Positions 1 to 64,000 of a stretch of 64,000 nt of DNA are shown piece after piece (positions within the stretch are counted from its first letter, which is position 1; each line of letters opens with the position of its first letter). The stretch lies in assembly GCA_017619755.1 (NCBI GenBank), contig JAFZRU010000067.1, positions 59,309 through 123,308 on the forward strand, in the 5' to 3' direction. The notes beneath the pieces were generated by a model. The model was not told where the DNA came from, ran no database searches, and was given only the letters and a program-made list of their open reading frames with translations. The DNA is from Prevotella sp. (GTDB lineage Bacteria; Bacteroidota; Bacteroidia; Bacteroidales; Bacteroidaceae). The translations under genes were made by a program, and so were the position numbers.

Positions 1-329
1 TGTGCCATGTGGCTCAGGTGCAAGTCGTTGTAGGGGATTTCGCCCATGTTGACATGCTTGCGGAAGTCGTTGTTTGTCGTATAGGGCGCACGGTATTTGA
101 TGGCGTTGGCATTGGCCAGGTCGCCATCGGTGCTTTGGCCGGTGGAGGCGCCTGTGAAGATGCCCACTTTGAACTCCCTACCGGCCTCGTGTTCGGCGAG
201 GGCCACTTTGGCGAGCTCCTTGGTTACGGCCTTGGCAACACCGGCGGGGGTGAAGCCGCTAAGGGCCAAGTTTTCTCCATTTTTGATGAGAGAGGCTGCC
301 TCGGCAGCCGTTAGAAGTGTATAAGCCAT
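1..329 (-). CDS. Acetyl-CoA hydrolase/transferase family protein (N-terminal part, cut by window edge)
   Basis: The minus strand encodes about 109 residues beginning MAYTLLTAAEAASLIKNGE and continuing with SGFTPAGVAKAV and GIFTGASTG, which is the N-terminal Rossmann-like segment of the succinyl-CoA:acetate CoA-transferase / acetyl-CoA hydrolase family. Such enzymes swap CoA between acids (for example succinate or acetate) in the cytoplasm and serve mixed-acid fermentation in Bacteroidota. The catalytic glutamate lies outside the window, so transferase versus hydrolase activity cannot be judged. The start is the ATG at 327-329, about 35 bases downstream of a good Bacteroidota promoter. The gene reads leftward out of the window. 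Confidence 0.8.
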   Translation of the reverse strand, partial: MAYTLLTAAEAASLIKNGENLALSGFTPAGVAKAVTKELAKVALAEHEAGREFKVGIFTGASTGQSTDGDLANANAIKYRAPYTTNNDFRKHVNMGEIPYNDLHLSHMA

Positions 330-363
330 GTGTTTCTTTGTTTTGTGAGTTGCTATTTGGCTA

Positions 364-394
364 CAAAGATACTTTAAATCAGTCAAAACGGCAA
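364..394 (-). promoter_or_regulatory. Bacteroidota-type promoter for the CoA-transferase gene
   Basis: On the minus strand TTG (392-394), a 20-base spacer and TATCTTTG (364-371) match the TTG-N19/20-TAnnTTTG form of the Bacteroidota housekeeping promoter. It lies 35 bases before the start codon. Confidence 0.65.
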
Positions 395-493
395 ATTATT
401 TGCATTTTATTTTGACTTGCGTAGTTGAAAACGCTTGAAAGGCTATGGGATTATCATCCGTGGCAACGGCTTGGGTAAGAACGTACGAAACAA

Positions 494-2122
494 TTACTTC
501 AGCATTTTTGCCAATGGGGATGCTATTTTTTTCAGTCCCACGGCCACGCTTTGTGCGTTGGCCTTGGCTCCTTTGAGGGAGGAGTGTGTGTGGTCGTGGT
601 TGAAATAGGCGGCTGTTTTCTTCTCTCCCAGTTTGTCGTATTTGTCGGCGGTGATGTTGTGTACGTCGATGAACTCCACCCCTGTCTGCTCCACCACCTC
701 GCGGTACCACTTGCCGTAGGTGTCGTTGCGACGCTCGATATGCCCGTCGCGCCAGATGTTGCGCGGAGTGAGTGAGACGAGGATGGGCGTTCCACCCTTT
801 TCACGCACGTCGTTGATGAATTTCCTCAGATACCATCCGAAGGAATACACCACCTCGTACTTGCCGTTGGACTGTAGCCGATAGACGTGGCAGGTGTCTG
901 CCGTTCCCCTGATGGCCGCCCGCTCCTTGAGGCTGTCGATGGCCCCCACGTCGTTGTGCCCGAACTGTATGAGAACGTAGTCGCCCGGCTGGATGCTGTT
1001 ATACACTTGGTCCCAGCGCCCCTCGTTGAGGAAGGTGCGGCAGGAGCGGCCGGCCTTGGCGCAGTTGGCCACGGTGACTTTGCGGCTGTCGAAGATGTCG
1101 GTGGCCACGGCTCCCCATCCCCACATGCCATCCTCGTCCTTGTCGTTATTCTTCACCGTGCTGTCACCGGTGAGGAAGACCACGGGCTTGCCTTCCTCGC
1201 GTTTCACATCGACCGTGGGCAGTTCCACACCTTTTAGGCACGACTGGAGGAAGGCGAGCCAAGGGTGGTTGCTGGCGGCGATGCCCTCTGCTGCGCTGCG
1301 GGCGTTCATCATGGCGCCGAACTTGCTGGTGTGTATCTTGTCGCCGAAGAAATGGTAGTTCATTTTCTCAGGGCCGAAGGCCTCCAGCTTTTTAGCAGAG
1401 ATGTCGTTGAGGTCGATGTATGGCACCATTTCCTCTTCGGCCACTTGCCGGCACCATTCGCTGTGGGGTTTCCTCACCACTTGCCCGTTTTCCCAGGCGT
1501 TGCGTGGTGTGAGCGACATGAGGATGGGGAAGGCTCCGGCGGCGCGTGTCTCATCGATGAAGCGGCGGAGGTATCCGCCATAGCTATAGACATCCTCAGC
1601 GCGGTAGGTGGTGTCGCCTTTGTTGATTTCCTGCACGTTGACATGCAGCACGGTGTCCTTGTCCACGCCGGGGATGCTGGCGCGGGCCCTTCCGGTGTCG
1701 TAGGGGCCGTTGTCATTGTGTCCGATGCTGATGAGCACCCAGTCCCCCGGGCGCAGTGCCTGGCGGATGGCCGGCCATAACAGTCGGTAGAAAGTGCGGC
1801 TGCTGGTGCCTCCCAAAGCTTGGTTCTCCACCGTGATTTTCTCCTTGTCGAAGAATTCCTCTGCATAGTAGCCCCATCCCCATTGGCCGTTGTTGCCATT
1901 GCCCAAGGTGCCGTTGCGCATGGTGCTGTTGCCGATGAGGAAGAGCACGGGATTGTTGCCCTTGCGGCTGCTGCCGGGGGTGACACGTGCCTGCATCACC
2001 TTGTCGAGGCTGTCGAGGGTGTTGTCGGTCACTTTGTTCACATCCTCCACACCTTGAAGGGGAACTTGCGCCGAGGCGCACAGCACGAGGAGGGAGAAAA
2101 AAAGTAATAGGGGCTTTTTCAT
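494..2122 (-). CDS. Secreted tandem-domain SGNH esterase (rhamnogalacturonan acetylesterase / CE12-like)
   Basis: This is a 542-residue exported protein; residues 1-18 form a signal peptide (MKKPLLLFFSLLVLCASAQ). Two copies of an SGNH hydrolase fold follow, at about 55-285 and 310-535. Each has a block I serine (IGNSTMRNG in copy 1, TGDSTVKNN in copy 2), the GGTSSRTF / AGRSCRTF glycine block, GHND (block III) and a C-terminal Asp-x-x-His (DKIHTS, DHTHSS). The layout matches CE12 acetylesterases that remove acetyl groups from rhamnogalacturonan or xylan, so a role in pectin or hemicellulose deacetylation outside the cytoplasm is inferred. Copy 1 has Asn in place of the usual Asp before the nucleophile Ser. 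A second SGNH gene lies 73 bases upstream, so co-transcription is likely. Confidence 0.8.
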   Translation of the reverse strand: MKKPLLLFFSLLVLCASAQVPLQGVEDVNKVTDNTLDSLDKVMQARVTPGSSRKGNNPVLFLIGNSTMRNGTLGNGNNGQWGWGYYAEEFFDKEKITVENQALGGTSSRTFYRLLWPAIRQALRPGDWVLISIGHNDNGPYDTGRARASIPGVDKDTVLHVNVQEINKGDTTYRAEDVYSYGGYLRRFIDETRAAGAFPILMSLTPRNAWENGQVVRKPHSEWCRQVAEEEMVPYIDLNDISAKKLEAFGPEKMNYHFFGDKIHTSKFGAMMNARSAAEGIAASNHPWLAFLQSCLKGVELPTVDVKREEGKPVVFLTGDSTVKNNDKDEDGMWGWGAVATDIFDSRKVTVANCAKAGRSCRTFLNEGRWDQVYNSIQPGDYVLIQFGHNDVGAIDSLKERAAIRGTADTCHVYRLQSNGKYEVVYSFGWYLRKFINDVREKGGTPILVSLTPRNIWRDGHIERRNDTYGKWYREVVEQTGVEFIDVHNITADKYDKLGEKKTAAYFNHDHTHSSLKGAKANAQSVAVGLKKIASPLAKMLK

Positions 2123-2146
2123 GGTTTTTAATGATTTATAGTGGGT

Positions 2147-2192
2147 ATAGTGCCTATAGCTTCTATAGTTTCTATAGTATCATAGGCACTAT
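2147..2192. repeat. Inverted repeat with embedded CTATAG repeats
   Basis: An 11-base perfect inverted repeat, ATAGTGCCTAT (2147-2157) and ATAGGCACTAT (2182-2192), encloses further TTCTATAGT units spaced nine bases apart. It fills the short gap between the two SGNH esterase genes. It could be a processing or attenuation hairpin in a shared transcript; no T-run follows, so it is not a clear terminator. Confidence 0.5.
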
Positions 2193-2195
2193 CCT

Positions 2196-3008
2196 CTATT
2201 CAAAGTTGCAGGGGAGGGCGAGGAGCTGATACATGACGGTCTTTGCCATACGGATGTGCCCTTTATCGTTGGGGTGCAGCTCGTCCTTGTCGTTGTGGCA
2301 GTAGATGGCGTGCTCCTTGATGAGCGGGAAGAGGCCGCAGGTGGCGTTGAGGTCGATGACCGGCACCGCCCAGATGTTGGAGGCCTCTTTCACGCTTTGC
2401 ACGTAGTCGTCGAGCCACAATCCGATGTCGTTGGTGTAGCTCTCCTCTGGTTGGATGTTTTTCTCGTTGCCGTAGAAATACCCTCGATGGATGGGGGTGA
2501 GCAGCACCACCTGCTTGTCGGGGAACATCTGCTTGACGCGCTGCAAGGCGATGTTGATGCGCCCTCGGTAGGTGTCTTTGTTCATCGATGGTGTGCGATG
2601 GCGGCGGAGGACGGTTTCCCTTTGGCGGTGGAGGGCCACCTCCACGGAGTCCTCGCTCACGGTGTACCATTCTCCTATGGGGACGGCGGCGTTGTAGTCG
2701 TTGGTGCCGATGAAGATGAGGATGGCGTCGAAGTCGTTGCCATGCTCCGCCTTCAGCTTCTCTGCCTGGTTGGGGATGTCGTTCCATTGTCTTCCGCTGA
2801 TGGCATATACGTATGGCTCAATGCCGAGCCAGTCTTGCAGCCAGTTCCACCATTTTCGCTGCGAACCGCTGTTGCGAGGGTCGGTGATGCTGTCTCCGAA
2901 ATAGGCCACCCTCTTCCCTTGCCAGGGATGTTGTATGAGAGCTTGGGCGCCGGCATGGAGGGAGGCGGTCAGGCAAAGGGCGAGAAGTATCGTTCTTGTT
3001 CTTGGCAT
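2196..3008 (-). CDS. Secreted SGNH/GDSL hydrolase
   Basis: This 270-residue protein has a signal peptide (residues 1-22, ending HAGAQA) and a single SGNH domain. Visible blocks are AYFGDSITDPRN (nucleophile Ser), the ISGRQWND glycine/Arg segment, FIGTNDYN (block III, Asn) and DELHPNDKGH (catalytic Asp and His). Proteins of this type are carbohydrate esterases or lipases acting in the periplasm or at the cell surface. Next to the tandem CE12-like gene (73 bases away), a polysaccharide deacetylase role is plausible, but the substrate cannot be read from sequence. It lies 37 bases downstream of the zinc-ribbon gene and so may belong to the cysS transcript. Confidence 0.75.
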   Translation of the reverse strand: MPRTRTILLALCLTASLHAGAQALIQHPWQGKRVAYFGDSITDPRNSGSQRKWWNWLQDWLGIEPYVYAISGRQWNDIPNQAEKLKAEHGNDFDAILIFIGTNDYNAAVPIGEWYTVSEDSVEVALHRQRETVLRRHRTPSMNKDTYRGRINIALQRVKQMFPDKQVVLLTPIHRGYFYGNEKNIQPEESYTNDIGLWLDDYVQSVKEASNIWAVPVIDLNATCGLFPLIKEHAIYCHNDKDELHPNDKGHIRMAKTVMYQLLALPCNFE

Positions 3009-3045
3009 GGGTGTTGAGGATTATTTTGTGTCCTGTCCTTACTTG

Positions 3046-4080
3046 TCAGATTTCCGGCCTTTGTGGTCTCTCTGGCGGGTCGATGTCGATGTTGATAGGA
3101 GCTGCCTTGATTTGCTCGTCGAGGCTTTCGCGGCTGGGGAGTTTGGGTTTTTCCACCTTCTTCTCCTGGGTATTCTTGGGTGTGTTGTCCACCTTTTCCT
3201 TCGGCATGTTCTCATACTCCGTGGAACTGATGCCGCTCACCTTGTCGCCGTTGGCGTCATAGTTGGCCACCCTCATGCCGCTGCGCACCACATATCCGTC
3301 TTTCTCCGGCATGACGCGCCCTCTGTCGATGAATTCGAGGATGGCGTTGTCTGGGTCTGTGGTGAGGCGGTAGAGGCCGAACTCTGTGTTGCCGGATGTT
3401 CTGGATGCGATGATGATGATGTGCTTCTTGTTGGAGCTGAGGTAAGCGTTGAGTACGCCGCTGCCGTTGTAATCCACGACGGCCTTGGCGTTGAGGCCCG
3501 GGATGTCGATTTCCCTGTCCGACTTGTCCTTGGCGTCGAAGATGCGCAGGTGGCTGTCCTGGAGGTAGTAGAGGCAGTGTTTCTCCCTGTCGGGGAATTT
3601 TGCCACGATGGTGGAGCTTTGGTATAGTTTGCTCTCCACGCTGTCGAGCACCTCCTTCATGGTGTTGTCCACGGTGCCGCTGAGGCTGAAGGTTTTCTGC
3701 TCCATGGACTGCACGGCGATGTATAGTCCTAAGACGATGAGCGAGAGGAGGATGATGACCGACCCGATGAGGATGGTGGAGCCGGAGTACTTGCTTTTGA
3801 TTTTTTTGTTGTACTCCTTTTTCACTTTCTCCTTGTCACGCTTGAGGTGGTCGATGTAGTGACCCAGGTGGCTCTCGTCGTGCTTGTGTTCCTCGGCCTC
3901 GACCGGCGCCGGTTCCTCTTCGGTTGTTGGCGGTGTCGGGGGTTCCTCTTCCACGGCTGTTGGCGGAGGGGTCTCCTCGTCCACGGAGGTGAAGTGTGTC
4001 TCGCATTTGCAGTAGGGGCACACTTGCGCGTGGTGGAAGATGGGTCGTCCGCAGGCCGGGCATTTTTTTGTCTTGTTCAT
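3046..4080 (-). CDS. Zinc-ribbon protein with one membrane span, unknown function
   Basis: This 344-residue protein begins with a double-CxxC zinc ribbon (CPACGRPIFHHAQVCPYCKC, residues about 8-27). A Pro/Glu-rich linker (EEEPPTPPTTEEEPAPVEAEE) follows, then a charged stretch, one transmembrane helix near residues 103-123 (ILIGSVIILLSLIVLGLYIA) and a roughly 200-residue exported domain with beta-rich repeats (HCLYYLQDSHLRIFDAK, DIPGLNAKAVVDYNGSG). The tail is rich in Lys, Pro and Glu. I do not recognise the extracytoplasmic domain. The gene is 18 bases downstream of cysS and probably in its transcript. A scaffold or sensor role is only a guess. Confidence 0.6.
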   Translation of the reverse strand: MNKTKKCPACGRPIFHHAQVCPYCKCETHFTSVDEETPPPTAVEEEPPTPPTTEEEPAPVEAEEHKHDESHLGHYIDHLKRDKEKVKKEYNKKIKSKYSGSTILIGSVIILLSLIVLGLYIAVQSMEQKTFSLSGTVDNTMKEVLDSVESKLYQSSTIVAKFPDREKHCLYYLQDSHLRIFDAKDKSDREIDIPGLNAKAVVDYNGSGVLNAYLSSNKKHIIIIASRTSGNTEFGLYRLTTDPDNAILEFIDRGRVMPEKDGYVVRSGMRVANYDANGDKVSGISSTEYENMPKEKVDNTPKNTQEKKVEKPKLPSRESLDEQIKAAPINIDIDPPERPQRPEI

Positions 4081-4098
4081 GGCATTAGTCTTGGGTTG

Positions 4099-5583
4099 TC
4101 ATTTGTTGAGTTTCCATGTCACGCCGTCCTTGGTGTCCTTCACTTCGAAGCCGGCGGCGCTCAGCTCGTCGCGGATCATGTCGCTCGTGGCCCAGTCCTT
4201 GGAGGCTTTCGCCTTGGCGCGCAGTGCCAGCACCATGTCCACCACCTTGGAGAATGCCGCCTCGCGGGCGTCGCTGCCGCCCTTCTCCGGCTGTAGTCCG
4301 AGGAGGTCGAAGGCGAAGAGGCGCATGGTGTCGCCAAGTTCTTTCAGGTCTGCTTCGCTGATGGTTCCTTTGTGGTCGAGGAGGATGTTCACCTGGTGGC
4401 AAGCCTCGAAAAGGAGGCTGATGACGACGGGGGTTTGCAAGTCATCGTTCATGGCATCATAGCATTTCTGCCTCAGTGTGGCGACGAGTTGGTGCGTGGT
4501 GTCGTCGGAGGCCGCTGCCGGTTGCAGGCGGTCGAGGCTGGCGATGCCGTCAAGCAGTCGCTCCAAACCTTTCTCGCTGGCCTTGAGGGCCTCGTTGGAG
4601 AAGTCCACGGTGCCACGGTAGTGTGCCGAGAGGATGAAGAAGCGGATGGTCATCGCCGTGAAAGGCTGGGAGAGGGTGGGGTGGTTGCCGGTGAAGAACT
4701 GTTCGAGTGTGATGAAGTTGTTGAGGCTCTTGCCCATTTTCTGCCCGTTGATGGTGATCATGTTGTTGTGCATCCAGTATTTCACCATCTGCTCGCCTTG
4801 GCTTGCCACGGCTTGTGCTATCTCACACTCGTGGTGGGGGAAGATGAGGTCCATGCCGCCTCCATGGATGTCGAACTTGTCTCCGAGGTATTTCCTTCCC
4901 ATGGCGGTGCACTCGCAGTGCCATCCGGGGAAGCCGTCGCTCCAGTCGCTCGGCCATCGCATGATATGCTCAGGTTGCGCTTTCTTCCACAAGGCGAAGT
5001 CGGCTTGGTTGCGCTTCTCGCCCACGCCGTCGAGTTGGCGGCTGGCATTCACCATGTTTTCCAGGTTGCGGCCGGAAAGGATGCCGTAGCCGTATTTCTC
5101 GTTGTATTTCTCCACGTCGAAATACACGCTGCCATTGCTCTCGTAGGCGAAGCCATTGTGGAGGATTTCCCTGACGAGTTGCTGCTGTTCGATGATGTGC
5201 CCTGTGGCGTGGGGCTCAATGCTCGGCGGCAGCACGCCCAAGGCTTCCATGGCCTGGTGGTAACGGTTGGTGTAGTATTGGGCAATTTCCATGGGTTCGA
5301 GTTGCTCCAACCGCGCTTTCTTGGCAATCTTGTCATCGCCTTCGTCGGCGTCGTTCTCCAAATGCCCCACATCAGTGATGTTGCGCACGTAGCGCACCTT
5401 GTATCCTACATGTTTGAGGTATCTGAAGAGGATGTCGAAAGTGATGGCGGGTCGAGCGTGTCCCAGGTGCGGGTCGCCATAGACGGTGGGTCCGCATACA
5501 TACATGCCCACGTTGGGAGCGTGGAGGGGCTTGAAAGGCTCCTTCTTCCGTGTGAGCGTATTGTAAATAAACAGTGGTTGCAT
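4099..5583 (-). CDS. cysS: Cysteinyl-tRNA synthetase
   Basis: This class I aminoacyl-tRNA synthetase charges tRNA-Cys with cysteine in the cytoplasm. At 494 residues it is of normal length. It shows the zinc-binding Cys of [19 protein letters not shown] with the HIGH-like HLGH motif, WHCECTAMG and HHECEIAQ (further zinc ligands), and the KMSKS-type loop as [12 protein letters not shown]. The C-terminal DALR-like helical domain and a short tail ending [13 protein letters not shown] are complete. A strong promoter lies at 5605-5634, about 20 bases before the start codon. The next gene follows after 18 bases. Confidence 0.97.
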
Positions 5584-5604
5584 GGTGTATGTTTAAAGTT
5601 GATG

Positions 5605-5634
5605 CAAAAATAGGAAAAAATCCCGAGATGTCAA
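5605..5634 (-). promoter_or_regulatory. Promoter for cysS
   Basis: The minus strand reads TTG (5632-5634), a 19-base spacer, then TATTTTTG (5605-5612). This is a full match to the Bacteroidota consensus and lies just upstream of the cysS start. Confidence 0.7.
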
Positions 5635-5660
5635 GTATCAGTGGCGAAGAATTTTGTTTT

Positions 5661-6695
5661 TTAGTGGAGTGGCGTAGCCATGAGTTCCTGTATCTCTTCG
5701 TTGGTGGCCAGGTTGAAATCGCCGTTGAAGGTGTATTTCAGCGTGGAGGCGGCCAAGGAATAGTCGAGGATGCGCTGGTCGTCGTCGGGCCATTGCAGCA
5801 TGGCGTGAATCTGCCCGGCGGCGAAGGCGTCGCCCACGCCCATCGGGTCCACCATGTCCTGAATGTCGTAGATGCGGGTGGAGTATAGTGTGCCGTCGCT
5901 CCACAACAGGCAGGTGAGGAGGTGGTGGCTGGCATCCACTTGGTTGCGCATGCCCATCAGCCACTTGCGGCAGCGGGGGAAGCGGCGGTGGAGCTGGTCG
6001 AACCACTCGCGGTAGGGATCGAGCGAGAACTCATAGTGTGTGTCGCGGGCCTGGAAGGGAATCTTGGGGTGGCTCGTGAGGAATTCGAACTCTATCACGT
6101 CTCCAAACATGACATCGGCGTACTCCAGCATGGCACTGAGCGTCTCAATGGGTTGCGCACCCGGGTATTTCCACAGGTTCTTGCGGTGGTTGATGTCGAA
6201 GGAGATGGTGAGCCCCATCTCGTCGGCGATGCGCAGTGCCTCGAAGGTGGCCGCAGAGGCATTCGGTGACAAGGCTCCGGCGATGCCGGAGGTGTGGAAC
6301 ACGCCGGCGTTGCTGAAAATCTCCCTCCAGGGGAGCATCCCCGGCTCTATCAACCCGAAGGCGGAGTTGCCACGGTCGTAGGTGACGGAGGAGTTGCGCA
6401 GGGCGGCGGCCCCCTCGAAATAATAGGCTCCCATGCGGTCGCCGTCGGCCAGGATGTGACTCACGTCAAGGCCGTATTCGCGGAGCATCATCGTGGCTGC
6501 CAGCCCCACCTGTCCCTTGGGAAGACGGGTGACATACTCCACCTCGTCACCAAGGGTGGCCAAGGAGATGGCCACATTGGCCTCGCTCCCGCCGAAATTT
6601 CCCAAGAGCTGTTCACCTTGGGTGAAACGCTTGTGCCCTGGCTTGGAGAAGCGGAGCAACAGTTCACCAAATGTTACGATCCTTTTGCTATTCAT
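5661..6695 (-). CDS. kdgK: PfkB-family sugar kinase, probable 2-dehydro-3-deoxygluconokinase
   Basis: This 344-residue ribokinase-fold protein begins with ITFGE-like VTFGELLLRFS and has the first PfkB signature as NFGGSEANVAISLATLG. The second signature is DPMGVGDAFAAGQIHAML, which has GVGD in place of the usual GAGD; the catalytic Asp is kept. This arrangement is common in Bacteroidota proteins annotated as KdgK, which phosphorylates 2-keto-3-deoxygluconate to KDPG in the catabolism of pectin-derived uronates. That role would suit the nearby pectin esterases, but substrate choice among PfkB kinases is hard to read from sequence. It stands alone, with its own promoter at 6718-6748. Confidence 0.8.
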   Translation of the reverse strand: MNSKRIVTFGELLLRFSKPGHKRFTQGEQLLGNFGGSEANVAISLATLGDEVEYVTRLPKGQVGLAATMMLREYGLDVSHILADGDRMGAYYFEGAAALRNSSVTYDRGNSAFGLIEPGMLPWREIFSNAGVFHTSGIAGALSPNASAATFEALRIADEMGLTISFDINHRKNLWKYPGAQPIETLSAMLEYADVMFGDVIEFEFLTSHPKIPFQARDTHYEFSLDPYREWFDQLHRRFPRCRKWLMGMRNQVDASHHLLTCLLWSDGTLYSTRIYDIQDMVDPMGVGDAFAAGQIHAMLQWPDDDQRILDYSLAASTLKYTFNGDFNLATNEEIQELMATPLH

Positions 6696-6717
6696 CTTTC
6701 TGTTGTCTTAGGAGTGG

Positions 6718-6748
6718 CAAAAGTAGGCATTTCTTTTCTATTAGCCAA
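6718..6748 (-). promoter_or_regulatory. Promoter for the PfkB kinase gene
   Basis: TTG (6746-6748), 20-base spacer and TACTTTTG (6718-6725) on the minus strand fully match the Bacteroidota promoter form, 23 bases before the kinase start. Confidence 0.7.
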
Positions 6749-6908
6749 ACATCGAGCCGATTTTCTTGACATGTGTCATATTGCAACGGCGTTTCCGTGT
6801 CATGTAAACAAGCCATCGGCATCGGACGTCTTGCTGGATGATGGTTGAAAAGTGCGAATTTTGACGGGAAAAGTGCGGATTTCTGCAAAATATGTGTAAC
6901 TTCGCGCC

Positions 6909-8186
6909 ATGAAAACAAATGAAGACCGCACGATGCGGGTGGAAGACTTCGAGGTGATGGCTCCTGTGGGCTCTCGCGAGTCGCTCATGGCGGCCCTGCA
7001 GGCCGGTGCCGGCTCCGTCTATTTCGGCATCGGGCAACTCAACATGCGTGCACATTCCGCCAATGCCTTCGGCCTCGACGACCTGCGTTTCATCGCACAG
7101 ACCTGTCAGGAACGAGGCGTGAAAACCTACCTCACCGTCAACACCATCATCTACGACGACGACATGGAGGCCATGCACACCATCGTCGAGGCCGCACGAG
7201 AGGCTGGCATCGACGCCGTCATCGCCAGCGATGTCGCCGTGATGACTTACTGCCGCTCGATAGGGCAGGAGGTACACCTCTCCACGCAACTCAACATCAG
7301 CAACATCGAAGCGCTCAGTTTTTATGCGCAGTTTGCCGATGTCGTCGTCCTCGCACGAGAGCTCAACCTTCGTCAGGTGGAGACCATCCACCAGCAGATG
7401 GAAGCACGCGGATTACGAGGTCCCGGAGGCGCTCCCGTGCGCATCGAGATGTTCTGCCACGGTGCCTTGTGCATGGCCATCAGCGGCAAGTGCTACCTCA
7501 GTCTCGACAATGCCGCACGATCGGCCAACAGGGGCGAGTGCATGCAACTCTGCCGGAGGACCTACACCGTCACCGACACCGAGACCGGCACGCAGTTGGA
7601 GATAGACAACAAGTATGTGATGAGTCCGAAGGACTTGAAAACCATCCGCTTCATCGACCGGATGATGGCCGCCGGCGTCAGGGTGTTCAAAATCGAAGGG
7701 CGCGCCCGAGGGCCAGAATACGTCTATACCGTGACGAAATGCTACAAGGAGGCCATCGAAAGCGTAGTGAACGGCACGTTCACCGAGGAGCGCAAGGACG
7801 ATTGGGACCGCCGTCTGGCCAGTGTTTTCAACCGTGGCTTCTGGGATGGATATTACTTGGGTCAGACCTTGGGCGAGTGGAACAACCGCTATGGCAGCAG
7901 CGCCACGGTGAGGAAGGTCTATATCGGGCATGGCGTGAAATACTACTCTCGCCTCGGAGTGGCGGAGTTCACATGCAACGCGGCGGAGTTCAGCGTGGGC
8001 GACCAGTTGCTCATCACCGGTCCCACCACAGGGGTGATTTACCTCGAAGCCAAGGAAATACGCTGCGAACTGCTACCCGTGCAGACCGCGAGAAAGGGAA
8101 CCAACATCTCCATTCCCGTGCCGGTGAAAGTGAGGCCCAGCGACAAACTCTTCCTGCTCGTACCCGACACGGGAGGACAGGGATGA
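6909..8186 (+). CDS. Peptidase U32 family protein (TrhP/RlhA-like RNA hydroxylation protein)
   Basis: This 425-residue protein has the U32 hallmarks: APVGSRESLMAALQAGAGSVYFG at the N-terminus, the signature EMFCHGALCMAISGKCYLS (residues about 178-196), then the GECMQLCRR cysteine pair and KIEGRARGPEYVY. The four conserved cysteines are thought to hold an Fe-S cluster. Characterised members hydroxylate RNA (tRNA uridine-34 by TrhP, 23S rRNA by RlhA), using prephenate-derived chemistry; older annotations call them collagenase-like proteases. A near-consensus promoter element (TAACTTCG) sits only a few bases before the ATG, so the mRNA leader would be very short. The sufE and SpoU genes follow on the same strand. 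Confidence 0.85.
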   Translation: MKTNEDRTMRVEDFEVMAPVGSRESLMAALQAGAGSVYFGIGQLNMRAHSANAFGLDDLRFIAQTCQERGVKTYLTVNTIIYDDDMEAMHTIVEAAREAGIDAVIASDVAVMTYCRSIGQEVHLSTQLNISNIEALSFYAQFADVVVLARELNLRQVETIHQQMEARGLRGPGGAPVRIEMFCHGALCMAISGKCYLSLDNAARSANRGECMQLCRRTYTVTDTETGTQLEIDNKYVMSPKDLKTIRFIDRMMAAGVRVFKIEGRARGPEYVYTVTKCYKEAIESVVNGTFTEERKDDWDRRLASVFNRGFWDGYYLGQTLGEWNNRYGSSATVRKVYIGHGVKYYSRLGVAEFTCNAAEFSVGDQLLITGPTTGVIYLEAKEIRCELLPVQTARKGTNISIPVPVKVRPSDKLFLLVPDTGGQG

Positions 8187-8223
8187 GCCATACAGCAGAC
8201 AAACAATAGAAACAACAACAACC

Positions 8224-8655
8224 ATGAGCATAGAAGCATTGCAAAACGAGGTGGTGGAAGAATTCTCCGACTTCACCGACTGGATGGACAAATACCAGTT
8301 GCTCATCGACCTGGGCAGCGACATGGAGCCATTGGAGGAGAAATACAAGACCGAGGAATATCTCATCAACGGCTGCCAGAGCCGCGTGTGGGTCGTGCCA
8401 GACTACCATGACGGGTTGGTGAGCTACAAGGCAGAGAGCGACGCCCTCATCGTCAAGGGGCTTATCGCACTTCTTTTGCGAGTCCTCAGCGGGCATTCAC
8501 CCAAGGAGATTGTCGATGCCGACCTCTTCTTCATCGACAGCATCGGCCTCCGCGAGCACCTCAGTCCCACGCGAAGCAACGGACTGCTCGCCATGGTGAA
8601 GCAGATGAAACTATACGCACTGGCCTATCAAGCAAAGGAGGATGCGGAAGCTTAA
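8224..8655 (+). CDS. sufE: SufE-family cysteine desulfuration protein
   Basis: This 143-residue protein matches SufE in length and pattern: LGSDMEPLEEKYKTEEYLINGCQSRVWV carries the sulfur-accepting cysteine in the GCQS loop, followed by DALIVKGLIALLLRVLSG and a helical tail. SufE takes persulfide sulfur from the SufS cysteine desulfurase and passes it to the SufBCD scaffold for Fe-S cluster assembly in the cytoplasm. No other suf gene is in the window. It starts 37 bases after the U32 gene, whose Fe-S protein it may help to mature, and its end overlaps the next gene by 14 bases. Confidence 0.88.
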   Translation: MSIEALQNEVVEEFSDFTDWMDKYQLLIDLGSDMEPLEEKYKTEEYLINGCQSRVWVVPDYHDGLVSYKAESDALIVKGLIALLLRVLSGHSPKEIVDADLFFIDSIGLREHLSPTRSNGLLAMVKQMKLYALAYQAKEDAEA

Positions 8656-9187
8656 GACCATCGAGATGCAACGCCTCACCTTGGAGGAGTTCAAGGCTGC
8701 CGAGAAGTTGCCGCTCGTCGTCGTGCTCGATGACGTGCGAAGCCTCTACAATGTGGGGAGCATTTTTCGCACGTGCGATGCCTTCCGCGTGGAAGCCCTC
8801 TGTCTCTGCGGCATCACCGCCACACCACCACATCCGGAGATACACAAGACGGCCCTGGGAGGGGAGGACAGCGTGGAATGGAGATATTTTCCTACGGCAC
8901 GGGAGGCGGTGGAGACACTGCACCGAGAGGGGTTCCACGTCTTCGCCGTGGAGCAAGCGGAGGGCAGCACCATGCTCCATCACTTGCAGGTGACCCCCGA
9001 CCAGCGTTACGCCGTCGTCTTGGGCAACGAGGTGAAGGGCGTTCACCAGGAGGTGGTGGACTGCTGCGACGGCTGCTTGGAAATCCCGCAGCACGGCACG
9101 AAGCACAGCATGAACGTCGCCATCGTTGCCGGCATCGTGGCTTGGGAGTTTTCCAAGCAGATCTTGGAAGGAACGGACTACCCATGA
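8642..9187 (+). CDS. SpoU/TrmH-family RNA 2'-O-methyltransferase
   Basis: This 181-residue SPOUT methyltransferase has the N-terminal motif LDDVRSLYNVGSIFRTCDAF, the middle LGNEVKGVHQEVVD and the C-terminal trefoil-knot motif IPQHGTKHSMNVAIVAGIVAWEF. Family members methylate ribose 2'-OH in rRNA or tRNA using S-adenosylmethionine; the exact target is unclear. The start overlaps the sufE end by 14 bases, indicating translational coupling. An internal Met at residue 9 (MQRLTLEEFK) is an alternative start and would leave almost no overlap. Confidence 0.88.
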   Translation: MRKLKTIEMQRLTLEEFKAAEKLPLVVVLDDVRSLYNVGSIFRTCDAFRVEALCLCGITATPPHPEIHKTALGGEDSVEWRYFPTAREAVETLHREGFHVFAVEQAEGSTMLHHLQVTPDQRYAVVLGNEVKGVHQEVVDCCDGCLEIPQHGTKHSMNVAIVAGIVAWEFSKQILEGTDYP

Positions 9188-9363
9188 AAGTTGGCTATGA
9201 CGAGGTGATGCCAACAGAAAAGCGAAGAAAGGGTTAAAAAAATGAGCACAAACAAAGAAAAAAGGCAAAAATAATGATTCATATCGCTTTTTTTTATATT
9301 TTTGCAAAAACTTAGGCACATAGCCTTTATGTACTTGAAAAACAAACTAAATCTAAACTCACT

Positions 9364-12300
9364 ATGCAAGAACAACCTATCCTACCCACCATTCAAGAAG
9401 TTTTTTCCTGGATGCGAAAACTCTATGACGAGAGTTATTCCGGGCTTACACAATTAGAGAAAAACGAGCAGCACATGTATGGGACGATGGTCACCACTCC
9501 CAACGACAAGAAATTCATCGTGCGCATGCTCGACGAGACCAGCCAAATACATGACCGGCAGAAACTCGCCCTCAGGGTGAAAGATCTCATCGACCAGTAT
9601 GGCATCCCAAAATTCCTTGGCAAGACCGACCACGTACTCTTTTGGATGTACCAGAAATTTGCTTACCTTCCGCTGTTCAACTGGGTGTCAGTCCCCATCA
9701 TCAAGTGGCGCTTGCGAAGAGACACCAGCCGCGTCATCATCAATGCCGCCCGCCCCAATCTCACCCATCACTTAGCCACACGCTTCGAAGAGGGTATCGG
9801 GCAGAACGTCAACCTGCTGGGGGAGGTGGTTTTAGGCAACGGCGAGGCAGACAAGCGGTATGTGTCGTACTTGGAAGCCTTGAAGGAGCCAGACATCAAC
9901 TACATCTCTGTGAAAATCTCGGGCATCTACGCCCAAACCCATGCACTCAACTACGAGGAGAGTATCCCCGAACTAATCCGTAGGATGTCGGAACTCTACC
10001 AAGCGGCCATCGACCATCCATACACCACCCCGGAAGGCGAGAGGCGCCCAAAATTCATCAATCTCGACATGGAGGAGTACAAGGATGCACACCTCACCAT
10101 GAAACTCTTCAAGGAAGTTCTTTCACTGCCACAGTTCAAGAACTACGAGGCTGGCATCGTGGTGCAAGCCTACCTGCCAGACGCATGGGATTTCCAGACC
10201 GAATTGTTGGAGTTTGCCCACAAGCGTGTGGCCGAGGGCGGCTCCCCCATCAAGATGCGCATAGTGAAAGGCTGCAACCTTGATATGGAGAATATCGTCA
10301 GCGACCTTCGAGGATGGCCCAATCCCGTCAGACCCGACAAGACGGAGGTGGATGCCAACTACCTCCATATCATCGAGCGTGGTCTGAAGCCAGAGAATGC
10401 CAAGGTGCTGCACATCGGCATGGCATCCCACAACCTCTTCACCATCTCGTATGCCTACCTGCTGACCGAGAAATATCACACTCCCAAGGAATGTTTCTGC
10501 TTCGAGATGCTCGAGGGAATGGCCAACCATGTGTGGCGAGCACAGAAGAAATTAGGCAACCATGTCATCCTATACACCCCGGTGGTGAAGAAAGAGCATT
10601 TCCTCAACGCCATCTCCTATCTCGTAAGGCGCATGGACGAAAACACGGCGCCCGACAACTTCCTCACCCACTCCTTCTCGCTAAAACCCAACACCAAGGA
10701 ATGGAAGGACCTCGAAGAGCAGTTCATCAAGGCATACAATATGAAGGACTCGCTCTCACACATTCCCACACGCACTCAAGACCGCAACAAACCCTACGAG
10801 GGTCAGGAGCCACGCGACGAGATGCTCAACGAGCCCGACACCGACTTCGACCGTTTCTGCAACCAGCGATGGGTGGAGGCCATCATCAAGAAATGGAAGC
10901 CCAAGGGAGGCCTCACAGGCACTCAATCCGAATGGGGCGACTGGAAGCCAGGCGACCTGCTTCCCACGCAGATGGGAGGACAGTTGGTCTATAATGACGA
11001 CCATGTCCAATACTACGACCGTTCGCAAGAAGGCGACGTACTGGTCTGCGAGATGTCTCGTGCCAACAAGAGCCAGACGTTCCAAATACTTGAAATTGCC
11101 GACAAAGACCCCGGCAACTGGCGCAAGACCACGATTGAGGAGCGCCACAAAATCATGTACAAGACCGCCAACATCCTCGGACAAATGCGCGGAGACCTCA
11201 ACGGTGCGATGTGTGCCATCACGGGAAAGACCATCGAGGAGGGCGACGTAGAGGTGTCGGAGGGTATCGACTACTGCCGATACTACACCACCACGATGAA
11301 AAAACTGGCACTGCTCGACGATATGAAGATGGAAGCCAAAGGCACCGTGCTGGTGCTCTCGCCATGGAACTTCCCCTGTGCCATCCCCTGCGGAGGCGTC
11401 GTGGCGGCTTTGGCATCGGGCAACACCTGCATCCTCAAGCCCGCCACGGTGGCAGCACCCGTGGCATGGCTCTTCGCACGGGCTTTCTGGGAGGCTGGCG
11501 TACCGAGGGAAGCACTGCAAGTGGTCATCACCGACCGTGAGGCGACACCGTTGCTTACCTCCTCGCCTGTCGTGAAACACATCATCCTGACCGGTGGCAC
11601 GGAAACAGCCCAGGCCATCGCCCATGCCAACCCGCGAAAGCCGCTGTCGGCAGAGACGGGTGGCAAAAACGTGATGATACTCTCGGCAAAAGGCGACCGT
11701 GACCATGCCATCATGAACGCATGCCGATCCGCCTTTGGAAACGCCGGGCAGAAATGCTCCGCATGCTCGCTGCTCCTGGTGGAACGCTCAGTCTATAACG
11801 ACCCGCAATTCTTTGAGAAACTGAAAGACTGTGCCTCCTCACTAAAAGTAGGAGGCGTGTGGAACACAGGAAACATCGTGGGGCCGATGATCACCAACAA
11901 GAACGACAAGTTGGAACATGCCTTCCTGTTGGAACCAGGCGAGAGATGGCTCATCAAGCCAGAGTTTGTGGACAAGAAGAAATACATCATGAAACCTGCG
12001 GTCAAAGTGGATGTCAAGCCACAGTCGTTCACCTTCCGCACCGAACTCTTCGCCCCGCTATTGGCCGTGGCTCCCTACGACACGCTTGAGGAGGCAGTCG
12101 CATTGGTCAACAGCTTGGACTATGGACTCACCAGCGGACTACAGTCGCTTGATGAACAGGAACAGCGGTATTGGAAAAACCATGTCGAGGCCGGCAACCT
12201 CTACATCAACAGGGGCATCACCGGAGCCGTGGTCAATCGCCAGCCTTTCGGTGGCATGAAACTCTCCGCTTTCGGGCCAGGACTGAAAGCAGGCGGCCCC

Positions 12301-12846
12301 AACTACTGCATCCAGTTCATGGTTGTCACAGACAAGTCCGACAGCAAGACCGACTACCGCCGTTCGTATGCAGAATGGTATGAAAAGGAGTTCCGGCATG
12401 CCCGCAACATCCAACCCCAAATCCGTGGCGAGCAGAACGTGTTCAGATACCTGCCCCTGAAGCATGGCATGGTGCTGAGACTCTTCGGCGACGAGACACA
12501 GGAACAGGTGCAAATGGTGCAACTGGCTGCCAAGACGGTGGGAACGCCGCTCACCATATCGATGGACAAAGACCATCCCCTTGCCAGTAAACTACTTGAT
12601 GCGAAGACGGAGAGCCTTCAGGAATTTTGCGATTCCATTGGCAACTATGAGCGCATCCGTACGATTTCGAAAAATGTCCCCGACCAAGTATTTGAGGCAG
12701 CAGCACGTTGCGACAGGTACATTGCCCAGTCGCTTCCCGTAAAGAACGGTCGCATCGAGCTCGCCCTTTACATCAAGGAGCAATCCATCTCCAACGAGTA
12801 CCATCGCTATGGCTCCCAGATAGAGATACCAAAAATAGAAGATTGA
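9364..12846 (+). CDS. putA: Bifunctional proline dehydrogenase / glutamate-gamma-semialdehyde dehydrogenase
   Basis: This 1160-residue enzyme oxidises proline to glutamate in two steps. The N-terminal half (about 100-480) is the FAD proline dehydrogenase barrel, with KISGIYAQTHALNYEES, KMRIVKGCNLDMENI, HIGMASHNLFTISYAY and the YLVRRMDENTAPDNF motif. The C-terminal half (about 560-1040) is an aldehyde dehydrogenase with SPWNFPCAIPCGG, the NAD-binding TGGTETAQAIA, the catalytic Glu in AETGGKN, the catalytic Cys in GNAGQKCSACS, and NRGITGAVVNRQPFGG. There is no N-terminal ribbon-helix-helix DNA-binding domain, so it does not act as a repressor. A TATTTTTG promoter element lies at 9297-9304. A nested palindrome sits 12 bases after the stop codon. 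Confidence 0.96.
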   Translation: MQEQPILPTIQEVFSWMRKLYDESYSGLTQLEKNEQHMYGTMVTTPNDKKFIVRMLDETSQIHDRQKLALRVKDLIDQYGIPKFLGKTDHVLFWMYQKFAYLPLFNWVSVPIIKWRLRRDTSRVIINAARPNLTHHLATRFEEGIGQNVNLLGEVVLGNGEADKRYVSYLEALKEPDINYISVKISGIYAQTHALNYEESIPELIRRMSELYQAAIDHPYTTPEGERRPKFINLDMEEYKDAHLTMKLFKEVLSLPQFKNYEAGIVVQAYLPDAWDFQTELLEFAHKRVAEGGSPIKMRIVKGCNLDMENIVSDLRGWPNPVRPDKTEVDANYLHIIERGLKPENAKVLHIGMASHNLFTISYAYLLTEKYHTPKECFCFEMLEGMANHVWRAQKKLGNHVILYTPVVKKEHFLNAISYLVRRMDENTAPDNFLTHSFSLKPNTKEWKDLEEQFIKAYNMKDSLSHIPTRTQDRNKPYEGQEPRDEMLNEPDTDFDRFCNQRWVEAIIKKWKPKGGLTGTQSEWGDWKPGDLLPTQMGGQLVYNDDHVQYYDRSQEGDVLVCEMSRANKSQTFQILEIADKDPGNWRKTTIEERHKIMYKTANILGQMRGDLNGAMCAITGKTIEEGDVEVSEGIDYCRYYTTTMKKLALLDDMKMEAKGTVLVLSPWNFPCAIPCGGVVAALASGNTCILKPATVAAPVAWLFARAFWEAGVPREALQVVITDREATPLLTSSPVVKHIILTGGTETAQAIAHANPRKPLSAETGGKNVMILSAKGDRDHAIMNACRSAFGNAGQKCSACSLLLVERSVYNDPQFFEKLKDCASSLKVGGVWNTGNIVGPMITNKNDKLEHAFLLEPGERWLIKPEFVDKKKYIMKPAVKVDVKPQSFTFRTELFAPLLAVAPYDTLEEAVALVNSLDYGLTSGLQSLDEQEQRYWKNHVEAGNLYINRGITGAVVNRQPFGGMKLSAFGPGLKAGGPNYCIQFMVVTDKSDSKTDYRRSYAEWYEKEFRHARNIQPQIRGEQNVFRYLPLKHGMVLRLFGDETQEQVQMVQLAAKTVGTPLTISMDKDHPLASKLLDAKTESLQEFCDSIGNYERIRTISKNVPDQVFEAAARCDRYIAQSLPVKNGRIELALYIKEQSISNEYHRYGSQIEIPKIED

Positions 12847-12857
12847 ACGAATGAAAA

Positions 12858-12929
12858 CGGCCTGAAAGGCCAAAAGCAATCAGCCCAGGGCAACGCCCTG
12901 GGCTGGTATCTCGTTGGCCTTGCAGGCCG
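12858..12929. repeat. Nested palindrome (REP-like element) between convergent genes
   Basis: The outer arms CGGCCTGAAAGGCC (12858-12871) and GGCCTTGCAGGCCG (12916-12929) pair with one mismatch. They enclose an inner palindrome 12881-12905 with arms CAGCCCAGGG and CCCTGGGCTG around CAACG. Each outer arm can also fold on itself through GGCC/GGCC. Similar GCCCAGGGCAACGCCCTGGG elements recur between genes in many Bacteroidota and resemble REP sequences mobilised by RAYT transposases; that parallel is from memory. Lying between putA (+) and the CPBP gene (-), it may act as a two-way terminator. Confidence 0.75.
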
Positions 12930-13018
12930 TCTTTGCACCAAAATCCATTCCTACAGCTCAAAAATTTCATTCGTACAGGTCGAACGGTTTTTTATAATTT
13001 TGAGCTTGGCGACGCCGG

Positions 13019-13852
13019 TTATACAAGGTTTTTATTCTCCGGCTCCGTCTTTTTCATACGAAGGTTGAGTTGCACGATGGCTGGTAGGAGGATGCTGCAG
13101 AGGGAGATGGCGACAGCCAAGCTCACTTTGAGCATGTTTCCCCCATAAAGGTCGATGATTTTTGCGTCGGCATATTGCGGAAACACGTTGTACACCACGT
13201 ATGCCACCGTGTTGTTCACCCAGTGCGTCATAATTCCCGGTATGACGCTTCCCGTGCGATAGTACATCCATCCCAAGAGCAAGCCCAAGCAGAAGGCGTG
13301 GGGAACCTGTGCGGGATTGGCGTGAGCCAGGGCGAAGAGCGCGGCAGAGAGCGCGATGGCCCCCCAATGTCGTGTCGTGCCTTGGAGCAGCACGCGCAGG
13401 ACGGCTCCCCTGAACACCAGTTCCTCCACCACTGGGGCGAAGATGCACACAACGAGATAGCCCCACCGGTTGCCCATAATGTCGGCGAGGGTCTTGCCGG
13501 AAAAGTCGGGCAGTGGCACGAGTTCTATGAAGACTTCCGAGGGGATGATGGTGCCTATGACGGCCACGGCGGCCCAGAACAGCACGCCGTAGGGTTTGGA
13601 GCGCAAGTAAGAGCGCGAGACGCGGCTCCATCGTGCCATGAGGAACAGTGCCAAGGTGATGACGCTGGACACCACTTGTATGACGATGAGTTGCGGTATG
13701 GTAGGGGAGCCTTCCCTTGTCAGGGCTGACAGGGCGGCGCCGGCAGATTTCCCCTCTGCCATGGCCCACACCGCCACGACGGCGTAGGTGACGGCAAATT
13801 GTATCAGCAGGAATGCCACGATGTAGAGAATGGCGTCGAAATACTTTTTCAT
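13019..13852 (-). CDS. CPBP-family intramembrane metalloprotease (CAAX-like)
   Basis: This 277-residue, highly hydrophobic protein has about seven or eight membrane helices, starting with YFDAILYIVAFLLIQFAV. The abortive-infection/CAAX protease motifs are present: motif 1 PVVEELVFRG (EExxxR), motif 2 AALFALAHANPAQVPHAF, and motif 3 GIMTHWVNNTVAY. These supply the Glu, His and Asn residues thought to bind the metal. Family members are type II CAAX-like prenyl endopeptidases or, in bacteria, bacteriocin self-immunity and membrane-signalling proteases. The target here is unknown. It stands alone and converges with putA. Confidence 0.85.
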   Translation of the reverse strand: MKKYFDAILYIVAFLLIQFAVTYAVVAVWAMAEGKSAGAALSALTREGSPTIPQLIVIQVVSSVITLALFLMARWSRVSRSYLRSKPYGVLFWAAVAVIGTIIPSEVFIELVPLPDFSGKTLADIMGNRWGYLVVCIFAPVVEELVFRGAVLRVLLQGTTRHWGAIALSAALFALAHANPAQVPHAFCLGLLLGWMYYRTGSVIPGIMTHWVNNTVAYVVYNVFPQYADAKIIDLYGGNMLKVSLAVAISLCSILLPAIVQLNLRMKKTEPENKNLV

Positions 13853-14102
13853 CTCGGTTGTCTTTTGTTATTGTTTTCTTCTTGGGAACTGATACTTCAT
13901 TAACTTGAAAATACTGTCTTTATTGTTGAAATATTTTAACACGAATTACCACGAATTATTCATTAATCCATTAGTTTTCAAAATTATATGTCCAATTATA
14001 TGGTAATTATATGTGAAAAATCAACGTATGGAATTATCATCAATAATTGAAATGATTTTAAGTTTCAGATTTCATTTATCAACTTTATTTAGTGTATGTT
14101 CC
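13853..14102. other. AT-rich intergenic spacer
   Basis: This 250-base gap is much more AT-rich than its neighbours. It contains a short tandem motif, CACGAATTA-type units at about 13941-13960, and no open frame that looks coding. The upstream region of the CPBP gene (13853 onward) must hold its promoter, but no clear consensus match was found. The 3' end of ribF abuts the right side. Confidence 0.4.
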
Positions 14103-15050
14103 TTAGTTGTCCATGCCAGCCTCCTTGTCGAAGATGGCGTTGGCGTTTCTCACATCCTCGCGCAGCTGGTTCGCGAGCAGGTCGGTGCTTTTAAACTGGC
14201 GCTCCTCGCGCAGGCGGTGCGTCAGGGCCACCGTCATGCGTTTTCCGTAGAGGTTGCCGTCATAGTGGATGACGTGCGTCTCGATGGCCATGGTCGTGCC
14301 ATGGAAAGTGGGGCGCGTGCCGATGTTGGTCACTGCACGCATCATCTCCATCGAACCTTCTACGCGGGCAAGGGAGACGTAGGCTCCGGGAGCTGGCAGC
14401 ATCTTTGAATCCTCGTCCATCTCCAGGTTGGCCGTGGGGAAGCCTAAGCGTCTGCCCTGTTGGAATCCTCCCACCACCTTGCCGAAGAGTGTGTAGGGAT
14501 GCCCCAAGCACTTGGTGGCCTGTTCCATGTCGCCAAGGGTCACCAATTGCCGGATGGCCGAACTGCTCACTTGGATGCCATCGATAGAGAATGGCGTGCT
14601 TTGCAGCACCTCCATGCCATATACCGCCCCATGGCGCACATAGTCGTCGAAACCTTCCTCACGGTTGCGGCCAAAGCGGTTGTCGTATCCCACCACAAGA
14701 GACCTCACTCTCAACTGTCCGGCCAGCCAGCCTATGAACTCGGCGGCGGTCATGGCAGCCATTTCTGGTGTGAAATGGAGCACAACGCAACAGTCCACGC
14801 CCGCCTTGGCCAGTCTCATCATCTTCTCGTCAAAGGAGGTGAGCAACTTTGGTTGGAAGTCGGGGCATAGAACCTGACGAGGATGGCGGTCGAAGGTGAT
14901 CACCATCGATTGCAGCCCTTTGGAAGCCGCCTCGCCGATGACTTGGTCGATGAGGTGCCGGTGGCCGAGGTGCACGCCGTCGAAGAAGCCCACGGTGGCC
15001 GCGACTTCTGGCAGGGACACGGGGATGTTGTCGCTATGGATGGTTCTCAT
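14103..15050 (-). CDS. ribF: Bifunctional riboflavin kinase / FMN adenylyltransferase
   Basis: This 315-residue enzyme makes FMN from riboflavin and then FAD. The N-terminal nucleotidyltransferase half shows VGFFDGVHLGHRHLI (HxGH-type motif), the TFDRHPRQVL segment and the SSSAIRQLV signature. The C-terminal riboflavin kinase half (about 185-305) shows GGFQQGRRLGFPTANLE, NIGTRPTF and ETHVIHYDGNLYG. Its start codon overlaps the stop of the upstream dihydrouridine synthase by four bases, so the two are translated from one message. Confidence 0.95.
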   Translation of the reverse strand: MRTIHSDNIPVSLPEVAATVGFFDGVHLGHRHLIDQVIGEAASKGLQSMVITFDRHPRQVLCPDFQPKLLTSFDEKMMRLAKAGVDCCVVLHFTPEMAAMTAAEFIGWLAGQLRVRSLVVGYDNRFGRNREEGFDDYVRHGAVYGMEVLQSTPFSIDGIQVSSSAIRQLVTLGDMEQATKCLGHPYTLFGKVVGGFQQGRRLGFPTANLEMDEDSKMLPAPGAYVSLARVEGSMEMMRAVTNIGTRPTFHGTTMAIETHVIHYDGNLYGKRMTVALTHRLREERQFKSTDLLANQLREDVRNANAIFDKEAGMDN

Positions 15051-16042
15051 GTCGTGATGTATTCGGGTGGGTTGCGACGCAACTCTTCGAGGATGGCTGT
15101 CAACTCGTCCATGCGCTCCGCACGGAGCATGGCGATGCGTGTGGCGCGGAAATTGGGTATTCCCTTGAAGATGGGACTTGCCGCCAAGTGCCGGCGGGTG
15201 TGGAGGATGCCTCGGTATTCGTCAATGCGCTCCACGTTGATGCGCAGCTGTTCTTCGAGGATGTCGAGCTTCCAGGCGAAGTCCATGGCAGGGTCGGGGT
15301 CTTCGCCATCGAGCAAGCGGCGTATCTCGCGGAAAATCCATGGGCGGCCGAAGGTGGCGCGACCCACCATCACGGCGTCCACGCCGTAGCACTCGAAGGC
15401 CCGAAGAGCCTCCTCTGGCGAGGTGATGTCGCCATTGCCGATGATGGGGATATGGATGCGCGGGTTGCGCTTCACCTCCCCGATGGGGTTCCAGTCTGCC
15501 TCCCCGGTGTACATTTGCGAGCGTGTGCGTCCGTGGATGGTGAGGGCGCTGATGCCGCAGTCTTGCAGTTGCTCCGCCAGGTCGCCGATGATGATGCTCC
15601 CGGCGTCCCATCCAAGGCGTGTCTTCACCGTCACCGGCACATGCACCGCCTTCACCACCTCCCGGGTGATGTCGAGCATGAGGGGTATGTTGCGCAGCAT
15701 GCCGGCTCCGGCGCCCTTGCTGGCCACTTTCTTCACCGGACAGCCGAAATTGAGGTCGATGAGGTCGGGGGCGGCCTGTTCCACGATTTTCGCCGCCTCC
15801 ACCATGGCCTCCACGTCGCGCCCGTAGAGTTGTATGCCCACTGGACGCTCCTCCTCGCTGATGACAAGTTTGTTGAGCGTGCATCTCACCGACCTCACCA
15901 AGGCCTCGGCGCTGACAAACTCGGTATATACCATGGAGGCCCCGAAGCGCTTGCAAAGCAAGCGGAAACCGATGTCGGTGACATCCTCCATCGGTGCGAG
16001 GAACACGGGGCGGGAGCCGAAAGTGATGTTGCCTATTTTCAT
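15047..16042 (-). CDS. dusB: tRNA-dihydrouridine synthase (DusB-like)
   Basis: This 331-residue FMN-dependent TIM-barrel enzyme reduces specific uridines in tRNA. Visible motifs are FLAPMEDVTDIGFRLL at the start, the catalytic Cys in LNFGCPVKKVASKGAGAGML, TVKTRLGWD, LTIHGRTRSQMYTG and the phosphate-binding IGNGDITSPEE with MVGRATFGRPWIF. Length is normal. The start overlaps the dprA stop by four bases. Position in the ribF-dus-dprA-thioesterase-DUF2851 chain suggests a single housekeeping operon; FMN from RibF is its cofactor. Confidence 0.92.
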   Translation of the reverse strand: MKIGNITFGSRPVFLAPMEDVTDIGFRLLCKRFGASMVYTEFVSAEALVRSVRCTLNKLVISEEERPVGIQLYGRDVEAMVEAAKIVEQAAPDLIDLNFGCPVKKVASKGAGAGMLRNIPLMLDITREVVKAVHVPVTVKTRLGWDAGSIIIGDLAEQLQDCGISALTIHGRTRSQMYTGEADWNPIGEVKRNPRIHIPIIGNGDITSPEEALRAFECYGVDAVMVGRATFGRPWIFREIRRLLDGEDPDPAMDFAWKLDILEEQLRINVERIDEYRGILHTRRHLAASPIFKGIPNFRATRIAMLRAERMDELTAILEELRRNPPEYITT

Positions 16043-17172
16043 CTCATGGGCATCAAGTGGTACATTCCGCCGGCCATGTTGCGCAGCAAGCCTTTCATCT
16101 CCAACTCAAAGAGGACGGAGGTGAGCCTGTTGACGGCGATGCCGGTTTGCGTGGCGAGCATGTTGAGGTGCAGGTCGCCCCTTTGAGCGAGTGTCTCCAC
16201 CACCGTGGCCTCTTCTGGAGAGAGGTTGGGGAAGATGGTGCGCTCGATGCCCTCGCTGCGGGCCTTGGCCAAGGAGGCGTCGCCCTCCCAGCCCATGGCC
16301 TTGACGAAGTGCTCGGCGTCGGTGAGCAGGGCGGCCCCGTTGTCGCGGATGAGGTTGTTGCAACCCTCGGAGAATTCATCACCCACCCTTCCCGGGAAGG
16401 CGAAGACGTCGCGGTTGTAGCCACGGGCGATTTCGGCGGTGATGAGGCCGCCGCCATGGGCGGCGCTTTCCACGAGGATGCAGGCGTCGGACATGCCGGC
16501 GACGATGCGGTTGCGCCGCACGAAATTGATTTTGTCGGACTTGGTGCGCGTCATGAACTCGGTGAGAAGCCCTCCCTGTTCCACCATTTTGGAGGCGATG
16601 GCGCGGTGAGGGGTGGGGTAGAGGTCATCGAGGCCGTGGGCCAGCACGCCGATGGTGGACAACCCCCTCTCCAAGGCTTGGGAATGGGCGCAGACGTCAA
16701 TGCCGTAGGCCAGTCCGCTGACAACGAGGACTCCCGGACACAGCGTGGCCATGTCGGCGACGAAGGAGCGGATGAGGTCCTGCCCGTAGGGCGTGCATCT
16801 TCTGGTGCCGACGATGTTGATGACGCGGGAGGCGTTGAGGTTGGCGTTACCCTTGTAGTAGATGACCAATGGGGCGTCGTCGCATTCCAAGAGGCGGTGG
16901 GGGTATTCGGAGGATGACATGTCAAGGGGCTTCACGCCATGCGACAAGTCGTAGTCCAACTCCTCCTCCGCCCGCGAGCGCATGCGGCGGCAGTCGCGAA
17001 GGATTTCCACCAAGCGTTCCGACGCGTCGGGGAGGATGTCGCGGATGTTGTCGATGTTGTCGATGACGGCGGTGGCGCTGCCCGCCTGGCGGTAGAGCAG
17101 GTGGATGCTTGCCAGGCTGTAATAGCTCAGCCGAGCGAGCGTCATCGCGTTGAGTGTCTCGTTGTAGTCCAT
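16039..17172 (-). CDS. dprA: DNA-processing protein DprA
   Basis: The start used is the ATG of MDYNETLNAMTLARL at 17170-17172, giving 377 residues; an open frame continues further upstream but would run through the preceding thioesterase gene and has no DprA similarity. The Rossmann-like core shows NIVGTRRCTPYGQDLI, VVSGLAYGIDVCAHSQAL, and RRNRIVAGMSDACILVESAAHGGGLITAE. A C-terminal winged helix follows (LNMLATQTGIAVNRLTSVLFELEMKG). DprA binds incoming single-stranded DNA and loads RecA during natural transformation. A GAAGG ribosome-binding-like sequence precedes the chosen ATG. Confidence 0.92.
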   Translation of the reverse strand: MDYNETLNAMTLARLSYYSLASIHLLYRQAGSATAVIDNIDNIRDILPDASERLVEILRDCRRMRSRAEEELDYDLSHGVKPLDMSSSEYPHRLLECDDAPLVIYYKGNANLNASRVINIVGTRRCTPYGQDLIRSFVADMATLCPGVLVVSGLAYGIDVCAHSQALERGLSTIGVLAHGLDDLYPTPHRAIASKMVEQGGLLTEFMTRTKSDKINFVRRNRIVAGMSDACILVESAAHGGGLITAEIARGYNRDVFAFPGRVGDEFSEGCNNLIRDNGAALLTDAEHFVKAMGWEGDASLAKARSEGIERTIFPNLSPEEATVVETLAQRGDLHLNMLATQTGIAVNRLTSVLFELEMKGLLRNMAGGMYHLMPMR

Positions 17173-17177
17173 GGCCT

Positions 17178-17582
17178 TCACGCTTGTATCACATCCTTGA
17201 ACACCTCGTCGTAGGGGCTTTCCAAGGCCAGTTTGCCGTCCATCAGGCACACCAGCTCCACCTTGGCACGGAAGGCCAGCATGTTGTCGGACTGCCGGAA
17301 GATGTCCTGCTGGAAGACGTAGCGGATGCCTTCCTTGTGCAAGGCGAGGCATGAGCGCATCACGTCGTCGCAGCGCAGGGGGACTTTGAACTGCAGGCTC
17401 ATGCGAGCCACCACGGCATCTACGCCTCGGGCGTGCATCTCGGCGAAGCTCACCCCCAAGCTCTTGAGGAAGAGATGGCGGGTGTGCTCGGTGTAATGCA
17501 GGTAGTTGGCATTGTTGACGATGCCTTCGATGTCGCATTCGTAGTCGCGAACTTCCAGTATGGTTTCAAAGATGTATTTCAT
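17178..17582 (-). CDS. 4HBT-fold acyl-CoA thioesterase
   Basis: The chosen start (ATG at 17580-17582) overlaps the stop of the DUF2851 gene as ATGA and gives 134 residues, normal for the hotdog fold. The sequence FETILEVRDYECDIEGIVNNANYLHYTEHTRHLFL matches the YbgC/FadM-type thioesterase signature with Asn and His in the active-site region, followed by FKVPLRCDDVMRS. These enzymes hydrolyse acyl-CoA or acyl-ACP thioesters; the substrate is not evident. A longer upstream frame exists but would lie inside the neighbouring gene. dprA starts five bases after its stop. Confidence 0.85.
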   Translation of the reverse strand: MKYIFETILEVRDYECDIEGIVNNANYLHYTEHTRHLFLKSLGVSFAEMHARGVDAVVARMSLQFKVPLRCDDVMRSCLALHKEGIRYVFQQDIFRQSDNMLAFRAKVELVCLMDGKLALESPYDEVFKDVIQA

Positions 17583-18901
17583 TGGATGGGTGTTGATGGT
17601 GTGTTGCTCGCCCTTTTGAGGTATTCGTATCCGAAGCGGCACCGCAGGCAGTCTTTCTTGTCGCAATACTCCTTCTTGAGTTGGATGAGGGCTTGGCTGC
17701 CGCCGGCGTTGGAAACGTCGAGACCACATTCCCTCCACATCCTGACGATGTTGTTGTCCTCGGCCTTGAGTTGCTCCAGGAGGGTGAAGGCGCGGTCGCA
17801 GAGTTGCTCGTCGCCCTTGAACCTGCCGTAGGCGAAGAGCATGGGGATGGCGGTGTTGACCATGAGAAGGTTGATGGAGAGGGCCGACATGCGCTTCTTG
17901 TTCTTGGGGCTTTCACAGCCGAAGAGGTAGTGTGTCTCCCAATAGGGGGTGACTTCGGTGGAAAGGGCCTTGGAAAGTTCCTTCACCGTAGTACATTCCA
18001 CTAATTGGCTGAGGCCGGCGGTGCGCGAGTGGTAGAGGTGGGCGAGTTGCACGATGCGGATGTGTGGGAAGTTCTGGGGCCTCATCTTGAGGAACTTCCA
18101 CCGCTTGTAGTGGATGGGGGTGAGGGAGAACTTGTGGGCCAGGAAGCGGTATTCGTTGCTGAGTCGGGTGAAATAACCCTCGGCAAGGGCCGCCTCGCGG
18201 TAGCGGGCGGGAACGGCGTCGGGGTCGAGAAGTCCGGCCTGTCCAAGGAAGAGGGCCTCCACTTGGAAGATGTCGTCGCGGTGATGGTCCACGGCGTGCA
18301 TGGGAAGGCTGGCGGCCCATGCCTCGAAGGCGTCGCCATTGACACCGAAGCCGTAGTTGCGTGCCAGCGTGGAGAAATAGCCGTCCTCCCACGAGCCGTT
18401 GCACAGTTCCACGCGCCGGCGTATGGCCTGCGTCTTTTGCTCCAAGCGCTCCGTCTCCAGCGCACTCATCCAACTATGCACTTTCAGTCGGGAGAGGGTG
18501 GGGATGGCCTTGTAGCAGGGAGGGTAGTGGTCGGTGGTGATGAGTTCCTCGTAGTGGGCGGCCACCTCCGGCGGCACCTGGAGCATCATCTGTGGCAGGG
18601 TGAGGCCGTTGTGCGTAACGACATCGACATCCGCTTCGCTGCACACGTGCAGTACCACGTTGTCGTAGGCCGAATCGTGGTCGTGACCGTGGGCGTACCA
18701 GTCGCTCGCCTTGTCGTGAATCTCCACGTTGCCCACCCACAGCGTGCCGTCCACCTTTATCTTCGCGTTGAAGAAGTCGGGACCGGCGTGTCGGTTGTGA
18801 AGTCCGGGGTCGAGCACCTCCACCCGTCTGTGGTCGGTGGTGAACAAGTCTCCCAAGGGGAACAACTTGTGCTTCCAGCAGTAATGCAGCAGTGCTTCCA
18901 T
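17579..18901 (-). CDS. DUF2851 family protein
   Basis: The start MEALLHYCWKHKLFP (ATG at 18899-18901) gives 440 residues, and it is the first gene after the promoter at 18967-18997; an in-frame extension upstream would overlap that promoter and was rejected. The pattern RHAGPDFFNAKIKVDGTLWVGNVEIH is the hallmark of DUF2851, a family found almost only in Bacteroidota whose function is unknown. The GNVEIH and PDFFNAKI segments resemble a nuclease-like core with conserved Asp and Glu residues. It starts the operon that runs through the thioesterase, dprA, dus and ribF. Confidence 0.85.
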   Translation of the reverse strand: MEALLHYCWKHKLFPLGDLFTTDHRRVEVLDPGLHNRHAGPDFFNAKIKVDGTLWVGNVEIHDKASDWYAHGHDHDSAYDNVVLHVCSEADVDVVTHNGLTLPQMMLQVPPEVAAHYEELITTDHYPPCYKAIPTLSRLKVHSWMSALETERLEQKTQAIRRRVELCNGSWEDGYFSTLARNYGFGVNGDAFEAWAASLPMHAVDHHRDDIFQVEALFLGQAGLLDPDAVPARYREAALAEGYFTRLSNEYRFLAHKFSLTPIHYKRWKFLKMRPQNFPHIRIVQLAHLYHSRTAGLSQLVECTTVKELSKALSTEVTPYWETHYLFGCESPKNKKRMSALSINLLMVNTAIPMLFAYGRFKGDEQLCDRAFTLLEQLKAEDNNIVRMWRECGLDVSNAGGSQALIQLKKEYCDKKDCLRCRFGYEYLKRASNTPSTPIQ

Positions 18902-18966
18902 CGTTAGTTGTTGCGTGTCATGGTGTGTCAGCCGTCTTGTGGTCGTTTGGCATGCGTATGATGGCA

Positions 18967-18997
18967 CAAAGGTAGGTAGTTTTCGCGACATTCGCAA
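18967..18997 (-). promoter_or_regulatory. Promoter of the DUF2851-thioesterase-dprA-dus-ribF operon
   Basis: On the minus strand TTG (18995-18997), 20 bases and TACCTTTG (18967-18974) form a consensus Bacteroidota promoter about 65 bases ahead of the first gene. Confidence 0.7.
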
Positions 18998-19003
18998 ATT
19001 TTG

Positions 19004-19044
19004 CAAATAAAAAAGAGACGCCCTTGCCATTGACAAGGGCGCCT
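19004..19044 (-). terminator. Intrinsic terminator after the sigma/anti-sigma pair
   Basis: On the minus strand the arms GGCGCCCTTG and CAAGGGCGTC pair around a seven-base loop (19017-19044), followed by TTTTTTATT. It sits downstream of the anti-sigma gene and just before the next operon's promoter. Confidence 0.7.
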
Positions 19045-19143
19045 TTGCGTTAGTATGTTATGAAAAATTTGAGAGAATTGAAACTTCACAGTTTCATTTT
19101 TGTTTTACTAAACATTTTGTTATAGAGAAAGCATAGAAATGTT

Positions 19144-19605
19144 CTACTTGATGATGGGAGCCTCGCTGATTTTCATCGAGTCGCTCCTCAGCGTGTCGGC
19201 GATGGCGACAGAGGCGCCTTTTTCCGTGGTGGTGTATTCGTTTTCCGCCACTTGTGCCGGTTCCGTCGGCTGCATGGCCACCTGCATGGCGTTGCCCAAG
19301 GTGAGGATGATGGCCACGATGGCGGCAGCCTTGAAGAGCGGGCGCAGACGCTGTGTCATGCTGATTTTCCGGGCCTTCACAGGGGCAACCTCGCCTACCA
19401 TTTCGAGCATCTTCCGGTCGAACTCCTCGCCGAGAGTGTGGCTCTGCACATCTTCATGCTCGTAGGTGAACAAGTCCTTGTAGGGAAGGAGTTTCACCGG
19501 TACATTCTCCTGGCTGAAGAAGGTGCGCAGGATTTGCTCCTCCTCCAGGGTGGTCTCGCATAGCCAGTAGCGATCCAGCAGTTGTTCGATGTACTTATAG
19601 TCCAT
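19144..19605 (-). CDS. Small membrane protein, probable anti-sigma partner of the ECF factor
   Basis: This 153-residue protein has an acidic/hydrophilic N-terminal half (MDYKYIEQLLDRYWLCETTLEEEQILRTFF), one predicted membrane helix around residues 90-112 (LFKAAAIVAIILTLGNAMQV) and a short exported tail. The N-terminal pattern of short helices ending in a TLEEE...L..FF motif is common in Bacteroidota proteins encoded after ECF sigma genes. Its start overlaps the sigma gene's end by 11 bases, so the products are likely made together. Anti-sigma activity is inferred from context and topology; no zinc-binding anti-sigma motif is visible. Confidence 0.65.
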   Translation of the reverse strand: MDYKYIEQLLDRYWLCETTLEEEQILRTFFSQENVPVKLLPYKDLFTYEHEDVQSHTLGEEFDRKMLEMVGEVAPVKARKISMTQRLRPLFKAAAIVAIILTLGNAMQVAMQPTEPAQVAENEYTTTEKGASVAIADTLRSDSMKISEAPIIK

Positions 19606-20107
19606 ATCCCTCGATTTGTTGATATTTTTGCTTGATGGCCTGTCGGGCCCTGAAGATGTTGACTTTCACTTGGTCCTCGCTGATGCTGAGGATTTGTGCG
19701 ATTTCCTTGTAGGTTTTGCCCTCGAAATCCCGCAGTTGCATGCAGCTGCGCTGCTTTTCGGGCAGGTTGTCCACCATTTGTTTCACCAACTGGAGGCGAT
19801 CTTTTTGGAGCATTTGCTCGTAAGGCGTGCTTCCTTGGTCGGGTGTGTCGAAGAGGCGGGTGTCGAGCGACTCATGCTGGTTTTCCCTCTTTCGCAGGCG
19901 GTCGAGCGCCAGGTTGCGGCAGATGGAGAGACTGTAAGCCTCGATGGAGGCGATGGTTTCCCAGTCGTCGCGCTTGCTCCATACTTTTATCAGTGTGTCC
20001 TGAACGATGTCCTCTGCCTCCTCATGCTTGAGGGTGATGCGCAGGGCAAGCCTGTAGAGCATGTCCTTGAGTGGCAGCACGTCGTGTCGGAAACTGACAT
20101 TCTTCAT
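19595..20107 (-). CDS. ECF-family RNA polymerase sigma factor
   Basis: This 170-residue protein has region 2 (MLYRLALRITLKHEEAEDIVQDTLIKVW, with the DIVQDT core) and region 4 (LPEKQRSCMQLRDFEGKTYKEIAQILSISEDQVKVNIFRARQAIKQ, a helix-turn-helix). Length and layout are those of extracytoplasmic-function sigma factors, which direct RNA polymerase to a small regulon after release from an anti-sigma protein. The regulon cannot be told from this window. A TAACTTTA element lies upstream (about 20150), but its spacing to a TTG is 22, so promoter use is uncertain. Confidence 0.9.
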   Translation of the reverse strand: MKNVSFRHDVLPLKDMLYRLALRITLKHEEAEDIVQDTLIKVWSKRDDWETIASIEAYSLSICRNLALDRLRKRENQHESLDTRLFDTPDQGSTPYEQMLQKDRLQLVKQMVDNLPEKQRSCMQLRDFEGKTYKEIAQILSISEDQVKVNIFRARQAIKQKYQQIEGYGL

Positions 20108-20222
20108 TCTTGTTCTGTGTAAAGACGATTAGGATGGAGGTAAAGTTACACTTGCTGGTTGGGAAAAACGCAATTTAAGATTTTTTAACCATTTGGCGGT
20201 TTCCGTGTCATTCCATGAAAGG

Positions 20223-21020
20223 TCATTCTATCATGGTGCCGTGCTTTCCGTCGATGAGTGTGGCGAGGGTGATGTTGACCCTTTTCACCCCGGCTTGGAT
20301 GGCGGCAAGGGCGTTTTCAATCTTGGGGAGCATCCCTCCGGAGATGGTGCCGTCGGCCTTGTATCTCTCGAAGTCGGCGGCGGTGATGACGGGTATGACG
20401 CTGTCGTCGTCATCGGGATTAGAGAGCACGCCTTTCTTCTCAAAGGAGAAGATGAGGGTGACGTCGTAGTGGGATGCCAGGGCCTTGGCGGTTTCCGATG
20501 CGATGGTGTCAGCGTTGGTGTTGAGCATCTGTCCTTTCTCGTCGTGGGTGAGGGGAGCCATGACGGGAGTGATGCCGTTGTCGATGAGCATGGCGAGGGT
20601 CTTGCCATCTACTTCCTCCACATCTCCCACGTAGCCGAAGTCGATGCCGTCTTTTATGGGTCGTTTGTGGCTTCTGATGACGCCGATGTCGGCGCCGGTG
20701 AGGCCGAGGGCGTTCACGCCGCAGGCTTGCAGCCTTGCCACGAGGTTTTTGTTCACCAAGCCTCCATATACCATGGTGGCCACTTCGAGCATGGGTCCGT
20801 CGGTGATGCGCCGTCCGTTCACCATGCGGCTCTCGATGCCGAGGGCGGCGGCAGTCTTGGTGGCTTTCCTTCCCCCTCCGTGTACGAGGACTTTCTTACC
20901 GGGGATGGCGGCGAAATGAGTGAGCAGTTGTTGCAACTGCTCCTCGTCCTCCACCACGGCGCCGCCCACTTTCACCACGACGCACGCCTCGCACTGTTTA
21001 TTCCAAATAGGTGTATCCAT
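20223..21020 (-). CDS. argB: Acetylglutamate kinase
   Basis: This 265-residue amino-acid-kinase-fold enzyme phosphorylates N-acetylglutamate in arginine biosynthesis. Motifs are VVKVGGAVVEDEEQL, VLVHGGGRKATKTA, the substrate loop SRMVNGRRITDGPMLEV, LTGADIGVIRSHKR, and ISGGMLPKIENALAAIQAGVKRV near the C-terminus. The start overlaps the end of speA by 23 bases. Pairing the arginine-making argB with the arginine-consuming speA in one transcript is a notable metabolic arrangement. No signal peptide or extra domain is seen. Confidence 0.93.
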   Translation of the reverse strand: MDTPIWNKQCEACVVVKVGGAVVEDEEQLQQLLTHFAAIPGKKVLVHGGGRKATKTAAALGIESRMVNGRRITDGPMLEVATMVYGGLVNKNLVARLQACGVNALGLTGADIGVIRSHKRPIKDGIDFGYVGDVEEVDGKTLAMLIDNGITPVMAPLTHDEKGQMLNTNADTIASETAKALASHYDVTLIFSFEKKGVLSNPDDDDSVIPVITAADFERYKADGTISGGMLPKIENALAAIQAGVKRVNITLATLIDGKHGTMIE

Positions 21021-22890
21021 AAAGTCCGGAGCGATAGTTCGACAAGAATTCCTTTCCTTCTTCGAGGGAGATTTTCCCTTGTTTCACGCTTTTGGTGACC
21101 CATATCTCGAGTTGCCGCACGAGTTTCTTGGGGTTGTACTGCACGTAGGCAAGCACCTCCTCCACCGTCTCGCCGTCGAAGATTTGGTCGATGCTGTAGG
21201 TGTTTCCCTTCACGGAGATGTGTACGGCGTTGGTGTCTCCGAAGAGGTTGTGCATGTCGCCGAGGATTTCCTGGTAGGCTCCCACGAGGAAGACGCCGAG
21301 GTAGTAGGGTTCGTTTTTCTTCAGCGGGTGTACCGGGAGGATGTGGGAGACATGGCGGTTGGTGACGAAATTGGCGATTTTCCCGTCGCTGTCACAGGTG
21401 ATGTCTTGCAGCGTGGCGCTCCTTGTGGGACGCTCGTTCAGACGCTGGATGGGCATGATGGGGAAGAGTTGGTCGATGGCCCAGGAGTCGGGCAGCGACT
21501 GGAAGAGGGAGAAATTGCAGAAATACTTGTCGGCCAAGATTTTGTCGAGCCTCCTCAATTCTTCCGGCACATGCTTAAGCTGCTTGGTGAGGATGTTGAT
21601 TTCATGCGAGACGCTCCAGTACATGCTCTCCACCTCCGCCCGTGTCTTGAGGTCGATGATGCCGTGGTTGAAGAGGTCGAGGGCCTCCTCGCGTATCTGC
21701 TCGGCGTCGTGCCAGTCTTCGAGCATCGTGCGGGGGTTGAGGTTGTCCCATATCTCGTATAGGTCTTTGACGAGTTGGTGCGCGTTTTCCGCCGGCTCGA
21801 ACTCCTCGTTCATTTCCGGCAGGGAGGCGGTTTCCAGCACGTCGATGACGAGTACGGAGTGGTGGGCGGAAAGCGACCGTCCGCTCTCGGTGATGATGTT
21901 GGGATGTTGTATGCCGTTTTTGTTGGCTGCGTCCACGAAGGTGTAGATGCAGTCGTTGACGTATTCCTGGATGGAGTAGTTGACGGAGCTCTCGCTGCTG
22001 GGGGAGCGTGTGCCGTCGTAATCCACGCCGAGGCCGCCGCCGCAGTCCACGAAATCGACATCATAGCCCATTTTGTGGAGTTGGATGTAGAATTGTGAGG
22101 CTTCTCTCAGGGCTGCTTGTATGCGCCTGATCTTGGTGATTTGCGAGCCGATGTGGAAATGGATGAGTTTGAGGCAGTCGTGCATGCCTTTCTTGTCGAG
22201 CATCTCCAAGGCGTCGAGCAACTCGCTGCTGGTGAGGCCGAACTTGCTGGCGTCGCCGCCGCTCTCCTCCCATTTCCCCGAACCGGAGGTGGCGAGTTTG
22301 ATGCGGATGCCGAGGTTGGGCTTGACATTGAGTTTCTTTGCTGCGCGGGCGATGATTTCCAGTTCGTTGAGCTTCTCCACGACGATGAAGATGCGCTTTC
22401 CCATCTTCTGTGCCAGGAGAGCCAGTTCGATGTAGCTCTGGTCTTTGTATCCGTTGCAGATGATGAGGGAGTCGCTCTGGCATTGCACGGCGATGACGGC
22501 GTGTAGTTCGGGTTTCGAACCGGCTTCCAGTCCGAGGTTGAATTTCTTGCCGTGTGAGATGATTTCCTCCACGACGGGCTGCATCTGGTTGACTTTGATG
22601 GGGTAGATGACAAAGTTCTCTCCCTTGAAGTCGTATTCCTCAGCGGCTTTCTTGAAGCAGCTGGCGGTTTTCTCGATGCGGTTGTCGAGGATGTCGGGGA
22701 AGCGCAGGAGCACGGGAGGGGTGACGTCGCGCAGGGCGAGTTCGTCCATTATTTGTCGCAAGTCAATCTGTACCTCGTCCTTGCAGGGGGAGACGAAAAC
22801 GTTGCCATGGTTGTTGATGCCGAAATAGGAGGTGCCCCATCCGTTGATGTTATATAGCTCCTTGGAGTCTTCAATGGTCCATTTTTTCAT
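20998..22890 (-). CDS. speA: Biosynthetic arginine decarboxylase
   Basis: This 630-residue PLP enzyme decarboxylates arginine to agmatine, the first step of the agmatine route to putrescine and spermidine. The PLP lysine lies in NFVIYPIKVNQMQPVVEEI, the substrate/PLP pocket in LGLEAGSKPELHAV and HFHIGSQI, and a GGGLGVDYDGTRS phosphate loop follows; SESGRSLSAHHSVLV-like ITESGRSLSAHHSVLV is also seen. The four-stranded inserted and C-terminal domains typical of SpeA account for its length. It lies 25 bases after aroK and overlaps argB at its 3' end. Confidence 0.95.
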   Translation of the reverse strand: MKKWTIEDSKELYNINGWGTSYFGINNHGNVFVSPCKDEVQIDLRQIMDELALRDVTPPVLLRFPDILDNRIEKTASCFKKAAEEYDFKGENFVIYPIKVNQMQPVVEEIISHGKKFNLGLEAGSKPELHAVIAVQCQSDSLIICNGYKDQSYIELALLAQKMGKRIFIVVEKLNELEIIARAAKKLNVKPNLGIRIKLATSGSGKWEESGGDASKFGLTSSELLDALEMLDKKGMHDCLKLIHFHIGSQITKIRRIQAALREASQFYIQLHKMGYDVDFVDCGGGLGVDYDGTRSPSSESSVNYSIQEYVNDCIYTFVDAANKNGIQHPNIITESGRSLSAHHSVLVIDVLETASLPEMNEEFEPAENAHQLVKDLYEIWDNLNPRTMLEDWHDAEQIREEALDLFNHGIIDLKTRAEVESMYWSVSHEINILTKQLKHVPEELRRLDKILADKYFCNFSLFQSLPDSWAIDQLFPIMPIQRLNERPTRSATLQDITCDSDGKIANFVTNRHVSHILPVHPLKKNEPYYLGVFLVGAYQEILGDMHNLFGDTNAVHISVKGNTYSIDQIFDGETVEEVLAYVQYNPKKLVRQLEIWVTKSVKQGKISLEEGKEFLSNYRSGLYGYTYLE

Positions 22891-22915
22891 ATTCTTTAGG
22901 TAGTCTTTTGGGGGG

Positions 22916-23443
22916 TTAGATGCCCAGCATCTTGCGGATGCGGGCCACGGAGATGTTGATTTTCTCGTAGCTGTCGAGGAGGTTGACGTCGAGGGTGTGG
23001 CGTGCCTTGGAGTAGAAAGGCTCGCGGAGGAGGAGCTGCTCCTTGATGAAGTCGAGCATCTGCTCCGGGGTCTTGTCGCGCAGCAGCGGACGTATGGTCT
23101 TGCCCATTCTCAGGTGTTTGTGCAGCACCTCGGGCGTGGCTTTCAGATAGATGGTCTCGCCTTGCTGGTTGAGGTATTCCATGTTGTCGAAGAAGCATGG
23201 CGTCCCACCGCCGCAACTGATGATGACATCCTCGAACTCAGCCACCTCGTGCAGCATGTTATGCTCTATCTGGCGGAACCCTTCCTCTCCCTTTTGGGCG
23301 AAGATTTGCGGCACGGTCTTTCTCATCCGGCTCTCGATGTACCAGTCAAGGTCATAGAAGGGTATTCCAAGTTCACGTGAGAGGGCTTTGCCCACGGTGG
23401 TCTTGCCGGCGCCCATGTATCCGATGATGATGATTCTCACCAT
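22916..23443 (-). CDS. aroK: Shikimate kinase
   Basis: This 175-residue P-loop kinase phosphorylates shikimate in aromatic amino acid biosynthesis. The Walker A motif is IGYMGAGKTTVGKAL; the shikimate-binding residues appear in FYDLDWYIESRMRKTVPQIF and ISCGGGTPCF; the lid arginine is in RPLLRDKTPEQM. Length is normal and there is no fusion partner. It follows topA after four bases and precedes speA by 25 bases, so topA-aroK-speA-argB forms a probable operon. Confidence 0.93.
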   Translation of the reverse strand: MVRIIIIGYMGAGKTTVGKALSRELGIPFYDLDWYIESRMRKTVPQIFAQKGEEGFRQIEHNMLHEVAEFEDVIISCGGGTPCFFDNMEYLNQQGETIYLKATPEVLHKHLRMGKTIRPLLRDKTPEQMLDFIKEQLLLREPFYSKARHTLDVNLLDSYEKINISVARIRKMLGI

Positions 23444-23447
23444 GGGG

Positions 23448-25766
23448 TCACTTCTTCTTTGCTGGTGCGCTGTTCACCACTTGCATGCACTCCTCGTAGG
23501 TGAGTTGGCCGGCCTTGTTTTGCATGGTCTTGGACATGCGGTAGTTCTTGCCGTCGTAGCAGATGTAGGCGCCATATCGGCCGTTCATCACCTCCATTTT
23601 CGGGTCTTCCTCAAATTTCTGCAAGTGCTTGTTGGCCTCTGTCTCGCGCTTTTCTTGGATGAGTTGGACGGCTTTCTCCAATTGGATGGAGAGGGGGTCT
23701 TCGGTCTTTGGAAGAGAGACGTATTTCTTGTTGTGAAGGATGTATGGCCCGAATTTCCCGGAGCCGATGACGACGGGTGTGCCTTCGTATTCACCAAGGG
23801 TGCGGGGGAGTTTGAACAGTTCGAGAGCCTCTTCGAGGGTGATGGTCTCCATGCCCATGTTGGCGGGGAGTTGTGAGAAGAGGGGTTTTTCTGTATCGTC
23901 GGCGGTACCTATTTGCACGATGGGGCCGTAGCGACCGATTTTCACTGACACGGGCCGCCCTGTTTTGGGGTCGATGCCGAGTTGCCGCTCTCCTGCCTTG
24001 TGTTCGGCGCGGATGTTCATGGTGCTCTCCACGACGGGTTCGAACTCCTTGTAGAATTTCTTGATCATGGTCTCCCACTTGGCTTTTCCTTCGGCTATTT
24101 TATCAAATTGTTTCTCAACGTTGGCGGTGAAGGCATAGTCCATGATGTCGGGGAAATATTGCAGGAGGAAGTCGTTGACGACGATGCCGATGTCGGAGGG
24201 CAACAACTTGCCTTTCTCGTTGCCCACCAACTCTTTCTTGAACGTTGTCTTCACGTCGTCACCCTTGAGTGTGTCGATGGAGTATGAGCGTTCAACACCC
24301 TTCTTGTCGCCTTTTAGCACGTATTCCCTTTGTTGGATGGTGCTGATGGTGGGTGCGTAGGTGGAGGGTCGTCCGATGCCGAGTTCTTCGAGTTTGTGTA
24401 CGAGGCTGGCCTCGGTATAGCGCATGGGACCGGTGGTGAAACGCTCGGTGGCGGTGATGGTGCTGCGAGTCAGTTTGTCGCCTTTTTTCAATGCGGGGAG
24501 GGTGTGATGCCAGTTGTCGGATTTCTCTAATCCCTGTTCCTCGTCGTCGGTGGACTCACGATAGGCTTTGAGGAAGCCGTCGAAGACGATGACTTCTCCG
24601 GTGGCCACGAAGCACTCCTCGACACCGGTGGCGCGGATGTTGATGATGGTCTTCTCTATCTCTGCGTCGGCCATCTGCGAGGCGGCGGTGCGCTTCCAGA
24701 TGAGGTCGTAGAGGCGGCGCTCCTGGGCGTTGCCTTCCACCTGTGTCTTGTCCATGTAAGTGGGGCGGATGGCCTCGTGGGCTTCCTGGGCTCCCTTGGA
24801 GTGGGTCTTGTAGTTGCGGGGCTTGCTATATTCCTGTCCGTAGAGTTTGGCCACTTGCTCCTTGCTGTCGTTGATGCAGAGGGAAGAGAGATTGACGGAG
24901 TCGGTACGCATGTAGGTGATGTCGCCGTTCTCGTAGAGATGCTGTGCCACCATCATGGTCTGAGAGACGGTGAAGCCGAGCTTCCTGGAGGCCTCCTGCT
25001 GAAGGGTGGAGGTGGTGAAGGGCGGCGCCGGTGTGCGGTGGAGGGGTTTCTTGCTCACGGCATCGACAGTGAAGGTGGAGCCTTTGCACTTCTCCAAGAA
25101 CGACAGGGCTTCCTCGTGGGTCTTGAAGCGCACGGGGTATTCGGCACGCACTTCCACGGGGGATTCTGTGTTGGGGAGGAAGATGGCGCTCACACGGTAG
25201 AACGGCTCGCTGTTGAAGGTTTGCATCTCGCGCTCGCGCTCCACGATGAGCCTCACGGCGACGCTCTGCACGCGGCCGGCGGAGAGAGCGGGTTTCACTT
25301 TGCGCCATAGCACTGGCGAAAGGCGGAAGCCTACAAGGCGGTCAAGCACGCGGCGGGCCTGCTGGGCGTTCACCAGGTTCATGTCCAAGTGGCGGGGGTT
25401 GTCGATGGCTTGAAGGATGGCGTTCTTGGTAATCTCGTGGAAGACGATGCGGTTGGTCTTCTCCTCGTCAAGGCCGAGCACCTCACACAGGTGCCAGGAG
25501 ATGGCCTCTCCTTCGCGGTCTTCATCGGAAGCGAGCCACACCTTCTTGGCTTTCTTGGCGTTGCTGCGAAGTTCGCTCACCAGCTTTTTCTTTTCTTCCG
25601 GCACTTCGTAGTCGGGGGAGAGTGTCTCCAAGTCGATGCTGATTTCCTTTTTCTTCAAGTCGCGGATGTGGCCGTAACTTGACATAACCTTGTAGTCCTT
25701 GCCAAGAAATTTCTCTATCGTCTTCGCTTTGGCAGGGCTCTCTACTATCACTAAATTCTCTTGCAT
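23448..25766 (-). CDS. topA: DNA topoisomerase I (type IA)
   Basis: The start chosen is the ATG of MQENLVIVESPAKAKTIEKFLG (25764-25766), giving 772 residues; the frame stays open further upstream but that part lacks similarity and overlaps a likely promoter element (TACTTTTG at 25793-25800). The Toprim domain shows VESPAKAKTI and WLASDEDREGEAISWHL; the active-site tyrosine is in NGDITYMRTDSVNLS. The C-terminus has repeats with GRYGPIVQIG, GKFGPYILH and GRYGAYICYDG instead of CxxC zinc ribbons. It relaxes negative supercoils by single-strand passage. Confidence 0.95.
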   Translation of the reverse strand: MQENLVIVESPAKAKTIEKFLGKDYKVMSSYGHIRDLKKKEISIDLETLSPDYEVPEEKKKLVSELRSNAKKAKKVWLASDEDREGEAISWHLCEVLGLDEEKTNRIVFHEITKNAILQAIDNPRHLDMNLVNAQQARRVLDRLVGFRLSPVLWRKVKPALSAGRVQSVAVRLIVEREREMQTFNSEPFYRVSAIFLPNTESPVEVRAEYPVRFKTHEEALSFLEKCKGSTFTVDAVSKKPLHRTPAPPFTTSTLQQEASRKLGFTVSQTMMVAQHLYENGDITYMRTDSVNLSSLCINDSKEQVAKLYGQEYSKPRNYKTHSKGAQEAHEAIRPTYMDKTQVEGNAQERRLYDLIWKRTAASQMADAEIEKTIINIRATGVEECFVATGEVIVFDGFLKAYRESTDDEEQGLEKSDNWHHTLPALKKGDKLTRSTITATERFTTGPMRYTEASLVHKLEELGIGRPSTYAPTISTIQQREYVLKGDKKGVERSYSIDTLKGDDVKTTFKKELVGNEKGKLLPSDIGIVVNDFLLQYFPDIMDYAFTANVEKQFDKIAEGKAKWETMIKKFYKEFEPVVESTMNIRAEHKAGERQLGIDPKTGRPVSVKIGRYGPIVQIGTADDTEKPLFSQLPANMGMETITLEEALELFKLPRTLGEYEGTPVVIGSGKFGPYILHNKKYVSLPKTEDPLSIQLEKAVQLIQEKRETEANKHLQKFEEDPKMEVMNGRYGAYICYDGKNYRMSKTMQNKAGQLTYEECMQVVNSAPAKKK

Positions 25767-26356
25767 TTGGTCAGATGTTATTATTCGAGCCGCAAAAGTA
25801 AGCAAAACTTTAGTCATATACCTTATTATATGATTAAAATTTTGATTTTTTAAGAAACTCCCAAGATTCGGGTAATTGTTCAGTGATTTATGTATGGAGT
25901 GCCCTAACGGGCAGAACCAACGGTCGACGAATGTCAAATCTTACAAATCTATTCAAATCTTACAAATCTATTATAGAAGTTACGAATATCACTTTTTGTT
26001 TCCTCATTCCTAAATGCTGTTCCAAGAAGCTGGTGCAGCTGTAGGGGTGGACTTTATGTCCATCCGCTCGCCCGGCAGGGCGAATGTTCTTGTTCCCCCT
26101 TGAACTCATGCAGGTAACGGCAAGCCAAGGACACACTCCACTCGTAGGCACGATAGAATGAACCTTCACGGTGCAGCTGTAGGGGTAGGACGACATAAAG
26201 TCTGTCCCTACAGGTGCACCAACTTCTTGGGTTGTATGTTGTATCGGTTTCATGAATAGCCACTCGCCTGTTTTTTTATATCTTTTTGCGAAATTTTTGA
26301 TTACCTTTTTGGTGTTTCTGTCAATATAAAGATGGACATTATAAAATTTAATATTT
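25767..26356. other. Intergenic region upstream of topA holding a palindromic repeat
   Basis: Apart from the topA promoter element near 25793-25800 and the 209-base inverted repeat at 26022-26230, nothing coding is convincing here. An open frame on the minus strand crosses the repeat arms but its sequence is dictated by the palindrome. The right part (26240-26350) is AT-rich and probably holds the promoter of the small gene at 26357. Confidence 0.45.
26022..26230. repeat. Long imperfect inverted repeat (MITE- or REP-like)
   Basis: The left end CCAAGAAGCTGGTGCAGCTG (26022 on) pairs with the right end, whose complement reads CCAAGAAGTTGGTGCACCTG (to 26230); pairing continues into GTAGGGG...GACTTTATGTCC. 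The right arm is itself palindromic: GGTGCAGCTGTAGGGG (26171 on) versus CCCTACAGGTGCACC, centred on a GACATAAAGTC core. A second small palindrome, CGCCCGGCAGGGCG-like, lies at about 26069-26082. GTAGGGGCGGACTTTATGTCC-like repeats are scattered between genes in many Bacteroidota genomes (from memory). No transposase is present. Confidence 0.7.
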
Positions 26357-26692
26357 ATGAAAATTAAAATTACAGTGACACATTTTAAAAAGGTTGATGG
26401 AGTGAAGTATGGCAAGTCATTCACCTTTGTGCAGGACCCTGTTGAGATGGCACGTTACAAGACGGCTGCCACTGTGAAGAGAAGAATTGAAGACTATGTT
26501 GCAAGGTATGGTGTTTTCCAGCTTGATGAGTTGAAGTATTTGGTATATGATATGAAAGAATTCAATGAGAAGTGGAAGGAGGAGGTGAAAAAAATAAGGG
26601 AGAAGGAAAAAGAAGAGGAAGAAGAGATTCACAAGAAGGTGGAAGAGATCATAAAAAGTTCTGAGAGATACCAGCAAGTTCATCAAGATTGA
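26357..26692 (+). CDS. Small hypothetical protein with charged C-terminal helix
   Basis: This 111-residue protein is not recognised. The first half (MKIKITVTHFKKVDGVKYGKS) looks like a beta-rich fold, followed by helices; the last 40 residues are almost all Glu and Lys (KEKEEEEEIHKKVEEII) and form a likely single helix or coiled coil. Base composition is markedly more AT-rich than the flanking topA and xylanase genes, suggesting acquisition. It is followed by a hairpin terminator at 26705-26741, which supports it as a transcribed gene. Confidence 0.5.
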   Translation: MKIKITVTHFKKVDGVKYGKSFTFVQDPVEMARYKTAATVKRRIEDYVARYGVFQLDELKYLVYDMKEFNEKWKEEVKKIREKEKEEEEEIHKKVEEIIKSSERYQQVHQD

Positions 26693-26704
26693 TGAATTGT
26701 CGCC

Positions 26705-26745
26705 AGCACCACTTTGGTACATCATCGTATCATGGTGGTGCTTCT
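26705..26745 (+). terminator. Hairpin terminator after the small gene
   Basis: AGCACCAC (26705-26712) and GTGGTGCT (26734-26741) form a perfect eight-base stem followed by a short T-rich TTCTTTGT tract. Confidence 0.5.
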
Positions 26746-26818
26746 TTGTGTATTTTGGCAGCATGATTGGCATAATCGCTGTTTTTTCATTCGATTTAGC
26801 CAATATTTTGATGAAAAG

Positions 26819-26849
26819 TTGGCGCAATCTGCATATTTGTTTAACTTTG
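26819..26849 (+). promoter_or_regulatory. Promoter for the xylanase gene
   Basis: TTG (26819-26821), a 20-base spacer and TAACTTTG (26842-26849) match the Bacteroidota consensus, 62 bases before the xylanase ATG. Confidence 0.7.
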
Positions 26850-26911
26850 CGCCATAATTCAAGACATCACCCTATCGTTCTTGAATGTAACCACCAAAAC
26901 CATCAACAACA

Positions 26912-29467
26912 ATGAAAATACTTGCATCACTCGCCGTTCTGGCCCTGACCGCCCTGCCCGTGTCGGCGCAGCACGACACCATCGACATCAGCGGCAACAA
27001 CACCTCGTCGAGCTACGTCACCTACGAAAAATCCCTCATCATCCCCGCCGGAAAGACCGTCGATGTGATGATGGCCCGCTACACCTATTTCAACTCCAAC
27101 GTCTCCGGCAAAGGAACATTGGCCCTACACGCCGGAGGGGAGCGCTGCTATCTTGGCACCGCCAAGGGAGCCAGCTATCCCGACTGGACACGCTTCACTG
27201 GTGATGTGCACGTATATCCTTTCAAGGAGAACTCCTCTTCCGCCGGCTACTACGGCATCATCATGGCCCACGGCGGCAAGACCTTCAGCGTGGAGGACGT
27301 GGAGGGCAGCATCGCCGGCGGCAAGGTGAACAAACTGATGGAGGGCTGCCGTTTGACGCTGCACGACGGAGCCACCCTGGCCTGCGAGAGCGGCACACGT
27401 GGCTTCCGCTTCGGCGAGTTGCAGACGGAGGCCGGCTCCACCATCATGGGGTATATGAAGAAAAACACTTACAACTCCTATTTCCTGATGGGATGCCTTG
27501 GCACCGACGCAGTGCTTGCCGGCACCATCGCCCCTCCCGACTACAGCGACCAACACAAGGTGGGGCTGCTCAAAGAGGGCAGTGGCACCTATCGCATCAC
27601 CGGCAACAACAACTTCATCAGCGGAGCCCTTCGCGTACTTGAAGGCAAGGTGCTGGTGATGAACGACCGAGAGGAGGCAAGGACGAAGAAGCTGAGAGGC
27701 GCCACCGGTGGCATGACCGACAGCAACAGCGCTGTGGCCTTGGTTTTCGAGCAAGGCTTGCTCGGCGGCACCGGCCATGTGGGAGGCACGGTGGACAACT
27801 ACGGCGTGGTGGAGCCGGGCGACGGCGGCATTGGCACACTGGTCATCAGCGACTATGCCAACCCCTCGCGACAGGCACACCTCTGCGTGCGACCCGCCTC
27901 GGTGCTTAGGTTCAAGGTGCGCTCCATGGAGCAATATGACCAACTGCTCGTGGGTGGCACGGTGAAATACTACAACATTGCCCAGGACTTCAGCGTGAGC
28001 GACAAGATGCCGGTGGTGGAGGTGGTGCTTGACGAGGAGGCCGACGTAAAGGTGGGTGACGAGTTTACCCTGCTCCATGCACAAGGCAAGACCTCTCAGG
28101 CCGGGGCATGGCAGTTTGATGTGAAAATGCCGGAACGCTATACCTGGGAACTTGTGGAGAGAGAACTCGAAGGGGAGGACCATGGCTACGAACTGGTGCT
28201 GAGACTGCTCTCCTTGGAGGATGCACAGCCCGGCGACGGCCCGGGTGACGACCCCCATGACAACCCCTACACCCCGTGGACGGAGGCATTCTACAACGAC
28301 GGAATAAACGATGTGTTTGACAAGACCACCATCCGTGAGTACGCCGAGCGCAACGGCAAGCACGTGGGCACCGCCATCTCCACTTGGAAAACCAACATCG
28401 CCAGCGAAAGCCTGTCGGAGACAAAAATGGTGGCGCAGGAGTTCAACATGCTCGTGGCGGAGAACGAGATGAAATACGATGCCTTGGAGCCGTCAAGAGG
28501 GAGTTTCTCTTTCGGGGCAGCGGACAATTTGGTGGATTTCGCACAACGCCATCAGATGGAGATGCGCGGCCACTGCTTGGTCTGGCACTCCCAACTGCCA
28601 GAATGGGTGTCGAGCGACGGCAAGAAAAACGACAAGAACTGGAGCCGGCAGGAGGCACTTGACATCCTGAACACACACATCACGAAGATAATGACGCATT
28701 TCAAGGGCAAGGTGAAGGAATGGGACGTCGTCAACGAATGTTTGGACGACAACCAAACCACCGTGCGGTCCAACCCCGAGGGGTACGACCTGCGCTCGTC
28801 GGTGTGGATGAAGGCCATCGGCGAGGACTATATCGACTCCGCTTTCGTCTTCGCACACCGTGCCGACCCCGACGCATTGCTCTACCTCAACGACTACAGC
28901 GTGGAGTTGCAAGGCAAGGCGAAGTCCATGGCTTTCTACAACCTCGCCATGAGGTTGAAGAACGCCGGAATACCCATACACGGAGTGGGGCTCCAGTGCC
29001 ATTTCTCCATTGGAGACGTGGACTCGCTGGCTCTTGACAAGACTATGAAGATGTTTGAAGACCAAGACTTGAAATGCATCATCACCGAACTTGACATGGG
29101 TGTGCCATCCACGACGACGGACAATCTCCGCGAACAGGCGCGCAACTACAGGGTGATCACCGACATCATGCTCAACCATGACAACTGCCCGCACATGGTG
29201 ATATGGGGGCTGAAGGACGATGACAGTTGGCGAAGCGCATCCAACCCCTTGCTCTTCGACGCAGGGCTCAACAAGAAGCCAGCCTACCACGGGGTGCGCT
29301 CGGCCCTGAGACATCGCGACTTGGTGAATACCGGCCTCCCCGCCGTCTCCGCCGAAAAGGTGGCTTCCAACAAGGCGGTGTATGACCTGAGCGGGCGGCG
29401 TGTGGATATCACAACCGTCAAGCCGGGCGTCTATGTGATGGAAGGTAGGAAAGTGGTCGTTAGGTAA
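26912..29467 (+). CDS. Secreted GH10 endo-1,4-beta-xylanase with N-terminal beta-solenoid-like domain
   Basis: This 851-residue exported protein has a signal peptide (residues 1-19, ending PVSAQ). Residues about 25-440 resemble autotransporter-type beta-solenoid repeats: GSGTYRITGNNNFISGALRVLEGKVLV, LLGGTGHVGGTVDNYGVVEPG. After a Gly/Asp/Pro linker comes the GH10 barrel (about 455-790): FNMLVAENEMKYDALEPSRG, HCLVWHSQLP, the acid/base Glu in WDVVNE, and the nucleophile Glu in CIITELDMG. The last 70 residues end VYDLSGRRVDITTVKPGVY then VMEGRKVVVR, the form of a type IX secretion sorting tail. It should cut xylan at the cell surface. The M16 gene starts nine bases later. Confidence 0.88.
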   Translation: MKILASLAVLALTALPVSAQHDTIDISGNNTSSSYVTYEKSLIIPAGKTVDVMMARYTYFNSNVSGKGTLALHAGGERCYLGTAKGASYPDWTRFTGDVHVYPFKENSSSAGYYGIIMAHGGKTFSVEDVEGSIAGGKVNKLMEGCRLTLHDGATLACESGTRGFRFGELQTEAGSTIMGYMKKNTYNSYFLMGCLGTDAVLAGTIAPPDYSDQHKVGLLKEGSGTYRITGNNNFISGALRVLEGKVLVMNDREEARTKKLRGATGGMTDSNSAVALVFEQGLLGGTGHVGGTVDNYGVVEPGDGGIGTLVISDYANPSRQAHLCVRPASVLRFKVRSMEQYDQLLVGGTVKYYNIAQDFSVSDKMPVVEVVLDEEADVKVGDEFTLLHAQGKTSQAGAWQFDVKMPERYTWELVERELEGEDHGYELVLRLLSLEDAQPGDGPGDDPHDNPYTPWTEAFYNDGINDVFDKTTIREYAERNGKHVGTAISTWKTNIASESLSETKMVAQEFNMLVAENEMKYDALEPSRGSFSFGAADNLVDFAQRHQMEMRGHCLVWHSQLPEWVSSDGKKNDKNWSRQEALDILNTHITKIMTHFKGKVKEWDVVNECLDDNQTTVRSNPEGYDLRSSVWMKAIGEDYIDSAFVFAHRADPDALLYLNDYSVELQGKAKSMAFYNLAMRLKNAGIPIHGVGLQCHFSIGDVDSLALDKTMKMFEDQDLKCIITELDMGVPSTTTDNLREQARNYRVITDIMLNHDNCPHMVIWGLKDDDSWRSASNPLLFDAGLNKKPAYHGVRSALRHRDLVNTGLPAVSAEKVASNKAVYDLSGRRVDITTVKPGVYVMEGRKVVVR

Positions 29468-29476
29468 GGAAAGCCG

Positions 29477-30712
29477 ATGAAATACAACACCCATACCCTT
29501 TCCAATGGTCTGCGCGTCATCCACCTGCCTGGAACCTCGCCGGTGGTGTACTGCGGATATGGCGTGAACGCCGGGGCGCGAGACGAACTGCCCGGGGAAG
29601 AAGGCCTGGCGCATTTCTGCGAGCATGCCAGTTTCAAAGGCACCCGCCGTCGGCGACCGCTGCAGGTGCTCAACTGCTTGGAGCGCGTCGGAGGCGACCT
29701 CAACGCCTTCACCAACAAGGAGGACACCGTGTATTATGCCGCCATCCTCAAAGAGCACCTTCCCAAGGCCGTGGACCTGCTCACCGACATCACGCTGCAC
29801 AGCACATTCCCACAGGCGGAGCTCGACAAGGAGGTGGAGGTGATAGCCGACGAAATGGAGAGCTACAACGACACTCCCGCCGAGCTTATCTACGACGAGT
29901 TTGAGAACATCCTCTTCCCCGGTCATCCCTTGGGACACAACATCTTGGGAGAGGCCGACACCGTCAGGGCGTTCACCACCGCCGATGCCATGCGCTTCAC
30001 AAGACGCTTCTACCGCCCGGACAACATGGTGTTCTTCGCCAGCGGAGACATCAACTTCGACCGCCTTGTCAGACTGTTGGAAAAGGCCACGAGCGACTTC
30101 CCCGCTGCCAAGCCACAACTCCCCGACCTCGACGACAAGGGCGCAAGGCTGCCCGACTACTCTCCGGGGAGACACGAGCGTAACCGAAGCACGCACCAGG
30201 CCCATGTCATGACGGGCAATCGTGCATACGGCATCCACAGCAGCAAGAGAATGCCGCTATACCTTCTCAACAACATCCTCGGCGGGCCGGGAATGAACGC
30301 CAAACTCAACCTGGCCCTGCGCGAGCGCAACGGACTGGTATATACTGTGGAGAGTTCCATGGTGAGCTACAGCGACACGGGGGTGTGGAGTGTCTATTTC
30401 GGATGTGACCACCACCACGTGGAGCGATGCCTGAAGTTGGTGGGTCGCGAACTGTCGAAGATGGCGGAACAGCCGATGAGCGACACACGCTTGGCGGCTG
30501 CCAAGCGTCAGTTGAAGGGGCAGATAGGCATTGCATGCGACGCCAGGGAGAATTTCGCCCTGAGTTTCGCCAAAAGTTTCCTGCACTATGGATGGGAGCG
30601 CGACATGGAGCGCCTCTACCGGAACATTGACGAGGTGACGGCCCAGCAGGTGCAAGAGGTGGCCCGTGAGGTGTTCGACCCCCAGCAACTCATCACCCTG
30701 GTATTCGTATAA
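29477..30712 (+). CDS. M16 (insulinase/pitrilysin) family zinc peptidase
   Basis: This 411-residue protein carries the inverted zinc motif HxxEH as GLAHFCEHASFKGT (residues about 49-53) and the third ligand Glu in EVEVIADEMESYND. NAFTNKEDTVYYA matches the substrate-binding strand of this family, and the GGPGMNAKLNLALRERNGLVY segment is the usual C-terminal half motif (GGGMSSRLFQEVRE in homologues). It has no signal peptide, so it is probably cytoplasmic. It degrades peptides. It follows the xylanase by nine bases and probably shares its transcript, though a functional link is unclear. Confidence 0.9.
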   Translation: MKYNTHTLSNGLRVIHLPGTSPVVYCGYGVNAGARDELPGEEGLAHFCEHASFKGTRRRRPLQVLNCLERVGGDLNAFTNKEDTVYYAAILKEHLPKAVDLLTDITLHSTFPQAELDKEVEVIADEMESYNDTPAELIYDEFENILFPGHPLGHNILGEADTVRAFTTADAMRFTRRFYRPDNMVFFASGDINFDRLVRLLEKATSDFPAAKPQLPDLDDKGARLPDYSPGRHERNRSTHQAHVMTGNRAYGIHSSKRMPLYLLNNILGGPGMNAKLNLALRERNGLVYTVESSMVSYSDTGVWSVYFGCDHHHVERCLKLVGRELSKMAEQPMSDTRLAAAKRQLKGQIGIACDARENFALSFAKSFLHYGWERDMERLYRNIDEVTAQQVQEVAREVFDPQQLITLVFV

Positions 30713-30731
30713 AGGCTTGGATATTAGGGCG

Positions 30732-31346
30732 TCAGAGGAAAAGGACACTTTCGTTCCCTTCGTTCATCAGCAGGTCGAGGATGCTCAGGTTGGGGAGGAA
30801 GCCGTGCTTTTGGCCGAAGACCTGGTAGTAGGGTAGGGGGGTGAACTCCGGGTCGGGCAGCGGGTGCTTCGGACGGATGGCCTCGCGGAAGTCGGCCATG
30901 GCGGGATGAGGCTCGTACGCCTCCGTGTGTTTGACGCAGGGCTGAATGTCGAGCAACTCGCACATCTTGTGCATCACAGCCTCGTTGAAGTCAACGAGGA
31001 ATTCCCATTTTTTCTCAAAGAAAGGCGCCAAGTCGTCGGCGTAGAACTCGAAGAAGGGCGACTCGCCGTAGGCGCTGCGGATGGCGTTCCAGTGGAGGTG
31101 CCGCCAGTTGCCATGGTCGCTCACACGCATGTCGCGTGTGAGCGTGGAGGCTCCGTCGTGCTCCACCGGCACGGTGAGGGCCAGGGGACCGTGGGTGGCT
31201 GCTATCACGCATCGGTTGCGATAGGTCTGCTTGATGAAGCTGTCGTGCCGCTCCATCCACACCACGGAATGTCGGTGCAGCTTCTGGTACCACTGCACAG
31301 GTCCGAAATAGGTGGTGGAGAGGAGGCAGGGAGGGAGCTGGTCCAT
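30732..31346 (-). CDS. WbqC-family protein
   Basis: This 204-residue protein has the WbqC-like pattern: TTYFGPVQWYQKLHRHSVVWMERHDSFIKQTYRNRC, followed by LTVPVEH and HWNAIRSAYGESPFFEFY. Members are found in O-antigen and surface-polysaccharide loci and in core Bacteroidota chromosomes; some have been proposed to be glycine or amino-sugar modifying transferases, but the activity here is unknown. It lies three bases after dsbD, so it is the last gene of a desulfidase-like/dsbD/wbqC run. Confidence 0.8.
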   Translation of the reverse strand: MDQLPPCLLSTTYFGPVQWYQKLHRHSVVWMERHDSFIKQTYRNRCVIAATHGPLALTVPVEHDGASTLTRDMRVSDHGNWRHLHWNAIRSAYGESPFFEFYADDLAPFFEKKWEFLVDFNEAVMHKMCELLDIQPCVKHTEAYEPHPAMADFREAIRPKHPLPDPEFTPLPYYQVFGQKHGFLPNLSILDLLMNEGNESVLFL

Positions 31347-31349
31347 AGA

Positions 31350-33431
31350 TTATGGTCTCTTGGCATACTTGTCGAGTCCCTCACCAAGGAACTTGAGGTA
31401 TTCCTCCACATCTTCCTTGTAGCTGAAGGAGCGGGTGAGAGGTGTGCCGTCGTTGTCCACCAAGACATATAGCGGCTGGGTGAGGAAACCGAATTTCATC
31501 TCCTCCAAGTAGCTCCACTTGTCGCCGATGGTTCGGAGCGTCCGCTTCTTGCCGTTGTATTCCACCTCCAAAGGTTCGGGGAGCGGGGTCTTGTCATCTA
31601 CGAAGAGGGAGATGAGCACGTAGTCCTTGTTAAGCTTGTCGGCCACGGTGGGGTCCGTCCACACGGCAATCTCCATCTTCCGGCAGTTGACGCAGCCGAA
31701 GCCGGTGAAGTCGAGCATCACAGGCTTGCCCGTGGCCTTGGCGGCAGCCATGCCCTGCTCGTAGTTGGTGTATGCCGCCCGAACCTCCTTCGTGTTGAGG
31801 TTGAAGTCCTGTGTGTAGAGGGGAGGGGAGAATGCGCTCACGGCACGGCATGGAGCACCCCACAACCCGGGCACCATGTAGATGGAGAAGGCGATGGAGA
31901 CCAGGCCGAGCATGATGCACGGCACGGGCATGGCCTTCCGCTCCTCGCCGTCGCTCTGGAAACGGAGGATGCCGATGAGGTAAAGCCCGAGGAGGAAAAA
32001 GATGGCGATCCACAGGGAGAGGAACACCTCGCGGTCGAGCAGACGCCACCCGTAGGCCAGGTCGGCCACGGAGAAGAACTTGAGGGCGAAGGCCAGTTCG
32101 ATGAAGCCCAGCACCACCTTGATGGTGTTCATCCATGAGCCCGACTTGGGTGCTTGCTTGAGCCAGGTGGGGAAGAGGGCGAAGAGGGTGAAAGGAAGCG
32201 CCAGGGCGATGGCGAAGCCGAGCATGCCGACAGCCGGGCCGAGCCAGTTGCCGGAGGTGGCGGTGTCCACGAGGAGCATGCCGATGATGGGGCCTGTGCA
32301 AGAGAAGCTCACGAGCGTGAGCGTGAGGGCCATGAGGAAGATGGAGAGCAGTCCGCTGGTGGTGGATGCCTTGCTATCTACCTTGTTGGTCCATGAAGAA
32401 GGCAGGGTGATTTCAAACCACCCGAAGAAAGACAGTGCGAAGACGACGAGCAGCAGGAAGAGGAAGATGTTGAACACGGCGTTGGTGGAGAGCGCGTTGA
32501 GCGTGTTGGGGTTGAAGAGCGCCGTGACGAGCAGTCCGAGTGCGACATAGATGACCACGATGGAGATGCCGTAGGTGATGGCGTCGCGCAGTCCCTTGCG
32601 CTTGTCCTTGCTCCGCTTGAGGAAGAAGCTCACCGTCATGGGGATGATAGGCCACACACAAGGGGTGAAGACGGCGAGAAGGCCGTAGAGCAACCCCATG
32701 AGGAAGATGTAGATGAGTGAACGATCGGAGATGTTGCCGCCGTTGAGTTCCTTCAACTTCTCGACGGAGGGTTGCCACCACTTGTCGGCGGAGGCGGCCA
32801 CCAAGGCGGTGTCCACCACGGCGGCGGGAGTGAGGGCGGAACTGTCCAAGGGAGGGGTGTCGTCCGTTGGTATGGCGGTCGCCAACAGGGCTGGCACAGC
32901 CTCTGCCGCGACAGGCTCCTCTTTCTTGGCCTCCTCCTTCTGTGGTGCTGCCGGTGGTGCGTCGTCGGGGCCCTTGCCGGTGAAGTCAAATTCCACGGTG
33001 GAGGGCGGCATGCACATCTCGTCGTTGCAGGCGCCGTATTCCAAATAGCCCTTGATGTGGTAGGTCTTCCCCGTCACCTTGTATTTTTGGATGAACGTGA
33101 CGTTGTTCTCGAAATAGCGCACCCGCATGTCGAAGATCTTGTCATCCTCGGAGATTTCCTTGCCCTGCTTCACCAAGACACCCATGGGCGAGGCTCCTTC
33201 GGCCACCTCGGTGTGCATGACAGCCGACTGTGGGCCGCCTTCGGGGATGTCGGTGGAATAGACGTGCCATCCCTTGTCGATTTTTGCAGTGAAAAGCACG
33301 TCCACCTCAGTGGGTGACACTTGTTTCTGCTCGACGGTGAAGTTCACCGGCATCTGTTGGGCGCGGCAAAGGGTGGCCGCCATGAAAACCCATAGGGCGA
33401 GCCAAAGGCGCAGCGTGAAGGTTGTTCTCAT
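31350..33431 (-). CDS. dsbD: Thiol:disulfide interchange protein DsbD
   Basis: This 693-residue protein carries electrons from cytoplasmic thioredoxin to the periplasm. After a signal peptide (1-24), the alpha domain holds the cysteine pair YGACNDEMCMPPS. The membrane domain with about eight helices keeps both redox cysteines, in FTPCVWPIIPM and FSCTGPIIGML. The C-terminal thioredoxin-like gamma domain has FGCVNCRKME (CxxC). All three redox pairs are thus intact. A Pro/Ala-rich linker around residues 165-220 separates the alpha and membrane domains. It follows the cysteine desulfidase-like gene by 24 bases. Confidence 0.93.
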   Translation of the reverse strand: MRTTFTLRLWLALWVFMAATLCRAQQMPVNFTVEQKQVSPTEVDVLFTAKIDKGWHVYSTDIPEGGPQSAVMHTEVAEGASPMGVLVKQGKEISEDDKIFDMRVRYFENNVTFIQKYKVTGKTYHIKGYLEYGACNDEMCMPPSTVEFDFTGKGPDDAPPAAPQKEEAKKEEPVAAEAVPALLATAIPTDDTPPLDSSALTPAAVVDTALVAASADKWWQPSVEKLKELNGGNISDRSLIYIFLMGLLYGLLAVFTPCVWPIIPMTVSFFLKRSKDKRKGLRDAITYGISIVVIYVALGLLVTALFNPNTLNALSTNAVFNIFLFLLLVVFALSFFGWFEITLPSSWTNKVDSKASTTSGLLSIFLMALTLTLVSFSCTGPIIGMLLVDTATSGNWLGPAVGMLGFAIALALPFTLFALFPTWLKQAPKSGSWMNTIKVVLGFIELAFALKFFSVADLAYGWRLLDREVFLSLWIAIFFLLGLYLIGILRFQSDGEERKAMPVPCIMLGLVSIAFSIYMVPGLWGAPCRAVSAFSPPLYTQDFNLNTKEVRAAYTNYEQGMAAAKATGKPVMLDFTGFGCVNCRKMEIAVWTDPTVADKLNKDYVLISLFVDDKTPLPEPLEVEYNGKKRTLRTIGDKWSYLEEMKFGFLTQPLYVLVDNDGTPLTRSFSYKEDVEEYLKFLGEGLDKYAKRP

Positions 33432-33455
33432 CTTTTATCTTTTTATTTGTGATAT

Positions 33456-34760
33456 TTATGGGTTTTTCTTGTTTTTCCCGGTCATGATGTCGAGGACATA
33501 CCGGTCGGTGATGTCCATGCCACGGCTTCCGATGGCCGTGAGGTTGTGGATGCTCTTATCTACATCGTCGTCGATGATGCCCTCCACGGAAGTGACCGAC
33601 TTGTTTTGGATGGCGAGCATGGCACTCATGACGGCTGTCCCCACGCCGGTGGTGAGTTTGAGGGCGCAACTGGGTTTGGCTCCGTCGCAAATCATGCCGG
33701 TGAGGTTGGCAATCATGTTCTTCACCGAGGAGGCCACCTGGTCGAAGGAGCCGCCCATAAGGTAGGTGATGCCGGTGCTGCTGCCGGTGCTGGCGACGAC
33801 GCATCCGCAAAGGGCGGAGAGGGCGCCGAGGCTCTGTTTGATGTAGATGGCGGTGAGGTTGCTCAGGGTGAGGGCCCTGATGAGCTCCTCCTCCGTGTTG
33901 TGGTTCTCACGAGCGAAGACGACGACGGGCAGTGTGGCGCAGATGCCTTGGTTGCCGCTGCCGCTGTTGCTCATGACGGGGATCATAGCCCCTGCCATGC
34001 GGGCGTCGCAAGCGCAGCTCGTGGCGGAGAGGATTTTGGAAAAGATGCTCTCGCCCATGACACCCTTGCCCAACGGGCTGCACAGCGTCTTTCCCAACTG
34101 ATGGCCGTAGTTCTCGCGCAGTCCGTCGTCGGCGGCGCGTTCGTTGAGGCGCTTGGCATCGAGGATGAAGCGCAGTTCGTCAAGGGAGGTAGTGGTGGCG
34201 AAGTCATATACCTTGCGCAGGGTGAGGGCCACGTCGCAATGGCAGTAGTCGTCGGTACTGGCCACGACCTGGCGCTTGTCGAGGCGCACCTCGTCGTCGC
34301 GACGGAGGAACACAAACGTGGTATGGCTTCCCTTGATGACGGCCTCTCCCTCATGACCACCGGCGCGGCAGAGGGCGCGGATGTAGAGCTTGTCGGGGTC
34401 TTCCTCCTCCAACTGGATGGATATGCGGCCCTCTTCGACAAAGCGACGGCCACGGGCGACGGCCTCGGCGTCGATGTCCTTGAGCACTTCGAGTTGGTAG
34501 TCGGAGCGGCCTACCAAGGCGCCGAGGGCGACGGCGATGGGCAGGCCCACCATGCCGGTGCCGGGAATGCCCACGCCCATGGCGTTCTTCAGGATGTTGG
34601 CGCTCAGGCTGAGTTCCACGGCTTCCGGCTCGTATCCTAATAGTTCGCGGGCGCGGGTGACGCACAACGCCACGGCGATGGGCTCCGTGCAACCCACCGC
34701 CGGCACCACCTCGCGACGCATGAGCGCGATGATGGCGGCTCTCTCTTCTTTAGGCAACAT
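33456..34760 (-). CDS. UPF0597 / L-cysteine desulfidase-like (CyuA family) protein
   Basis: The start chosen, MLPKEERAAIIALMRREVV (ATG at 34758-34760), gives 434 residues, the usual length; an upstream in-frame extension would run through the greA promoter. The motif VVPAVGCTEPIAVALCVTRA and the glycine-rich GSGNQGICATLPVVV and CGCVVASTGSSTGITYL segments are typical of the serine-dehydratase-alpha-like family that includes L-cysteine desulfidase. The conserved cysteines should hold an Fe-S cluster. It likely releases sulfide and pyruvate from cysteine, or deaminates serine. The two cannot be separated by sequence alone. Confidence 0.85.
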   Translation of the reverse strand: MLPKEERAAIIALMRREVVPAVGCTEPIAVALCVTRARELLGYEPEAVELSLSANILKNAMGVGIPGTGMVGLPIAVALGALVGRSDYQLEVLKDIDAEAVARGRRFVEEGRISIQLEEEDPDKLYIRALCRAGGHEGEAVIKGSHTTFVFLRRDDEVRLDKRQVVASTDDYCHCDVALTLRKVYDFATTTSLDELRFILDAKRLNERAADDGLRENYGHQLGKTLCSPLGKGVMGESIFSKILSATSCACDARMAGAMIPVMSNSGSGNQGICATLPVVVFARENHNTEEELIRALTLSNLTAIYIKQSLGALSALCGCVVASTGSSTGITYLMGGSFDQVASSVKNMIANLTGMICDGAKPSCALKLTTGVGTAVMSAMLAIQNKSVTSVEGIIDDDVDKSIHNLTAIGSRGMDITDRYVLDIMTGKNKKNP

Positions 34761-34826
34761 ATTGACTACATTTTTATGCAAAATTAGCAATAATTCATCT
34801 AACAACGCACTTTTCGGCCAAAAAAA

Positions 34827-34857
34827 TTGCCAAAATGAAAAAAACGTAATAACTTTG
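34827..34857 (+). promoter_or_regulatory. Promoter for greA
   Basis: TTG (34827-34829), 20 bases and TAACTTTG (34850-34857) match the consensus and read toward greA, leaving a leader of about 115 bases. Confidence 0.7.
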
Positions 34858-34979
34858 CAAACGAAATTATTGAAATGCGCAAGCAAAAGGAATTTGGATT
34901 CCGACAAGGACAAATGTCGGAATTCATCATTTTTTTGCATTCAAAGCAATCGATTAACTTTAAAAAATAGAATACCATT

Positions 34980-35444
34980 ATGACTTACATGTCACAAGAA
35001 GGCTACGACAAGATGATAGCCGAACTACAACGCTTAGAGTCCATCGAGCGCCCCAAGGCCTCGGCGGCCATCGCTGAGGCACGCGACAAAGGCGACCTGA
35101 GTGAGAATTCGGAGTATGATGCCGCCAAGGAGGCCCAGGCCCATTTGGAGGACAAAATCAACCGCCTGAAACTGGCCATCGCAGAGGCCAAGATTGTGGA
35201 CACGTCCCGACTTAGCGCAGACGCCGTGCAGATTCTCTCGAAAGTGGAGATGACCAACCTGACCACGAAGGCGAAGATGGCCTACACCATCGTCAGCGAG
35301 AACGAGGCCAACCTGGCGGAGGGGAAGATTTCCATCAAGACCCCCATCGCCCAGGGACTGCTCAACAAGAAGGTGGGCGACGAGGTGGAAATCAAAATTC
35401 CTCGTGGTGTCATCCGGCTGAGAATAGACAAGATTTCCATTTAA
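34980..35444 (+). CDS. greA: Transcription elongation factor GreA
   Basis: This 154-residue protein rescues backtracked RNA polymerase by stimulating transcript cleavage. The N-terminal coiled-coil tip carries acidic residues in AEARDKGDLSENSEYDAAKEAQ, a signature of GreA, and the C-terminal FKBP-like domain ends with ISIKTPIAQGLLNKKVGDEVEIKIP. An internal Met at residue 4 (MSQEGYDKM) is an alternative start. It is followed after 17 bases by the HIT gene and preceded by a clear promoter. Confidence 0.95.
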   Translation: MTYMSQEGYDKMIAELQRLESIERPKASAAIAEARDKGDLSENSEYDAAKEAQAHLEDKINRLKLAIAEAKIVDTSRLSADAVQILSKVEMTNLTTKAKMAYTIVSENEANLAEGKISIKTPIAQGLLNKKVGDEVEIKIPRGVIRLRIDKISI

Positions 35445-35461
35445 TATCAAACTTCACAACC

Positions 35462-35854
35462 ATGAGCATTTTCTCGAAAATAGCAGCAGGGGAAATACCC
35501 AGCTACAAATGTGCGGAGAGTGAAAAATTTTACGCTTTCCTTGACATCAACCCATTGGTGAAGGGGCATACGCTCGTCATCCCACGACGGGAGGTGGACT
35601 ACCTCTTCGACATGGAGGATGACGAACTGGCAGAGATGCAGGTGTTTGCCAAGAGGGTGGCCCTCGCCATCAAGGAGGCTTTCCCATGTGTCAAGGTGGG
35701 ACAAGCCGTCTTGGGATTGGAGGTGCCACACGCACACATCCACCTCATCCCCATGCAGAGTGAGAAGGACATGCTCTTCTCCAACCCCAAGCTTCAACTC
35801 TCCAAGGAGGAGTTTGAGGACATCGCTGCGAAAATACGACAGGCGTTCAAATGA
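35462..35854 (+). CDS. HIT-family nucleotide-binding protein
   Basis: This 130-residue protein begins SIFSKIAAGEIPSYKCAES and has the histidine triad as VPHAHIHLIPM (residues about 92-98). HIT proteins hydrolyse or transfer nucleotides from adenylyl or purine-phosphoramidate substrates in the cytoplasm. DINPLVKGHTLVIPRREVDYLFD is the matching N-terminal sheet. It is 17 bases downstream of greA and in the same transcript. Its 3' end overlaps the converging mannose-1-phosphate guanylyltransferase gene by eight bases. Confidence 0.92.
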   Translation: MSIFSKIAAGEIPSYKCAESEKFYAFLDINPLVKGHTLVIPRREVDYLFDMEDDELAEMQVFAKRVALAIKEAFPCVKVGQAVLGLEVPHAHIHLIPMQSEKDMLFSNPKLQLSKEEFEDIAAKIRQAFK

Positions 35855-36950
35855 AACCCTCGCCGAGCTTCAGCTGAACCTCGTTGACGAATTTCTTGAT
35901 TTGTGCTGATGAGTCTTCTTTCTTGCAGACCATCAGCACATTGTCGTTTTCTATCACGATGAAGCCGTCGAGACCGCTGAACACGCCCAAGCGTCCCTTG
36001 GGAAGCTTGATGATGCTGTCGTGGCAGTTGTCGAGCATCACCTCGCTGTCGAGCACCACGTTGTCGCCCTCCACACGGCTCTCTGCCTCGTAGATGGAGT
36101 GCCACGTGCCAAGGTCGGCCCAGCCAAAGTCGCACTGCATCACATAGGTGTCGTCGGCATGTTCCAAAATGCCGTAGTCGATGGACAAGTTGGGGAAGAG
36201 GGGGAAATAGTCCCACACCAGACGGGCTTCCTCGTCTATCTGTTCGTTGGCATGGCCGTCGATCTCCAACTGACGGAAGAGTTCGGGCATGATTTGCTTG
36301 CAGTGGGCCAGGAGGTGACGGGCGTTGGCAACGAAAATGCCCGTGTTCCACAAGAACTCGCCGCTCTCCATGAAAATTTTCGCAAAATCCCTCTCAGGCT
36401 TCTCCAAGAACGACTTCACGGTGAACATCTGATGTTTGTCGCATAATTCGCAGACATCGCCCATTTGGACGTACCCGTAGCCGGGCTCCGGGCGAGTGGG
36501 GCGAACGCCCATGGCGATGATGCCGTCATGGTTGGAGACGAACTCAAGGGCGGTGTGAATGTTGCTCTCGAAGGCTTCTTGGCGGAGCACTGCCTGGTCG
36601 GAGGGGCTGATCACCACACGGGCGTCAGGGCAGCGTTGAAGGATGAGGTAGCAAGCCCAGGTGACGCTCGGAGCCGTGTTGCGGTTGACCGGCTCGCCAA
36701 GGAAATTCTCCGCTGGGAGCATCGGAAGTTGCTCGCGGGCGATGGGTGCGAAGTCGTCGTTTGTGGTCACATAGATGTTCTCCACCGGGATGATGGCGGA
36801 GAGGCGGTCGAACGTTTGTTGAAGAAGGGTTCGACCGACGCCGAAAAGGTCGATGAACTGTTTCGGGTGGCTGTGGCGGCTGCTCGGCCAAAGGCGGCGG
36901 CCACGACCGCCGGCCAATATCACGCAGAAATTCTTATTGTCGGTTGGCAT
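35847..36950 (-). CDS. Mannose-1-phosphate guanylyltransferase
   Basis: This 367-residue nucleotidyltransferase makes GDP-mannose from GTP and mannose-1-phosphate, for fucose, mannose and capsule precursors. The pyrophosphorylase signature is VILAGGRGRRLWPSSRHSHPKQF near the N-terminus; the sugar-binding EPVNRNTAPSVTWA, ISPSDQAVL, FLEKPERDFA and WNTGIFVANA follow in usual order. There is no C-terminal phosphomannose isomerase domain. A near-consensus promoter (TTG, 20 bases, TATCTTCG) lies on the minus strand at about 36979-37009. It is the last core gene before the tRNA-Leu junction. Confidence 0.9.
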   Translation of the reverse strand: MPTDNKNFCVILAGGRGRRLWPSSRHSHPKQFIDLFGVGRTLLQQTFDRLSAIIPVENIYVTTNDDFAPIAREQLPMLPAENFLGEPVNRNTAPSVTWACYLILQRCPDARVVISPSDQAVLRQEAFESNIHTALEFVSNHDGIIAMGVRPTRPEPGYGYVQMGDVCELCDKHQMFTVKSFLEKPERDFAKIFMESGEFLWNTGIFVANARHLLAHCKQIMPELFRQLEIDGHANEQIDEEARLVWDYFPLFPNLSIDYGILEHADDTYVMQCDFGWADLGTWHSIYEAESRVEGDNVVLDSEVMLDNCHDSIIKLPKGRLGVFSGLDGFIVIENDNVLMVCKKEDSSAQIKKFVNEVQLKLGEGFI

Positions 36951-37028
36951 ATTGATAGTACAGATTTAAATCAGACTACGAAGATATATCATATAAACGA
37001 GAAAAACAACTTTTTAGTGTTTTTTCTG

Positions 37029-38696
37029 CTAAAAATTTGCCGTTTCAGAAAAAATGTGTAATTTTGCACCGCAAAAAGCCCAGATGGCGGAATCGGTAGA
37101 CGCGCTGGTCTCAAACACCAGTGGGGTGACCCGTGCCGGTTCGACCCCGGCTCTGGGTACTGAAGCGGGGAAAGAGTCAAATCTTTCCTCGTTTTCTTTT
37201 TTCGGCTCTCGCAACTCATTGGTTTGCTGATAGATTAAGTCAAGCACTTTGTTGTATCCATTGGTTCGATAATTTTTTCCGTCAAATTCGATTTTTTCAG
37301 GAAATATCGAACCAAGCAGTTTTATTTTTGTCTCTACGGGAGCGTCCCTAATAAAGCGTTCCATATTGTCTAACAGCGAGATAGAGTACCTTATCTTTGG
37401 TTCGACTTTACCACGGTTCGGGGTTGTCAGAATATCTATACGTTGTTGCAGTATCTCTATCTCTTTCTGATACCTTGTCACTGCTTCGTCTTTCTCTGTT
37501 TTGCTCAATTCACCGTCAATATACATATCTTTTGCTCGTTCAATACGTTTTTTATTTGTATTCAATTGCTCACGTAGTTTCTCTGCTTCCTTTCTATTCT
37601 CCACATTCTTCTCATCCCGAATATCAAATAATATCTTCTCATACAATTGTAGTATGGTTTCGTTTGGAGTGAGACATGACAAATACCTCGCAAAACTTTC
37701 ATTAACTTCTTCTGCACGTTTACGGATGTGTTTCCCATCGTGGCAACAATGGTAGTAAGCATATTTTCCACCATTGCCCTTGCTCTCACTACCTGTCAGA
37801 GCATGACCGCAGATAGGACATATTAAGAATTTACGTAAGAATAAATCGGGATGGATGAACTTATTACCTGTTAGTTTGGGATTTTTCTTCTTCCCGTCTA
37901 TAATGTCTTGAACACGATAGAACACCTCTTCTTTCACTATTGCTTCATGCTGTCCATTAACTATTTGTTCTTTGTCATCACCATAAGCAGGTACTCTGAC
38001 TTTTCCCATATAAAATGGATTTCTCAACATATCGAAAAAGGAACTTTCTGCTATTTGCGGACATAATCTTTTACGTATTCTGCATGGCGATTCTACTCCT
38101 TTTGCTACCTCTTCAAATATCTTCGAAATTAAAGGTGCAACATCTTTGTCTTTCTCCACCCATTTCTCTGTTCCTAATTCATTGTGGCGATTCTTGTAGC
38201 CTCTTGGTGCTCTATTACTACACTTTCCGTTTTTTAGAGTTTGGTGTATTCCGTCCCTTGTTCTTTTGCTGATTTTATTATCCTCGGCTTGTGCATTTCC
38301 ACAATAAACTCCAATTAGTGTTGACCAATCGGAGTTCTTTGTATCGTCACATTCAACAGGGTTTTCAATAGAGTTTACGGATACTCCTAATTCCTTGAAT
38401 TTGCGAATATAGGTAAAAGCGAATTCTGCATTTCTTGCAAATCTGTCCCATCTTAAGAATAGCAAGCCATCTACTTTCCCCTTGTTCTTCTTACAGAATT
38501 GATATATCGCTTTCATTTCGGGTCTTTTAAGATAATAGTCTTTTCCCGAAAAATCCTCATGGTAGCAGCCAATCACATTTAGGCTTGGTTTGTGGTTGCT
38601 GCAATACTTTCTTAACATTTCCTCTTGGTGAGCGAGACTTGTATTCTCTTTCTGCTCCTCCGAACTGACCCTACAATACAAAATAATATTCTTCAT
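37029..38696 (-). CDS. Large serine recombinase (integrase) reading through tRNA-Leu
   Basis: This 555-residue recombinase likely inserts and excises the element. The N-terminal resolvase domain has ILYCRVSSEEQKENTSLAHQ with the nucleophile Ser, and LLFLRWDRFARN. A recombinase domain follows (about 165-270, RTRDGIHQTLKNGKCSNRAPRGY), then a zinc ribbon (CPICGHALTG...HCCHDGKH, about 295-335) and a coiled-coil segment (about 360-430). The last ~45 residues (from VPRAGVEPARVTPLVFETSA) are the antisense translation of tRNA-Leu and its promoter, so the native stop was probably separated at integration. It follows the 138-residue gene by nine bases. Confidence 0.9.
   Translation of the reverse strand: MKNIILYCRVSSEEQKENTSLAHQEEMLRKYCSNHKPSLNVIGCYHEDFSGKDYYLKRPEMKAIYQFCKKNKGKVDGLLFLRWDRFARNAEFAFTYIRKFKELGVSVNSIENPVECDDTKNSDWSTLIGVYCGNAQAEDNKISKRTRDGIHQTLKNGKCSNRAPRGYKNRHNELGTEKWVEKDKDVAPLISKIFEEVAKGVESPCRIRKRLCPQIAESSFFDMLRNPFYMGKVRVPAYGDDKEQIVNGQHEAIVKEEVFYRVQDIIDGKKKNPKLTGNKFIHPDLFLRKFLICPICGHALTGSESKGNGGKYAYYHCCHDGKHIRKRAEEVNESFARYLSCLTPNETILQLYEKILFDIRDEKNVENRKEAEKLREQLNTNKKRIERAKDMYIDGELSKTEKDEAVTRYQKEIEILQQRIDILTTPNRGKVEPKIRYSISLLDNMERFIRDAPVETKIKLLGSIFPEKIEFDGKNYRTNGYNKVLDLIYQQTNELREPKKENEERFDSFPASVPRAGVEPARVTPLVFETSASTDSAIWAFCGAKLHIFSETANF
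37037..37066 (+). promoter_or_regulatory. Promoter for tRNA-Leu
   Basis: TTG (37037-37039), 19 bases and TAATTTTG (37059-37066) lie 11 bases ahead of the mature tRNA 5' end. It is a full match to the Bacteroidota promoter form. Confidence 0.7.
37078..37159 (+). tRNA. tRNA-Leu (anticodon CAA)
   Basis: The 82-base sequence folds as a cloverleaf with a long variable arm. The acceptor stem is GCCCAGA with TCTGGGT, the D arm holds GGCGGAATCGGTAGACGC, the anticodon stem CTGGT/ACCAG encloses loop CTCAAAC (anticodon CAA, reads UUG), and the T arm is GCCGG-TTCGACC-CCGGC. CCA is not encoded. It is the insertion target of the element to its right: the recombinase frame passes through it in antisense. 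Confidence 0.93.
37167..37202 (+). terminator. Terminator for tRNA-Leu inside the element's recombinase gene
   Basis: GGGGAAAGA (37167-37175) pairs with TCTTTCCTC (37182-37190) around a six-base loop, followed by GTTTTCTTTTTT. It lies eight bases after the tRNA. The same bases encode the last native residues of the recombinase on the opposite strand. Confidence 0.65.
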
Positions 38697-38705
38697 ATTT
38701 AAAAA

Positions 38706-39122
38706 CTATTTACAATTGATATAATACTCTATTACATTTTTATCGTACAATCGCATCGGAGCGGCACACTTATAATATGGATTATCCACTTCTTTAACAA
38801 ACGCTATGTCTGTCACTTTTTTCTTTCCATATACAGAGACTGCTCTATTGTAAGAGATTAAACAGGTTTTGTTGTATGTGTTAATATCCTTTCTTATTTT
38901 GGATGCAACTGCATTCACATTCTTGATGGTCGGTTTTATTTTTCTCGTGTCGACCATTCCAATCTTATTGTAGTACTTGCTTTTTTTCGTACAATGAATT
39001 AACACAACACAACCATTTCGGTTGTCAATCATTATATGATAGGTGTTACCACCATTATCAATATCTTTTCTTACGAAACCTCTAATTTCATCAATTTTCG
39101 CTGTTCTATTTATAATATTCAT
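38706..39122 (-). CDS. Hypothetical protein of the recombinase operon
   Basis: This 138-residue protein is not recognised. It is basic and appears alpha/beta, with IMIDNRNGCVVLIHCTKKSKYY, a central KIKPTIKNVNAVASKIRKDI helix and a Lys-rich YNRAVSVYGKKKVTD segment. It has no signal peptide or membrane helix. It lies nine bases upstream of the large serine recombinase and 12 bases downstream of a 44-residue gene, so it may assist or control recombination, for example as a directionality factor. That is only inferred from position. Confidence 0.55.
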   Translation of the reverse strand: MNIINRTAKIDEIRGFVRKDIDNGGNTYHIMIDNRNGCVVLIHCTKKSKYYNKIGMVDTRKIKPTIKNVNAVASKIRKDINTYNKTCLISYNRAVSVYGKKKVTDIAFVKEVDNPYYKCAAPMRLYDKNVIEYYINCK

Positions 39123-39134
39123 AAATTTAAAATT

Positions 39135-39269
39135 TTAATTTAACTTTTCAATTTCAATCTGCAAATTTGCCAAGAAGTATAGATACTCTCTGATTTGTTT
39201 TACCTCATCATTAGTATATTTGCGTGTTCCCTTATTTAATGTTTTAGTACACATTTCCAATGTCAGCAT
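39135..39269 (-). CDS. Small protein (44 residues) of the recombinase operon
   Basis: This short frame on the minus strand encodes 44 residues starting MLTLEMCTKTLNKGTRKYT and continuing with NDEVKQIREYLYFLANLQIE. The amphipathic EVKQIREYLYFLANL helix and the composition look like a real small protein, possibly a DNA-binding or recombination accessory factor. A second Met at residue 6 may be the true start. It is downstream of a good promoter (39489-39518) and 12 bases before the next gene. Confidence 0.5.
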   Translation of the reverse strand: MLTLEMCTKTLNKGTRKYTNDEVKQIREYLYFLANLQIEIEKLN

Positions 39270-39526
39270 ATTATGTTAACATTATCCTCTTATTCGTTTT
39301 CGCCTCTTCTGTCACCTTTGGATGTGACAAGAAGTCTTCTGTTCGGCAGGGGAAACTTAAACCCTTTGTTATATTTTTTCTTTTCTTTTTCTTCTCTCCT
39401 TTCTGTTTTTCAAAATTATTATTATTTTTTTGCCTATCTGCCAATTTTTTTGTCCATCATTTCAAAGAACGCTTGAGAACTTCGTTTGCAAACATAAGGC
39501 AAAACAGCCAACCAACAAAACCTTTT
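39270..39526. other. Leader and promoter region of the recombinase operon
   Basis: About 255 AT-rich bases between the two recombinase genes. The promoter at 39489-39518 would give a leader of over 200 bases with purine-rich tracts on the minus strand. A plus-strand frame here has strongly hydrophobic, low-complexity content and is not credible as a gene. Confidence 0.4.
39489..39518 (-). promoter_or_regulatory. Promoter for the small-protein/138-aa/recombinase operon
   Basis: On the minus strand TTG (39516-39518), 19 bases and TATGTTTG (39489-39496) match the Bacteroidota form. Confidence 0.55.
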
Positions 39527-40168
39527 TTAAGAAATTTTTTGTTTTTCTGTTAATTTTTTAACTTTTCGTAGTGTATTGATGCTTGTGGAGGTGATTTTTT
39601 GCACATTTCGGAGAGAGTAACCTTTCTTCAACAAACGGATTTCTTCAGCATATTGTTCTCGCATTTGTTCCTCAGATTTGCGATACCCCACCTTGCGACC
39701 AACCATCCCACCATTGGCTCTAAAATTGTTATAACCGCTCTCAATACGCTCACGAATGGTCTTTCTTTCCATCCTTGCCACTTCTGCAAGAATCGTGATA
39801 AGGAATTGTGACATAGGATTGACTTTTCCATCTTCTGTCAATGTCTCGATATTGTAGTTTTGAATGTAAAGAGAGATACCCTCCTTATTCAGTAACTCGA
39901 TTACTTGAAGCACTTGCAGGGTGTCACGTCCCAGACGTGACAGTTCTGTGACCAATACCTTGCTTATATTATGTGTCTTCACATACTCCACCATTCTCAT
40001 CAGTTCTTTGCGCTCGGTATTCTTCTTCGCTCCACTGATTTTCTCCGCAAATGTGGCTTCCAACTTCCAACCCTTGCTGTTGGCTAAGGTTGTCAACTCG
40101 TTACTTTGTCTCTCATACTCTTGAAGAGACGTAGATACTCGGCAAAATGCTACGACTTGTGTATTCAT
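39527..40168 (-). CDS. Small serine recombinase (resolvase/invertase type)
   Basis: This 213-residue protein has the complete resolvase catalytic domain: VVAFCRVSTSLQEYERQ with the nucleophile Ser, KISGAKKNTERKEL, VTELSRLGRDTLQVL and the long E helix ILAEVARMERKTIRERI. A C-terminal helix-turn-helix follows (EIRLLKKGYSLRNVQKITSTSINTLRKV). Length and layout match DNA invertases and resolvases such as Hin or Tn3 family enzymes. It may resolve cointegrates or flip a segment of the element; no inverted target pair was found near it. It is separated from the large recombinase operon by its own promoter. Confidence 0.9.
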   Translation of the reverse strand: MNTQVVAFCRVSTSLQEYERQSNELTTLANSKGWKLEATFAEKISGAKKNTERKELMRMVEYVKTHNISKVLVTELSRLGRDTLQVLQVIELLNKEGISLYIQNYNIETLTEDGKVNPMSQFLITILAEVARMERKTIRERIESGYNNFRANGGMVGRKVGYRKSEEQMREQYAEEIRLLKKGYSLRNVQKITSTSINTLRKVKKLTEKQKIS

Positions 40169-40296
40169 ATTGATATAACTTTCTGATTACCTTTAGCTAA
40201 GATAAGAAAAATATCTGACAGGACCAAAATAATACAGCTAACTAAAGTTAATCAACAAGATTATTTTGAAGATAGTTTAGATTTGCCCAAAATAAA

Positions 40297-40331
40297 GGGC
40301 TTTCCCTGTGTGTCTACAAAAAGAAAGCCCC
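40297..40331 (-). terminator. Terminator of the NADAR operon
   Basis: On the minus strand GGGGCTTTC and GAAAGCCC (40297-40303 with 40324-40331) form the stem, followed by TTTATTTT. It lies about 20 bases after the last gene's stop. Confidence 0.65.
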
Positions 40332-40351
40332 ATTACGATAAAGCAATTTAA

Positions 40352-40852
40352 TCAATCTTCTGCCTCTTGTGTTTCCGATAACTCTATCACCTTGAAATAG
40401 TCCCAAATACACGGAATATCCTTTGAAAGGAAGTTTAGGAATCGTTCTATTTCATCAGTTTCTTTGCATGGGACATTGAAACCCTGTTTGTTCATGTATT
40501 CATTCAACTTGCCTTGAATGTACATTGTCTGCATTTCATTTCTGTGGTCTTCTTGTTCTCTGTGGTCTTTCATCGTTACCCACAAACATATTTCTGTCAC
40601 GTTGAATAATACCAATTGTTTTCCTGTTTTGGGGTGCTTGGTGTATTTGGCATATCCCCCTACGTCAAGTTTGATACGTCTTGCTTCTATGTCCTCATCA
40701 AATACTTTCTCTCTCAATCGTTCACGCAAAGGATGTCCATTGCCAAAGAATAACTCTGTTAGTAAATGAGAGGTCTTGTGAATACTGTATTCCAAAGGAA
40801 GTTCTTTGATATGAGAATCAAAGACACATCTTTTCATTCTGATTATCATCAT
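40352..40852 (-). CDS. Hypothetical protein, last gene of the NADAR operon
   Basis: This 166-residue protein is not recognised. It appears soluble, with SIHKTSHLLTELFFGNGHPL, a YTKHPKTGKQLVLFNVTEICLWV beta segment, and a C-terminal helical part containing MNKQGFNVPCKETDEIERF and SKDIPCIWDYFKVIEL. The C-terminal 60 residues resemble those of the upstream 141-residue protein (KEQGLNT... and DNVPVIDEHITI), so the two are probably distant paralogues. It follows that gene by seven bases and precedes a terminator. No function can be assigned. Confidence 0.55.
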   Translation of the reverse strand: MMIIRMKRCVFDSHIKELPLEYSIHKTSHLLTELFFGNGHPLRERLREKVFDEDIEARRIKLDVGGYAKYTKHPKTGKQLVLFNVTEICLWVTMKDHREQEDHRNEMQTMYIQGKLNEYMNKQGFNVPCKETDEIERFLNFLSKDIPCIWDYFKVIELSETQEAED

Positions 40853-40859
40853 TTTGGCT

Positions 40860-41285
40860 TCAATTTGTTTTGATTGTTATATGCTCGTCTATCACAGGAA
40901 CATTATCCCTCATCCACGCTACAAATGTACTCATCTCCTCTTGTGTGCTTGGGTGTATGGTATTCAGTCCTTGCTCCTTGAAATAGACTTCCATAACAGT
41001 CATCATTTCGTCATAGTTGCTTATCTCCTGTACCATCCATAAATCCTTTCTGTCTATGCACAAACGGAGGTTTGTAACTTCCATTGCCTCGTTCTGTTCT
41101 GCCATTAAGACAATACGAATGTTTGGAACAAGATGAAACTGATTCATAAGACGTTGAAACAACACACCATCTTTGTTCAAAAACTTTTTTGTCAATGCGT
41201 ATGATAGAGGGTTTATGTCTTCGTCAGTTTGAAGATGGTCGCTATCGTAGCCATCCTTGCATGATTTTTTTATAACTATCTTCAT
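40860..41285 (-). CDS. Hypothetical protein of the NADAR operon
   Basis: This 141-residue soluble protein is unrecognised. It has a beta-rich centre (LVPNIRIVLMAEQNEAMEV then TNLRLCIDRKDLWMVQEI) and a C-terminal segment EVYFKEQGLNTIHPSTQEEM followed by FVAWMRDNVPVIDEHITI, which resembles the C-terminus of the next gene. Its start codon overlaps the stop of the 75-residue gene as ATGA, showing tight translational coupling within the operon. Confidence 0.55.
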   Translation of the reverse strand: MKIVIKKSCKDGYDSDHLQTDEDINPLSYALTKKFLNKDGVLFQRLMNQFHLVPNIRIVLMAEQNEAMEVTNLRLCIDRKDLWMVQEISNYDEMMTVMEVYFKEQGLNTIHPSTQEEMSTFVAWMRDNVPVIDEHITIKTN

Positions 41286-41509
41286 ATTTCGTTAGTAATT
41301 TTGATTTTGTCTTGTCCGTCATACGGAATCCATACCAATTCTCTTGTCACTCCAATCAGATGGGTCTTGTTGAGTTTGGTCAGTGCTATTCTCTTTCGTT
41401 CTTGTGGTGTGGCAAACAGGAATGTACGCCACTCGTCATGGTCAAGACAGAGTATATAACAAGGTGGTGTCACTGCCTTATGCAATATACATCTTACAAT
41501 TATGGTCAT
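41282..41509 (-). CDS. Hypothetical protein (75 aa) of the NADAR operon
   Basis: This 75-residue protein is unrecognised and appears as a small beta-sheet fold: MTIIVRCILHKAVTPPCYI, LCLDHDEWRTFLFATPQ, then THLIGVTRELVWIPYDG. It is 12 bases after the 147-residue gene and overlaps the next gene by four bases. Its position in the middle of a strictly packed operon is the main reason to accept it as real. Confidence 0.5.
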   Translation of the reverse strand: MTIIVRCILHKAVTPPCYILCLDHDEWRTFLFATPQERKRIALTKLNKTHLIGVTRELVWIPYDGQDKIKITNEI

Positions 41510-41521
41510 GTCATGATTCTT

Positions 41522-41965
41522 TTATATAGTGTATCTGTAATTGGGTATGATGCTATAACCATCTGTATCCTTTTGCCAACTGCAACTCGATTGGTTATTC
41601 AAGTTCCACATAGTGATAGTGAACTCGTAGTTGTCAGCATAACGTGGGCTTCGGCATGGCTCTGTCATGAAAGAATATAACAACTCCTCAAAATTATATT
41701 TGAAAATGTAGTTTTCTTTGTTTGGGTGTTTGTAATAGCGATTTGACTGCAAGCAAATGGCAGTATCAGCCTCGGTATATATGTCTTTGACGTGGAAGTG
41801 TGGTTCTTGGCATTCGTCATCTGTTTGAACATATACCTCATATTCGCTTGCTCTGCCAAAGAAGCCGATACGAGCAATGTCTCCATGTTCTCGCTGTTTC
41901 ATGTTGGGCTTTTCGATTATGTTGTTATTTATCTTAATCATTGCTTTTCCTTGTGTTACGGACAA
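41522..41965 (-). CDS. Hypothetical protein (147 aa) of the NADAR operon
   Basis: This 147-residue protein is unrecognised. A central segment IARIGFFGRASEYEVYVQTD and CQEPHFHVKDIYTEADTAIC, with a His-Phe-His pair, recalls small cupin-like or DUF4160-like folds, but the likeness is weak. It overlaps the end of the 363-residue gene by 32 bases; an internal Met (MIKINNNIIEK, residue 9, or MKQREHGD) could be the true start and would shorten the overlap. Confidence 0.5.
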   Translation of the reverse strand: MSVTQGKAMIKINNNIIEKPNMKQREHGDIARIGFFGRASEYEVYVQTDDECQEPHFHVKDIYTEADTAICLQSNRYYKHPNKENYIFKYNFEELLYSFMTEPCRSPRYADNYEFTITMWNLNNQSSCSWQKDTDGYSIIPNYRYTI

Positions 41966-43025
41966 ACTGTTCTATCACATTGAAAGTGATGTCACTTTCA
42001 TCGGGGAATGTCTCAAGGACTTTGTTAAACTTGAAACAACCGATTTCGATTTCCAACTCTTTAATACGCTTGGTTAGAGGCATAAGTTTCTTTTGGTACG
42101 TTATGTTATCTAAACGTCCGCTTTTCAGTTCCGCTTTCAAACCTCGTTTCTGTTCTTTCAGTTGCTCGATTTCCATTGTGGCATTTGTTTCCAATGCTTC
42201 AAACTCTGCGTAGAACTTACGGATTTTGTCTTCATTATATCTTATCAGAGTGTCCTTGTACTTATTGTACCACATATCACGCTCTTCTTTGATTTGCTCT
42301 ATGCGCCTGTTGAAGACTTCTATCTCATGGGTCATGTACTGCATTTCTATTGTGTGAGCATAATCCATGTTATTATCTTCTTCTTGGTCTAATATGTCAA
42401 GCACTTCTTGTAGCGTGTATGCTTGATAGAGTTGCTTCGCCTCAGTATAGCGGTTGTTGATGCGTGTAAATGGGCCCCAATGTGCATTAAATGGTGATAA
42501 GGAAACAATCTCTGTCTCCCCATCCTCACGCACAGCAGCACATTTGTTTGCACCACTTAAAGGACTACCTGCAAGGTGATAGACAAGACTTTTCCGTCCT
42601 TTGCTATCTGTCCTCATCGCTCCTTGTACAATCGACCACCATTCAAGATAGATGCCCAACGTGGGATTTCTGAAACCTGAGATTCCGGTGTAAGCCAAAC
42701 CACTCTGAATAGGTATGCGACATAAAAACATACGGCTATCGCTCATAATGCGTTCCCTGTGTGACAACAGGTAAAAAGCGTTTTTGATGAAAAGTTGCTT
42801 TTGTTCCTCTGCCTCTTTTGTTTTTGTAGGCATAGGTTGCAACTTCTTCGCCCCAACGCTCAAATATTGTCCTGTTGTGTCTAATTCTAAATGGTCTTCA
42901 TCTATCTTGTCAGGTGCTTGTGCTGCAAGTGGATAGCACTCAAGCATACGACCATCCCAAAGAATGATTTTGTTGTGAGGGAACACCTCTCGTTCCCTCT
43001 TTTCAAATTCTGCGTAGATACCCAT
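41934..43025 (-). CDS. Hypothetical coiled-coil protein (363 aa) of the NADAR operon
   Basis: This 363-residue protein has two parts. Residues 1-215 look globular (KIILWDGRMLECYPLAAQAP, IPIQSGLAYTGISGFRNPTL, YHLAGSPLSGANKCAAV, FNAHWGPFTRINNRY). Residues about 225-345 are a long coiled coil (HEIEVFNRRIEQIKEERDMW, EFEALETNATMEIEQLKEQK). I do not recognise the globular part; its GSPLSGANKCAAV and HWGPF motifs may be functional. It is the largest non-NADAR member of the operon and starts three bases after the second NADAR gene. It may be the effector or scaffold of the set. Confidence 0.55.
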   Translation of the reverse strand: MGIYAEFEKREREVFPHNKIILWDGRMLECYPLAAQAPDKIDEDHLELDTTGQYLSVGAKKLQPMPTKTKEAEEQKQLFIKNAFYLLSHRERIMSDSRMFLCRIPIQSGLAYTGISGFRNPTLGIYLEWWSIVQGAMRTDSKGRKSLVYHLAGSPLSGANKCAAVREDGETEIVSLSPFNAHWGPFTRINNRYTEAKQLYQAYTLQEVLDILDQEEDNNMDYAHTIEMQYMTHEIEVFNRRIEQIKEERDMWYNKYKDTLIRYNEDKIRKFYAEFEALETNATMEIEQLKEQKRGLKAELKSGRLDNITYQKKLMPLTKRIKELEIEIGCFKFNKVLETFPDESDITFNVIEQFVRNTRKSND

Positions 43026-43028
43026 AAC

Positions 43029-43769
43029 TTAACAATTTTCAAAAGTTAATAATTCCCCTAAAATGTAGATGTTTGAACGTCTGAGGAGGTCATAATCTAT
43101 CTGTGGTTCTGTCCCCTCTCGGATGCAGTCTCGACATAGCATAAGGATTTTGCCTATGTTGTTTTGCCCTTTCCAAACCCCTATATCGTTGATTTTGTTG
43201 GTCTCGATATTGATGATATAGTCTCGCTCCTTGCGTTTTAAGTCTTTGTGACGTTCCATAAGTACAGTTGCAAGGTTGGCTCGTTTGTTTTCCAACTCCC
43301 AATTCTCACAGCCCCATATATCGGCACTATCCCATTTGTCGGTTGTGGTGTTTTCTATGAGAATAGCATCTTGGGGTATTTGAAGTAAAAGTTTACGGAA
43401 GTCTTCATTGCCCTTGCATTTCTGCCACACACAGTAAATCATCCATTGCAGACGGAAATCGGCAAAATCGGGTCTGACAAATTTACGAAAACGAGATTTG
43501 CCGAATCGTTTTGCTCCAAATCCGCTTGTGTACGACAAAAGGCACTCTTGGATAAAACGATGTTCGTCTGTGTTGTTTGACCACTCGCCACACAGGTACA
43601 AACGCTCGCTGTCCTTCCAAACTCTGCCTCCACACTTAAATGGAAATCCCCCTGCCATATTGGAGATACAGATGTTAATACCGTTCACCATGTCTTTCGC
43701 ATATTTGAAAGACCAAACTTGTGGGGAGGCAATATAAGCCTCCTCACGACCTAAATAATAGTTCTTCAT
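43029..43769 (-). CDS. NADAR-domain protein, second of a tandem pair
   Basis: This 246-residue protein matches the NADAR fold (YbiA family) in order: ISNMAGGFPFKCGGRVWKDS and LYLCGEW at the N-terminus, FRLQWMIYCVWQKCKGNEDF then RKLLLQIPQDAILIENTTTD, ADIWGCENW, and the C-terminal GVWKGQNNIGKILMLCRDCI. In E. coli YbiA the aligned parts are LRALLLATAPAKLVEHT, YWG and GKGKNRLGYLLMELRE. NADAR proteins act on N-glycosidic bonds of ADP-ribose-like substrates; some remove ADP-ribose from guanine. The insert of about 50 residues between the WGC and KGQN motifs is unusual. It overlaps the first copy by four bases. Confidence 0.7.
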   Translation of the reverse strand: MKNYYLGREEAYIASPQVWSFKYAKDMVNGINICISNMAGGFPFKCGGRVWKDSERLYLCGEWSNNTDEHRFIQECLLSYTSGFGAKRFGKSRFRKFVRPDFADFRLQWMIYCVWQKCKGNEDFRKLLLQIPQDAILIENTTTDKWDSADIWGCENWELENKRANLATVLMERHKDLKRKERDYIINIETNKINDIGVWKGQNNIGKILMLCRDCIREGTEPQIDYDLLRRSNIYILGELLTFENC

Positions 43770-44530
43770 GCTGCCTTAACGTATTGGTTAAATGTTAGTT
43801 CCTTGCCTAAGAGGTTAATGTGTACTCCCTGTAATAAAGCATGGTCAATAGGCGGTTCTGCGCCCTGTTCAAGTGCCTGTTTGCAAGCCATGAGTATCTT
43901 GCCCATGATGTTCTTCCCCTTGAAAACACCTATGGTCGACCACTCGCCAAGACGCATCTTGTCCTGTTCACGTTTGATAGCCGCTTTACACTTGCCCCGT
44001 GCTTTCATGTCCTTACGCAAAGCGTCCAATCGCTTCTTCAACTCGTCATTACGACAACCCCAAATCGTAGCCGTGCGCCCCTTCTGAAACGTGCTATCCT
44101 CTATGATGACTGCATCTTTGGGGAACGACAAAAGCAAGTTGCGGAAAGCCTCGCTGCCAAGGCACTTCTGCCAAACAACATACACCATCCACTGCGCGTT
44201 AAACCGATTCCAATCAGAGCGTTTGAGGCTTTCATGGGGCTTGTAAATGCATCGCTTCGCCTGTAATCCGTTGTTGTTTAAGTGCAATTCACGCTGAATA
44301 GCAAGGTGTTGTGAAGAACCCGAAGAGAAAGCCCCTGCTATATAGGCACACCCGCTGTTATTGAAGTGTACCCCCTGTAAATCAAAGCCGAAGCCACGAA
44401 CCATATTGCCAAGTGACAACAACAAACCCTGCCTCACGTCATACCCATGACGGAAAGCAAAGCAATTCAGTGAAGAAGCATCGTATGCCTCCTCACGAAC
44501 CAAAAAGCCATAAAAATCTTGTAATTTCAT
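43766..44530 (-). CDS. NADAR-domain protein, first of a tandem pair
   Basis: This 254-residue protein is the operon's first gene. It carries LGNMVRGFGFDLQGVHFNNS, IAGAFSSGSSQHLAIQRELH, NAQWMVYVVWQKCLGSEAFR with NLLLSFPKDAVIIEDSTFQK, IWGCRND, and IGVFKGKNIMGKILMACKQAL, which follow the NADAR pattern seen in YbiA. A charged insert (KRLDALRKDMKARGKCKAAIK) separates the last two motifs, as in the second copy. The two share roughly a third of residues and so arose by duplication. The N-terminal segment (VREEAYDASSLNCFAFRHGY) is also shared. It likely hydrolyses an ADP-ribosyl or nucleotide N-glycosidic bond; the substrate is unknown. Confidence 0.7.
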   Translation of the reverse strand: MKLQDFYGFLVREEAYDASSLNCFAFRHGYDVRQGLLLSLGNMVRGFGFDLQGVHFNNSGCAYIAGAFSSGSSQHLAIQRELHLNNNGLQAKRCIYKPHESLKRSDWNRFNAQWMVYVVWQKCLGSEAFRNLLLSFPKDAVIIEDSTFQKGRTATIWGCRNDELKKRLDALRKDMKARGKCKAAIKREQDKMRLGEWSTIGVFKGKNIMGKILMACKQALEQGAEPPIDHALLQGVHINLLGKELTFNQYVKAA

Positions 44531-44594
44531 AAATTTATATTTTAATTAAATGAATATTAAATACTTAATTCACTAATTCGCATCGATTTTCCCA

Positions 44595-44618
44595 CCGTGG
44601 CCCTTATGAAAGGCTCGG
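44595..44618 (-). promoter_or_regulatory. Leader hairpin of the NADAR operon
   Basis: In the 155-base leader, CCGAGCCTT (minus strand) pairs with AAGGGCCACGG around TCAT, with flanking CCAA/TGGG able to extend it. There is no T-run. It may affect translation or mRNA stability; function unknown. Confidence 0.4.
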
Positions 44619-44693
44619 TTGGAGCTGTACTTAAACAGTCTCTTGATGCCTATTATCTCAAAGAACTAACGCTAATCTCCCGAAAAGCGAACA

Positions 44694-44724
44694 CAAAATT
44701 AGGAAAAATATTTGAGATGGCCAA
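44694..44724 (-). promoter_or_regulatory. Promoter of the NADAR operon
   Basis: On the minus strand TTG (44722-44724), 20 bases and TAATTTTG (44694-44701) fit the consensus exactly. The first start codon is 164 bases downstream of the -7 element. Confidence 0.7.
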
Positions 44725-44901
44725 TTATTCTGCCTTAAGAAACGTTAAAGAGAATGGTGCCTTGGAGGTTGCCCAAAATAGCTCTCAATAATTGTTGAAA
44801 ACAATAAGGATGTTTAATCATACAAGAACTTCTTCAGTCCTGTGAATTTGGGTGCTTTTTCAGTACGTGGAAACGAGGAGGCATCATATTTCCCTTGCTA
44901 C

Positions 44902-45171
44902 TTATTCGACAACCTCCTCATTATCAATATCTATAGGAGGTAAATACCGCAAGATGTATTCTTCTAATTCAAAAACCTATGTCTGTTCGTTTGTAATTTC
45001 AAATACGATACAATCTCCATTTGGGTGTGTCTGCAACCACAAAGGGCAACCAACCTTGAGGTACGATAGACCATTATAATATGCTTTGGGTAGATACACA
45101 TTGTAACCTTTTTTTACACAAAGAAGCAAACAATCTATTTTATACAGGTTTCCATTTCCTATTAATCTCAT
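44902..45171 (-). pseudogene. Small hypothetical gene, possibly interrupted by an in-frame TAG
   Basis: From the ATG at 45169-45171 the frame gives 64 residues starting MRLIGNGNLYKIDCLLLCVKK, with LPKAYYNGLSYLKVGCPLWL and GDCIVFEITNEQT, then a TAG at 44977-44979. The same frame continues with VFELEEYILRYLPPIDIDNE to a TAA at 44902-44904, with protein-like composition. Either the 64-residue form is the complete product, or a longer protein of 88 residues has acquired a nonsense mutation. Not recognised. Confidence 0.4.
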
Positions 45172-45173
45172 AA

Positions 45174-45275
45174 TCAACTCTGATTATTATAAACAACTAT
45201 AGATTTAATGTAATGTGCAAGAGCGCACCAATAAAGATGCGCACTCGCACGGGTAGAGAGGCGTAAAGCCATCAT
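45174..45275 (-). CDS. Possible small frame (33 aa) downstream of the radical SAM gene
   Basis: The frame runs MMALRLSTRASAHLYWCALA and on to a stop at 45174, overlapping the preceding 31-residue frame as ATGA and ending two bases before the next ATG. The same DNA forms a strong hairpin (GTGCGAGTGCGCA with TGCGCTCTTGCAC, 45215-45250), so the region may be structured RNA rather than coding. Weak support. Confidence 0.25.
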   Translation of the reverse strand: MMALRLSTRASAHLYWCALAHYIKSIVVYNNQS

Positions 45276-45367
45276 GCTCTGCGGCTTGAAAATTTGCCAC
45301 ACGGTGAGTATGCCATTTCAACCTTTGTTGCTTGGCTTACTCTCAGGTCAACTTCATTCTTCTGCAT
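45272..45367 (-). CDS. Possible small frame (31 aa), candidate modified-peptide precursor
   Basis: Forty-three bases after the radical SAM gene's stop, a frame encodes MQKNEVDLRVSQATKVEMAY then SPCGKFSSRRA. It has a hydrophilic leader-like half and a short Tyr/Ser/Pro/Cys/Gly/Lys/Phe/Arg tail, in keeping with a peptide precursor, but its size means it could occur by chance. Offered as a candidate only. Confidence 0.3.
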   Translation of the reverse strand: MQKNEVDLRVSQATKVEMAYSPCGKFSSRRA

Positions 45368-45410
45368 ATCATTAAGAATTACTTTGTTTTAGAAATACTT
45401 TGGGGAGATT

Positions 45411-46970
45411 TCATTTATCCACATTCTGTTCTCTCTTATAGGAAAATTCTCGTTGGATTGCTCCAACGGAAATCTCTTGAAGTTGATTCAAACGGCTTTT
45501 CAAATCCATGCCTTTTAGGGGGTCGTAACTTTCTTTCTCTATTTTCTGTGCTAATTGGTATCTGATTTTTGCAACATAGCAATTATTTTCAGCTGCTTTT
45601 ATTGGAGTTCCATGTTCTGAGTAATTTATGCCAACACAGAAATTACAAAAGCCACAATATTTCTTTTTTCCACATTCTTCATAATCATTTACTTTCAAAT
45701 TGCGCCACCACTTTAATAAATCACTTTTGGAGATGATTTCATGTACCGATTGATTTTGAAGATTTCCGAAAGACAAATGGAACGCACAACAAGGAATTAG
45801 GTTGCCATTGGGTGTAACACAAAAAGTATGGTAACCTGCTTTGCATGCATTACGTTCCATGTCTATCTTTGTTTCACCATACTTTTCAATATCCTTGCCC
45901 ACATACATTACAGTATTGGGGTCTCTGAGTACAATTTCCAATTGTTCGGGCGACAATCTAAGATACTTACTCACACATCTATCTCCTTCTATAGAATCAC
46001 TAACGTTCAATTCATATTGAACGGGGATGCCATACTTCTTCCCAATGTCAGTAACTGTATAATAAGATTTTAGATTGGGCTTGATGATGCAGCATTTTAT
46101 TGTCATTGGAATGGATAATTCATGAAGGTTCTCAAGAGCAGACATTGTTTTTTTTAATGAGCCGTTGACCCTTGTAATTCGGTCGTGGTCTTTGTCTATA
46201 CCACTGTAGATAGAAAGACAAACTCGATGAGGAAAGTATTTAGCAAGTAGTCTTTCCTTATGTAAAATACCCATTCCATTGGTAAAAATGTCGATGGCTA
46301 TGTCTTTACTGTAAAGATAATCTATAATTTCCCATATATCTGAATATGAGAAAGGGTCGCCCCCTGAAAGCAGAACTTTCGTTAATCCTTCATCATACAA
46401 CTCATCTATTATCCTTTTATATTCGCTTATTTCAAGTGTTCCTGTTTTGCTTCTTAGGTTCTCTTCTTGGTCATTCCTGCTTGCTCCAATATTATAGCAA
46501 TGAATACACTTTTCACTACAATTATAGGTTAATTCAAACATGACATTCGTAATACCCCCTACTCTCGCTTCATATAAAGATTCTGCATCATCTATTTCAG
46601 AATGACTATCAATAACCTTAGCTCTTATCGGCAACGGGTTCTCGTCATATTTCCTACGACACGCTTTTCTGTAATCTGCTATTTCTGCCTTTTCTATTTG
46701 TTTTTCTGCTAATAATCCTAACAGACATAGTTCGTTGGCAAACGGAATGAGACTTTTTTCTGATATATTGGTTGCATTGGATAATACCTCCAAGCTAATT
46801 CTTTTATTCTTTGGGATGGAAAGGAATACGCCAACAACATCTGCTGAGTATTCTTCAAAGAAGTAAGAAACTCCTGTGATTAGATTGTAATAAATGGCTG
46901 CATGAGCAATTTGATTATATCTACCGCAAGTCCATTCGGGCCGATAATATATAGGATTTTCTTTATTCAT
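45411..46970 (-). CDS. Radical SAM/SPASM peptide-modifying enzyme with N-terminal PqqD-like domain
   Basis: This 519-residue protein has three parts. Residues about 20-105 (AAIYYNLITGVSYFFEEYSA, ISEKSLIPFANELCLLGLL) resemble the PqqD/RRE peptide-binding winged helix. Residues about 140-360 are the radical SAM barrel, with the 4Fe-4S motif CSEKCIHC (CxxxCxxC), KVLLSGGDPFSYSD and DIFTNGMG. The C-terminus is a SPASM domain with at least seven cysteines (GNLIPCCAFHLSFGN, CGKKKYCGFCNFC, NNCYVAKIRY) for extra Fe-S clusters. Such enzymes form thioether, C-C or other links in ribosomally made peptides. Its start overlaps the upstream spermidine-synthase-like gene by four bases. Confidence 0.85.
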   Translation of the reverse strand: MNKENPIYYRPEWTCGRYNQIAHAAIYYNLITGVSYFFEEYSADVVGVFLSIPKNKRISLEVLSNATNISEKSLIPFANELCLLGLLAEKQIEKAEIADYRKACRRKYDENPLPIRAKVIDSHSEIDDAESLYEARVGGITNVMFELTYNCSEKCIHCYNIGASRNDQEENLRSKTGTLEISEYKRIIDELYDEGLTKVLLSGGDPFSYSDIWEIIDYLYSKDIAIDIFTNGMGILHKERLLAKYFPHRVCLSIYSGIDKDHDRITRVNGSLKKTMSALENLHELSIPMTIKCCIIKPNLKSYYTVTDIGKKYGIPVQYELNVSDSIEGDRCVSKYLRLSPEQLEIVLRDPNTVMYVGKDIEKYGETKIDMERNACKAGYHTFCVTPNGNLIPCCAFHLSFGNLQNQSVHEIISKSDLLKWWRNLKVNDYEECGKKKYCGFCNFCVGINYSEHGTPIKAAENNCYVAKIRYQLAQKIEKESYDPLKGMDLKSRLNQLQEISVGAIQREFSYKREQNVDK

Positions 46971-47695
46971 TTTGATTCAATGATGTTTAGATGAGAAAGA
47001 GCATTTAAGTTACCGTTAAGAAAAATAACATATCGGGAGTTTTCATCTTCCTCATCGGTCATTATGGCAAAAAGCTTAAAATATGTGCTTCCTAATAGAG
47101 TGAGATTCCTACATTCGTCAATAGATGATTTATATATGTTGAATGCAACAAGACAATTCCGTTTTGTATGTTCGGATAAGCATTTCAGGAAAGAATGTGT
47201 ATGCGCTTGCTTTGGTATAACACTGCCAACAAATAGGTCAACATAGATAAAATCATATTTCTTGTTAGTCTTTTCTATAAAAGAAAAGGCATCGTCTTTG
47301 ATGATATTCAGATTGTTTGTTGGTAGATTAATCAGAAAATACTTTTGGGTTAGAAAGATGATTTCCTCACAATACTCTACGGTGTCAATAACAACGGTGT
47401 TGTTGAATTTCTTTATGATATATCTTGGAATTGTACAGCATCCCCCACCAAGAACGAGGGCATCTTCAATATGATTTGATTGGGTAAAAGAAAGCAATAG
47501 TCTCTGAATAGGCATATATATAGGTTGATATACAGAAGCGTCTGTGTAGATACATGAATAGCCTACATCTCCATTCCTTAGAGCGAGCATGTTACCCATC
47601 TTAACAACAGACAACATACCATCATTCGTACTAAGACGTTCTAATACCTCCATCATCTTTTGACAATGGAGAGGATTATCACATTTTTGTCCCAT
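46967..47695 (-). CDS. Spermidine-synthase-like / SAM-dependent transferase
   Basis: This 242-residue protein has the spermidine synthase core: DALVLGGGCCTIPRYIIKKF (SAM-binding glycine loop), VVIDTVEYCEEIIFLTQKYF (acidic residue for the ribose), IIKDDAFSFIEKTNKKYDFI then YVDLFVGSVIPKQAHTHSFL. It transfers either an aminopropyl or a methyl group; the sequence alone does not decide. In this operon it may modify the same peptide as the radical SAM protein. The first residues (MGQKCDNPLHCQKMM) have two cysteines and overlap the upstream small gene by 43 bases; a start at MMEVLERLS is possible. Confidence 0.7.
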   Translation of the reverse strand: MGQKCDNPLHCQKMMEVLERLSTNDGMLSVVKMGNMLALRNGDVGYSCIYTDASVYQPIYMPIQRLLLSFTQSNHIEDALVLGGGCCTIPRYIIKKFNNTVVIDTVEYCEEIIFLTQKYFLINLPTNNLNIIKDDAFSFIEKTNKKYDFIYVDLFVGSVIPKQAHTHSFLKCLSEHTKRNCLVAFNIYKSSIDECRNLTLLGSTYFKLFAIMTDEEDENSRYVIFLNGNLNALSHLNIIESK

Positions 47696-47832
47696 GGTAC
47701 ACTTCCACGTGCCTTCAATGTTGCAATGGCTTCGCTTTCGCTTGCTGAATATAACATAACCGTGTCCTCACGATTGGTTGCCGACACACCATTTTCAATG
47801 CGAAATCTCACACGATAACATTCCTTAATCAT
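47653..47832 (-). CDS. Small protein (59 aa) of the radical SAM operon
   Basis: The ATG at 47830-47832 gives 59 residues starting MIKECYRVRFRIENGVSATN, with EDTVMLYSASESEAIATLKA and a C-terminal WDKNVIILSIVKR. A longer in-frame start would overlap the preceding gene. It looks like a compact beta-alpha-beta protein instead of a leader peptide, so it could be a partner or carrier. It starts seven bases after the 66-residue gene's stop and overlaps the next gene by 43 bases. Confidence 0.55.
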   Translation of the reverse strand: MIKECYRVRFRIENGVSATNREDTVMLYSASESEAIATLKARGSVPWDKNVIILSIVKR

Positions 47833-47839
47833 GGCAGTG

Positions 47840-48040
47840 TTATTTTGATTTAAGGTTATTCCATCGCTTCCATAAATCGCCCATTTTATCCAATGCAGCA
47901 GTTGCATCAGGAACTATTTGTTTAACTAATTCAGGGATTTCTTGGTTATTGTAACCAAGTCGCTTTAACTCGTCCTCAATGTACGGAATATCGCAAAGTT
48001 GCTTAACCATACTGTAAGCCTCATTGAGCTTTGTTTGCAT
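47840..48040 (-). CDS. Small protein (66 aa), candidate substrate of the radical SAM enzyme
   Basis: This 66-residue protein is first in the operon. Its first 50 residues are a hydrophilic, helical leader-like region (MQTKLNEAYSMVKQLCDIPY, YNNQEIPELVKQIVPD); the tail reads KMGDLWKRWNNLKSK. The aromatic-x-basic/Asn motifs WKR and WNN are of the kind that radical SAM enzymes cross-link in cyclophane-forming peptides. Whether it is the substrate is inferred. It starts about 60 bases after the structured RNA's terminator-like stem. Confidence 0.55.
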   Translation of the reverse strand: MQTKLNEAYSMVKQLCDIPYIEDELKRLGYNNQEIPELVKQIVPDATAALDKMGDLWKRWNNLKSK

Positions 48041-48100
48041 AACTTACGCTTTTATGCACCTTAGGCTCTCACAGTGCTTTTAACTAATTAGGTTAAGGCA

Positions 48101-48355
48101 TAAAAAGAAAGCGTGAGCCTGTCTTAACTCCTGTCTACTGTGATAGGCTCTCGACTGCCCCTGCTTATAGACAAGAAAAACTGCTCACGCTCTTGGTCTA
48201 TATACAGAGGTGTGTATAAATCAACCAAGAGGAGAGCGTTCTTCTCCATTCCACTAAGCAGATATTGCAGTAATGAGTTGTCGAGATTCATCACAGCGGA
48301 ACGAAGCCAAACGCTTCCAATATTATGTCTGCAATATGCCTATTAAGGCGAATTA
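48101..48355 (-). ncRNA. Candidate structured RNA, copy A
   Basis: Starting about seven bases after a consensus promoter, this 255-base minus-strand stretch has no long frame but several helices: GGAAGC/GCTTC-TTCC (about 48297-48318), CTCTTGGT...ACCAAGAG with inner TATACA/TGTATA (48190-48232), an outer stem GCGTGAGC (48182-48190) with GCTCACGC (48111-48118), a middle stem TTGTCTA with TAGACAG, and an inner loop GGCAGTCGAGAGCC. The outer stem is followed by TTTCTTTTT, so it also looks like a terminator. Copy B at 62041-62255 has the same order of helices with different bases. No known class is recognised. Confidence 0.6.
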
Positions 48356-48361
48356 CAAATG

Positions 48362-48392
48362 CAAAGTTACGAAATCTTTTTCTGATTTCCAA
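48362..48392 (-). promoter_or_regulatory. Promoter of structured RNA A and the radical SAM operon
   Basis: On the minus strand TTG (48390-48392), 20 bases and TAACTTTG (48362-48369) match the consensus fully. Predicted transcription starts at about 48355. Confidence 0.7.
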
Positions 48393-48576
48393 AAAAAACT
48401 CCCCAAGCCCTTGCACATTTCAAAAATTTTAATATAAAAGCAAGTGGAAAATTGGTAAAAGATGGTCGGGAGGGGTGAAGATATTTTTTATGTTAGAATG
48501 CTACAAAGGAAAAGGTTGTATCAAACCTCATTTCTGATTATTATGATACAACTCCACTTTTGCTACAGTTCATCGG

Positions 48577-49515
48577 TCAATCTTTTTGAATTAACAGGTC
48601 ACGAACGCTTTTTTGAACACAATTATTCTGCATCCTACCATACAACTCCCGAAATGGCTGCATTTCTCTTTTGATGGAGGTTGTCTTGGGTGTAAGACTT
48701 CTGATTTTGGCTTCCACCTTTTCTAAGTCATAGCCACAATCCCTAATGACCAACTCCATCATATAGTCTTTCTTGTTGGTGTGATTTACTGTTACTTCAT
48801 TTAGATTGATTGCTTCATCGAATACAGTTAGGATGGGGTTGGCATCTGAATATAGTACAGAAATGAGTTTACAATCCTGTATGTTGAGTAAATTCCTTAT
48901 CTGTTCTTTCGTAACAATGTTCAGTTCAAAGCGTGTCTTATCTCTTAGTTTGTCTAAAAGTGCTTGTTGGTCACGCAACAGTCTGAGGAATTCTTTGTTC
49001 GCTGCTTTGTCTAATTCTTTTGTCTTGTCGTAGATGGAGAGTCGCTTCTTGTACTTGGGCGTTTTCGCTTTGTTAGCAATGACTATTCCATCCCTCTCAT
49101 ACTTAGTGCTGCCCCATTTGTCGAAGTTGGTTAGGTGTTGCTTAATCTGTGTAACCTCCTGTAATGGTAAATGCACGTCTTGAGTTACGTCACACTTAAC
49201 TACCTCCGCACATTCCAATATTCCATCCACGTCTAACCTGCAAATCCTCATTGCGTTTATCGTTTCAAAACACCTTTTGATGTTGGTTTGATTGATGAGG
49301 TTAGGGTAATCGTCCATGAGGATTTTGCCTGTAAACTCTATTGACAATTCATCCTTATTGACATCAGCCTGTATAATCAGACTAAAAGGAGTGGTTTGAT
49401 GATATTTATAGTAAAGCACTTTTTCTCCCTTTGATTGCGTAAGGAAGATATTGGTATCTATGTTGGATATTTGGTTTACGCCTGTGACAATCTTTAGTTT
49501 GTCGAATTTCAACAT
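48577..49515 (-). CDS. Replication initiation protein, phage/plasmid II/X type
   Basis: This 312-residue protein begins MLKFDKLKIVTGVNQI and contains MRICRLDVDGILECAEVV, KKRLSIYDKTKELDKAANKEF and KTRFELNIVTKEQIRNLL. The RLSIYDKTKEL and TRFELN segments are typical of rolling-circle replication initiators of the filamentous-phage gene II/X kind found on Bacteroidota mobile elements. It should nick an origin near its gene to replicate the excised circle. The nearest candidates are the inverted repeat and tandem repeat at 49981-50315 upstream of it. Assignment is by motif recall, so moderate. Confidence 0.6.
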   Translation of the reverse strand: MLKFDKLKIVTGVNQISNIDTNIFLTQSKGEKVLYYKYHQTTPFSLIIQADVNKDELSIEFTGKILMDDYPNLINQTNIKRCFETINAMRICRLDVDGILECAEVVKCDVTQDVHLPLQEVTQIKQHLTNFDKWGSTKYERDGIVIANKAKTPKYKKRLSIYDKTKELDKAANKEFLRLLRDQQALLDKLRDKTRFELNIVTKEQIRNLLNIQDCKLISVLYSDANPILTVFDEAINLNEVTVNHTNKKDYMMELVIRDCGYDLEKVEAKIRSLTPKTTSIKREMQPFRELYGRMQNNCVQKSVRDLLIQKD

Positions 49516-49611
49516 TCTTCATTGGTGTAAGTCTTTTATTGTCATTCTTGCATTTTTGCAAGTTGTGTCACCTTATAGAAGTAGTGAAGTGGAGTGGTCA
49601 GCGACTCTACT

Positions 49612-49761
49612 TCATTTTTCTTCGTAAGGTATCGTTTGCCAATATTTGAGCAAGGCAATTGACAATGCCTGTTTGTGTTGCTCAGTCTTGGGTTTGTTCC
49701 GTAACGCTACGGAAATCTTCTGTTTGGTTGCTTCTGATAATTTTCTACAAGTTCTTTTCAT
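49612..49761 (-). CDS. Small NUMOD3-like protein (49 aa)
   Basis: The ATG at 49759-49761 opens a 49-residue frame: MKRTCRKLSEATKQKISVAL followed by RNKPKTEQHKQALSIALLKY and a short tail ending EEK. The two repeats (SEATKQKISVALRNKPKT, TEQHKQALSIALL) follow the NUMOD3 pattern of short DNA-binding motifs known from homing endonucleases. Probably a small DNA-binding accessory of the replication protein encoded 96 bases downstream. Confidence 0.6.
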   Translation of the reverse strand: MKRTCRKLSEATKQKISVALRNKPKTEQHKQALSIALLKYWQTIPYEEK

Positions 49762-50341
49762 TTGATTTATGTTTGTACCGTTATTATATATAAGTAGTAG
49801 GCAGGTTAGGAAAAATAGTCAAACATAATAGGTTCAAAACTACTTTAGAAAATTTTTTGAAGAAAGACACAGGACACCAAACGTACCCCCCTCCTCCCTA
49901 TTTGGGTAGGGTGGGAATGGGCAGATACAGAAGAAAGGACTACCTCATAGCCCTCTACCTGTCAGTGTTTTTGCCACATTCAGTATTCAGAAACCAATAC
50001 TGAAAGGCTTAAAACGATGTTCACTTTACAAACAGACGCAAATCGTTGGCCAAAAAGATAAATTGTTGTTCCTTTGTGCCGTAATAAGAAGTTAAACAAC
50101 CGTTCCTTGCCATTATGCCTTCCTTGGAAACACAGGTTTCGTGGGGTCGGGAATCCAATGCCTTAACTCCCAAATCTTATCCAAATCCTCCAAAAATTGG
50201 TTCGAGAACAGAACGGCAGGGGGTACTTTTTTAAGGCTAATAAAATCGCTAAAGTTCTTAAAATCAAGACTTTAGCGATTCTTCGTTGAGAGGATTTTCC
50301 CCACATTTTCCCCACTGAGGGCAAGGGTGGACTATTTCTGA
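49762..50341. other. Gene-free region with repeats, possible origin or element boundary
   Basis: These 580 bases hold no credible gene. They contain a C-rich stretch (about 49885-49912), an inverted repeat CAGTATT/AATACTG (49981-50002), the terminator of the kinase island (50238-50280), and a perfect tandem repeat of ATTTTCCCCAC (50294-50304 and 50305-50315). Lying upstream of the replication gene and between two cargo operons, it could contain the replication origin or an internal junction between elements. Confidence 0.45.
50238..50280 (-). terminator. Terminator of the kinase/FHA operon
   Basis: On the minus strand AATCGCTAAAGT (50269-50280) and ACTTTAGCGATT (50244-50255) form a perfect 12-base stem followed by TTATTA. 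It lies about 60 bases after the lipoprotein stop codon. Confidence 0.65.
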
Positions 50342-51133
50342 CTAGCGAGTATATGTTTTTAGTTCTTCAGGCGTTATTTTGACATCAATAAAGTTCTTAG
50401 TCGTTTTACCATAATATCTATATTGAAATCCCATCTTCAATGTGATTAGATTTTCAATATCTTTTTTCATTGAAGGATCAGAAATCGTAGATTTTAAATA
50501 TTCACGGACTCCTCGATACATTTCTGAAATTGAACTTTTCATCTGATTAATAGAATAAATGCTCTCATCCATAGAACAATAATACACAAGATAATCATCT
50601 ACTATTTCCGTTTTCTCAATGTACATTCCTTCATCAATCTTTTGTGGACAAGCTTCATTTTGAATAGCAACAGAATTAGCTATCCTCAATTGAGCAATCT
50701 CTTTTTCTGTAATGGTTGGTGAATTGTATATTTTTTCCAATTCTTCATTAGACAAATTAAATGTTACTGTTTTTCCAGATGAACTGGTTTTGTAAATCAA
50801 TGTCAAACTTGCTTTTGCAGCAACAAGATCTTTTAAAATAGCATTTGACTCAGAATTTTTCAACATCAATTTCATGTTCGAGTATATGTATTCTTTATTC
50901 TGCTTTAAGAGCATAAGACTTCCATATTCCTCATTCAGCGACCAATAAAACTTAACGTCATTTAAATCTTGATTGTAAGTGACACTTAACAAGTCTCCAC
51001 TTATGCCACCATTTATGGGACAATACGCGTTTGTCTGTTCCACTTCTTTTTTCAATTTGGCTATATGGGGATTTTCACATGAGCAAACCCCTAATAGAAA
51101 CAACAATAAAGATAATAGAAGATATTTATTCAT
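50342..51133 (-). CDS. Lipoprotein, last gene of the kinase/FHA island
   Basis: This 263-residue protein has a lipoprotein signal peptide (LLSLLLFLLGVCSC, with lipidation Cys at about 19). The rest is a soluble beta/alpha domain: YNQDLNDVKFYWSLNEEYGS, TFNLSNEELEKIYNSPTITE, and a C-terminal helical part LKSTISDPSMKKDIENLITL. It is not recognised. It sits 96 bases after the 424-residue exported protein, before a terminator. As a membrane-anchored product of a signalling island, it may be a sensor partner or effector outside the cytoplasm. Confidence 0.6.
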   Translation of the reverse strand: MNKYLLLSLLLFLLGVCSCENPHIAKLKKEVEQTNAYCPINGGISGDLLSVTYNQDLNDVKFYWSLNEEYGSLMLLKQNKEYIYSNMKLMLKNSESNAILKDLVAAKASLTLIYKTSSSGKTVTFNLSNEELEKIYNSPTITEKEIAQLRIANSVAIQNEACPQKIDEGMYIEKTEIVDDYLVYYCSMDESIYSINQMKSSISEMYRGVREYLKSTISDPSMKKDIENLITLKMGFQYRYYGKTTKNFIDVKITPEELKTYTR

Positions 51134-51229
51134 CTTGAAAGTTTTTTCCTGATATTGACGTAAATACTTTTGAATAAAATGATGTGGTGTCTTTTCTTTA
51201 AATTCGAAAAGAGTTTAAAATATACCTTG

Positions 51230-52504
51230 TTATCTTATCTGGAGGTTTTTAATATAATATTGAGTGCCTGATGAAATATTGATACGTTTTACGCTGATGG
51301 GGAGAGCGGGATAAACCTCTGCAAACTCAATAGGATTCGTATCGTATGTAATTAATGGACTACTCTTAAAACTAATAGAACTATTGCGTAAGTAGTATTT
51401 CCGTCCAGTCTCTGCATCTTCAATAAATTCGTCATGATCACTATACATATATGTTCCACTTTCTTTAGGAGTAACCTTTTTCTTTATAATCGTTTGCCCA
51501 TCTTGAACCTGTATTGCCAAGCATTGCCAGTTGTGGCTTGAAGTACTTATTATTTCACTATTTACATTTATCCACCCAGAATTATCCAGTTTTACTCCCC
51601 GTAATTGCCAACCATCTCCATTCCAATCATCACCATTCGTTGCTGTAAAAGATGGTTCAATGAAGTCAAAAGTTTTTGTATTCTCTGGAATAGATGAAAA
51701 GAATAAGGTAAAAGAAAGGGATACGTCAGAACCAGATTGATAATTAGGATAGTCTGTATGGTCGGGTATATATGAAATACCTTCAGCTTTTAAGAGTTGA
51801 TACTTTTTCCCATCTACAAGCAAGTATGAATTTTTGTTAATTCCACAATACTTAACTTGACGATTATTATATGAAATAAAGTCAACGATTGTGTAATTTT
51901 TCTCTAATCTAATTTTTGTAATAGACAATTTTGAATCATTACCTTTTGAAGTTATTGCAGGGAACAAATATTCTTTTTGATTTTGAGAGTAAAAACCCGT
52001 GTTATTGAACATTGAACCCAGTGAAGCATTGTACTTGCTTTCTGCTGTTTCATATGTATCCTCAAAATAATTTTTTGCTGCTTCTATTTGTGAAATCATC
52101 TTATGAAACACCTGAGTGAAAGCCTTACTATCTTTTATATACATTTCGCTGTCGAACCGAATCCATTTATCCTCGCTTATGCACTTTACACCATTTATCA
52201 AGTTAATGTCTCTTGTGAAAAATGCAACAACTTCTGACTTATAAGATTCTGGAAGGTTAAAACCAGCAAATAGGGTAATGAAATATGGATTAATATCTTT
52301 TTCACTCAATTCTATATGGTATTTTATTTGATTATAAGTAAACGTTATTTCTTTATATGAATAATCAGATAAATTGGAAACCTCCTTCTTTAAAAAAGCG
52401 AAAATGTCTGCTTTTATTTTTTGTTGAGCAGGAGACAGTGATTGGGCAGAGATTTCTCCTAAGAAATAAACTGACACAAATAGTGCAAATAATATTTTTT
52501 TCAT
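51230..52504 (-). CDS. Exported protein of the kinase/FHA island
   Basis: This 424-residue protein has a signal peptide (MKKILFALFVSVYFLGEISA) and no membrane helix after it. The first half is helical (FAFLKKEVSNLSDYSYKEIT, KMISQIEAAKNYFEDTYETA); the second half is beta-rich, with DFISYNNRQVKYCGINKNSY, TKTFDFIEPSFTATNGDDWN and ESGTYMYSDHDEFIEDAETG. The second half looks like an immunoglobulin-like or DUF4352-like module that describes effects on bound ligands, but I cannot assign a family. It follows the Sel1-repeat gene by 16 bases. Confidence 0.6.
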   Translation of the reverse strand: MKKILFALFVSVYFLGEISAQSLSPAQQKIKADIFAFLKKEVSNLSDYSYKEITFTYNQIKYHIELSEKDINPYFITLFAGFNLPESYKSEVVAFFTRDINLINGVKCISEDKWIRFDSEMYIKDSKAFTQVFHKMISQIEAAKNYFEDTYETAESKYNASLGSMFNNTGFYSQNQKEYLFPAITSKGNDSKLSITKIRLEKNYTIVDFISYNNRQVKYCGINKNSYLLVDGKKYQLLKAEGISYIPDHTDYPNYQSGSDVSLSFTLFFSSIPENTKTFDFIEPSFTATNGDDWNGDGWQLRGVKLDNSGWINVNSEIISTSSHNWQCLAIQVQDGQTIIKKKVTPKESGTYMYSDHDEFIEDAETGRKYYLRNSSISFKSSPLITYDTNPIEFAEVYPALPISVKRINISSGTQYYIKNLQIR

Positions 52505-52520
52505 AATTGTATAGTTTTAA

Positions 52521-54098
52521 TCATTTCCTTAACATTTTAACGGCATCAAGTGAACTTGAGTCACCATATTGTGCTGCTTGTTCAGTGTAATATGAAGCAA
52601 GACTTTGATTGACCTCCGTCCCCCTTCCAAAACGATAGCAAGCGCCAAGGTTACGATATACTTCTCCTAGAAGACCGTTGTTTACGCTAGAAGAATTTTT
52701 AGCTGCTTCTTGAAGGTATTTGAATGCTTTATTATAATCACGGTCTATCAATTCACCATCGTAATAAAAAACTCCTAAAACTGCGCATGAGTGAGCATCA
52801 CCTGCTTCTGCTGCTTTCGTTATGTATGTAATAGCTTTGTCCTTGTCTTCATGAAGCAATTCTCCAACAAGATATTCATAACCTAAAGAGAATAATGCAT
52901 TTGCATTCTCATTGTCGGCTGCTTGACGTAAGTATGTAATTGCATCGTCTGTATTTTTGGTAACACCATCACCATCTCGCAAAATATGATATAAACGATT
53001 CATGGAATATGTGTTTCCTTTGTCTGCGGCCTTTTTATAATAAGAAACAGCAGTTGACATATTCCTCAAAACACCATATCCATTTTCATAGCAGATACCT
53101 AATCCTGCCAATCCTCCCACATTGTCACCATCAGCAGCTTTTTTATAAAGTTGGTATGCTTTGCTCTCATTTTCTTTAACGCCGGCTCCAATCAAATACA
53201 TATAAGCAAGTTGGGAACAAGCGTCTAAATATTCAGCATCAACTGCTTTTTGATACCATTGAGCTGCCGTGTTTTCATCTTCTTCAACACCTAGTCCATA
53301 ATAATATATATCACCCATAAGATGGTATGCATATGGTATTTCTTGTTGCACTGCTGCGTTGATATAGGTTTGAGCCTTTGAGAAATCTCTTTCAAGATCT
53401 GTGCCTTTTAGATAAGCCTCTCCTATTACACATTGAGCACCGCCATTGCCTAAATCAGCAGATTCTTTAAACAGATTCATGGCCTTGCTATTGTTCTCCG
53501 CAACTCCTATACCAGCTTTATAACAAGTGGCTAAATAGAATTTTGCTTCTGCATTGTTTTGCATGGAGGATTTTTGTAAGAGAGAGACGGCTTGGTTAAC
53601 ATCGGGTGTAATATTCATTTCCGGCCATCCATAAAGATAAATATATCCTAAAACATATTCCCCGTCATCATCACCAAGTGCGGCAGCTGACCGAACATAT
53701 TGTAAATACATAGCATTACTTTGACTAACCAAAATGCCATCTTTATACATTTGACCCATTAAAAAATGAGCAGGACCATAGTTTTGCTTGACAGCTTTCA
53801 TGCACAGTTTGTAGGCTTCTTCGTAGTTTTTCATTACACCTGCACCATATAAGTAAGAGTACGCCAACAAATGCTGTGCTGGGGCATAATTCTTTTTAGA
53901 AGATTTGGTAAGCCAAAGGGCAGCTTGATTGTAATCTTGTGCAACCCCACCGTTACCATACATATAACACTTTGCCAGATTGAACATAGCTTCTTTGTCT
54001 CCTTTATCAGCATATTTCCGGTAGAAAGAAGCATCTTGAGCTATTGTCGCTATTGTTAAGCTCAACAGCATAATTGTAAGAAAAGATTTAAGTTTCAT
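52521..54098 (-). CDS. Exported Sel1-repeat protein
   Basis: This 525-residue protein has a signal peptide (MKLKSFLTIMLLSLTIATIA) followed by about 13 Sel1-like repeats of 36 residues, for example AMFNLAKCYMYGNGGVAQDY and AHFLMGQMYKDGILVSQSNA. Sel1 repeats form a curved helical solenoid that binds partner proteins, often in signalling or in assembling complexes. There is no catalytic domain. It lies 22 bases after the membrane kinase gene, whose C-terminus also has a Sel1/TPR-like unit, so the two may interact across the membrane. Confidence 0.85.
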   Translation of the reverse strand: MKLKSFLTIMLLSLTIATIAQDASFYRKYADKGDKEAMFNLAKCYMYGNGGVAQDYNQAALWLTKSSKKNYAPAQHLLAYSYLYGAGVMKNYEEAYKLCMKAVKQNYGPAHFLMGQMYKDGILVSQSNAMYLQYVRSAAALGDDDGEYVLGYIYLYGWPEMNITPDVNQAVSLLQKSSMQNNAEAKFYLATCYKAGIGVAENNSKAMNLFKESADLGNGGAQCVIGEAYLKGTDLERDFSKAQTYINAAVQQEIPYAYHLMGDIYYYGLGVEEDENTAAQWYQKAVDAEYLDACSQLAYMYLIGAGVKENESKAYQLYKKAADGDNVGGLAGLGICYENGYGVLRNMSTAVSYYKKAADKGNTYSMNRLYHILRDGDGVTKNTDDAITYLRQAADNENANALFSLGYEYLVGELLHEDKDKAITYITKAAEAGDAHSCAVLGVFYYDGELIDRDYNKAFKYLQEAAKNSSSVNNGLLGEVYRNLGACYRFGRGTEVNQSLASYYTEQAAQYGDSSSLDAVKMLRK

Positions 54099-54120
54099 AT
54101 CTTTTATTTTTTAGTTATTA

Positions 54121-56043
54121 TTAATCATAATATCCAAGGTTTTTTAATGCATCTAAGACTCTTTGGCCATCACTAAAGCCAGCAGCCTTTGCTTTCTTTG
54201 CATAATTTTCAGCTGCACTAAATTCATTGTTTTGCAAATAATATTGCGCAAGAGGACCATATGCTGGTGCATAGCCTTGATTGGCCATCTTCTGCACTGT
54301 TTGGTAATCTCCTTTGGAAAGTGCATTCTTGAGAGCCTGAGGACTGAGCACTAATTTATTTACTTGTGATTCTTCCTTGACCAGTTCATCCTTATGGATA
54401 ACAGGAGCTTCGAATTTTTGGGTTTCCTGTTTTGAGGTTGGGGCATCATCTGCTTTATTGTCATTTGTTGGCTGTTTTTGTTTTTCTTTTTTACCCTCAA
54501 CTTCAGATTTTGTTTCTATAATCAATTCTTTCTTTTTAGGCTCAACTAAAGGTATCCTTGTGTCCACTGTTTCCTTTTGAGGGGCAACTATTGTTGTGTC
54601 GTTGTCTGGTGGATATGACGAAATAGGCCCCTCTGGTTTTTCTCCAACTTTTCTAGCAATTAAACCTATAGCAATGGGTATCAAGAACGTACCTGCTACA
54701 ATCAAAATATCTTTTAAACCTATTTTACGGAAACTATATGGGAAAACAGTGAGAGCATCTTCTCCTTTGAAAGATTGGTAAAGTGCAACAACACACCATA
54801 TAATAACGATTACTCCAAGAATATTGAAACTTATAGTTAAAAAACTAATTATCCAAGATATTAAGCAGATGGTCAAGAAACCCTGACTCAAAAACATGGC
54901 ATTAGGCTTCCTCTTCAATATCGCATGGTGTGCATATACAGCCAAGCCCAAAAATAATGATGGCTCGATCATATACAATAGTTTTTGAGAGCCAGACAAC
55001 TGATGGGTATTGCTCAGTATAAGGTATAGGAACGATACGGCAAATGTCAGTATACCACCCCATAATATCATTTTTGAGAGCCTTCCTAAATCGGAATAGT
55101 AATCTATATCAATTTGGTCTGGTTTATCCTCATCCCATTGTATTTCCTCATCGTAAGTGTTTTCATCAACATTCGCTTCAATTTCGGGATTAAGAGCAGA
55201 AAATTGTTCTGGTCGAAGATTCCAGGTTGCTTTGGCTGGAACACCTTTTATGATGGCGTCAGAAAAGTCTTCCAGTTGCTGTGCTGTCGGACGGTTCCAC
55301 GTTTCTTTGGCAAGGCAGGATTGCATGACCATATTTAGATCTTTCGACCATTTCCTGTCAAGTGATGGCATCTCTGCGCCATTTTTTTGCATGCCACCAC
55401 CCAGTCCGCTGAAGGGTAATTCTCCTGTTGCAAGTTCATAAATAGAAGCACCCAATGACCAAATGTCGGAAGCCTTTACTGGGGTAGGGTCGCTATCGAA
55501 TCTTTCAGGGCCCATATAGGCTGTTGCACCAGCTCCGACAGCTCTTTTGGATTGCCTTCGCATTGTGGATCGAACTTTCTTGCTGATACCGAAGTCTGTT
55601 ATGAGGAAGTTTCCCTGATCCATTAAAATATTGTCTGGCTTGATGTCCTGATGCACGATTGGTTCTGCCAAACTGTGTAGTTTTTTTAGACCAGCTGAGA
55701 CATCATGAATAAACTTCCATATCGTATATTCATCTGTCTTTCCAGCAAGTTGGGAAGAAGGCCCATCCGGACAATACTTCATGACAAGGAAAGGATGTTG
55801 TTCCCATACATCGAAGTAGTTAGTTGTCAAGAGGTTGGGATGGGAAAGCCCTTCAGTGGTGATATATTCACTTTTGAATTCTTCAAGACCTCTGGGATCA
55901 AGTGAGATGTAGATTTTAATGGCAATGTCGCTATTCAGCATATTGTCATGAGCCAGCCACACCTCTCCAAAAGTTCCTCTACCCTTGAACTCTTTGAGAA
56001 TGTACCTGTCTTTTACTATTGTTCCTGTTGTAATATTGCTCAT
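54121..56043 (-). CDS. Membrane Ser/Thr protein kinase with C-terminal Sel1/TPR-like unit
   Basis: This 640-residue protein starts with a Hanks-type kinase domain (about 13-270): GRGTFGEVWLA (glycine loop), DIAIKIYIS (Lys), IVHQDIKPDNILM (catalytic loop with HQD in place of HRD), ITDFGISKK (DFG) and a GPER in place of APE. Residues about 325-460 hold four or five membrane helices (ILWGGILTFAVSFLYLILS and others). A Glu/Lys-rich exported linker and a final repeat unit (NALSKGDYQTVQKMANQGYA, YYLQNNEFSAAENYAKKAKA) follow. It phosphorylates cytoplasmic targets under control of an outside domain. HQD keeps the catalytic Asp, so it should be active. Confidence 0.88.
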   Translation of the reverse strand: MSNITTGTIVKDRYILKEFKGRGTFGEVWLAHDNMLNSDIAIKIYISLDPRGLEEFKSEYITTEGLSHPNLLTTNYFDVWEQHPFLVMKYCPDGPSSQLAGKTDEYTIWKFIHDVSAGLKKLHSLAEPIVHQDIKPDNILMDQGNFLITDFGISKKVRSTMRRQSKRAVGAGATAYMGPERFDSDPTPVKASDIWSLGASIYELATGELPFSGLGGGMQKNGAEMPSLDRKWSKDLNMVMQSCLAKETWNRPTAQQLEDFSDAIIKGVPAKATWNLRPEQFSALNPEIEANVDENTYDEEIQWDEDKPDQIDIDYYSDLGRLSKMILWGGILTFAVSFLYLILSNTHQLSGSQKLLYMIEPSLFLGLAVYAHHAILKRKPNAMFLSQGFLTICLISWIISFLTISFNILGVIVIIWCVVALYQSFKGEDALTVFPYSFRKIGLKDILIVAGTFLIPIAIGLIARKVGEKPEGPISSYPPDNDTTIVAPQKETVDTRIPLVEPKKKELIIETKSEVEGKKEKQKQPTNDNKADDAPTSKQETQKFEAPVIHKDELVKEESQVNKLVLSPQALKNALSKGDYQTVQKMANQGYAPAYGPLAQYYLQNNEFSAAENYAKKAKAAGFSDGQRVLDALKNLGYYD

Positions 56044-56061
56044 ATAGGTGGAGAATTAAGT

Positions 56062-57435
56062 TTAATACTCTTTTTTGTTGGGATTTTGAGGAATGTCATT
56101 TTTCTGTCTTAATGAGTTGTCAATGGGCGTAAGAACGGATGCGTCATCTGGCATCCCAACTTCTTCAATTTCAGTAAGACCCTCAGAGTGGGTGTCTTTT
56201 TCTTTTTTCCCGTTTTGTTCTTCAATCTTCCTCGTGATGCTCTTTTTAGATTCAGACTTGCTGTTCTCTATGGCTTCTTCGGACATCTTCGGAACAATAG
56301 GAGCAGGTTCTTCTTGAATAATCTCTGATTTTATCGAGTCGCGGTCGATTGTCAGAGAGTCATCTGGAGAGATGCCCATAGGTGGTTCGGATTGTTTGGG
56401 ATGGGGTTTCTTGAAAAACAAGTAAGCACACAGGCATGCTAAAACCATGATGATGGCAAGCAATAAAGCAATTAATGCTTTCGTCCATTTTCTTGTGGGT
56501 TGAGGTTGCGATGCATTTGTTTGAATGATGTTGGGACTTTCAGGACCTTCAAGAATCTGACAGAGAATAGCTGTCACATTATCATACCATCCACTTTTTT
56601 CGGCTGAAGCCCACAGGGCTTCCCGGCATTCTTTCATAGAAGAGGTGTTGGCACGAATGATATCTTCTATACATCCTTCGGGATATAGTTGTCCATTGGA
56701 ATCATAAGTCTTCCTGTCTCTTAATGCTCCTGATAATCCATCACTGCATAACAATATGATATCTCCGCGACCTATTTCTACTGTTTTCGATTCGGGGTGG
56801 GCTTCTTTTGTCGGGTCTCCCAAGCTGCGTGTAACAATGTTGTTCTGTGGGTGGTCAAACGTTTGGTCATAAGTCAATAAGCCTTTATTGACCAATTCTT
56901 GTACATATGAATGGTCTCTTGACAGTAATCTTATTCCAGCTTTGTCGTTATAGAGGTAAGCTCTGCTGTCACCACACCAACTTATCGTTAACTCGTTGTT
57001 GAACAACCAACCCACGATGATGGTGCTTCCCATTCCTTCGTGTGCCACATTTTCTTTGGTGTGGCGTTTGATTGATTTGTCTGCAGCTTTTATTGCCTTC
57101 TCAATATACTTTCGGCGGCTATCAGAATCTTTGGTTATATCCTCCGTGAGTTTGTCTTGGGCAAAATACTCTTTTATAGTATCAACCGCTATTTGAGATG
57201 CTATTTCTCCAGCATTCATACCCCCCATGCCATCAGCAACCACCATCAGCATACCTTTCTTCGACAATTCAATGGCTTCATTTTGGTCTGCTTTATTTGT
57301 GACGTCATCACTGAGGTCGTCATCTATGTAGAAATTGTCTTCGTTGCCACTACGAGGAGCATCTAAAGCGTATTTGCCTGCCGCATCAGTAAATGCTACA
57401 AGCCGATATTTTATATTCATTGTTTTTCTTCTCAT
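56062..57435 (-). CDS. PP2C-type protein phosphatase with membrane anchor
   Basis: This 457-residue protein has an N-terminal PP2C (PPM) domain (about 15-285) with the metal-binding motifs SGNEDNFYIDDD, VVADGMGGMNAGEIAS, WCGDSRAYLY, LLCSDGLSGALRD and SGWYDNVTAILCQ. A membrane helix follows near residues 320-342 (ALIALLLAIIMVLACLCAYL), then a Ser/Glu/Lys-rich exported tail. It removes phosphate from Ser/Thr and most likely reverses the two kinases in the operon. A second Met (MNIKYRLVAF, five residues in) is a possible start. Confidence 0.9.
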   Translation of the reverse strand: MRRKTMNIKYRLVAFTDAAGKYALDAPRSGNEDNFYIDDDLSDDVTNKADQNEAIELSKKGMLMVVADGMGGMNAGEIASQIAVDTIKEYFAQDKLTEDITKDSDSRRKYIEKAIKAADKSIKRHTKENVAHEGMGSTIIVGWLFNNELTISWCGDSRAYLYNDKAGIRLLSRDHSYVQELVNKGLLTYDQTFDHPQNNIVTRSLGDPTKEAHPESKTVEIGRGDIILLCSDGLSGALRDRKTYDSNGQLYPEGCIEDIIRANTSSMKECREALWASAEKSGWYDNVTAILCQILEGPESPNIIQTNASQPQPTRKWTKALIALLLAIIMVLACLCAYLFFKKPHPKQSEPPMGISPDDSLTIDRDSIKSEIIQEEPAPIVPKMSEEAIENSKSESKKSITRKIEEQNGKKEKDTHSEGLTEIEEVGMPDDASVLTPIDNSLRQKNDIPQNPNKKEY

Positions 57436-57473
57436 AATGCTTTAAGTTCTATATCTTGATTCGTTTTGTCGGG

Positions 57474-58262
57474 TTAATCCTCATTCTGTATTAACGTCAA
57501 CTTATGTTTGGATTGAGGTTTCCTAAAAAAGGGGCATTCCAATCTTGGAAAATCATCATAAATAGAAATGACCCCCGTCAGTTTGAAAGCAATTTGTCCT
57601 ACTCTCTCGATTTGTGATATGATGTAGAACCCTCCCATAATGTCGCCCTCAATATTCGGGTGCTCTACCTTAATAATATGGTTTTCATCATTGATTTCAA
57701 TCTCTTTGTATATTGGGTATAATGTGAAATCTGTTGATTTCGCATCGTTTTTGGAATGAACTGCCCAAACCACCCATCCTTTCTTTTTGCCAGGCATACT
57801 GTCAATCTCCAATCCTCTTTGCATGAGAATGCTGTCTTCGTAAAGGCACAATGAACTTTCAGATATTTTTGCAGTGCTTTGTTCGTTTAAAAATAGTTGA
57901 ATGCCTTCTTTTGCCAGTATGGACGACTTTTTTACGAGAGGAATGTATTTGCCTTGATACTCTTTGAAATCTTTGTCTATCTTCCAAGGTGCCAACAATT
58001 CTTCATTGAAAATGATACCTTTGGCGGTGGATATGCCAACGAACGAAAGCATGTTGAAATAGTCTTTTCCACCCCGTCCAAAATGCTTTTTCGAAACAGA
58101 ATCCATCAACTCATATTTTTGCTGGATGAGCAGACAGGAGCCTTCCAAGGCATCCTCAACAAGACGTTGGTTGTCTGACTTGAATGAAAATAATCTTTGG
58201 GCACATAGATGATTGCCTACAGAGATGACCAACAACAGTATAAAAATCCTCATTCTTTTCAT
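57474..58262 (-). CDS. Exported protein of unknown function in the kinase/FHA island
   Basis: This 262-residue protein has a signal peptide (MKRMRIFILLLVISVGNHLCAQ) and a soluble domain: LVEDALEGSCLLIQQKYELM, FGRGGKDYFNMLSFVGISTA, GWVVWAVHSKNDAKSTDFTL, IEGDIMGGFYIISQIERVGQ. The small-fold layout is not recognised. Its ATG overlaps the stop of the protease gene by one base (TAATG), which points to joint translation with the FHA protease. It may be the protease's substrate or regulator in the periplasm. Confidence 0.6.
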   Translation of the reverse strand: MKRMRIFILLLVISVGNHLCAQRLFSFKSDNQRLVEDALEGSCLLIQQKYELMDSVSKKHFGRGGKDYFNMLSFVGISTAKGIIFNEELLAPWKIDKDFKEYQGKYIPLVKKSSILAKEGIQLFLNEQSTAKISESSLCLYEDSILMQRGLEIDSMPGKKKGWVVWAVHSKNDAKSTDFTLYPIYKEIEINDENHIIKVEHPNIEGDIMGGFYIISQIERVGQIAFKLTGVISIYDDFPRLECPFFRKPQSKHKLTLIQNED

Positions 58263-59770
58263 TATCTTATCGCACTAATTGGAACAATAAATCCTGCATT
58301 TCGTCCAGCTATGGCGGACACGATGCCTATTACTATCATATTACCATTCTCATCAGTATAGAACGCAGGACCACCAGAGCACCCTTGTTCATAATTGGTG
58401 TCCGTAGTTAAAATAAACCCTCGCTGCAATCCGTCAACAGAGACGATGCCGCTGCCATAAATGGGGTTGATTTGGGTAGGCGAATTCGCTCCAAGTCCCA
58501 AAGGGAACCCTAAAACAGTTAGTTTGGTACCCCTCTCAAGGTTATTGCTTCTGCTTGCTGAAAATTTCAAACCTCCTGCTTTGTTGACCTTGGCATAGGC
58601 AAAGTCTGTGCCATCATCAGTGGCAAGTGATATCTTATAGCCTTCTTCTGCGGTTTTCACCCTGTCTGAGGAACGGTTGCAGTGGAATTGTGTGCTAGAA
58701 AGACTTAGTTTTTGGCCTGAAGAAGAGATTGCAACGAAATGTGCCACTACTTTACCGCCGTTGTTGGCTATGCAATTGAGCTGAGCCAAATTCTCATTGG
58801 TGTCAGAACCATTCATCCAAAAATACCAACTTTCAACAACATGTCTGGCTGTGACAAATGTGCCGTTATCAAGAAGGAAACCTGTACCCGACCAACTTGG
58901 CACATCATTGTGTGAGCAGTCCAATGTTCCAGACTCTCCATTGGGAAGGGTTACATCAATGCTGGTAGCATATATGAAATACACGTTGGGCAAGCAAGCG
59001 TTGATGGCTGAATTATCGATGGCTCCCGAGCTAACAGCAATACTTCTTTGTTGCTGCCTCACTTTACCAAATTGTTTTTTAAGATTGCCAATTTCTCCTT
59101 TCAGTTTTTCTGCATGTTTGTTTGCTTCGTTCAACAGTGAGTCTTGAACAGCCATAGCTCTCTGATGGCGTTCCTCATTTTCTGCGATTAGTGCTGACTG
59201 TTCTTTGTTTTTTTGATAAAGTTGATTTAAATAGTATACACCAGCGCCACACCCTAAAAGCAATATGCAGGCTAATATAGCGATAGCGGTTTTGTAAGGA
59301 CGCAGAGCTTGTTGCCTAAACAAATTCAGACGTGCCGTCATGCCGATATTTCTCACCAGTCCTTTGTCGCCGGTCGGTTCAATAAAGCCAAGTTTAGGAC
59401 CATTGACAGAGAGCTGGATTTCATCCCCATTTTGAAGACACCACTCACTTTCTATTCTTCTCCCATTTAAGAATGTAGAGTTGGTTTGGGATAATTGGAT
59501 TAATTTCCAATTGTTTTTTTCTCGGATGATGGCTGCATGTCGTCTGCTGACAGTAGAAAAATCCTCATCGAAACGAACTTGGCAACGAGGGTCTCTGCCT
59601 ATTTCTATTTCGTCTACAATAATTCTTTGAGACTCACCTGCCTGATGGTATTTGGACGAAACTTTGTGCTCCAGTATATAATACCGTCTGCCGCTCTTTC
59701 CAAAGACTGATTTCACACCTGCGCCAATGGAACCCGATACTGTTCTTTTATAATTTGTTGGTTGTGCCAT
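58262..59770 (-). CDS. Transmembrane FHA-domain / trypsin-like serine protease fusion
   Basis: The start MAQPTNYKRTVSGSIGAGVK (ATG at 59768-59770) gives 502 residues; an upstream in-frame stretch would overlap the kinase gene. An FHA domain (about 50-130: EIEIGRDPRCQVRFDEDFST, VSRRHAAIIREKN, NSTFLNGRRIE) recognises phosphothreonine. One membrane helix (161-181) and a coiled coil (about 183-245) follow, then a trypsin-fold protease (about 260-500) with the triad His310 (FVTARHVV), Asp389 (DGTDFAYAKV) and Ser465 (GCSGGPAF). The FHA part should face the cytoplasm and the protease the periplasm, so phosphorylation could gate proteolysis across the membrane. Confidence 0.85.
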   Translation of the reverse strand: MAQPTNYKRTVSGSIGAGVKSVFGKSGRRYYILEHKVSSKYHQAGESQRIIVDEIEIGRDPRCQVRFDEDFSTVSRRHAAIIREKNNWKLIQLSQTNSTFLNGRRIESEWCLQNGDEIQLSVNGPKLGFIEPTGDKGLVRNIGMTARLNLFRQQALRPYKTAIAILACILLLGCGAGVYYLNQLYQKNKEQSALIAENEERHQRAMAVQDSLLNEANKHAEKLKGEIGNLKKQFGKVRQQQRSIAVSSGAIDNSAINACLPNVYFIYATSIDVTLPNGESGTLDCSHNDVPSWSGTGFLLDNGTFVTARHVVESWYFWMNGSDTNENLAQLNCIANNGGKVVAHFVAISSSGQKLSLSSTQFHCNRSSDRVKTAEEGYKISLATDDGTDFAYAKVNKAGGLKFSASRSNNLERGTKLTVLGFPLGLGANSPTQINPIYGSGIVSVDGLQRGFILTTDTNYEQGCSGGPAFYTDENGNMIVIGIVSAIAGRNAGFIVPISAIR

Positions 59771-59775
59771 AATAA

Positions 59776-61080
59776 TTAATAACCTTCCACTCTTAGTTTT
59801 ACATCTCCGATAGAAATAATGTTTCCAATATAGATAACTATGCCGCTTGGGGTAACCTCTTGGGAGTCCAAAAAGGTCCCATTGGTCGAAGTGCGCCATT
59901 TGTATTGTGATTCAGCATCCCACTGACCATCTCTTAACAGCCATCTTTGTTTCTCAATGTCAAATTCCAGGGTGCAGTGTTTTCGGGATACATATTTGCT
60001 GAATTCTTCTTTGATGGGAATAGTATTGGAAATGGTGTCATCATTCCTGCCCATTGTAAGTATCCTTTTCCCATAATCTCTCATCAAATCATTCAGTTTA
60101 TATGTTTTCCCATATTCTTCTCCCTGCATAACACGCAAAGCATACCCTTTTTGGGGTGTAAGTATGCTTTGAGGCTTTTCTGGGGAAAAGGCAATTCCGT
60201 GGTTGGCAGTGGGCAATAAGGGAAGTACCGAATCAACGGAATTTAGACGATCTCGGAAATTAGGTTTTAGACAGCCTTCAATCAGATGATACCAATCTGC
60301 ACCCTCTGTCGTTTTGTTGAGTAGAGACTTGTTCCAATCACCATTTTTAGCTTTCGTGATATAATTGTACAAATCTCTTTCATCTTGTAATTGACCAAAC
60401 GGTAGTTCACCTGTGAGTATTTGGAATATCAACACCCCAAATGAAAAGATGTCTGTTGTAGGAAGAACAGTAGCATCGCCTCTTCTTGGATTGACTTGCT
60501 CTGGAGGCATATAGGCATAAGTTCCAAATATTTCCTTGGGAACACCCATTATCCCTCGTTCTGTAAGCCGTTTGTTACGGTCTCCTGCTATGCCGAAATC
60601 TGTTAAGGCTACTTTTCCATCTGATTTTATCAGTACATTCTCCGGTTTCAGGTCACGATGTACTTTGCCGTTGACATGGAGGCTTTTCAATCCCATGAGA
60701 ATTTCCGAAGCAGCCTTGATGATGTTTACTTGTCCATTTTCAACTCCTTTAATCAAGTCGCCTCCAGAACAATACTCCATTATAATATAAGGGTTTCCCT
60801 CAATAAATCCTTTCCCGAAAGATTGAACTAAATAATCGGATTTGATGCGCCCGGTTTCATATTCTTGATCAAAGCGACATAGCAGCTTGTAGCGTTCAGA
60901 TGATTCAACTGTCCACAATTTCAACAATTTCATCGCAAAAAAACGTGAATCTGAATTGCGATGAACTTTAAAAACTTGTCCAAATGTGCCTTCACCAAGA
61001 ATCCCATCATTGACATAAAGGTTGTCAATGATCTCTCCTATGCTTAAACAGCAACGGTTGCATTGAATGAAAGCACTCAT
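59776..61080 (-). CDS. Cytoplasmic Ser/Thr kinase with C-terminal FHA domain
   Basis: This 434-residue protein has a kinase domain (about 22-285): ILGEGTFGQVFKVH, FFAMKLLKL, KVHRDLKPENVLI (HRD), LTDFGIAGDRN, TYAYMPPEQVNP. An FHA domain (about 330-430) has TMGRNDDTISNTIPI, YVSRKHCTLEFD, and STNGTFLDSQEV. No membrane helix is present. FHA on the kinase itself suggests docking onto phosphorylated substrate or onto itself. N-terminal CNRCC (residues 7-11) may bind zinc. It starts eight bases after the zinc-ribbon FHA gene and is followed five bases later by the FHA protease. Confidence 0.9.
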   Translation of the reverse strand: MSAFIQCNRCCLSIGEIIDNLYVNDGILGEGTFGQVFKVHRNSDSRFFAMKLLKLWTVESSERYKLLCRFDQEYETGRIKSDYLVQSFGKGFIEGNPYIIMEYCSGGDLIKGVENGQVNIIKAASEILMGLKSLHVNGKVHRDLKPENVLIKSDGKVALTDFGIAGDRNKRLTERGIMGVPKEIFGTYAYMPPEQVNPRRGDATVLPTTDIFSFGVLIFQILTGELPFGQLQDERDLYNYITKAKNGDWNKSLLNKTTEGADWYHLIEGCLKPNFRDRLNSVDSVLPLLPTANHGIAFSPEKPQSILTPQKGYALRVMQGEEYGKTYKLNDLMRDYGKRILTMGRNDDTISNTIPIKEEFSKYVSRKHCTLEFDIEKQRWLLRDGQWDAESQYKWRTSTNGTFLDSQEVTPSGIVIYIGNIISIGDVKLRVEGY

Positions 61081-61088
61081 ATGTTCAA

Positions 61089-61826
61089 CTATCCTTTGAA
61101 TTCAAACTCTCTGTTTCCCAACACAATGATGTCTCCAGATGTCAGTTTGACTTTCCTCCCAACTCTGATGAATGTGGTTTTCATCTCACTAAGGTTCTCT
61201 AAATACCATTCACCATCTTGGAAGGTCAATGTGGCTTGCTCTCGTGATGTAATCGTGTTGTTGTTGGGGTCGGTGTTGGAACGATTTAGAATGATGTATT
61301 CTCCAGAATAAGTAATAGGAGAGTATGTTACTTCTTCGCCATTCCATGCAATGGGTCTCAACGTACAGAATGTGGTTTGACTCCCACTGTTTGCTATCGG
61401 GCCTCCCCAGACTGTTCCTAATGCAGCACGCCGAATCTGGGGACGATTGGGCGACGCACCTCCTTCATCCACACTTTTCCCGCACGAATGGCAAAAGCGA
61501 GATTCATTGATGAGTTGCTCACCGCAATTAGTACAGCGTTTCCCTTTCTCTTGTTGGGGAAATGGCGTGATAACATGGTTGCAATTTGGACATGATGTTG
61601 TACCATCTCCCAAAGGATAGCCACATTGTGGACAAGTTTTAGGGACGTTTCCTGTTCTTGATGACTCGAAAACAACTTTCTCAGAAACAGTGTTTCGCAT
61701 TCGGTTGGAGTCATTTTCGGTTGGATTTGTTGGATTGCCATTTGGTGAAACTCCAAGTTCAGCATGGCATTTCTCGCATTTTTCTATGTTCTCAGGGTTT
61801 TCCCATCCGCAGTTTTTGCATCTCAT
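61089..61826 (-). CDS. Zinc-ribbon and FHA-domain protein, first gene of the island
   Basis: This 245-residue protein has three zinc ribbons: CKNCGWENPENIEKCEKC (about 3-20), CPQCGYPLGDGTTSCPNC (about 63-80) and CTNCGEQLINESRFCHSC (about 95-112). A C-terminal FHA domain (about 150-245) follows: EYIILNRSNTDPNNNTITSR, EQATLTFQDGEWYLENLSEM, KTTFIRVGRKVKLTSGDIIV. The canonical FHA Ser/His (SRxH) appears as SREQ, so the phosphopeptide-binding His is absent. It probably works as an adaptor for the two kinases. It is the first gene of the island, about 215 bases after structured RNA copy B. Confidence 0.85.
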   Translation of the reverse strand: MRCKNCGWENPENIEKCEKCHAELGVSPNGNPTNPTENDSNRMRNTVSEKVVFESSRTGNVPKTCPQCGYPLGDGTTSCPNCNHVITPFPQQEKGKRCTNCGEQLINESRFCHSCGKSVDEGGASPNRPQIRRAALGTVWGGPIANSGSQTTFCTLRPIAWNGEEVTYSPITYSGEYIILNRSNTDPNNNTITSREQATLTFQDGEWYLENLSEMKTTFIRVGRKVKLTSGDIIVLGNREFEFKG

Positions 61827-62040
61827 ACCTATTAAATTTAGATTATTTGTTACTATTAGATTTTATGGTTTTTCTTAATATAGACATATTGCATATAGCA
61901 TTTTGCCTACAACAGAATTTATGCTGAGAGCATACTTCTATTGAAGATTTTGGTCTGCACAATGAATTTTGTTTAAATACTTTTCTTTTCGCTTCCTAGA
62001 AACACCCAGCTAGGGAAATGTTTAACTAAACTAATTTACG
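61827..62040. other. Spacer between structured RNA B and the kinase island
   Basis: These about 210 AT-rich bases should hold the promoter of the island. No exact TTG-N19/20-TAnnTTTG match was found; the minus strand has TTG at about 61913-61915 with TATATTAAG-like sequences downstream. No gene is visible. Confidence 0.35.
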
Positions 62041-62255
62041 AAAAGACGTGGGTGCCTCTACTGTCCGCCTATCCCGCTGTCGGGCTCTCGCATTGCCTTG
62101 TGCAGGGATAAGCAACACGAGTAGCCCACGCCGTGAGATATGACGGCCTATCACATTGTGGCAATCACCACAACGGAAGGGTATCATACACCCAACATGG
62201 ACGCTCCGTTGCATATCTTCCTGCACATTGAATTTGCGAGATTCGACAGCAGAAG
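62041..62255 (-). ncRNA. Candidate structured RNA, copy B
   Basis: Aligned with copy A, the minus strand has the same helices in the same order: hairpin CAACGGA...TCCGTTG (inner GGGT/ACCC), a TGTGGTGA link, hairpin CCGT/ACGG (about 62131-62146), outer stem CGTGGG (about 62126-62131) with CCCACG (62047-62052), middle stem TTATCCC with GGGATAG, and inner loop GGCAATGCGAGAGCC. It ends with a TCTTTT tract. A 66-residue open frame beginning with GTG crosses it, but the matching frame in copy A has stops, which argues against coding. Its promoter is not clear; TATCTTCT at about 62255-62262 is a weak match. Confidence 0.55.
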
Positions 62256-62461
62256 ATAACGTCCGTAAACGTCCTTTTACCAGTAAATATGACCCTCATG
62301 CCCTTGCGGGTCAATCGAGCCTTTTGTGACAGTGGTGAACCACTGTTACAACATGCAAAGAAAAACAAAAAAACTCAAACATGCAAATATATTCATCAGA
62401 ATCTGAAAAAATGGACAAAAATGCACAAGAATGGGGCGGAAAGTTATAATTGAATTCATCC
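62256..62461. other. Spacer with palindromes next to the mobilisation genes
   Basis: About 200 bases between structured RNA B and the mobilisation gene. It contains a palindrome CAGTGGTGAACCACTG (62330-62345), a hairpin TGACCC...GGGTCA (62290-62313) and a direct repeat of AACGTCC (about 62258-62272). Near a mobilisation operon these could belong to a transfer origin or to a terminator; no nic-site consensus was recognised. Confidence 0.35.
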
Positions 62462-63109
62462 TTATCGTAGATCTTCTTTCTTCTTCCTTTCCGCCCTGAT
62501 GATGCTGTCGGACTTCTGTATGAGGGCTTGCTCATAGTCTTTGACGGTGGAATGAACTATCTGGAGCTTTCTGTCATCTCCACCTTCGAAAGCATCGTCA
62601 AGATACTGAAGAGTCAAGGGTGCGACATTGAGTGCACGTATGAAACGGTATTTCATTTCCGTAGACTGGAGTCTATGGTTTTCCTCTCGCAGTGCGTCAT
62701 TCTGGTACATGCTGATGCCTATGATACTGAGGAAAAAGGTATATAGACCCCAGAAGAACCAATGACGTTTGAGGAAGAGCCAGCGGAAGAGATGTTTCGC
62801 CCATTGCTGTTTGGCCCAATAGCGACGCTCCTCGCAGAGCTTATCGTATTTAGATTTCAGATCAAAATACTGACCAGCCAATTCTCCACCTCGTTTCTTA
62901 TATGCATTGATCTCTTTTTGAAAATCCTCCCACGTCACCATGCTTTTGGGTGATTCCGTCGGTTTCTCAGAGAGGGACTTCAATTCCGTACTCAAAGCCT
63001 TGTTTTCCTTAGTCAAGGTATCCACCTTGTCTGTGAGTTCCTTGATGCGCTGTTCCTTCTCTTCCAGAGCTTCTGCAAGCATCGTTTCTTTTTGATTGTA
63101 TTTGTTCAT
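62462..63109 (-). CDS. Membrane coiled-coil protein of the mobilisation operon
   Basis: The start MNKYNQKETMLAEALEEKEQ (ATG at 63107-63109) gives 215 residues; the longer frame overlaps the relaxase. Residues about 8-60 form a coiled coil (RIKELTDKVDTLTKENKALS), then a helix, one membrane segment around residues 122-142 (WFFWGLYTFFLSIIGISMYQ) and a second helical part ending in RAERKKKEDLR. It resembles MobB-like accessory proteins next to Bacteroides relaxase genes, which aid DNA transfer through the membrane. It starts 34 bases after the relaxase stop. Confidence 0.6.
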   Translation of the reverse strand: MNKYNQKETMLAEALEEKEQRIKELTDKVDTLTKENKALSTELKSLSEKPTESPKSMVTWEDFQKEINAYKKRGGELAGQYFDLKSKYDKLCEERRYWAKQQWAKHLFRWLFLKRHWFFWGLYTFFLSIIGISMYQNDALREENHRLQSTEMKYRFIRALNVAPLTLQYLDDAFEGGDDRKLQIVHSTVKDYEQALIQKSDSIIRAERKKKEDLR

Positions 63110-63143
63110 TGTGTCAATATTTTTGAGGGTTAAATAATAAAAT

Positions 63144-64000
63144 CTATCTTCGCATTCCGCGGCGCTTCTTGCGGCGGATGCCATATTCGTCAATATATTC
63201 GTCATCGGCCAGGTCAATGGAAGAACCGCCTCCAACGGGGGAGGCATCACCTGAAACCGACGGGGTAGCGGCGACTGTCAAGACGTGGGTGGCACCCGAC
63301 ACGATGGTACTGCCAATTGATGAGGCTGCGTTTGCCGTGCCTGATGCCAAAGTCATTGCTGTCCTTCCGATGGAAGAACCACTTATTCCGTGTTTGTTTT
63401 GCCGTGCACTTCTGCGCTCCCGATTTGCATTCTCCACAAGAACATTGGAAATCTTTGAGAAACTGAACTGCCGGTCAACTTTGGAGCCATTGAAGTGCAG
63501 GCCGTCCTTCTCAAACACGATGCCTTGAATCTCGGAGGTGTTGCCACGATGGACGAAATCCATGTTGATGCCTTGTTTCTTCAAAGCAGAGCGCAGTTCC
63601 TCCCAGGTTTTGCATTTGGGCGTGACACTCACCAGTGCATCATATATCTGATACTTCACGGCATCAGCCCCACGTAGTCGTTCACGGTGAACGTGGTCTT
63701 TGCCTTTAGCCATGTGCAGATGGAACTTTTGGGTGAGTTCCTTACAGATTTTGGCACTACGCACCCGATCGTTCTTGTCAGAGATAATTCTGCCGTTGTT
63801 GTCGATGCGGTTGAAAATCAGATGACAATGAGGATGCTCACGGTCGTAGTGGCGCACAAGGATGTATTGCGTGTTCTGGATATGCATCCGCACCATATAA
63901 TCATGTGCAACCTGACGCATCAGATTGTCATCAATCTTGTCAACGTCCTCAACCGAGAAGTCGAGCGATATATGTCCGACAACGACAGACGCTCTTGGTC
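63144..64000 (-). CDS. Relaxase/mobilisation nuclease (5' part outside window)
   Basis: The open frame enters from the right edge and gives 285 residues to its stop; an internal Met (MRQVAHDYMVRMHI) is not the start because the upstream codons (VVVGHISLDFSVEDVDKIDD) are also relaxase-like. The catalytic metal triad appears as HYDREHPHCHLIFNRID (HxxxxHxH). DKNDRVRSAKICKELTQKF and GADAVKYQIYDALV follow. The tail carries Ala/Gly/Ser-rich sequence and a basic YGIRRKKRRGMRR end. It nicks the transfer origin and leads DNA into a recipient, mobilised by another element's conjugation machinery. Motif I tyrosine lies outside the window. Confidence 0.85.
   Translation of the reverse strand, partial: PRASVVVGHISLDFSVEDVDKIDDNLMRQVAHDYMVRMHIQNTQYILVRHYDREHPHCHLIFNRIDNNGRIISDKNDRVRSAKICKELTQKFHLHMAKGKDHVHRERLRGADAVKYQIYDALVSVTPKCKTWEELRSALKKQGINMDFVHRGNTSEIQGIVFEKDGLHFNGSKVDRQFSFSKISNVLVENANRERRSARQNKHGISGSSIGRTAMTLASGTANAASSIGSTIVSGATHVLTVAATPSVSGDASPVGGGSSIDLADDEYIDEYGIRRKKRRGMRR

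Follow-up and report, generated by a model that had tools for sequence, protein, structure and literature searches.

A mobile operon of seven genes, found in a 64,000-nucleotide stretch of Prevotella sp. DNA (the whole of it is called the window here), is led by two NADAR-fold proteins and carries a predicted SAM-I/IV riboswitch in its leader. The best overall explanation, to which we give a probability of about one half, is that it is a mobile accessory operon with its expression set by SAM, acting as a conflict module armed by SAM depletion. Should this SAM logic hold, the cell's own methyl donor silences a mobile operon at a start codon and a fall in SAM releases it, and the SAM-degrading enzymes of phages would have a direct and testable link with an inducible response. 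It would also supply a signal from which to approach the orf3 family and the accessory genes lacking Pfam matches that lie behind the same aptamers.

The operon and its mobile island

All seven ORFs were confirmed to be present, packed on the minus strand and running from 44530 to 40352. N1 (43766-44530, 254 aa) and N2 (43029-43769, 246 aa) are followed by orf3 (41934-43025, 363 aa), a member of a riboswitch-linked family with a conserved N-terminal domain and long C-terminal helices, and then by orf4 (41522-41941), orf5 (41282-41509, 75 aa), orf6 (40860-41285, 141 aa) and orf7 (40352-40852, 166 aa). The ORF list gives orf4 a TTG start at 41965, and the in-frame ATG at 41941, adopted here, is likelier. 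Counted from this ATG, three gene junctions overlap, by 4, 8 and 4 nt, and the other three leave gaps of 3, 12 and 7 nt. The -7 box was judged by the Bacteroidetes -7 consensus. The probable promoter, TTGG ... TAATTTTG, lies at 44694-44724 on the minus strand, with the -7 box TAATTTTG at 44701-44694; TANNTTTG alone is frequent in the window (54 matches vs 34 expected). The related locus L001 has the same elements, a -7 box and an upstream TTGG. After the last gene, at 40290-40340 (minus strand), stands a terminator-like hairpin and then a U-rich tract. The hairpin folds with -19.2 kcal/mol (z -4.56; none of 200 shuffles did as well), and it was not among the predictions of a terminator scan of the window.

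The preliminary description of this DNA had proposed one operon on a mobile element, led by two NADAR-fold proteins, and had quoted the motifs KGQNNIGKILM, KGKNIMGKILM and WGC. The motifs are present in the sequence, and junctions of at most 12 nt, the -7 box and the terminator hairpin bear out a single packed operon. As for the leading pair, N2 scores 41.3 bits (E 2.5e-10) with the PF08719 NADAR profile, over the cut-off of 35.1, and N1 scores 27.1 bits (E 5.9e-6), under it; N1 is 39% identical to N2 and both have a YbiA-like fold, so that profiles and fold together identify the first two products as NADAR-fold proteins. The mobile element was likewise recovered, from its tRNA boundary, its two serine recombinases and the same tRNA at L001 and L002.

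The left boundary of the island is a tRNA-Leu(CAA) gene (37078-37160, plus strand). Beside it is the gene of a large serine recombinase (37029-38696, minus strand, 555 aa), with Resolvase and Recombinase domains over cut-off and a weak Zn ribbon, and a small serine recombinase of the Resolvase family lies between it and the operon (39527-40168, minus strand, 213 aa); the L002 counterpart of the small one, also next to the operon, is 94% identical, with a dN/dS of 0.06. In many relatives from the genus, similarity stops at the 3' end of the tRNA-Leu, between window positions 37160 and 37161, and G+C drops from about 56% left of the island to about 38% within it. In L001 and L002, too, this tRNA-Leu(CAA) stands near the operon; a recombinase beside a tRNA boundary, with the same site in other genomes, agrees with an element integrated by a large serine recombinase at this tRNA gene. 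No second copy of the att core occurs within the window, with which the contig ends. The island cargo includes kinase, phosphatase, FHA and protease genes, and an ORF near the contig end matches half of a relaxase profile.

The operon genes are not chance ORFs, given their low dN/dS of 0.08-0.22 in the seven operon comparisons with finite dS; dS was saturated in two further operon comparisons, and orf5 is without a relative in the compared loci. The values are 0.19 for N1 vs L002, 0.08 (L001) and 0.10 (L002) for N2, 0.22 for orf3 vs L001, and, vs L002, 0.22 for orf4, 0.13 for orf6 and 0.08 for orf7. The L002 operon comprises N1, N2, orf3, a fusion of orf4 with orf6, and orf7, and orf5 is absent. 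In L001 a broken N1 is followed by N2 and orf3, with orf4-orf7 absent, and this operon is decaying. In the genome of L003, N1 is separated from N2 and there are broken pieces of N2, and no SAM-I/IV aptamer was found at that locus in the contig beyond its first 1378 bases. Apart from its own genome, a search with N2 of 393 genomes of the order, taken as Bacteroidales, returned only a DS32-type gene in G013 and a short fragment in G120. N2 had no match among plasmid and phage proteins, and viral contigs searched with N2, orf3 or their alignments yielded no relative.

The riboswitch and the start codon

The operon leader contains a SAM-I/IV riboswitch aptamer (RF01725) at 44551-44654 on the minus strand, which scores 59.3 bits with the Rfam covariance model vs a gathering threshold of 41.1 (E 3.1e-7 over the whole window). 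The L001 leader also has an RF01725 aptamer, and the L002 sequence starts inside its aptamer, at the contig end. We aligned 30 aptamers: those of the window, L001 and four orf3 leaders, and 24 RF01725 matches from the order, a set that omits the over-cut-off aptamers of G136, G298, G221 and G018, the first one of L043, and all sub-threshold matches. In this alignment the P1, P2 and P3 helices have 95.9% standard pairs, both sides vary in 11 of 18 pairs, and the covariation score is 0.419 vs 0.149 when shuffled and at most 0.085 in slid versions. Score, P1-P3 covariation, an invariant core and a downstream partner for the P3 loop all resemble the SAM-I/IV riboswitch, including the variant described in the available text of PMC2864571. 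Unlike the usual representatives, the proposed loop partner here is the start codon region and the controlled genes are accessory. The sensing half of the operon is well supported by this comparative evidence, and the aptamer class points to the SAM level as the operon signal, SAM binding being predicted. Among the matches listed, no open-licence title or abstract reports NADAR or defence genes under a SAM-I/IV riboswitch.

The P3 loop segment UUUCAUAAG (44603-44611, minus strand) is proposed to pair with UUUAUGAAA, the start codon region of N1 (44525-44533, minus strand), to which it is complementary. The loop TTTCATAAG is complementary to TTTATGAAA, which contains the N1 start codon, and PK-2 of RF01725 is found here as judged by complementarity only. 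In the window a P3-loop helix of 9 pairs would lie over the start codon (2 of 5000 shuffles as good; shuffled-tail P 0.012). Loop and start also match elsewhere, as TCATAG/CTATGA in L002, CATAAT/ATTATG in the orf3 leaders and CATAAC/GTTATG in G081; the bases just 5' of the AUG vary among lineages and the loop varies to match. For G201 pairing at the start codon found no support, 1163 of 5000 shuffles being as good. This shuffle test covered 7 of 32 leaders, chosen after the pairing scan had been seen and without correction for the choice. In the scan itself, where the L002 stretch ended short of its start codon, only 6 of 32 leaders had a helix with shuffle P <0.05, and in 9 of 32 the best partner was 8-18 nt into the examined tail, nearer the usual pseudoknot site, most single rows being not significant.

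SAM-IV RNA has a pseudoknot between the P3 side and the 3' end, and SAM-I/IV shares its ligand core, according to the available text of PMC6890682. In the proposed mechanism the leader RNA would fold into the aptamer, a well supported step, and with SAM bound the P3 loop would pair with the N1 start region and block translation, leaving the operon ON when SAM is scarce. The complementarity behind this second step is seen in four lineages, and the aptamer fold and the start-codon block taken together are very probable. Translation is the likelier level of control, because no terminator was found between the aptamer and N1. High SAM should mean OFF since metK stands under aptamers of the same family, and low SAM as the ON state seems likely to us on these grounds.

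In the 393 genomes RF01725 matches occur in 34, of which 26 have matches over the cut-off, with 30 such matches in total. By ORF reading, without a family call, metK is the first gene after the aptamer in G022, G136 and G303 and the second in G158, and metH-like genes lie downstream of four sub-threshold aptamers. Ten other first ORFs behind aptamers had no Pfam match at E 0.01 or better. Aptamers without a clear downstream gene include those of G200, G311, G365 and G015, and the first ORF behind the G018 aptamer is tgt-like by eye. Restriction-subunit-like and nucleosidase-like ORFs were considered as aptamer-controlled genes and rejected, as they are not downstream.

The orf3 family

Relatives of orf3 in the 393 genomes are confined to its own genome, G343 and G087. 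Searching 26 genomes of the genus of G343 brought up G412 and G415 as well, each with a tandem pair of orf3 copies. An aptamer lies 16 nt upstream in all five full-length orf3 copies outside the NADAR operon, and the RF01725 search of the order found none at the short G087 copy. No relatives of N1 or N2 occur in the regions fetched around the stand-alone copies. Since homologues of orf3 have the same aptamer where NADAR is absent, orf3 looks like the riboswitch-linked core partner of the operon, as judged from these gene neighbourhoods. The second orf3 copy of G415 overlaps a gene for a SprT-like protease, in an order repeated in G412, and at L036 there are transposase-like ORFs near a stand-alone orf3. 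AlphaFold2 with three sequences gave a pLDDT of 51.7 and no usable fold for orf3 beyond the C-terminal helices. With nine homologues, profile searches yielded weak hits, most of them of coiled-coil type (best E 0.001 in Pfam and 0.016 in the PDB).

It has to be considered that orf3 and its partners serve the integrative element itself, in transfer, maintenance or exclusion, with SAM control timing these functions to host physiology. In each of L001, L002 and the window the operon has the same tRNA nearby, in L002 and the window it also adjoins the same small recombinase, and aptamers of this class occur on six contigs of a viral collection, five of them over the Rfam cut-off. However, the operon remnant of L001 persists with no recombinase separating it from the tRNA, and no integrase was seen by eye near the stand-alone orf3 copies, in partial ranges read as ORF listings without a family scan. 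We regard this role as highly improbable. Some of the viral-contig aptamers precede an unassigned protein family of about 90 residues that also occurs at Bacteroidales loci.

NADAR active sites and the role of the operon

In the C7 NADAR of E. coli, E88, K95 and D171 matter and K95 is essential, and the equivalents in the P. nicotianae NADAR are E43, K50 and E125, as given in the available text of PMC11543638. When these positions are placed by a weak profile alignment to YbiA and by the equal seven-residue spacing from Glu to Lys, the essential Lys (K95/K50) appears as Glu in 4/4 N2 and as Ala in 4/4 N1 sequences. The Glu (E88/E43) is kept in 4/4 N2 and 3/4 N1, the N1 of the window having Gly, and the second acid is Glu in 7/7 sequences that reach it, the N1 of L001 being a fragment; the N2 of the window thus keeps both Glu. 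Compared with E. coli YbiA (2B3W) and the P. nicotianae NADAR (8BAU), the proteins differ in this Lys replacement and in a helical insert of about 40 residues before the GxN motif. Ordinary hydrolysis of ADP-ribosyl-guanine by N1 or N2 is unlikely because the essential Lys is replaced and the N1 of the window is also without the Glu; the altered sites probably do not act as those of DarT-linked NADARs do. Such sites could serve to test for substrates of the superfamily beyond ADP-ribose adducts.

These residues bear on the ADP-ribose role that had been put forward earlier for the operon, as a defence or toxin-antitoxin system of the DarT-NADAR or DS32 kind. The operon resembles DarT1-NADAR toxin-antitoxin systems in its NADAR fold and small size, and according to the available account (PMC11125620) each of four NADAR types from E. 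coli and its phage could hydrolyse ADP-ribosyl-guanine in vitro. In NCBIfam both NADARs score best with DS32_2 (NF053876), an anti-phage NADAR (1.8e-17 and 1.5e-11, the latter for N1), which with a PRTase-CE protein (DS32_1, NF053875) forms the DS32 anti-phage pair; DS32 is the nearest curated family of both, and its NADAR also sits within a small operon. Unlike DS32, the two proteins are far under the DS32_2 cut-off (63.0 and 43.7 bits vs 240), they are in tandem, they stand behind a SAM riboswitch, no PRTase-CE was found, and the Lys has become Glu or Ala, where the DS32_2 relative of L025 has Arg. NF053875 had no match among orf3-orf7 and 0 matches in the own genome, in a search in which no control genome matched either; the model was positive on L025 (328.3 bits). 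Unlike DarT1-NADAR systems, the operon is without a recognised ADP-ribosyltransferase and without the essential Lys (Glu or Ala in 8/8 sequences). Pfam and NCBIfam searches with E values as high as 1 detected no ADP-ribosyltransferase family in orf3-orf7; a very divergent one could escape them. A DarT-like toxin was looked for among the partners and not seen in family searches. The ADP-ribose role is weakened by these results, and we consider it improbable. The statement that the five partners match no known family stands. No defence family was recognised in orf3-orf7 with Pfam and NCBIfam, or with PADLOC, which covered the operon without orf5. PADLOC matches of orf4 to PtuA (E 0.007) and of N2 to PDC-M42C (E 0.0026) were weak and were set aside.

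SAM control alone does not imply defence, because metabolic genes, too, stand under riboswitches of this class. The main rival explanation is metabolic: when SAM runs short, the operon would salvage or detoxify a nucleoside that is modified or derived from SAM, with the NADARs as N-glycosidases acting on a substrate without pyrophosphate. The loss of the Lys in both N1 and N2 agrees with this, and a Glu where a phosphate-binding Lys normally stands would accommodate a positively charged ligand. The SAM riboswitch fits too, as in the order metK lies behind other aptamers and the metH-like genes behind the four sub-threshold ones, and NADARs are described as N-glycosidases on riboflavin intermediates in the available text of PMC9503650. 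With TIGR02464, the riboflavin-intermediate N-glycosidase family, the two proteins score 40.4 and 32.9 bits vs a cut-off of 73.7. Against a metabolic role, the operon is rare in the 393 genomes, mobile and decaying in L001, and no SAM genes were noticed by eye beside the stand-alone orf3 copies. On balance it seems unlikely.

We favour a conflict module armed by SAM depletion: the operon is mobile, its occurrence is rare and patchy, its NADARs come closest to an anti-phage NADAR, and SAM-degrading phage enzymes are a documented counter-defence (available text of PMC7877911). Phages with such enzymes may be what arms it, and the NADARs may cleave the N-glycosidic bond of some nucleotide or nucleoside, with orf3 as putative core partner; this conflict role is the weakest step of the mechanism. 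A defence role as such is a tentative suggestion, at less than even odds. The most specific version is doubtful as a whole: that a class of Bacteroidales mobile conflict operons reads SAM by riboswitch, the start codon being freed once a phage or a competitor destroys SAM, so that proteins silent until then are produced immediately with no need of transcription control. In the operon described here, two NADAR-fold N-glycosidases with a phosphate site rebuilt to fit a new substrate would be the effectors, and the orf3 family would be the core common to the class.

At E up to 1e-8, DS32_2 matches 16 of the 393 genomes, none over the cut-off, and of eight matching regions ORFs were listed for G013, G363 and G120. 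In the available main text of the DefensePredictor study (PMC13092281), NADAR domains come up once and DS-32 is not named. The name DS32 fits the system numbering of DefensePredictor, from which we infer the link.

Repeated aptamers, an apparently interrupted one and the short family behind them

SAM-I/IV aptamers (Rfam RF01725) also occur in multiple copies within a single locus. At locus L090, on contig C9 of genome G268, a pair is arranged in tandem (2312-2545) with a spacing of about 40 nt, and a third aptamer lies about 1.4 kb downstream of the pair (3941-4033); the first ORF after the tandem pair has no Pfam family. One viral-collection contig, L127, carries two aptamers, of which the first (4670-4770) precedes a gene of the N-formylglutamate amidohydrolase family and the second (5482-5590) precedes a 135-aa ORF without a Pfam family. 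The aptamer at 118-250 of L126 scores below the Rfam cut-off and, by comparison with that of L128, appears to be interrupted by an insertion that follows P3 and precedes the 3' strand of P1.

Proteins of about 90 residues that have no Pfam match form a family that recurs as the product of the first ORF directly 3' of these aptamers, both in the searched order (taken to be Bacteroidales) and on viral-collection contigs. Its members occupy this position at L126 (288-563), L129 (1618-1878), L088, L091 and L082. L126 also carries an ArdC anti-restriction gene.

Surroundings of second orf3 copies

Two stretches, 8596-9788 of L042 and 3838-5031 of L043, mark the surroundings of a second copy of operon gene 3 (orf3). 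In both loci this copy is followed by a gene for a SprT-like protease and then by one for a 233-aa protein, which was without a Pfam family when the L042 copy was scanned. Two large ORFs further on in L043 were read as AddAB-like, and the 915-aa ORF of this pair gave no Pfam match.

Recombinase of L002, a DS32 pair and window genes

In L002, a related locus with the operon near tRNA-Leu(CAA), the large serine recombinase adjoining the tRNA appears as two ORFs (5254-6941). The anti-phage pair DS32 was found in a genome of the searched order (L025, G013:C32, 4266-5919), where the PRTase-CE protein (NF053875) scores 328.3 bits against a cut-off of 250, and the NADAR protein (NF053876) 235.4 bits against a cut-off of 240.

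Upstream of the operon in the window, on the same strand, 45411-47695 encodes a Radical SAM/SPASM protein and a spermine synthase family match. On the operon's island, genes for two Ser/Thr kinases and a PP2C phosphatase cluster (54121-61826) with those for FHA proteins and for an FHA-trypsin protein; the kinases match the PADLOC models PD-T4-6 and mad6.
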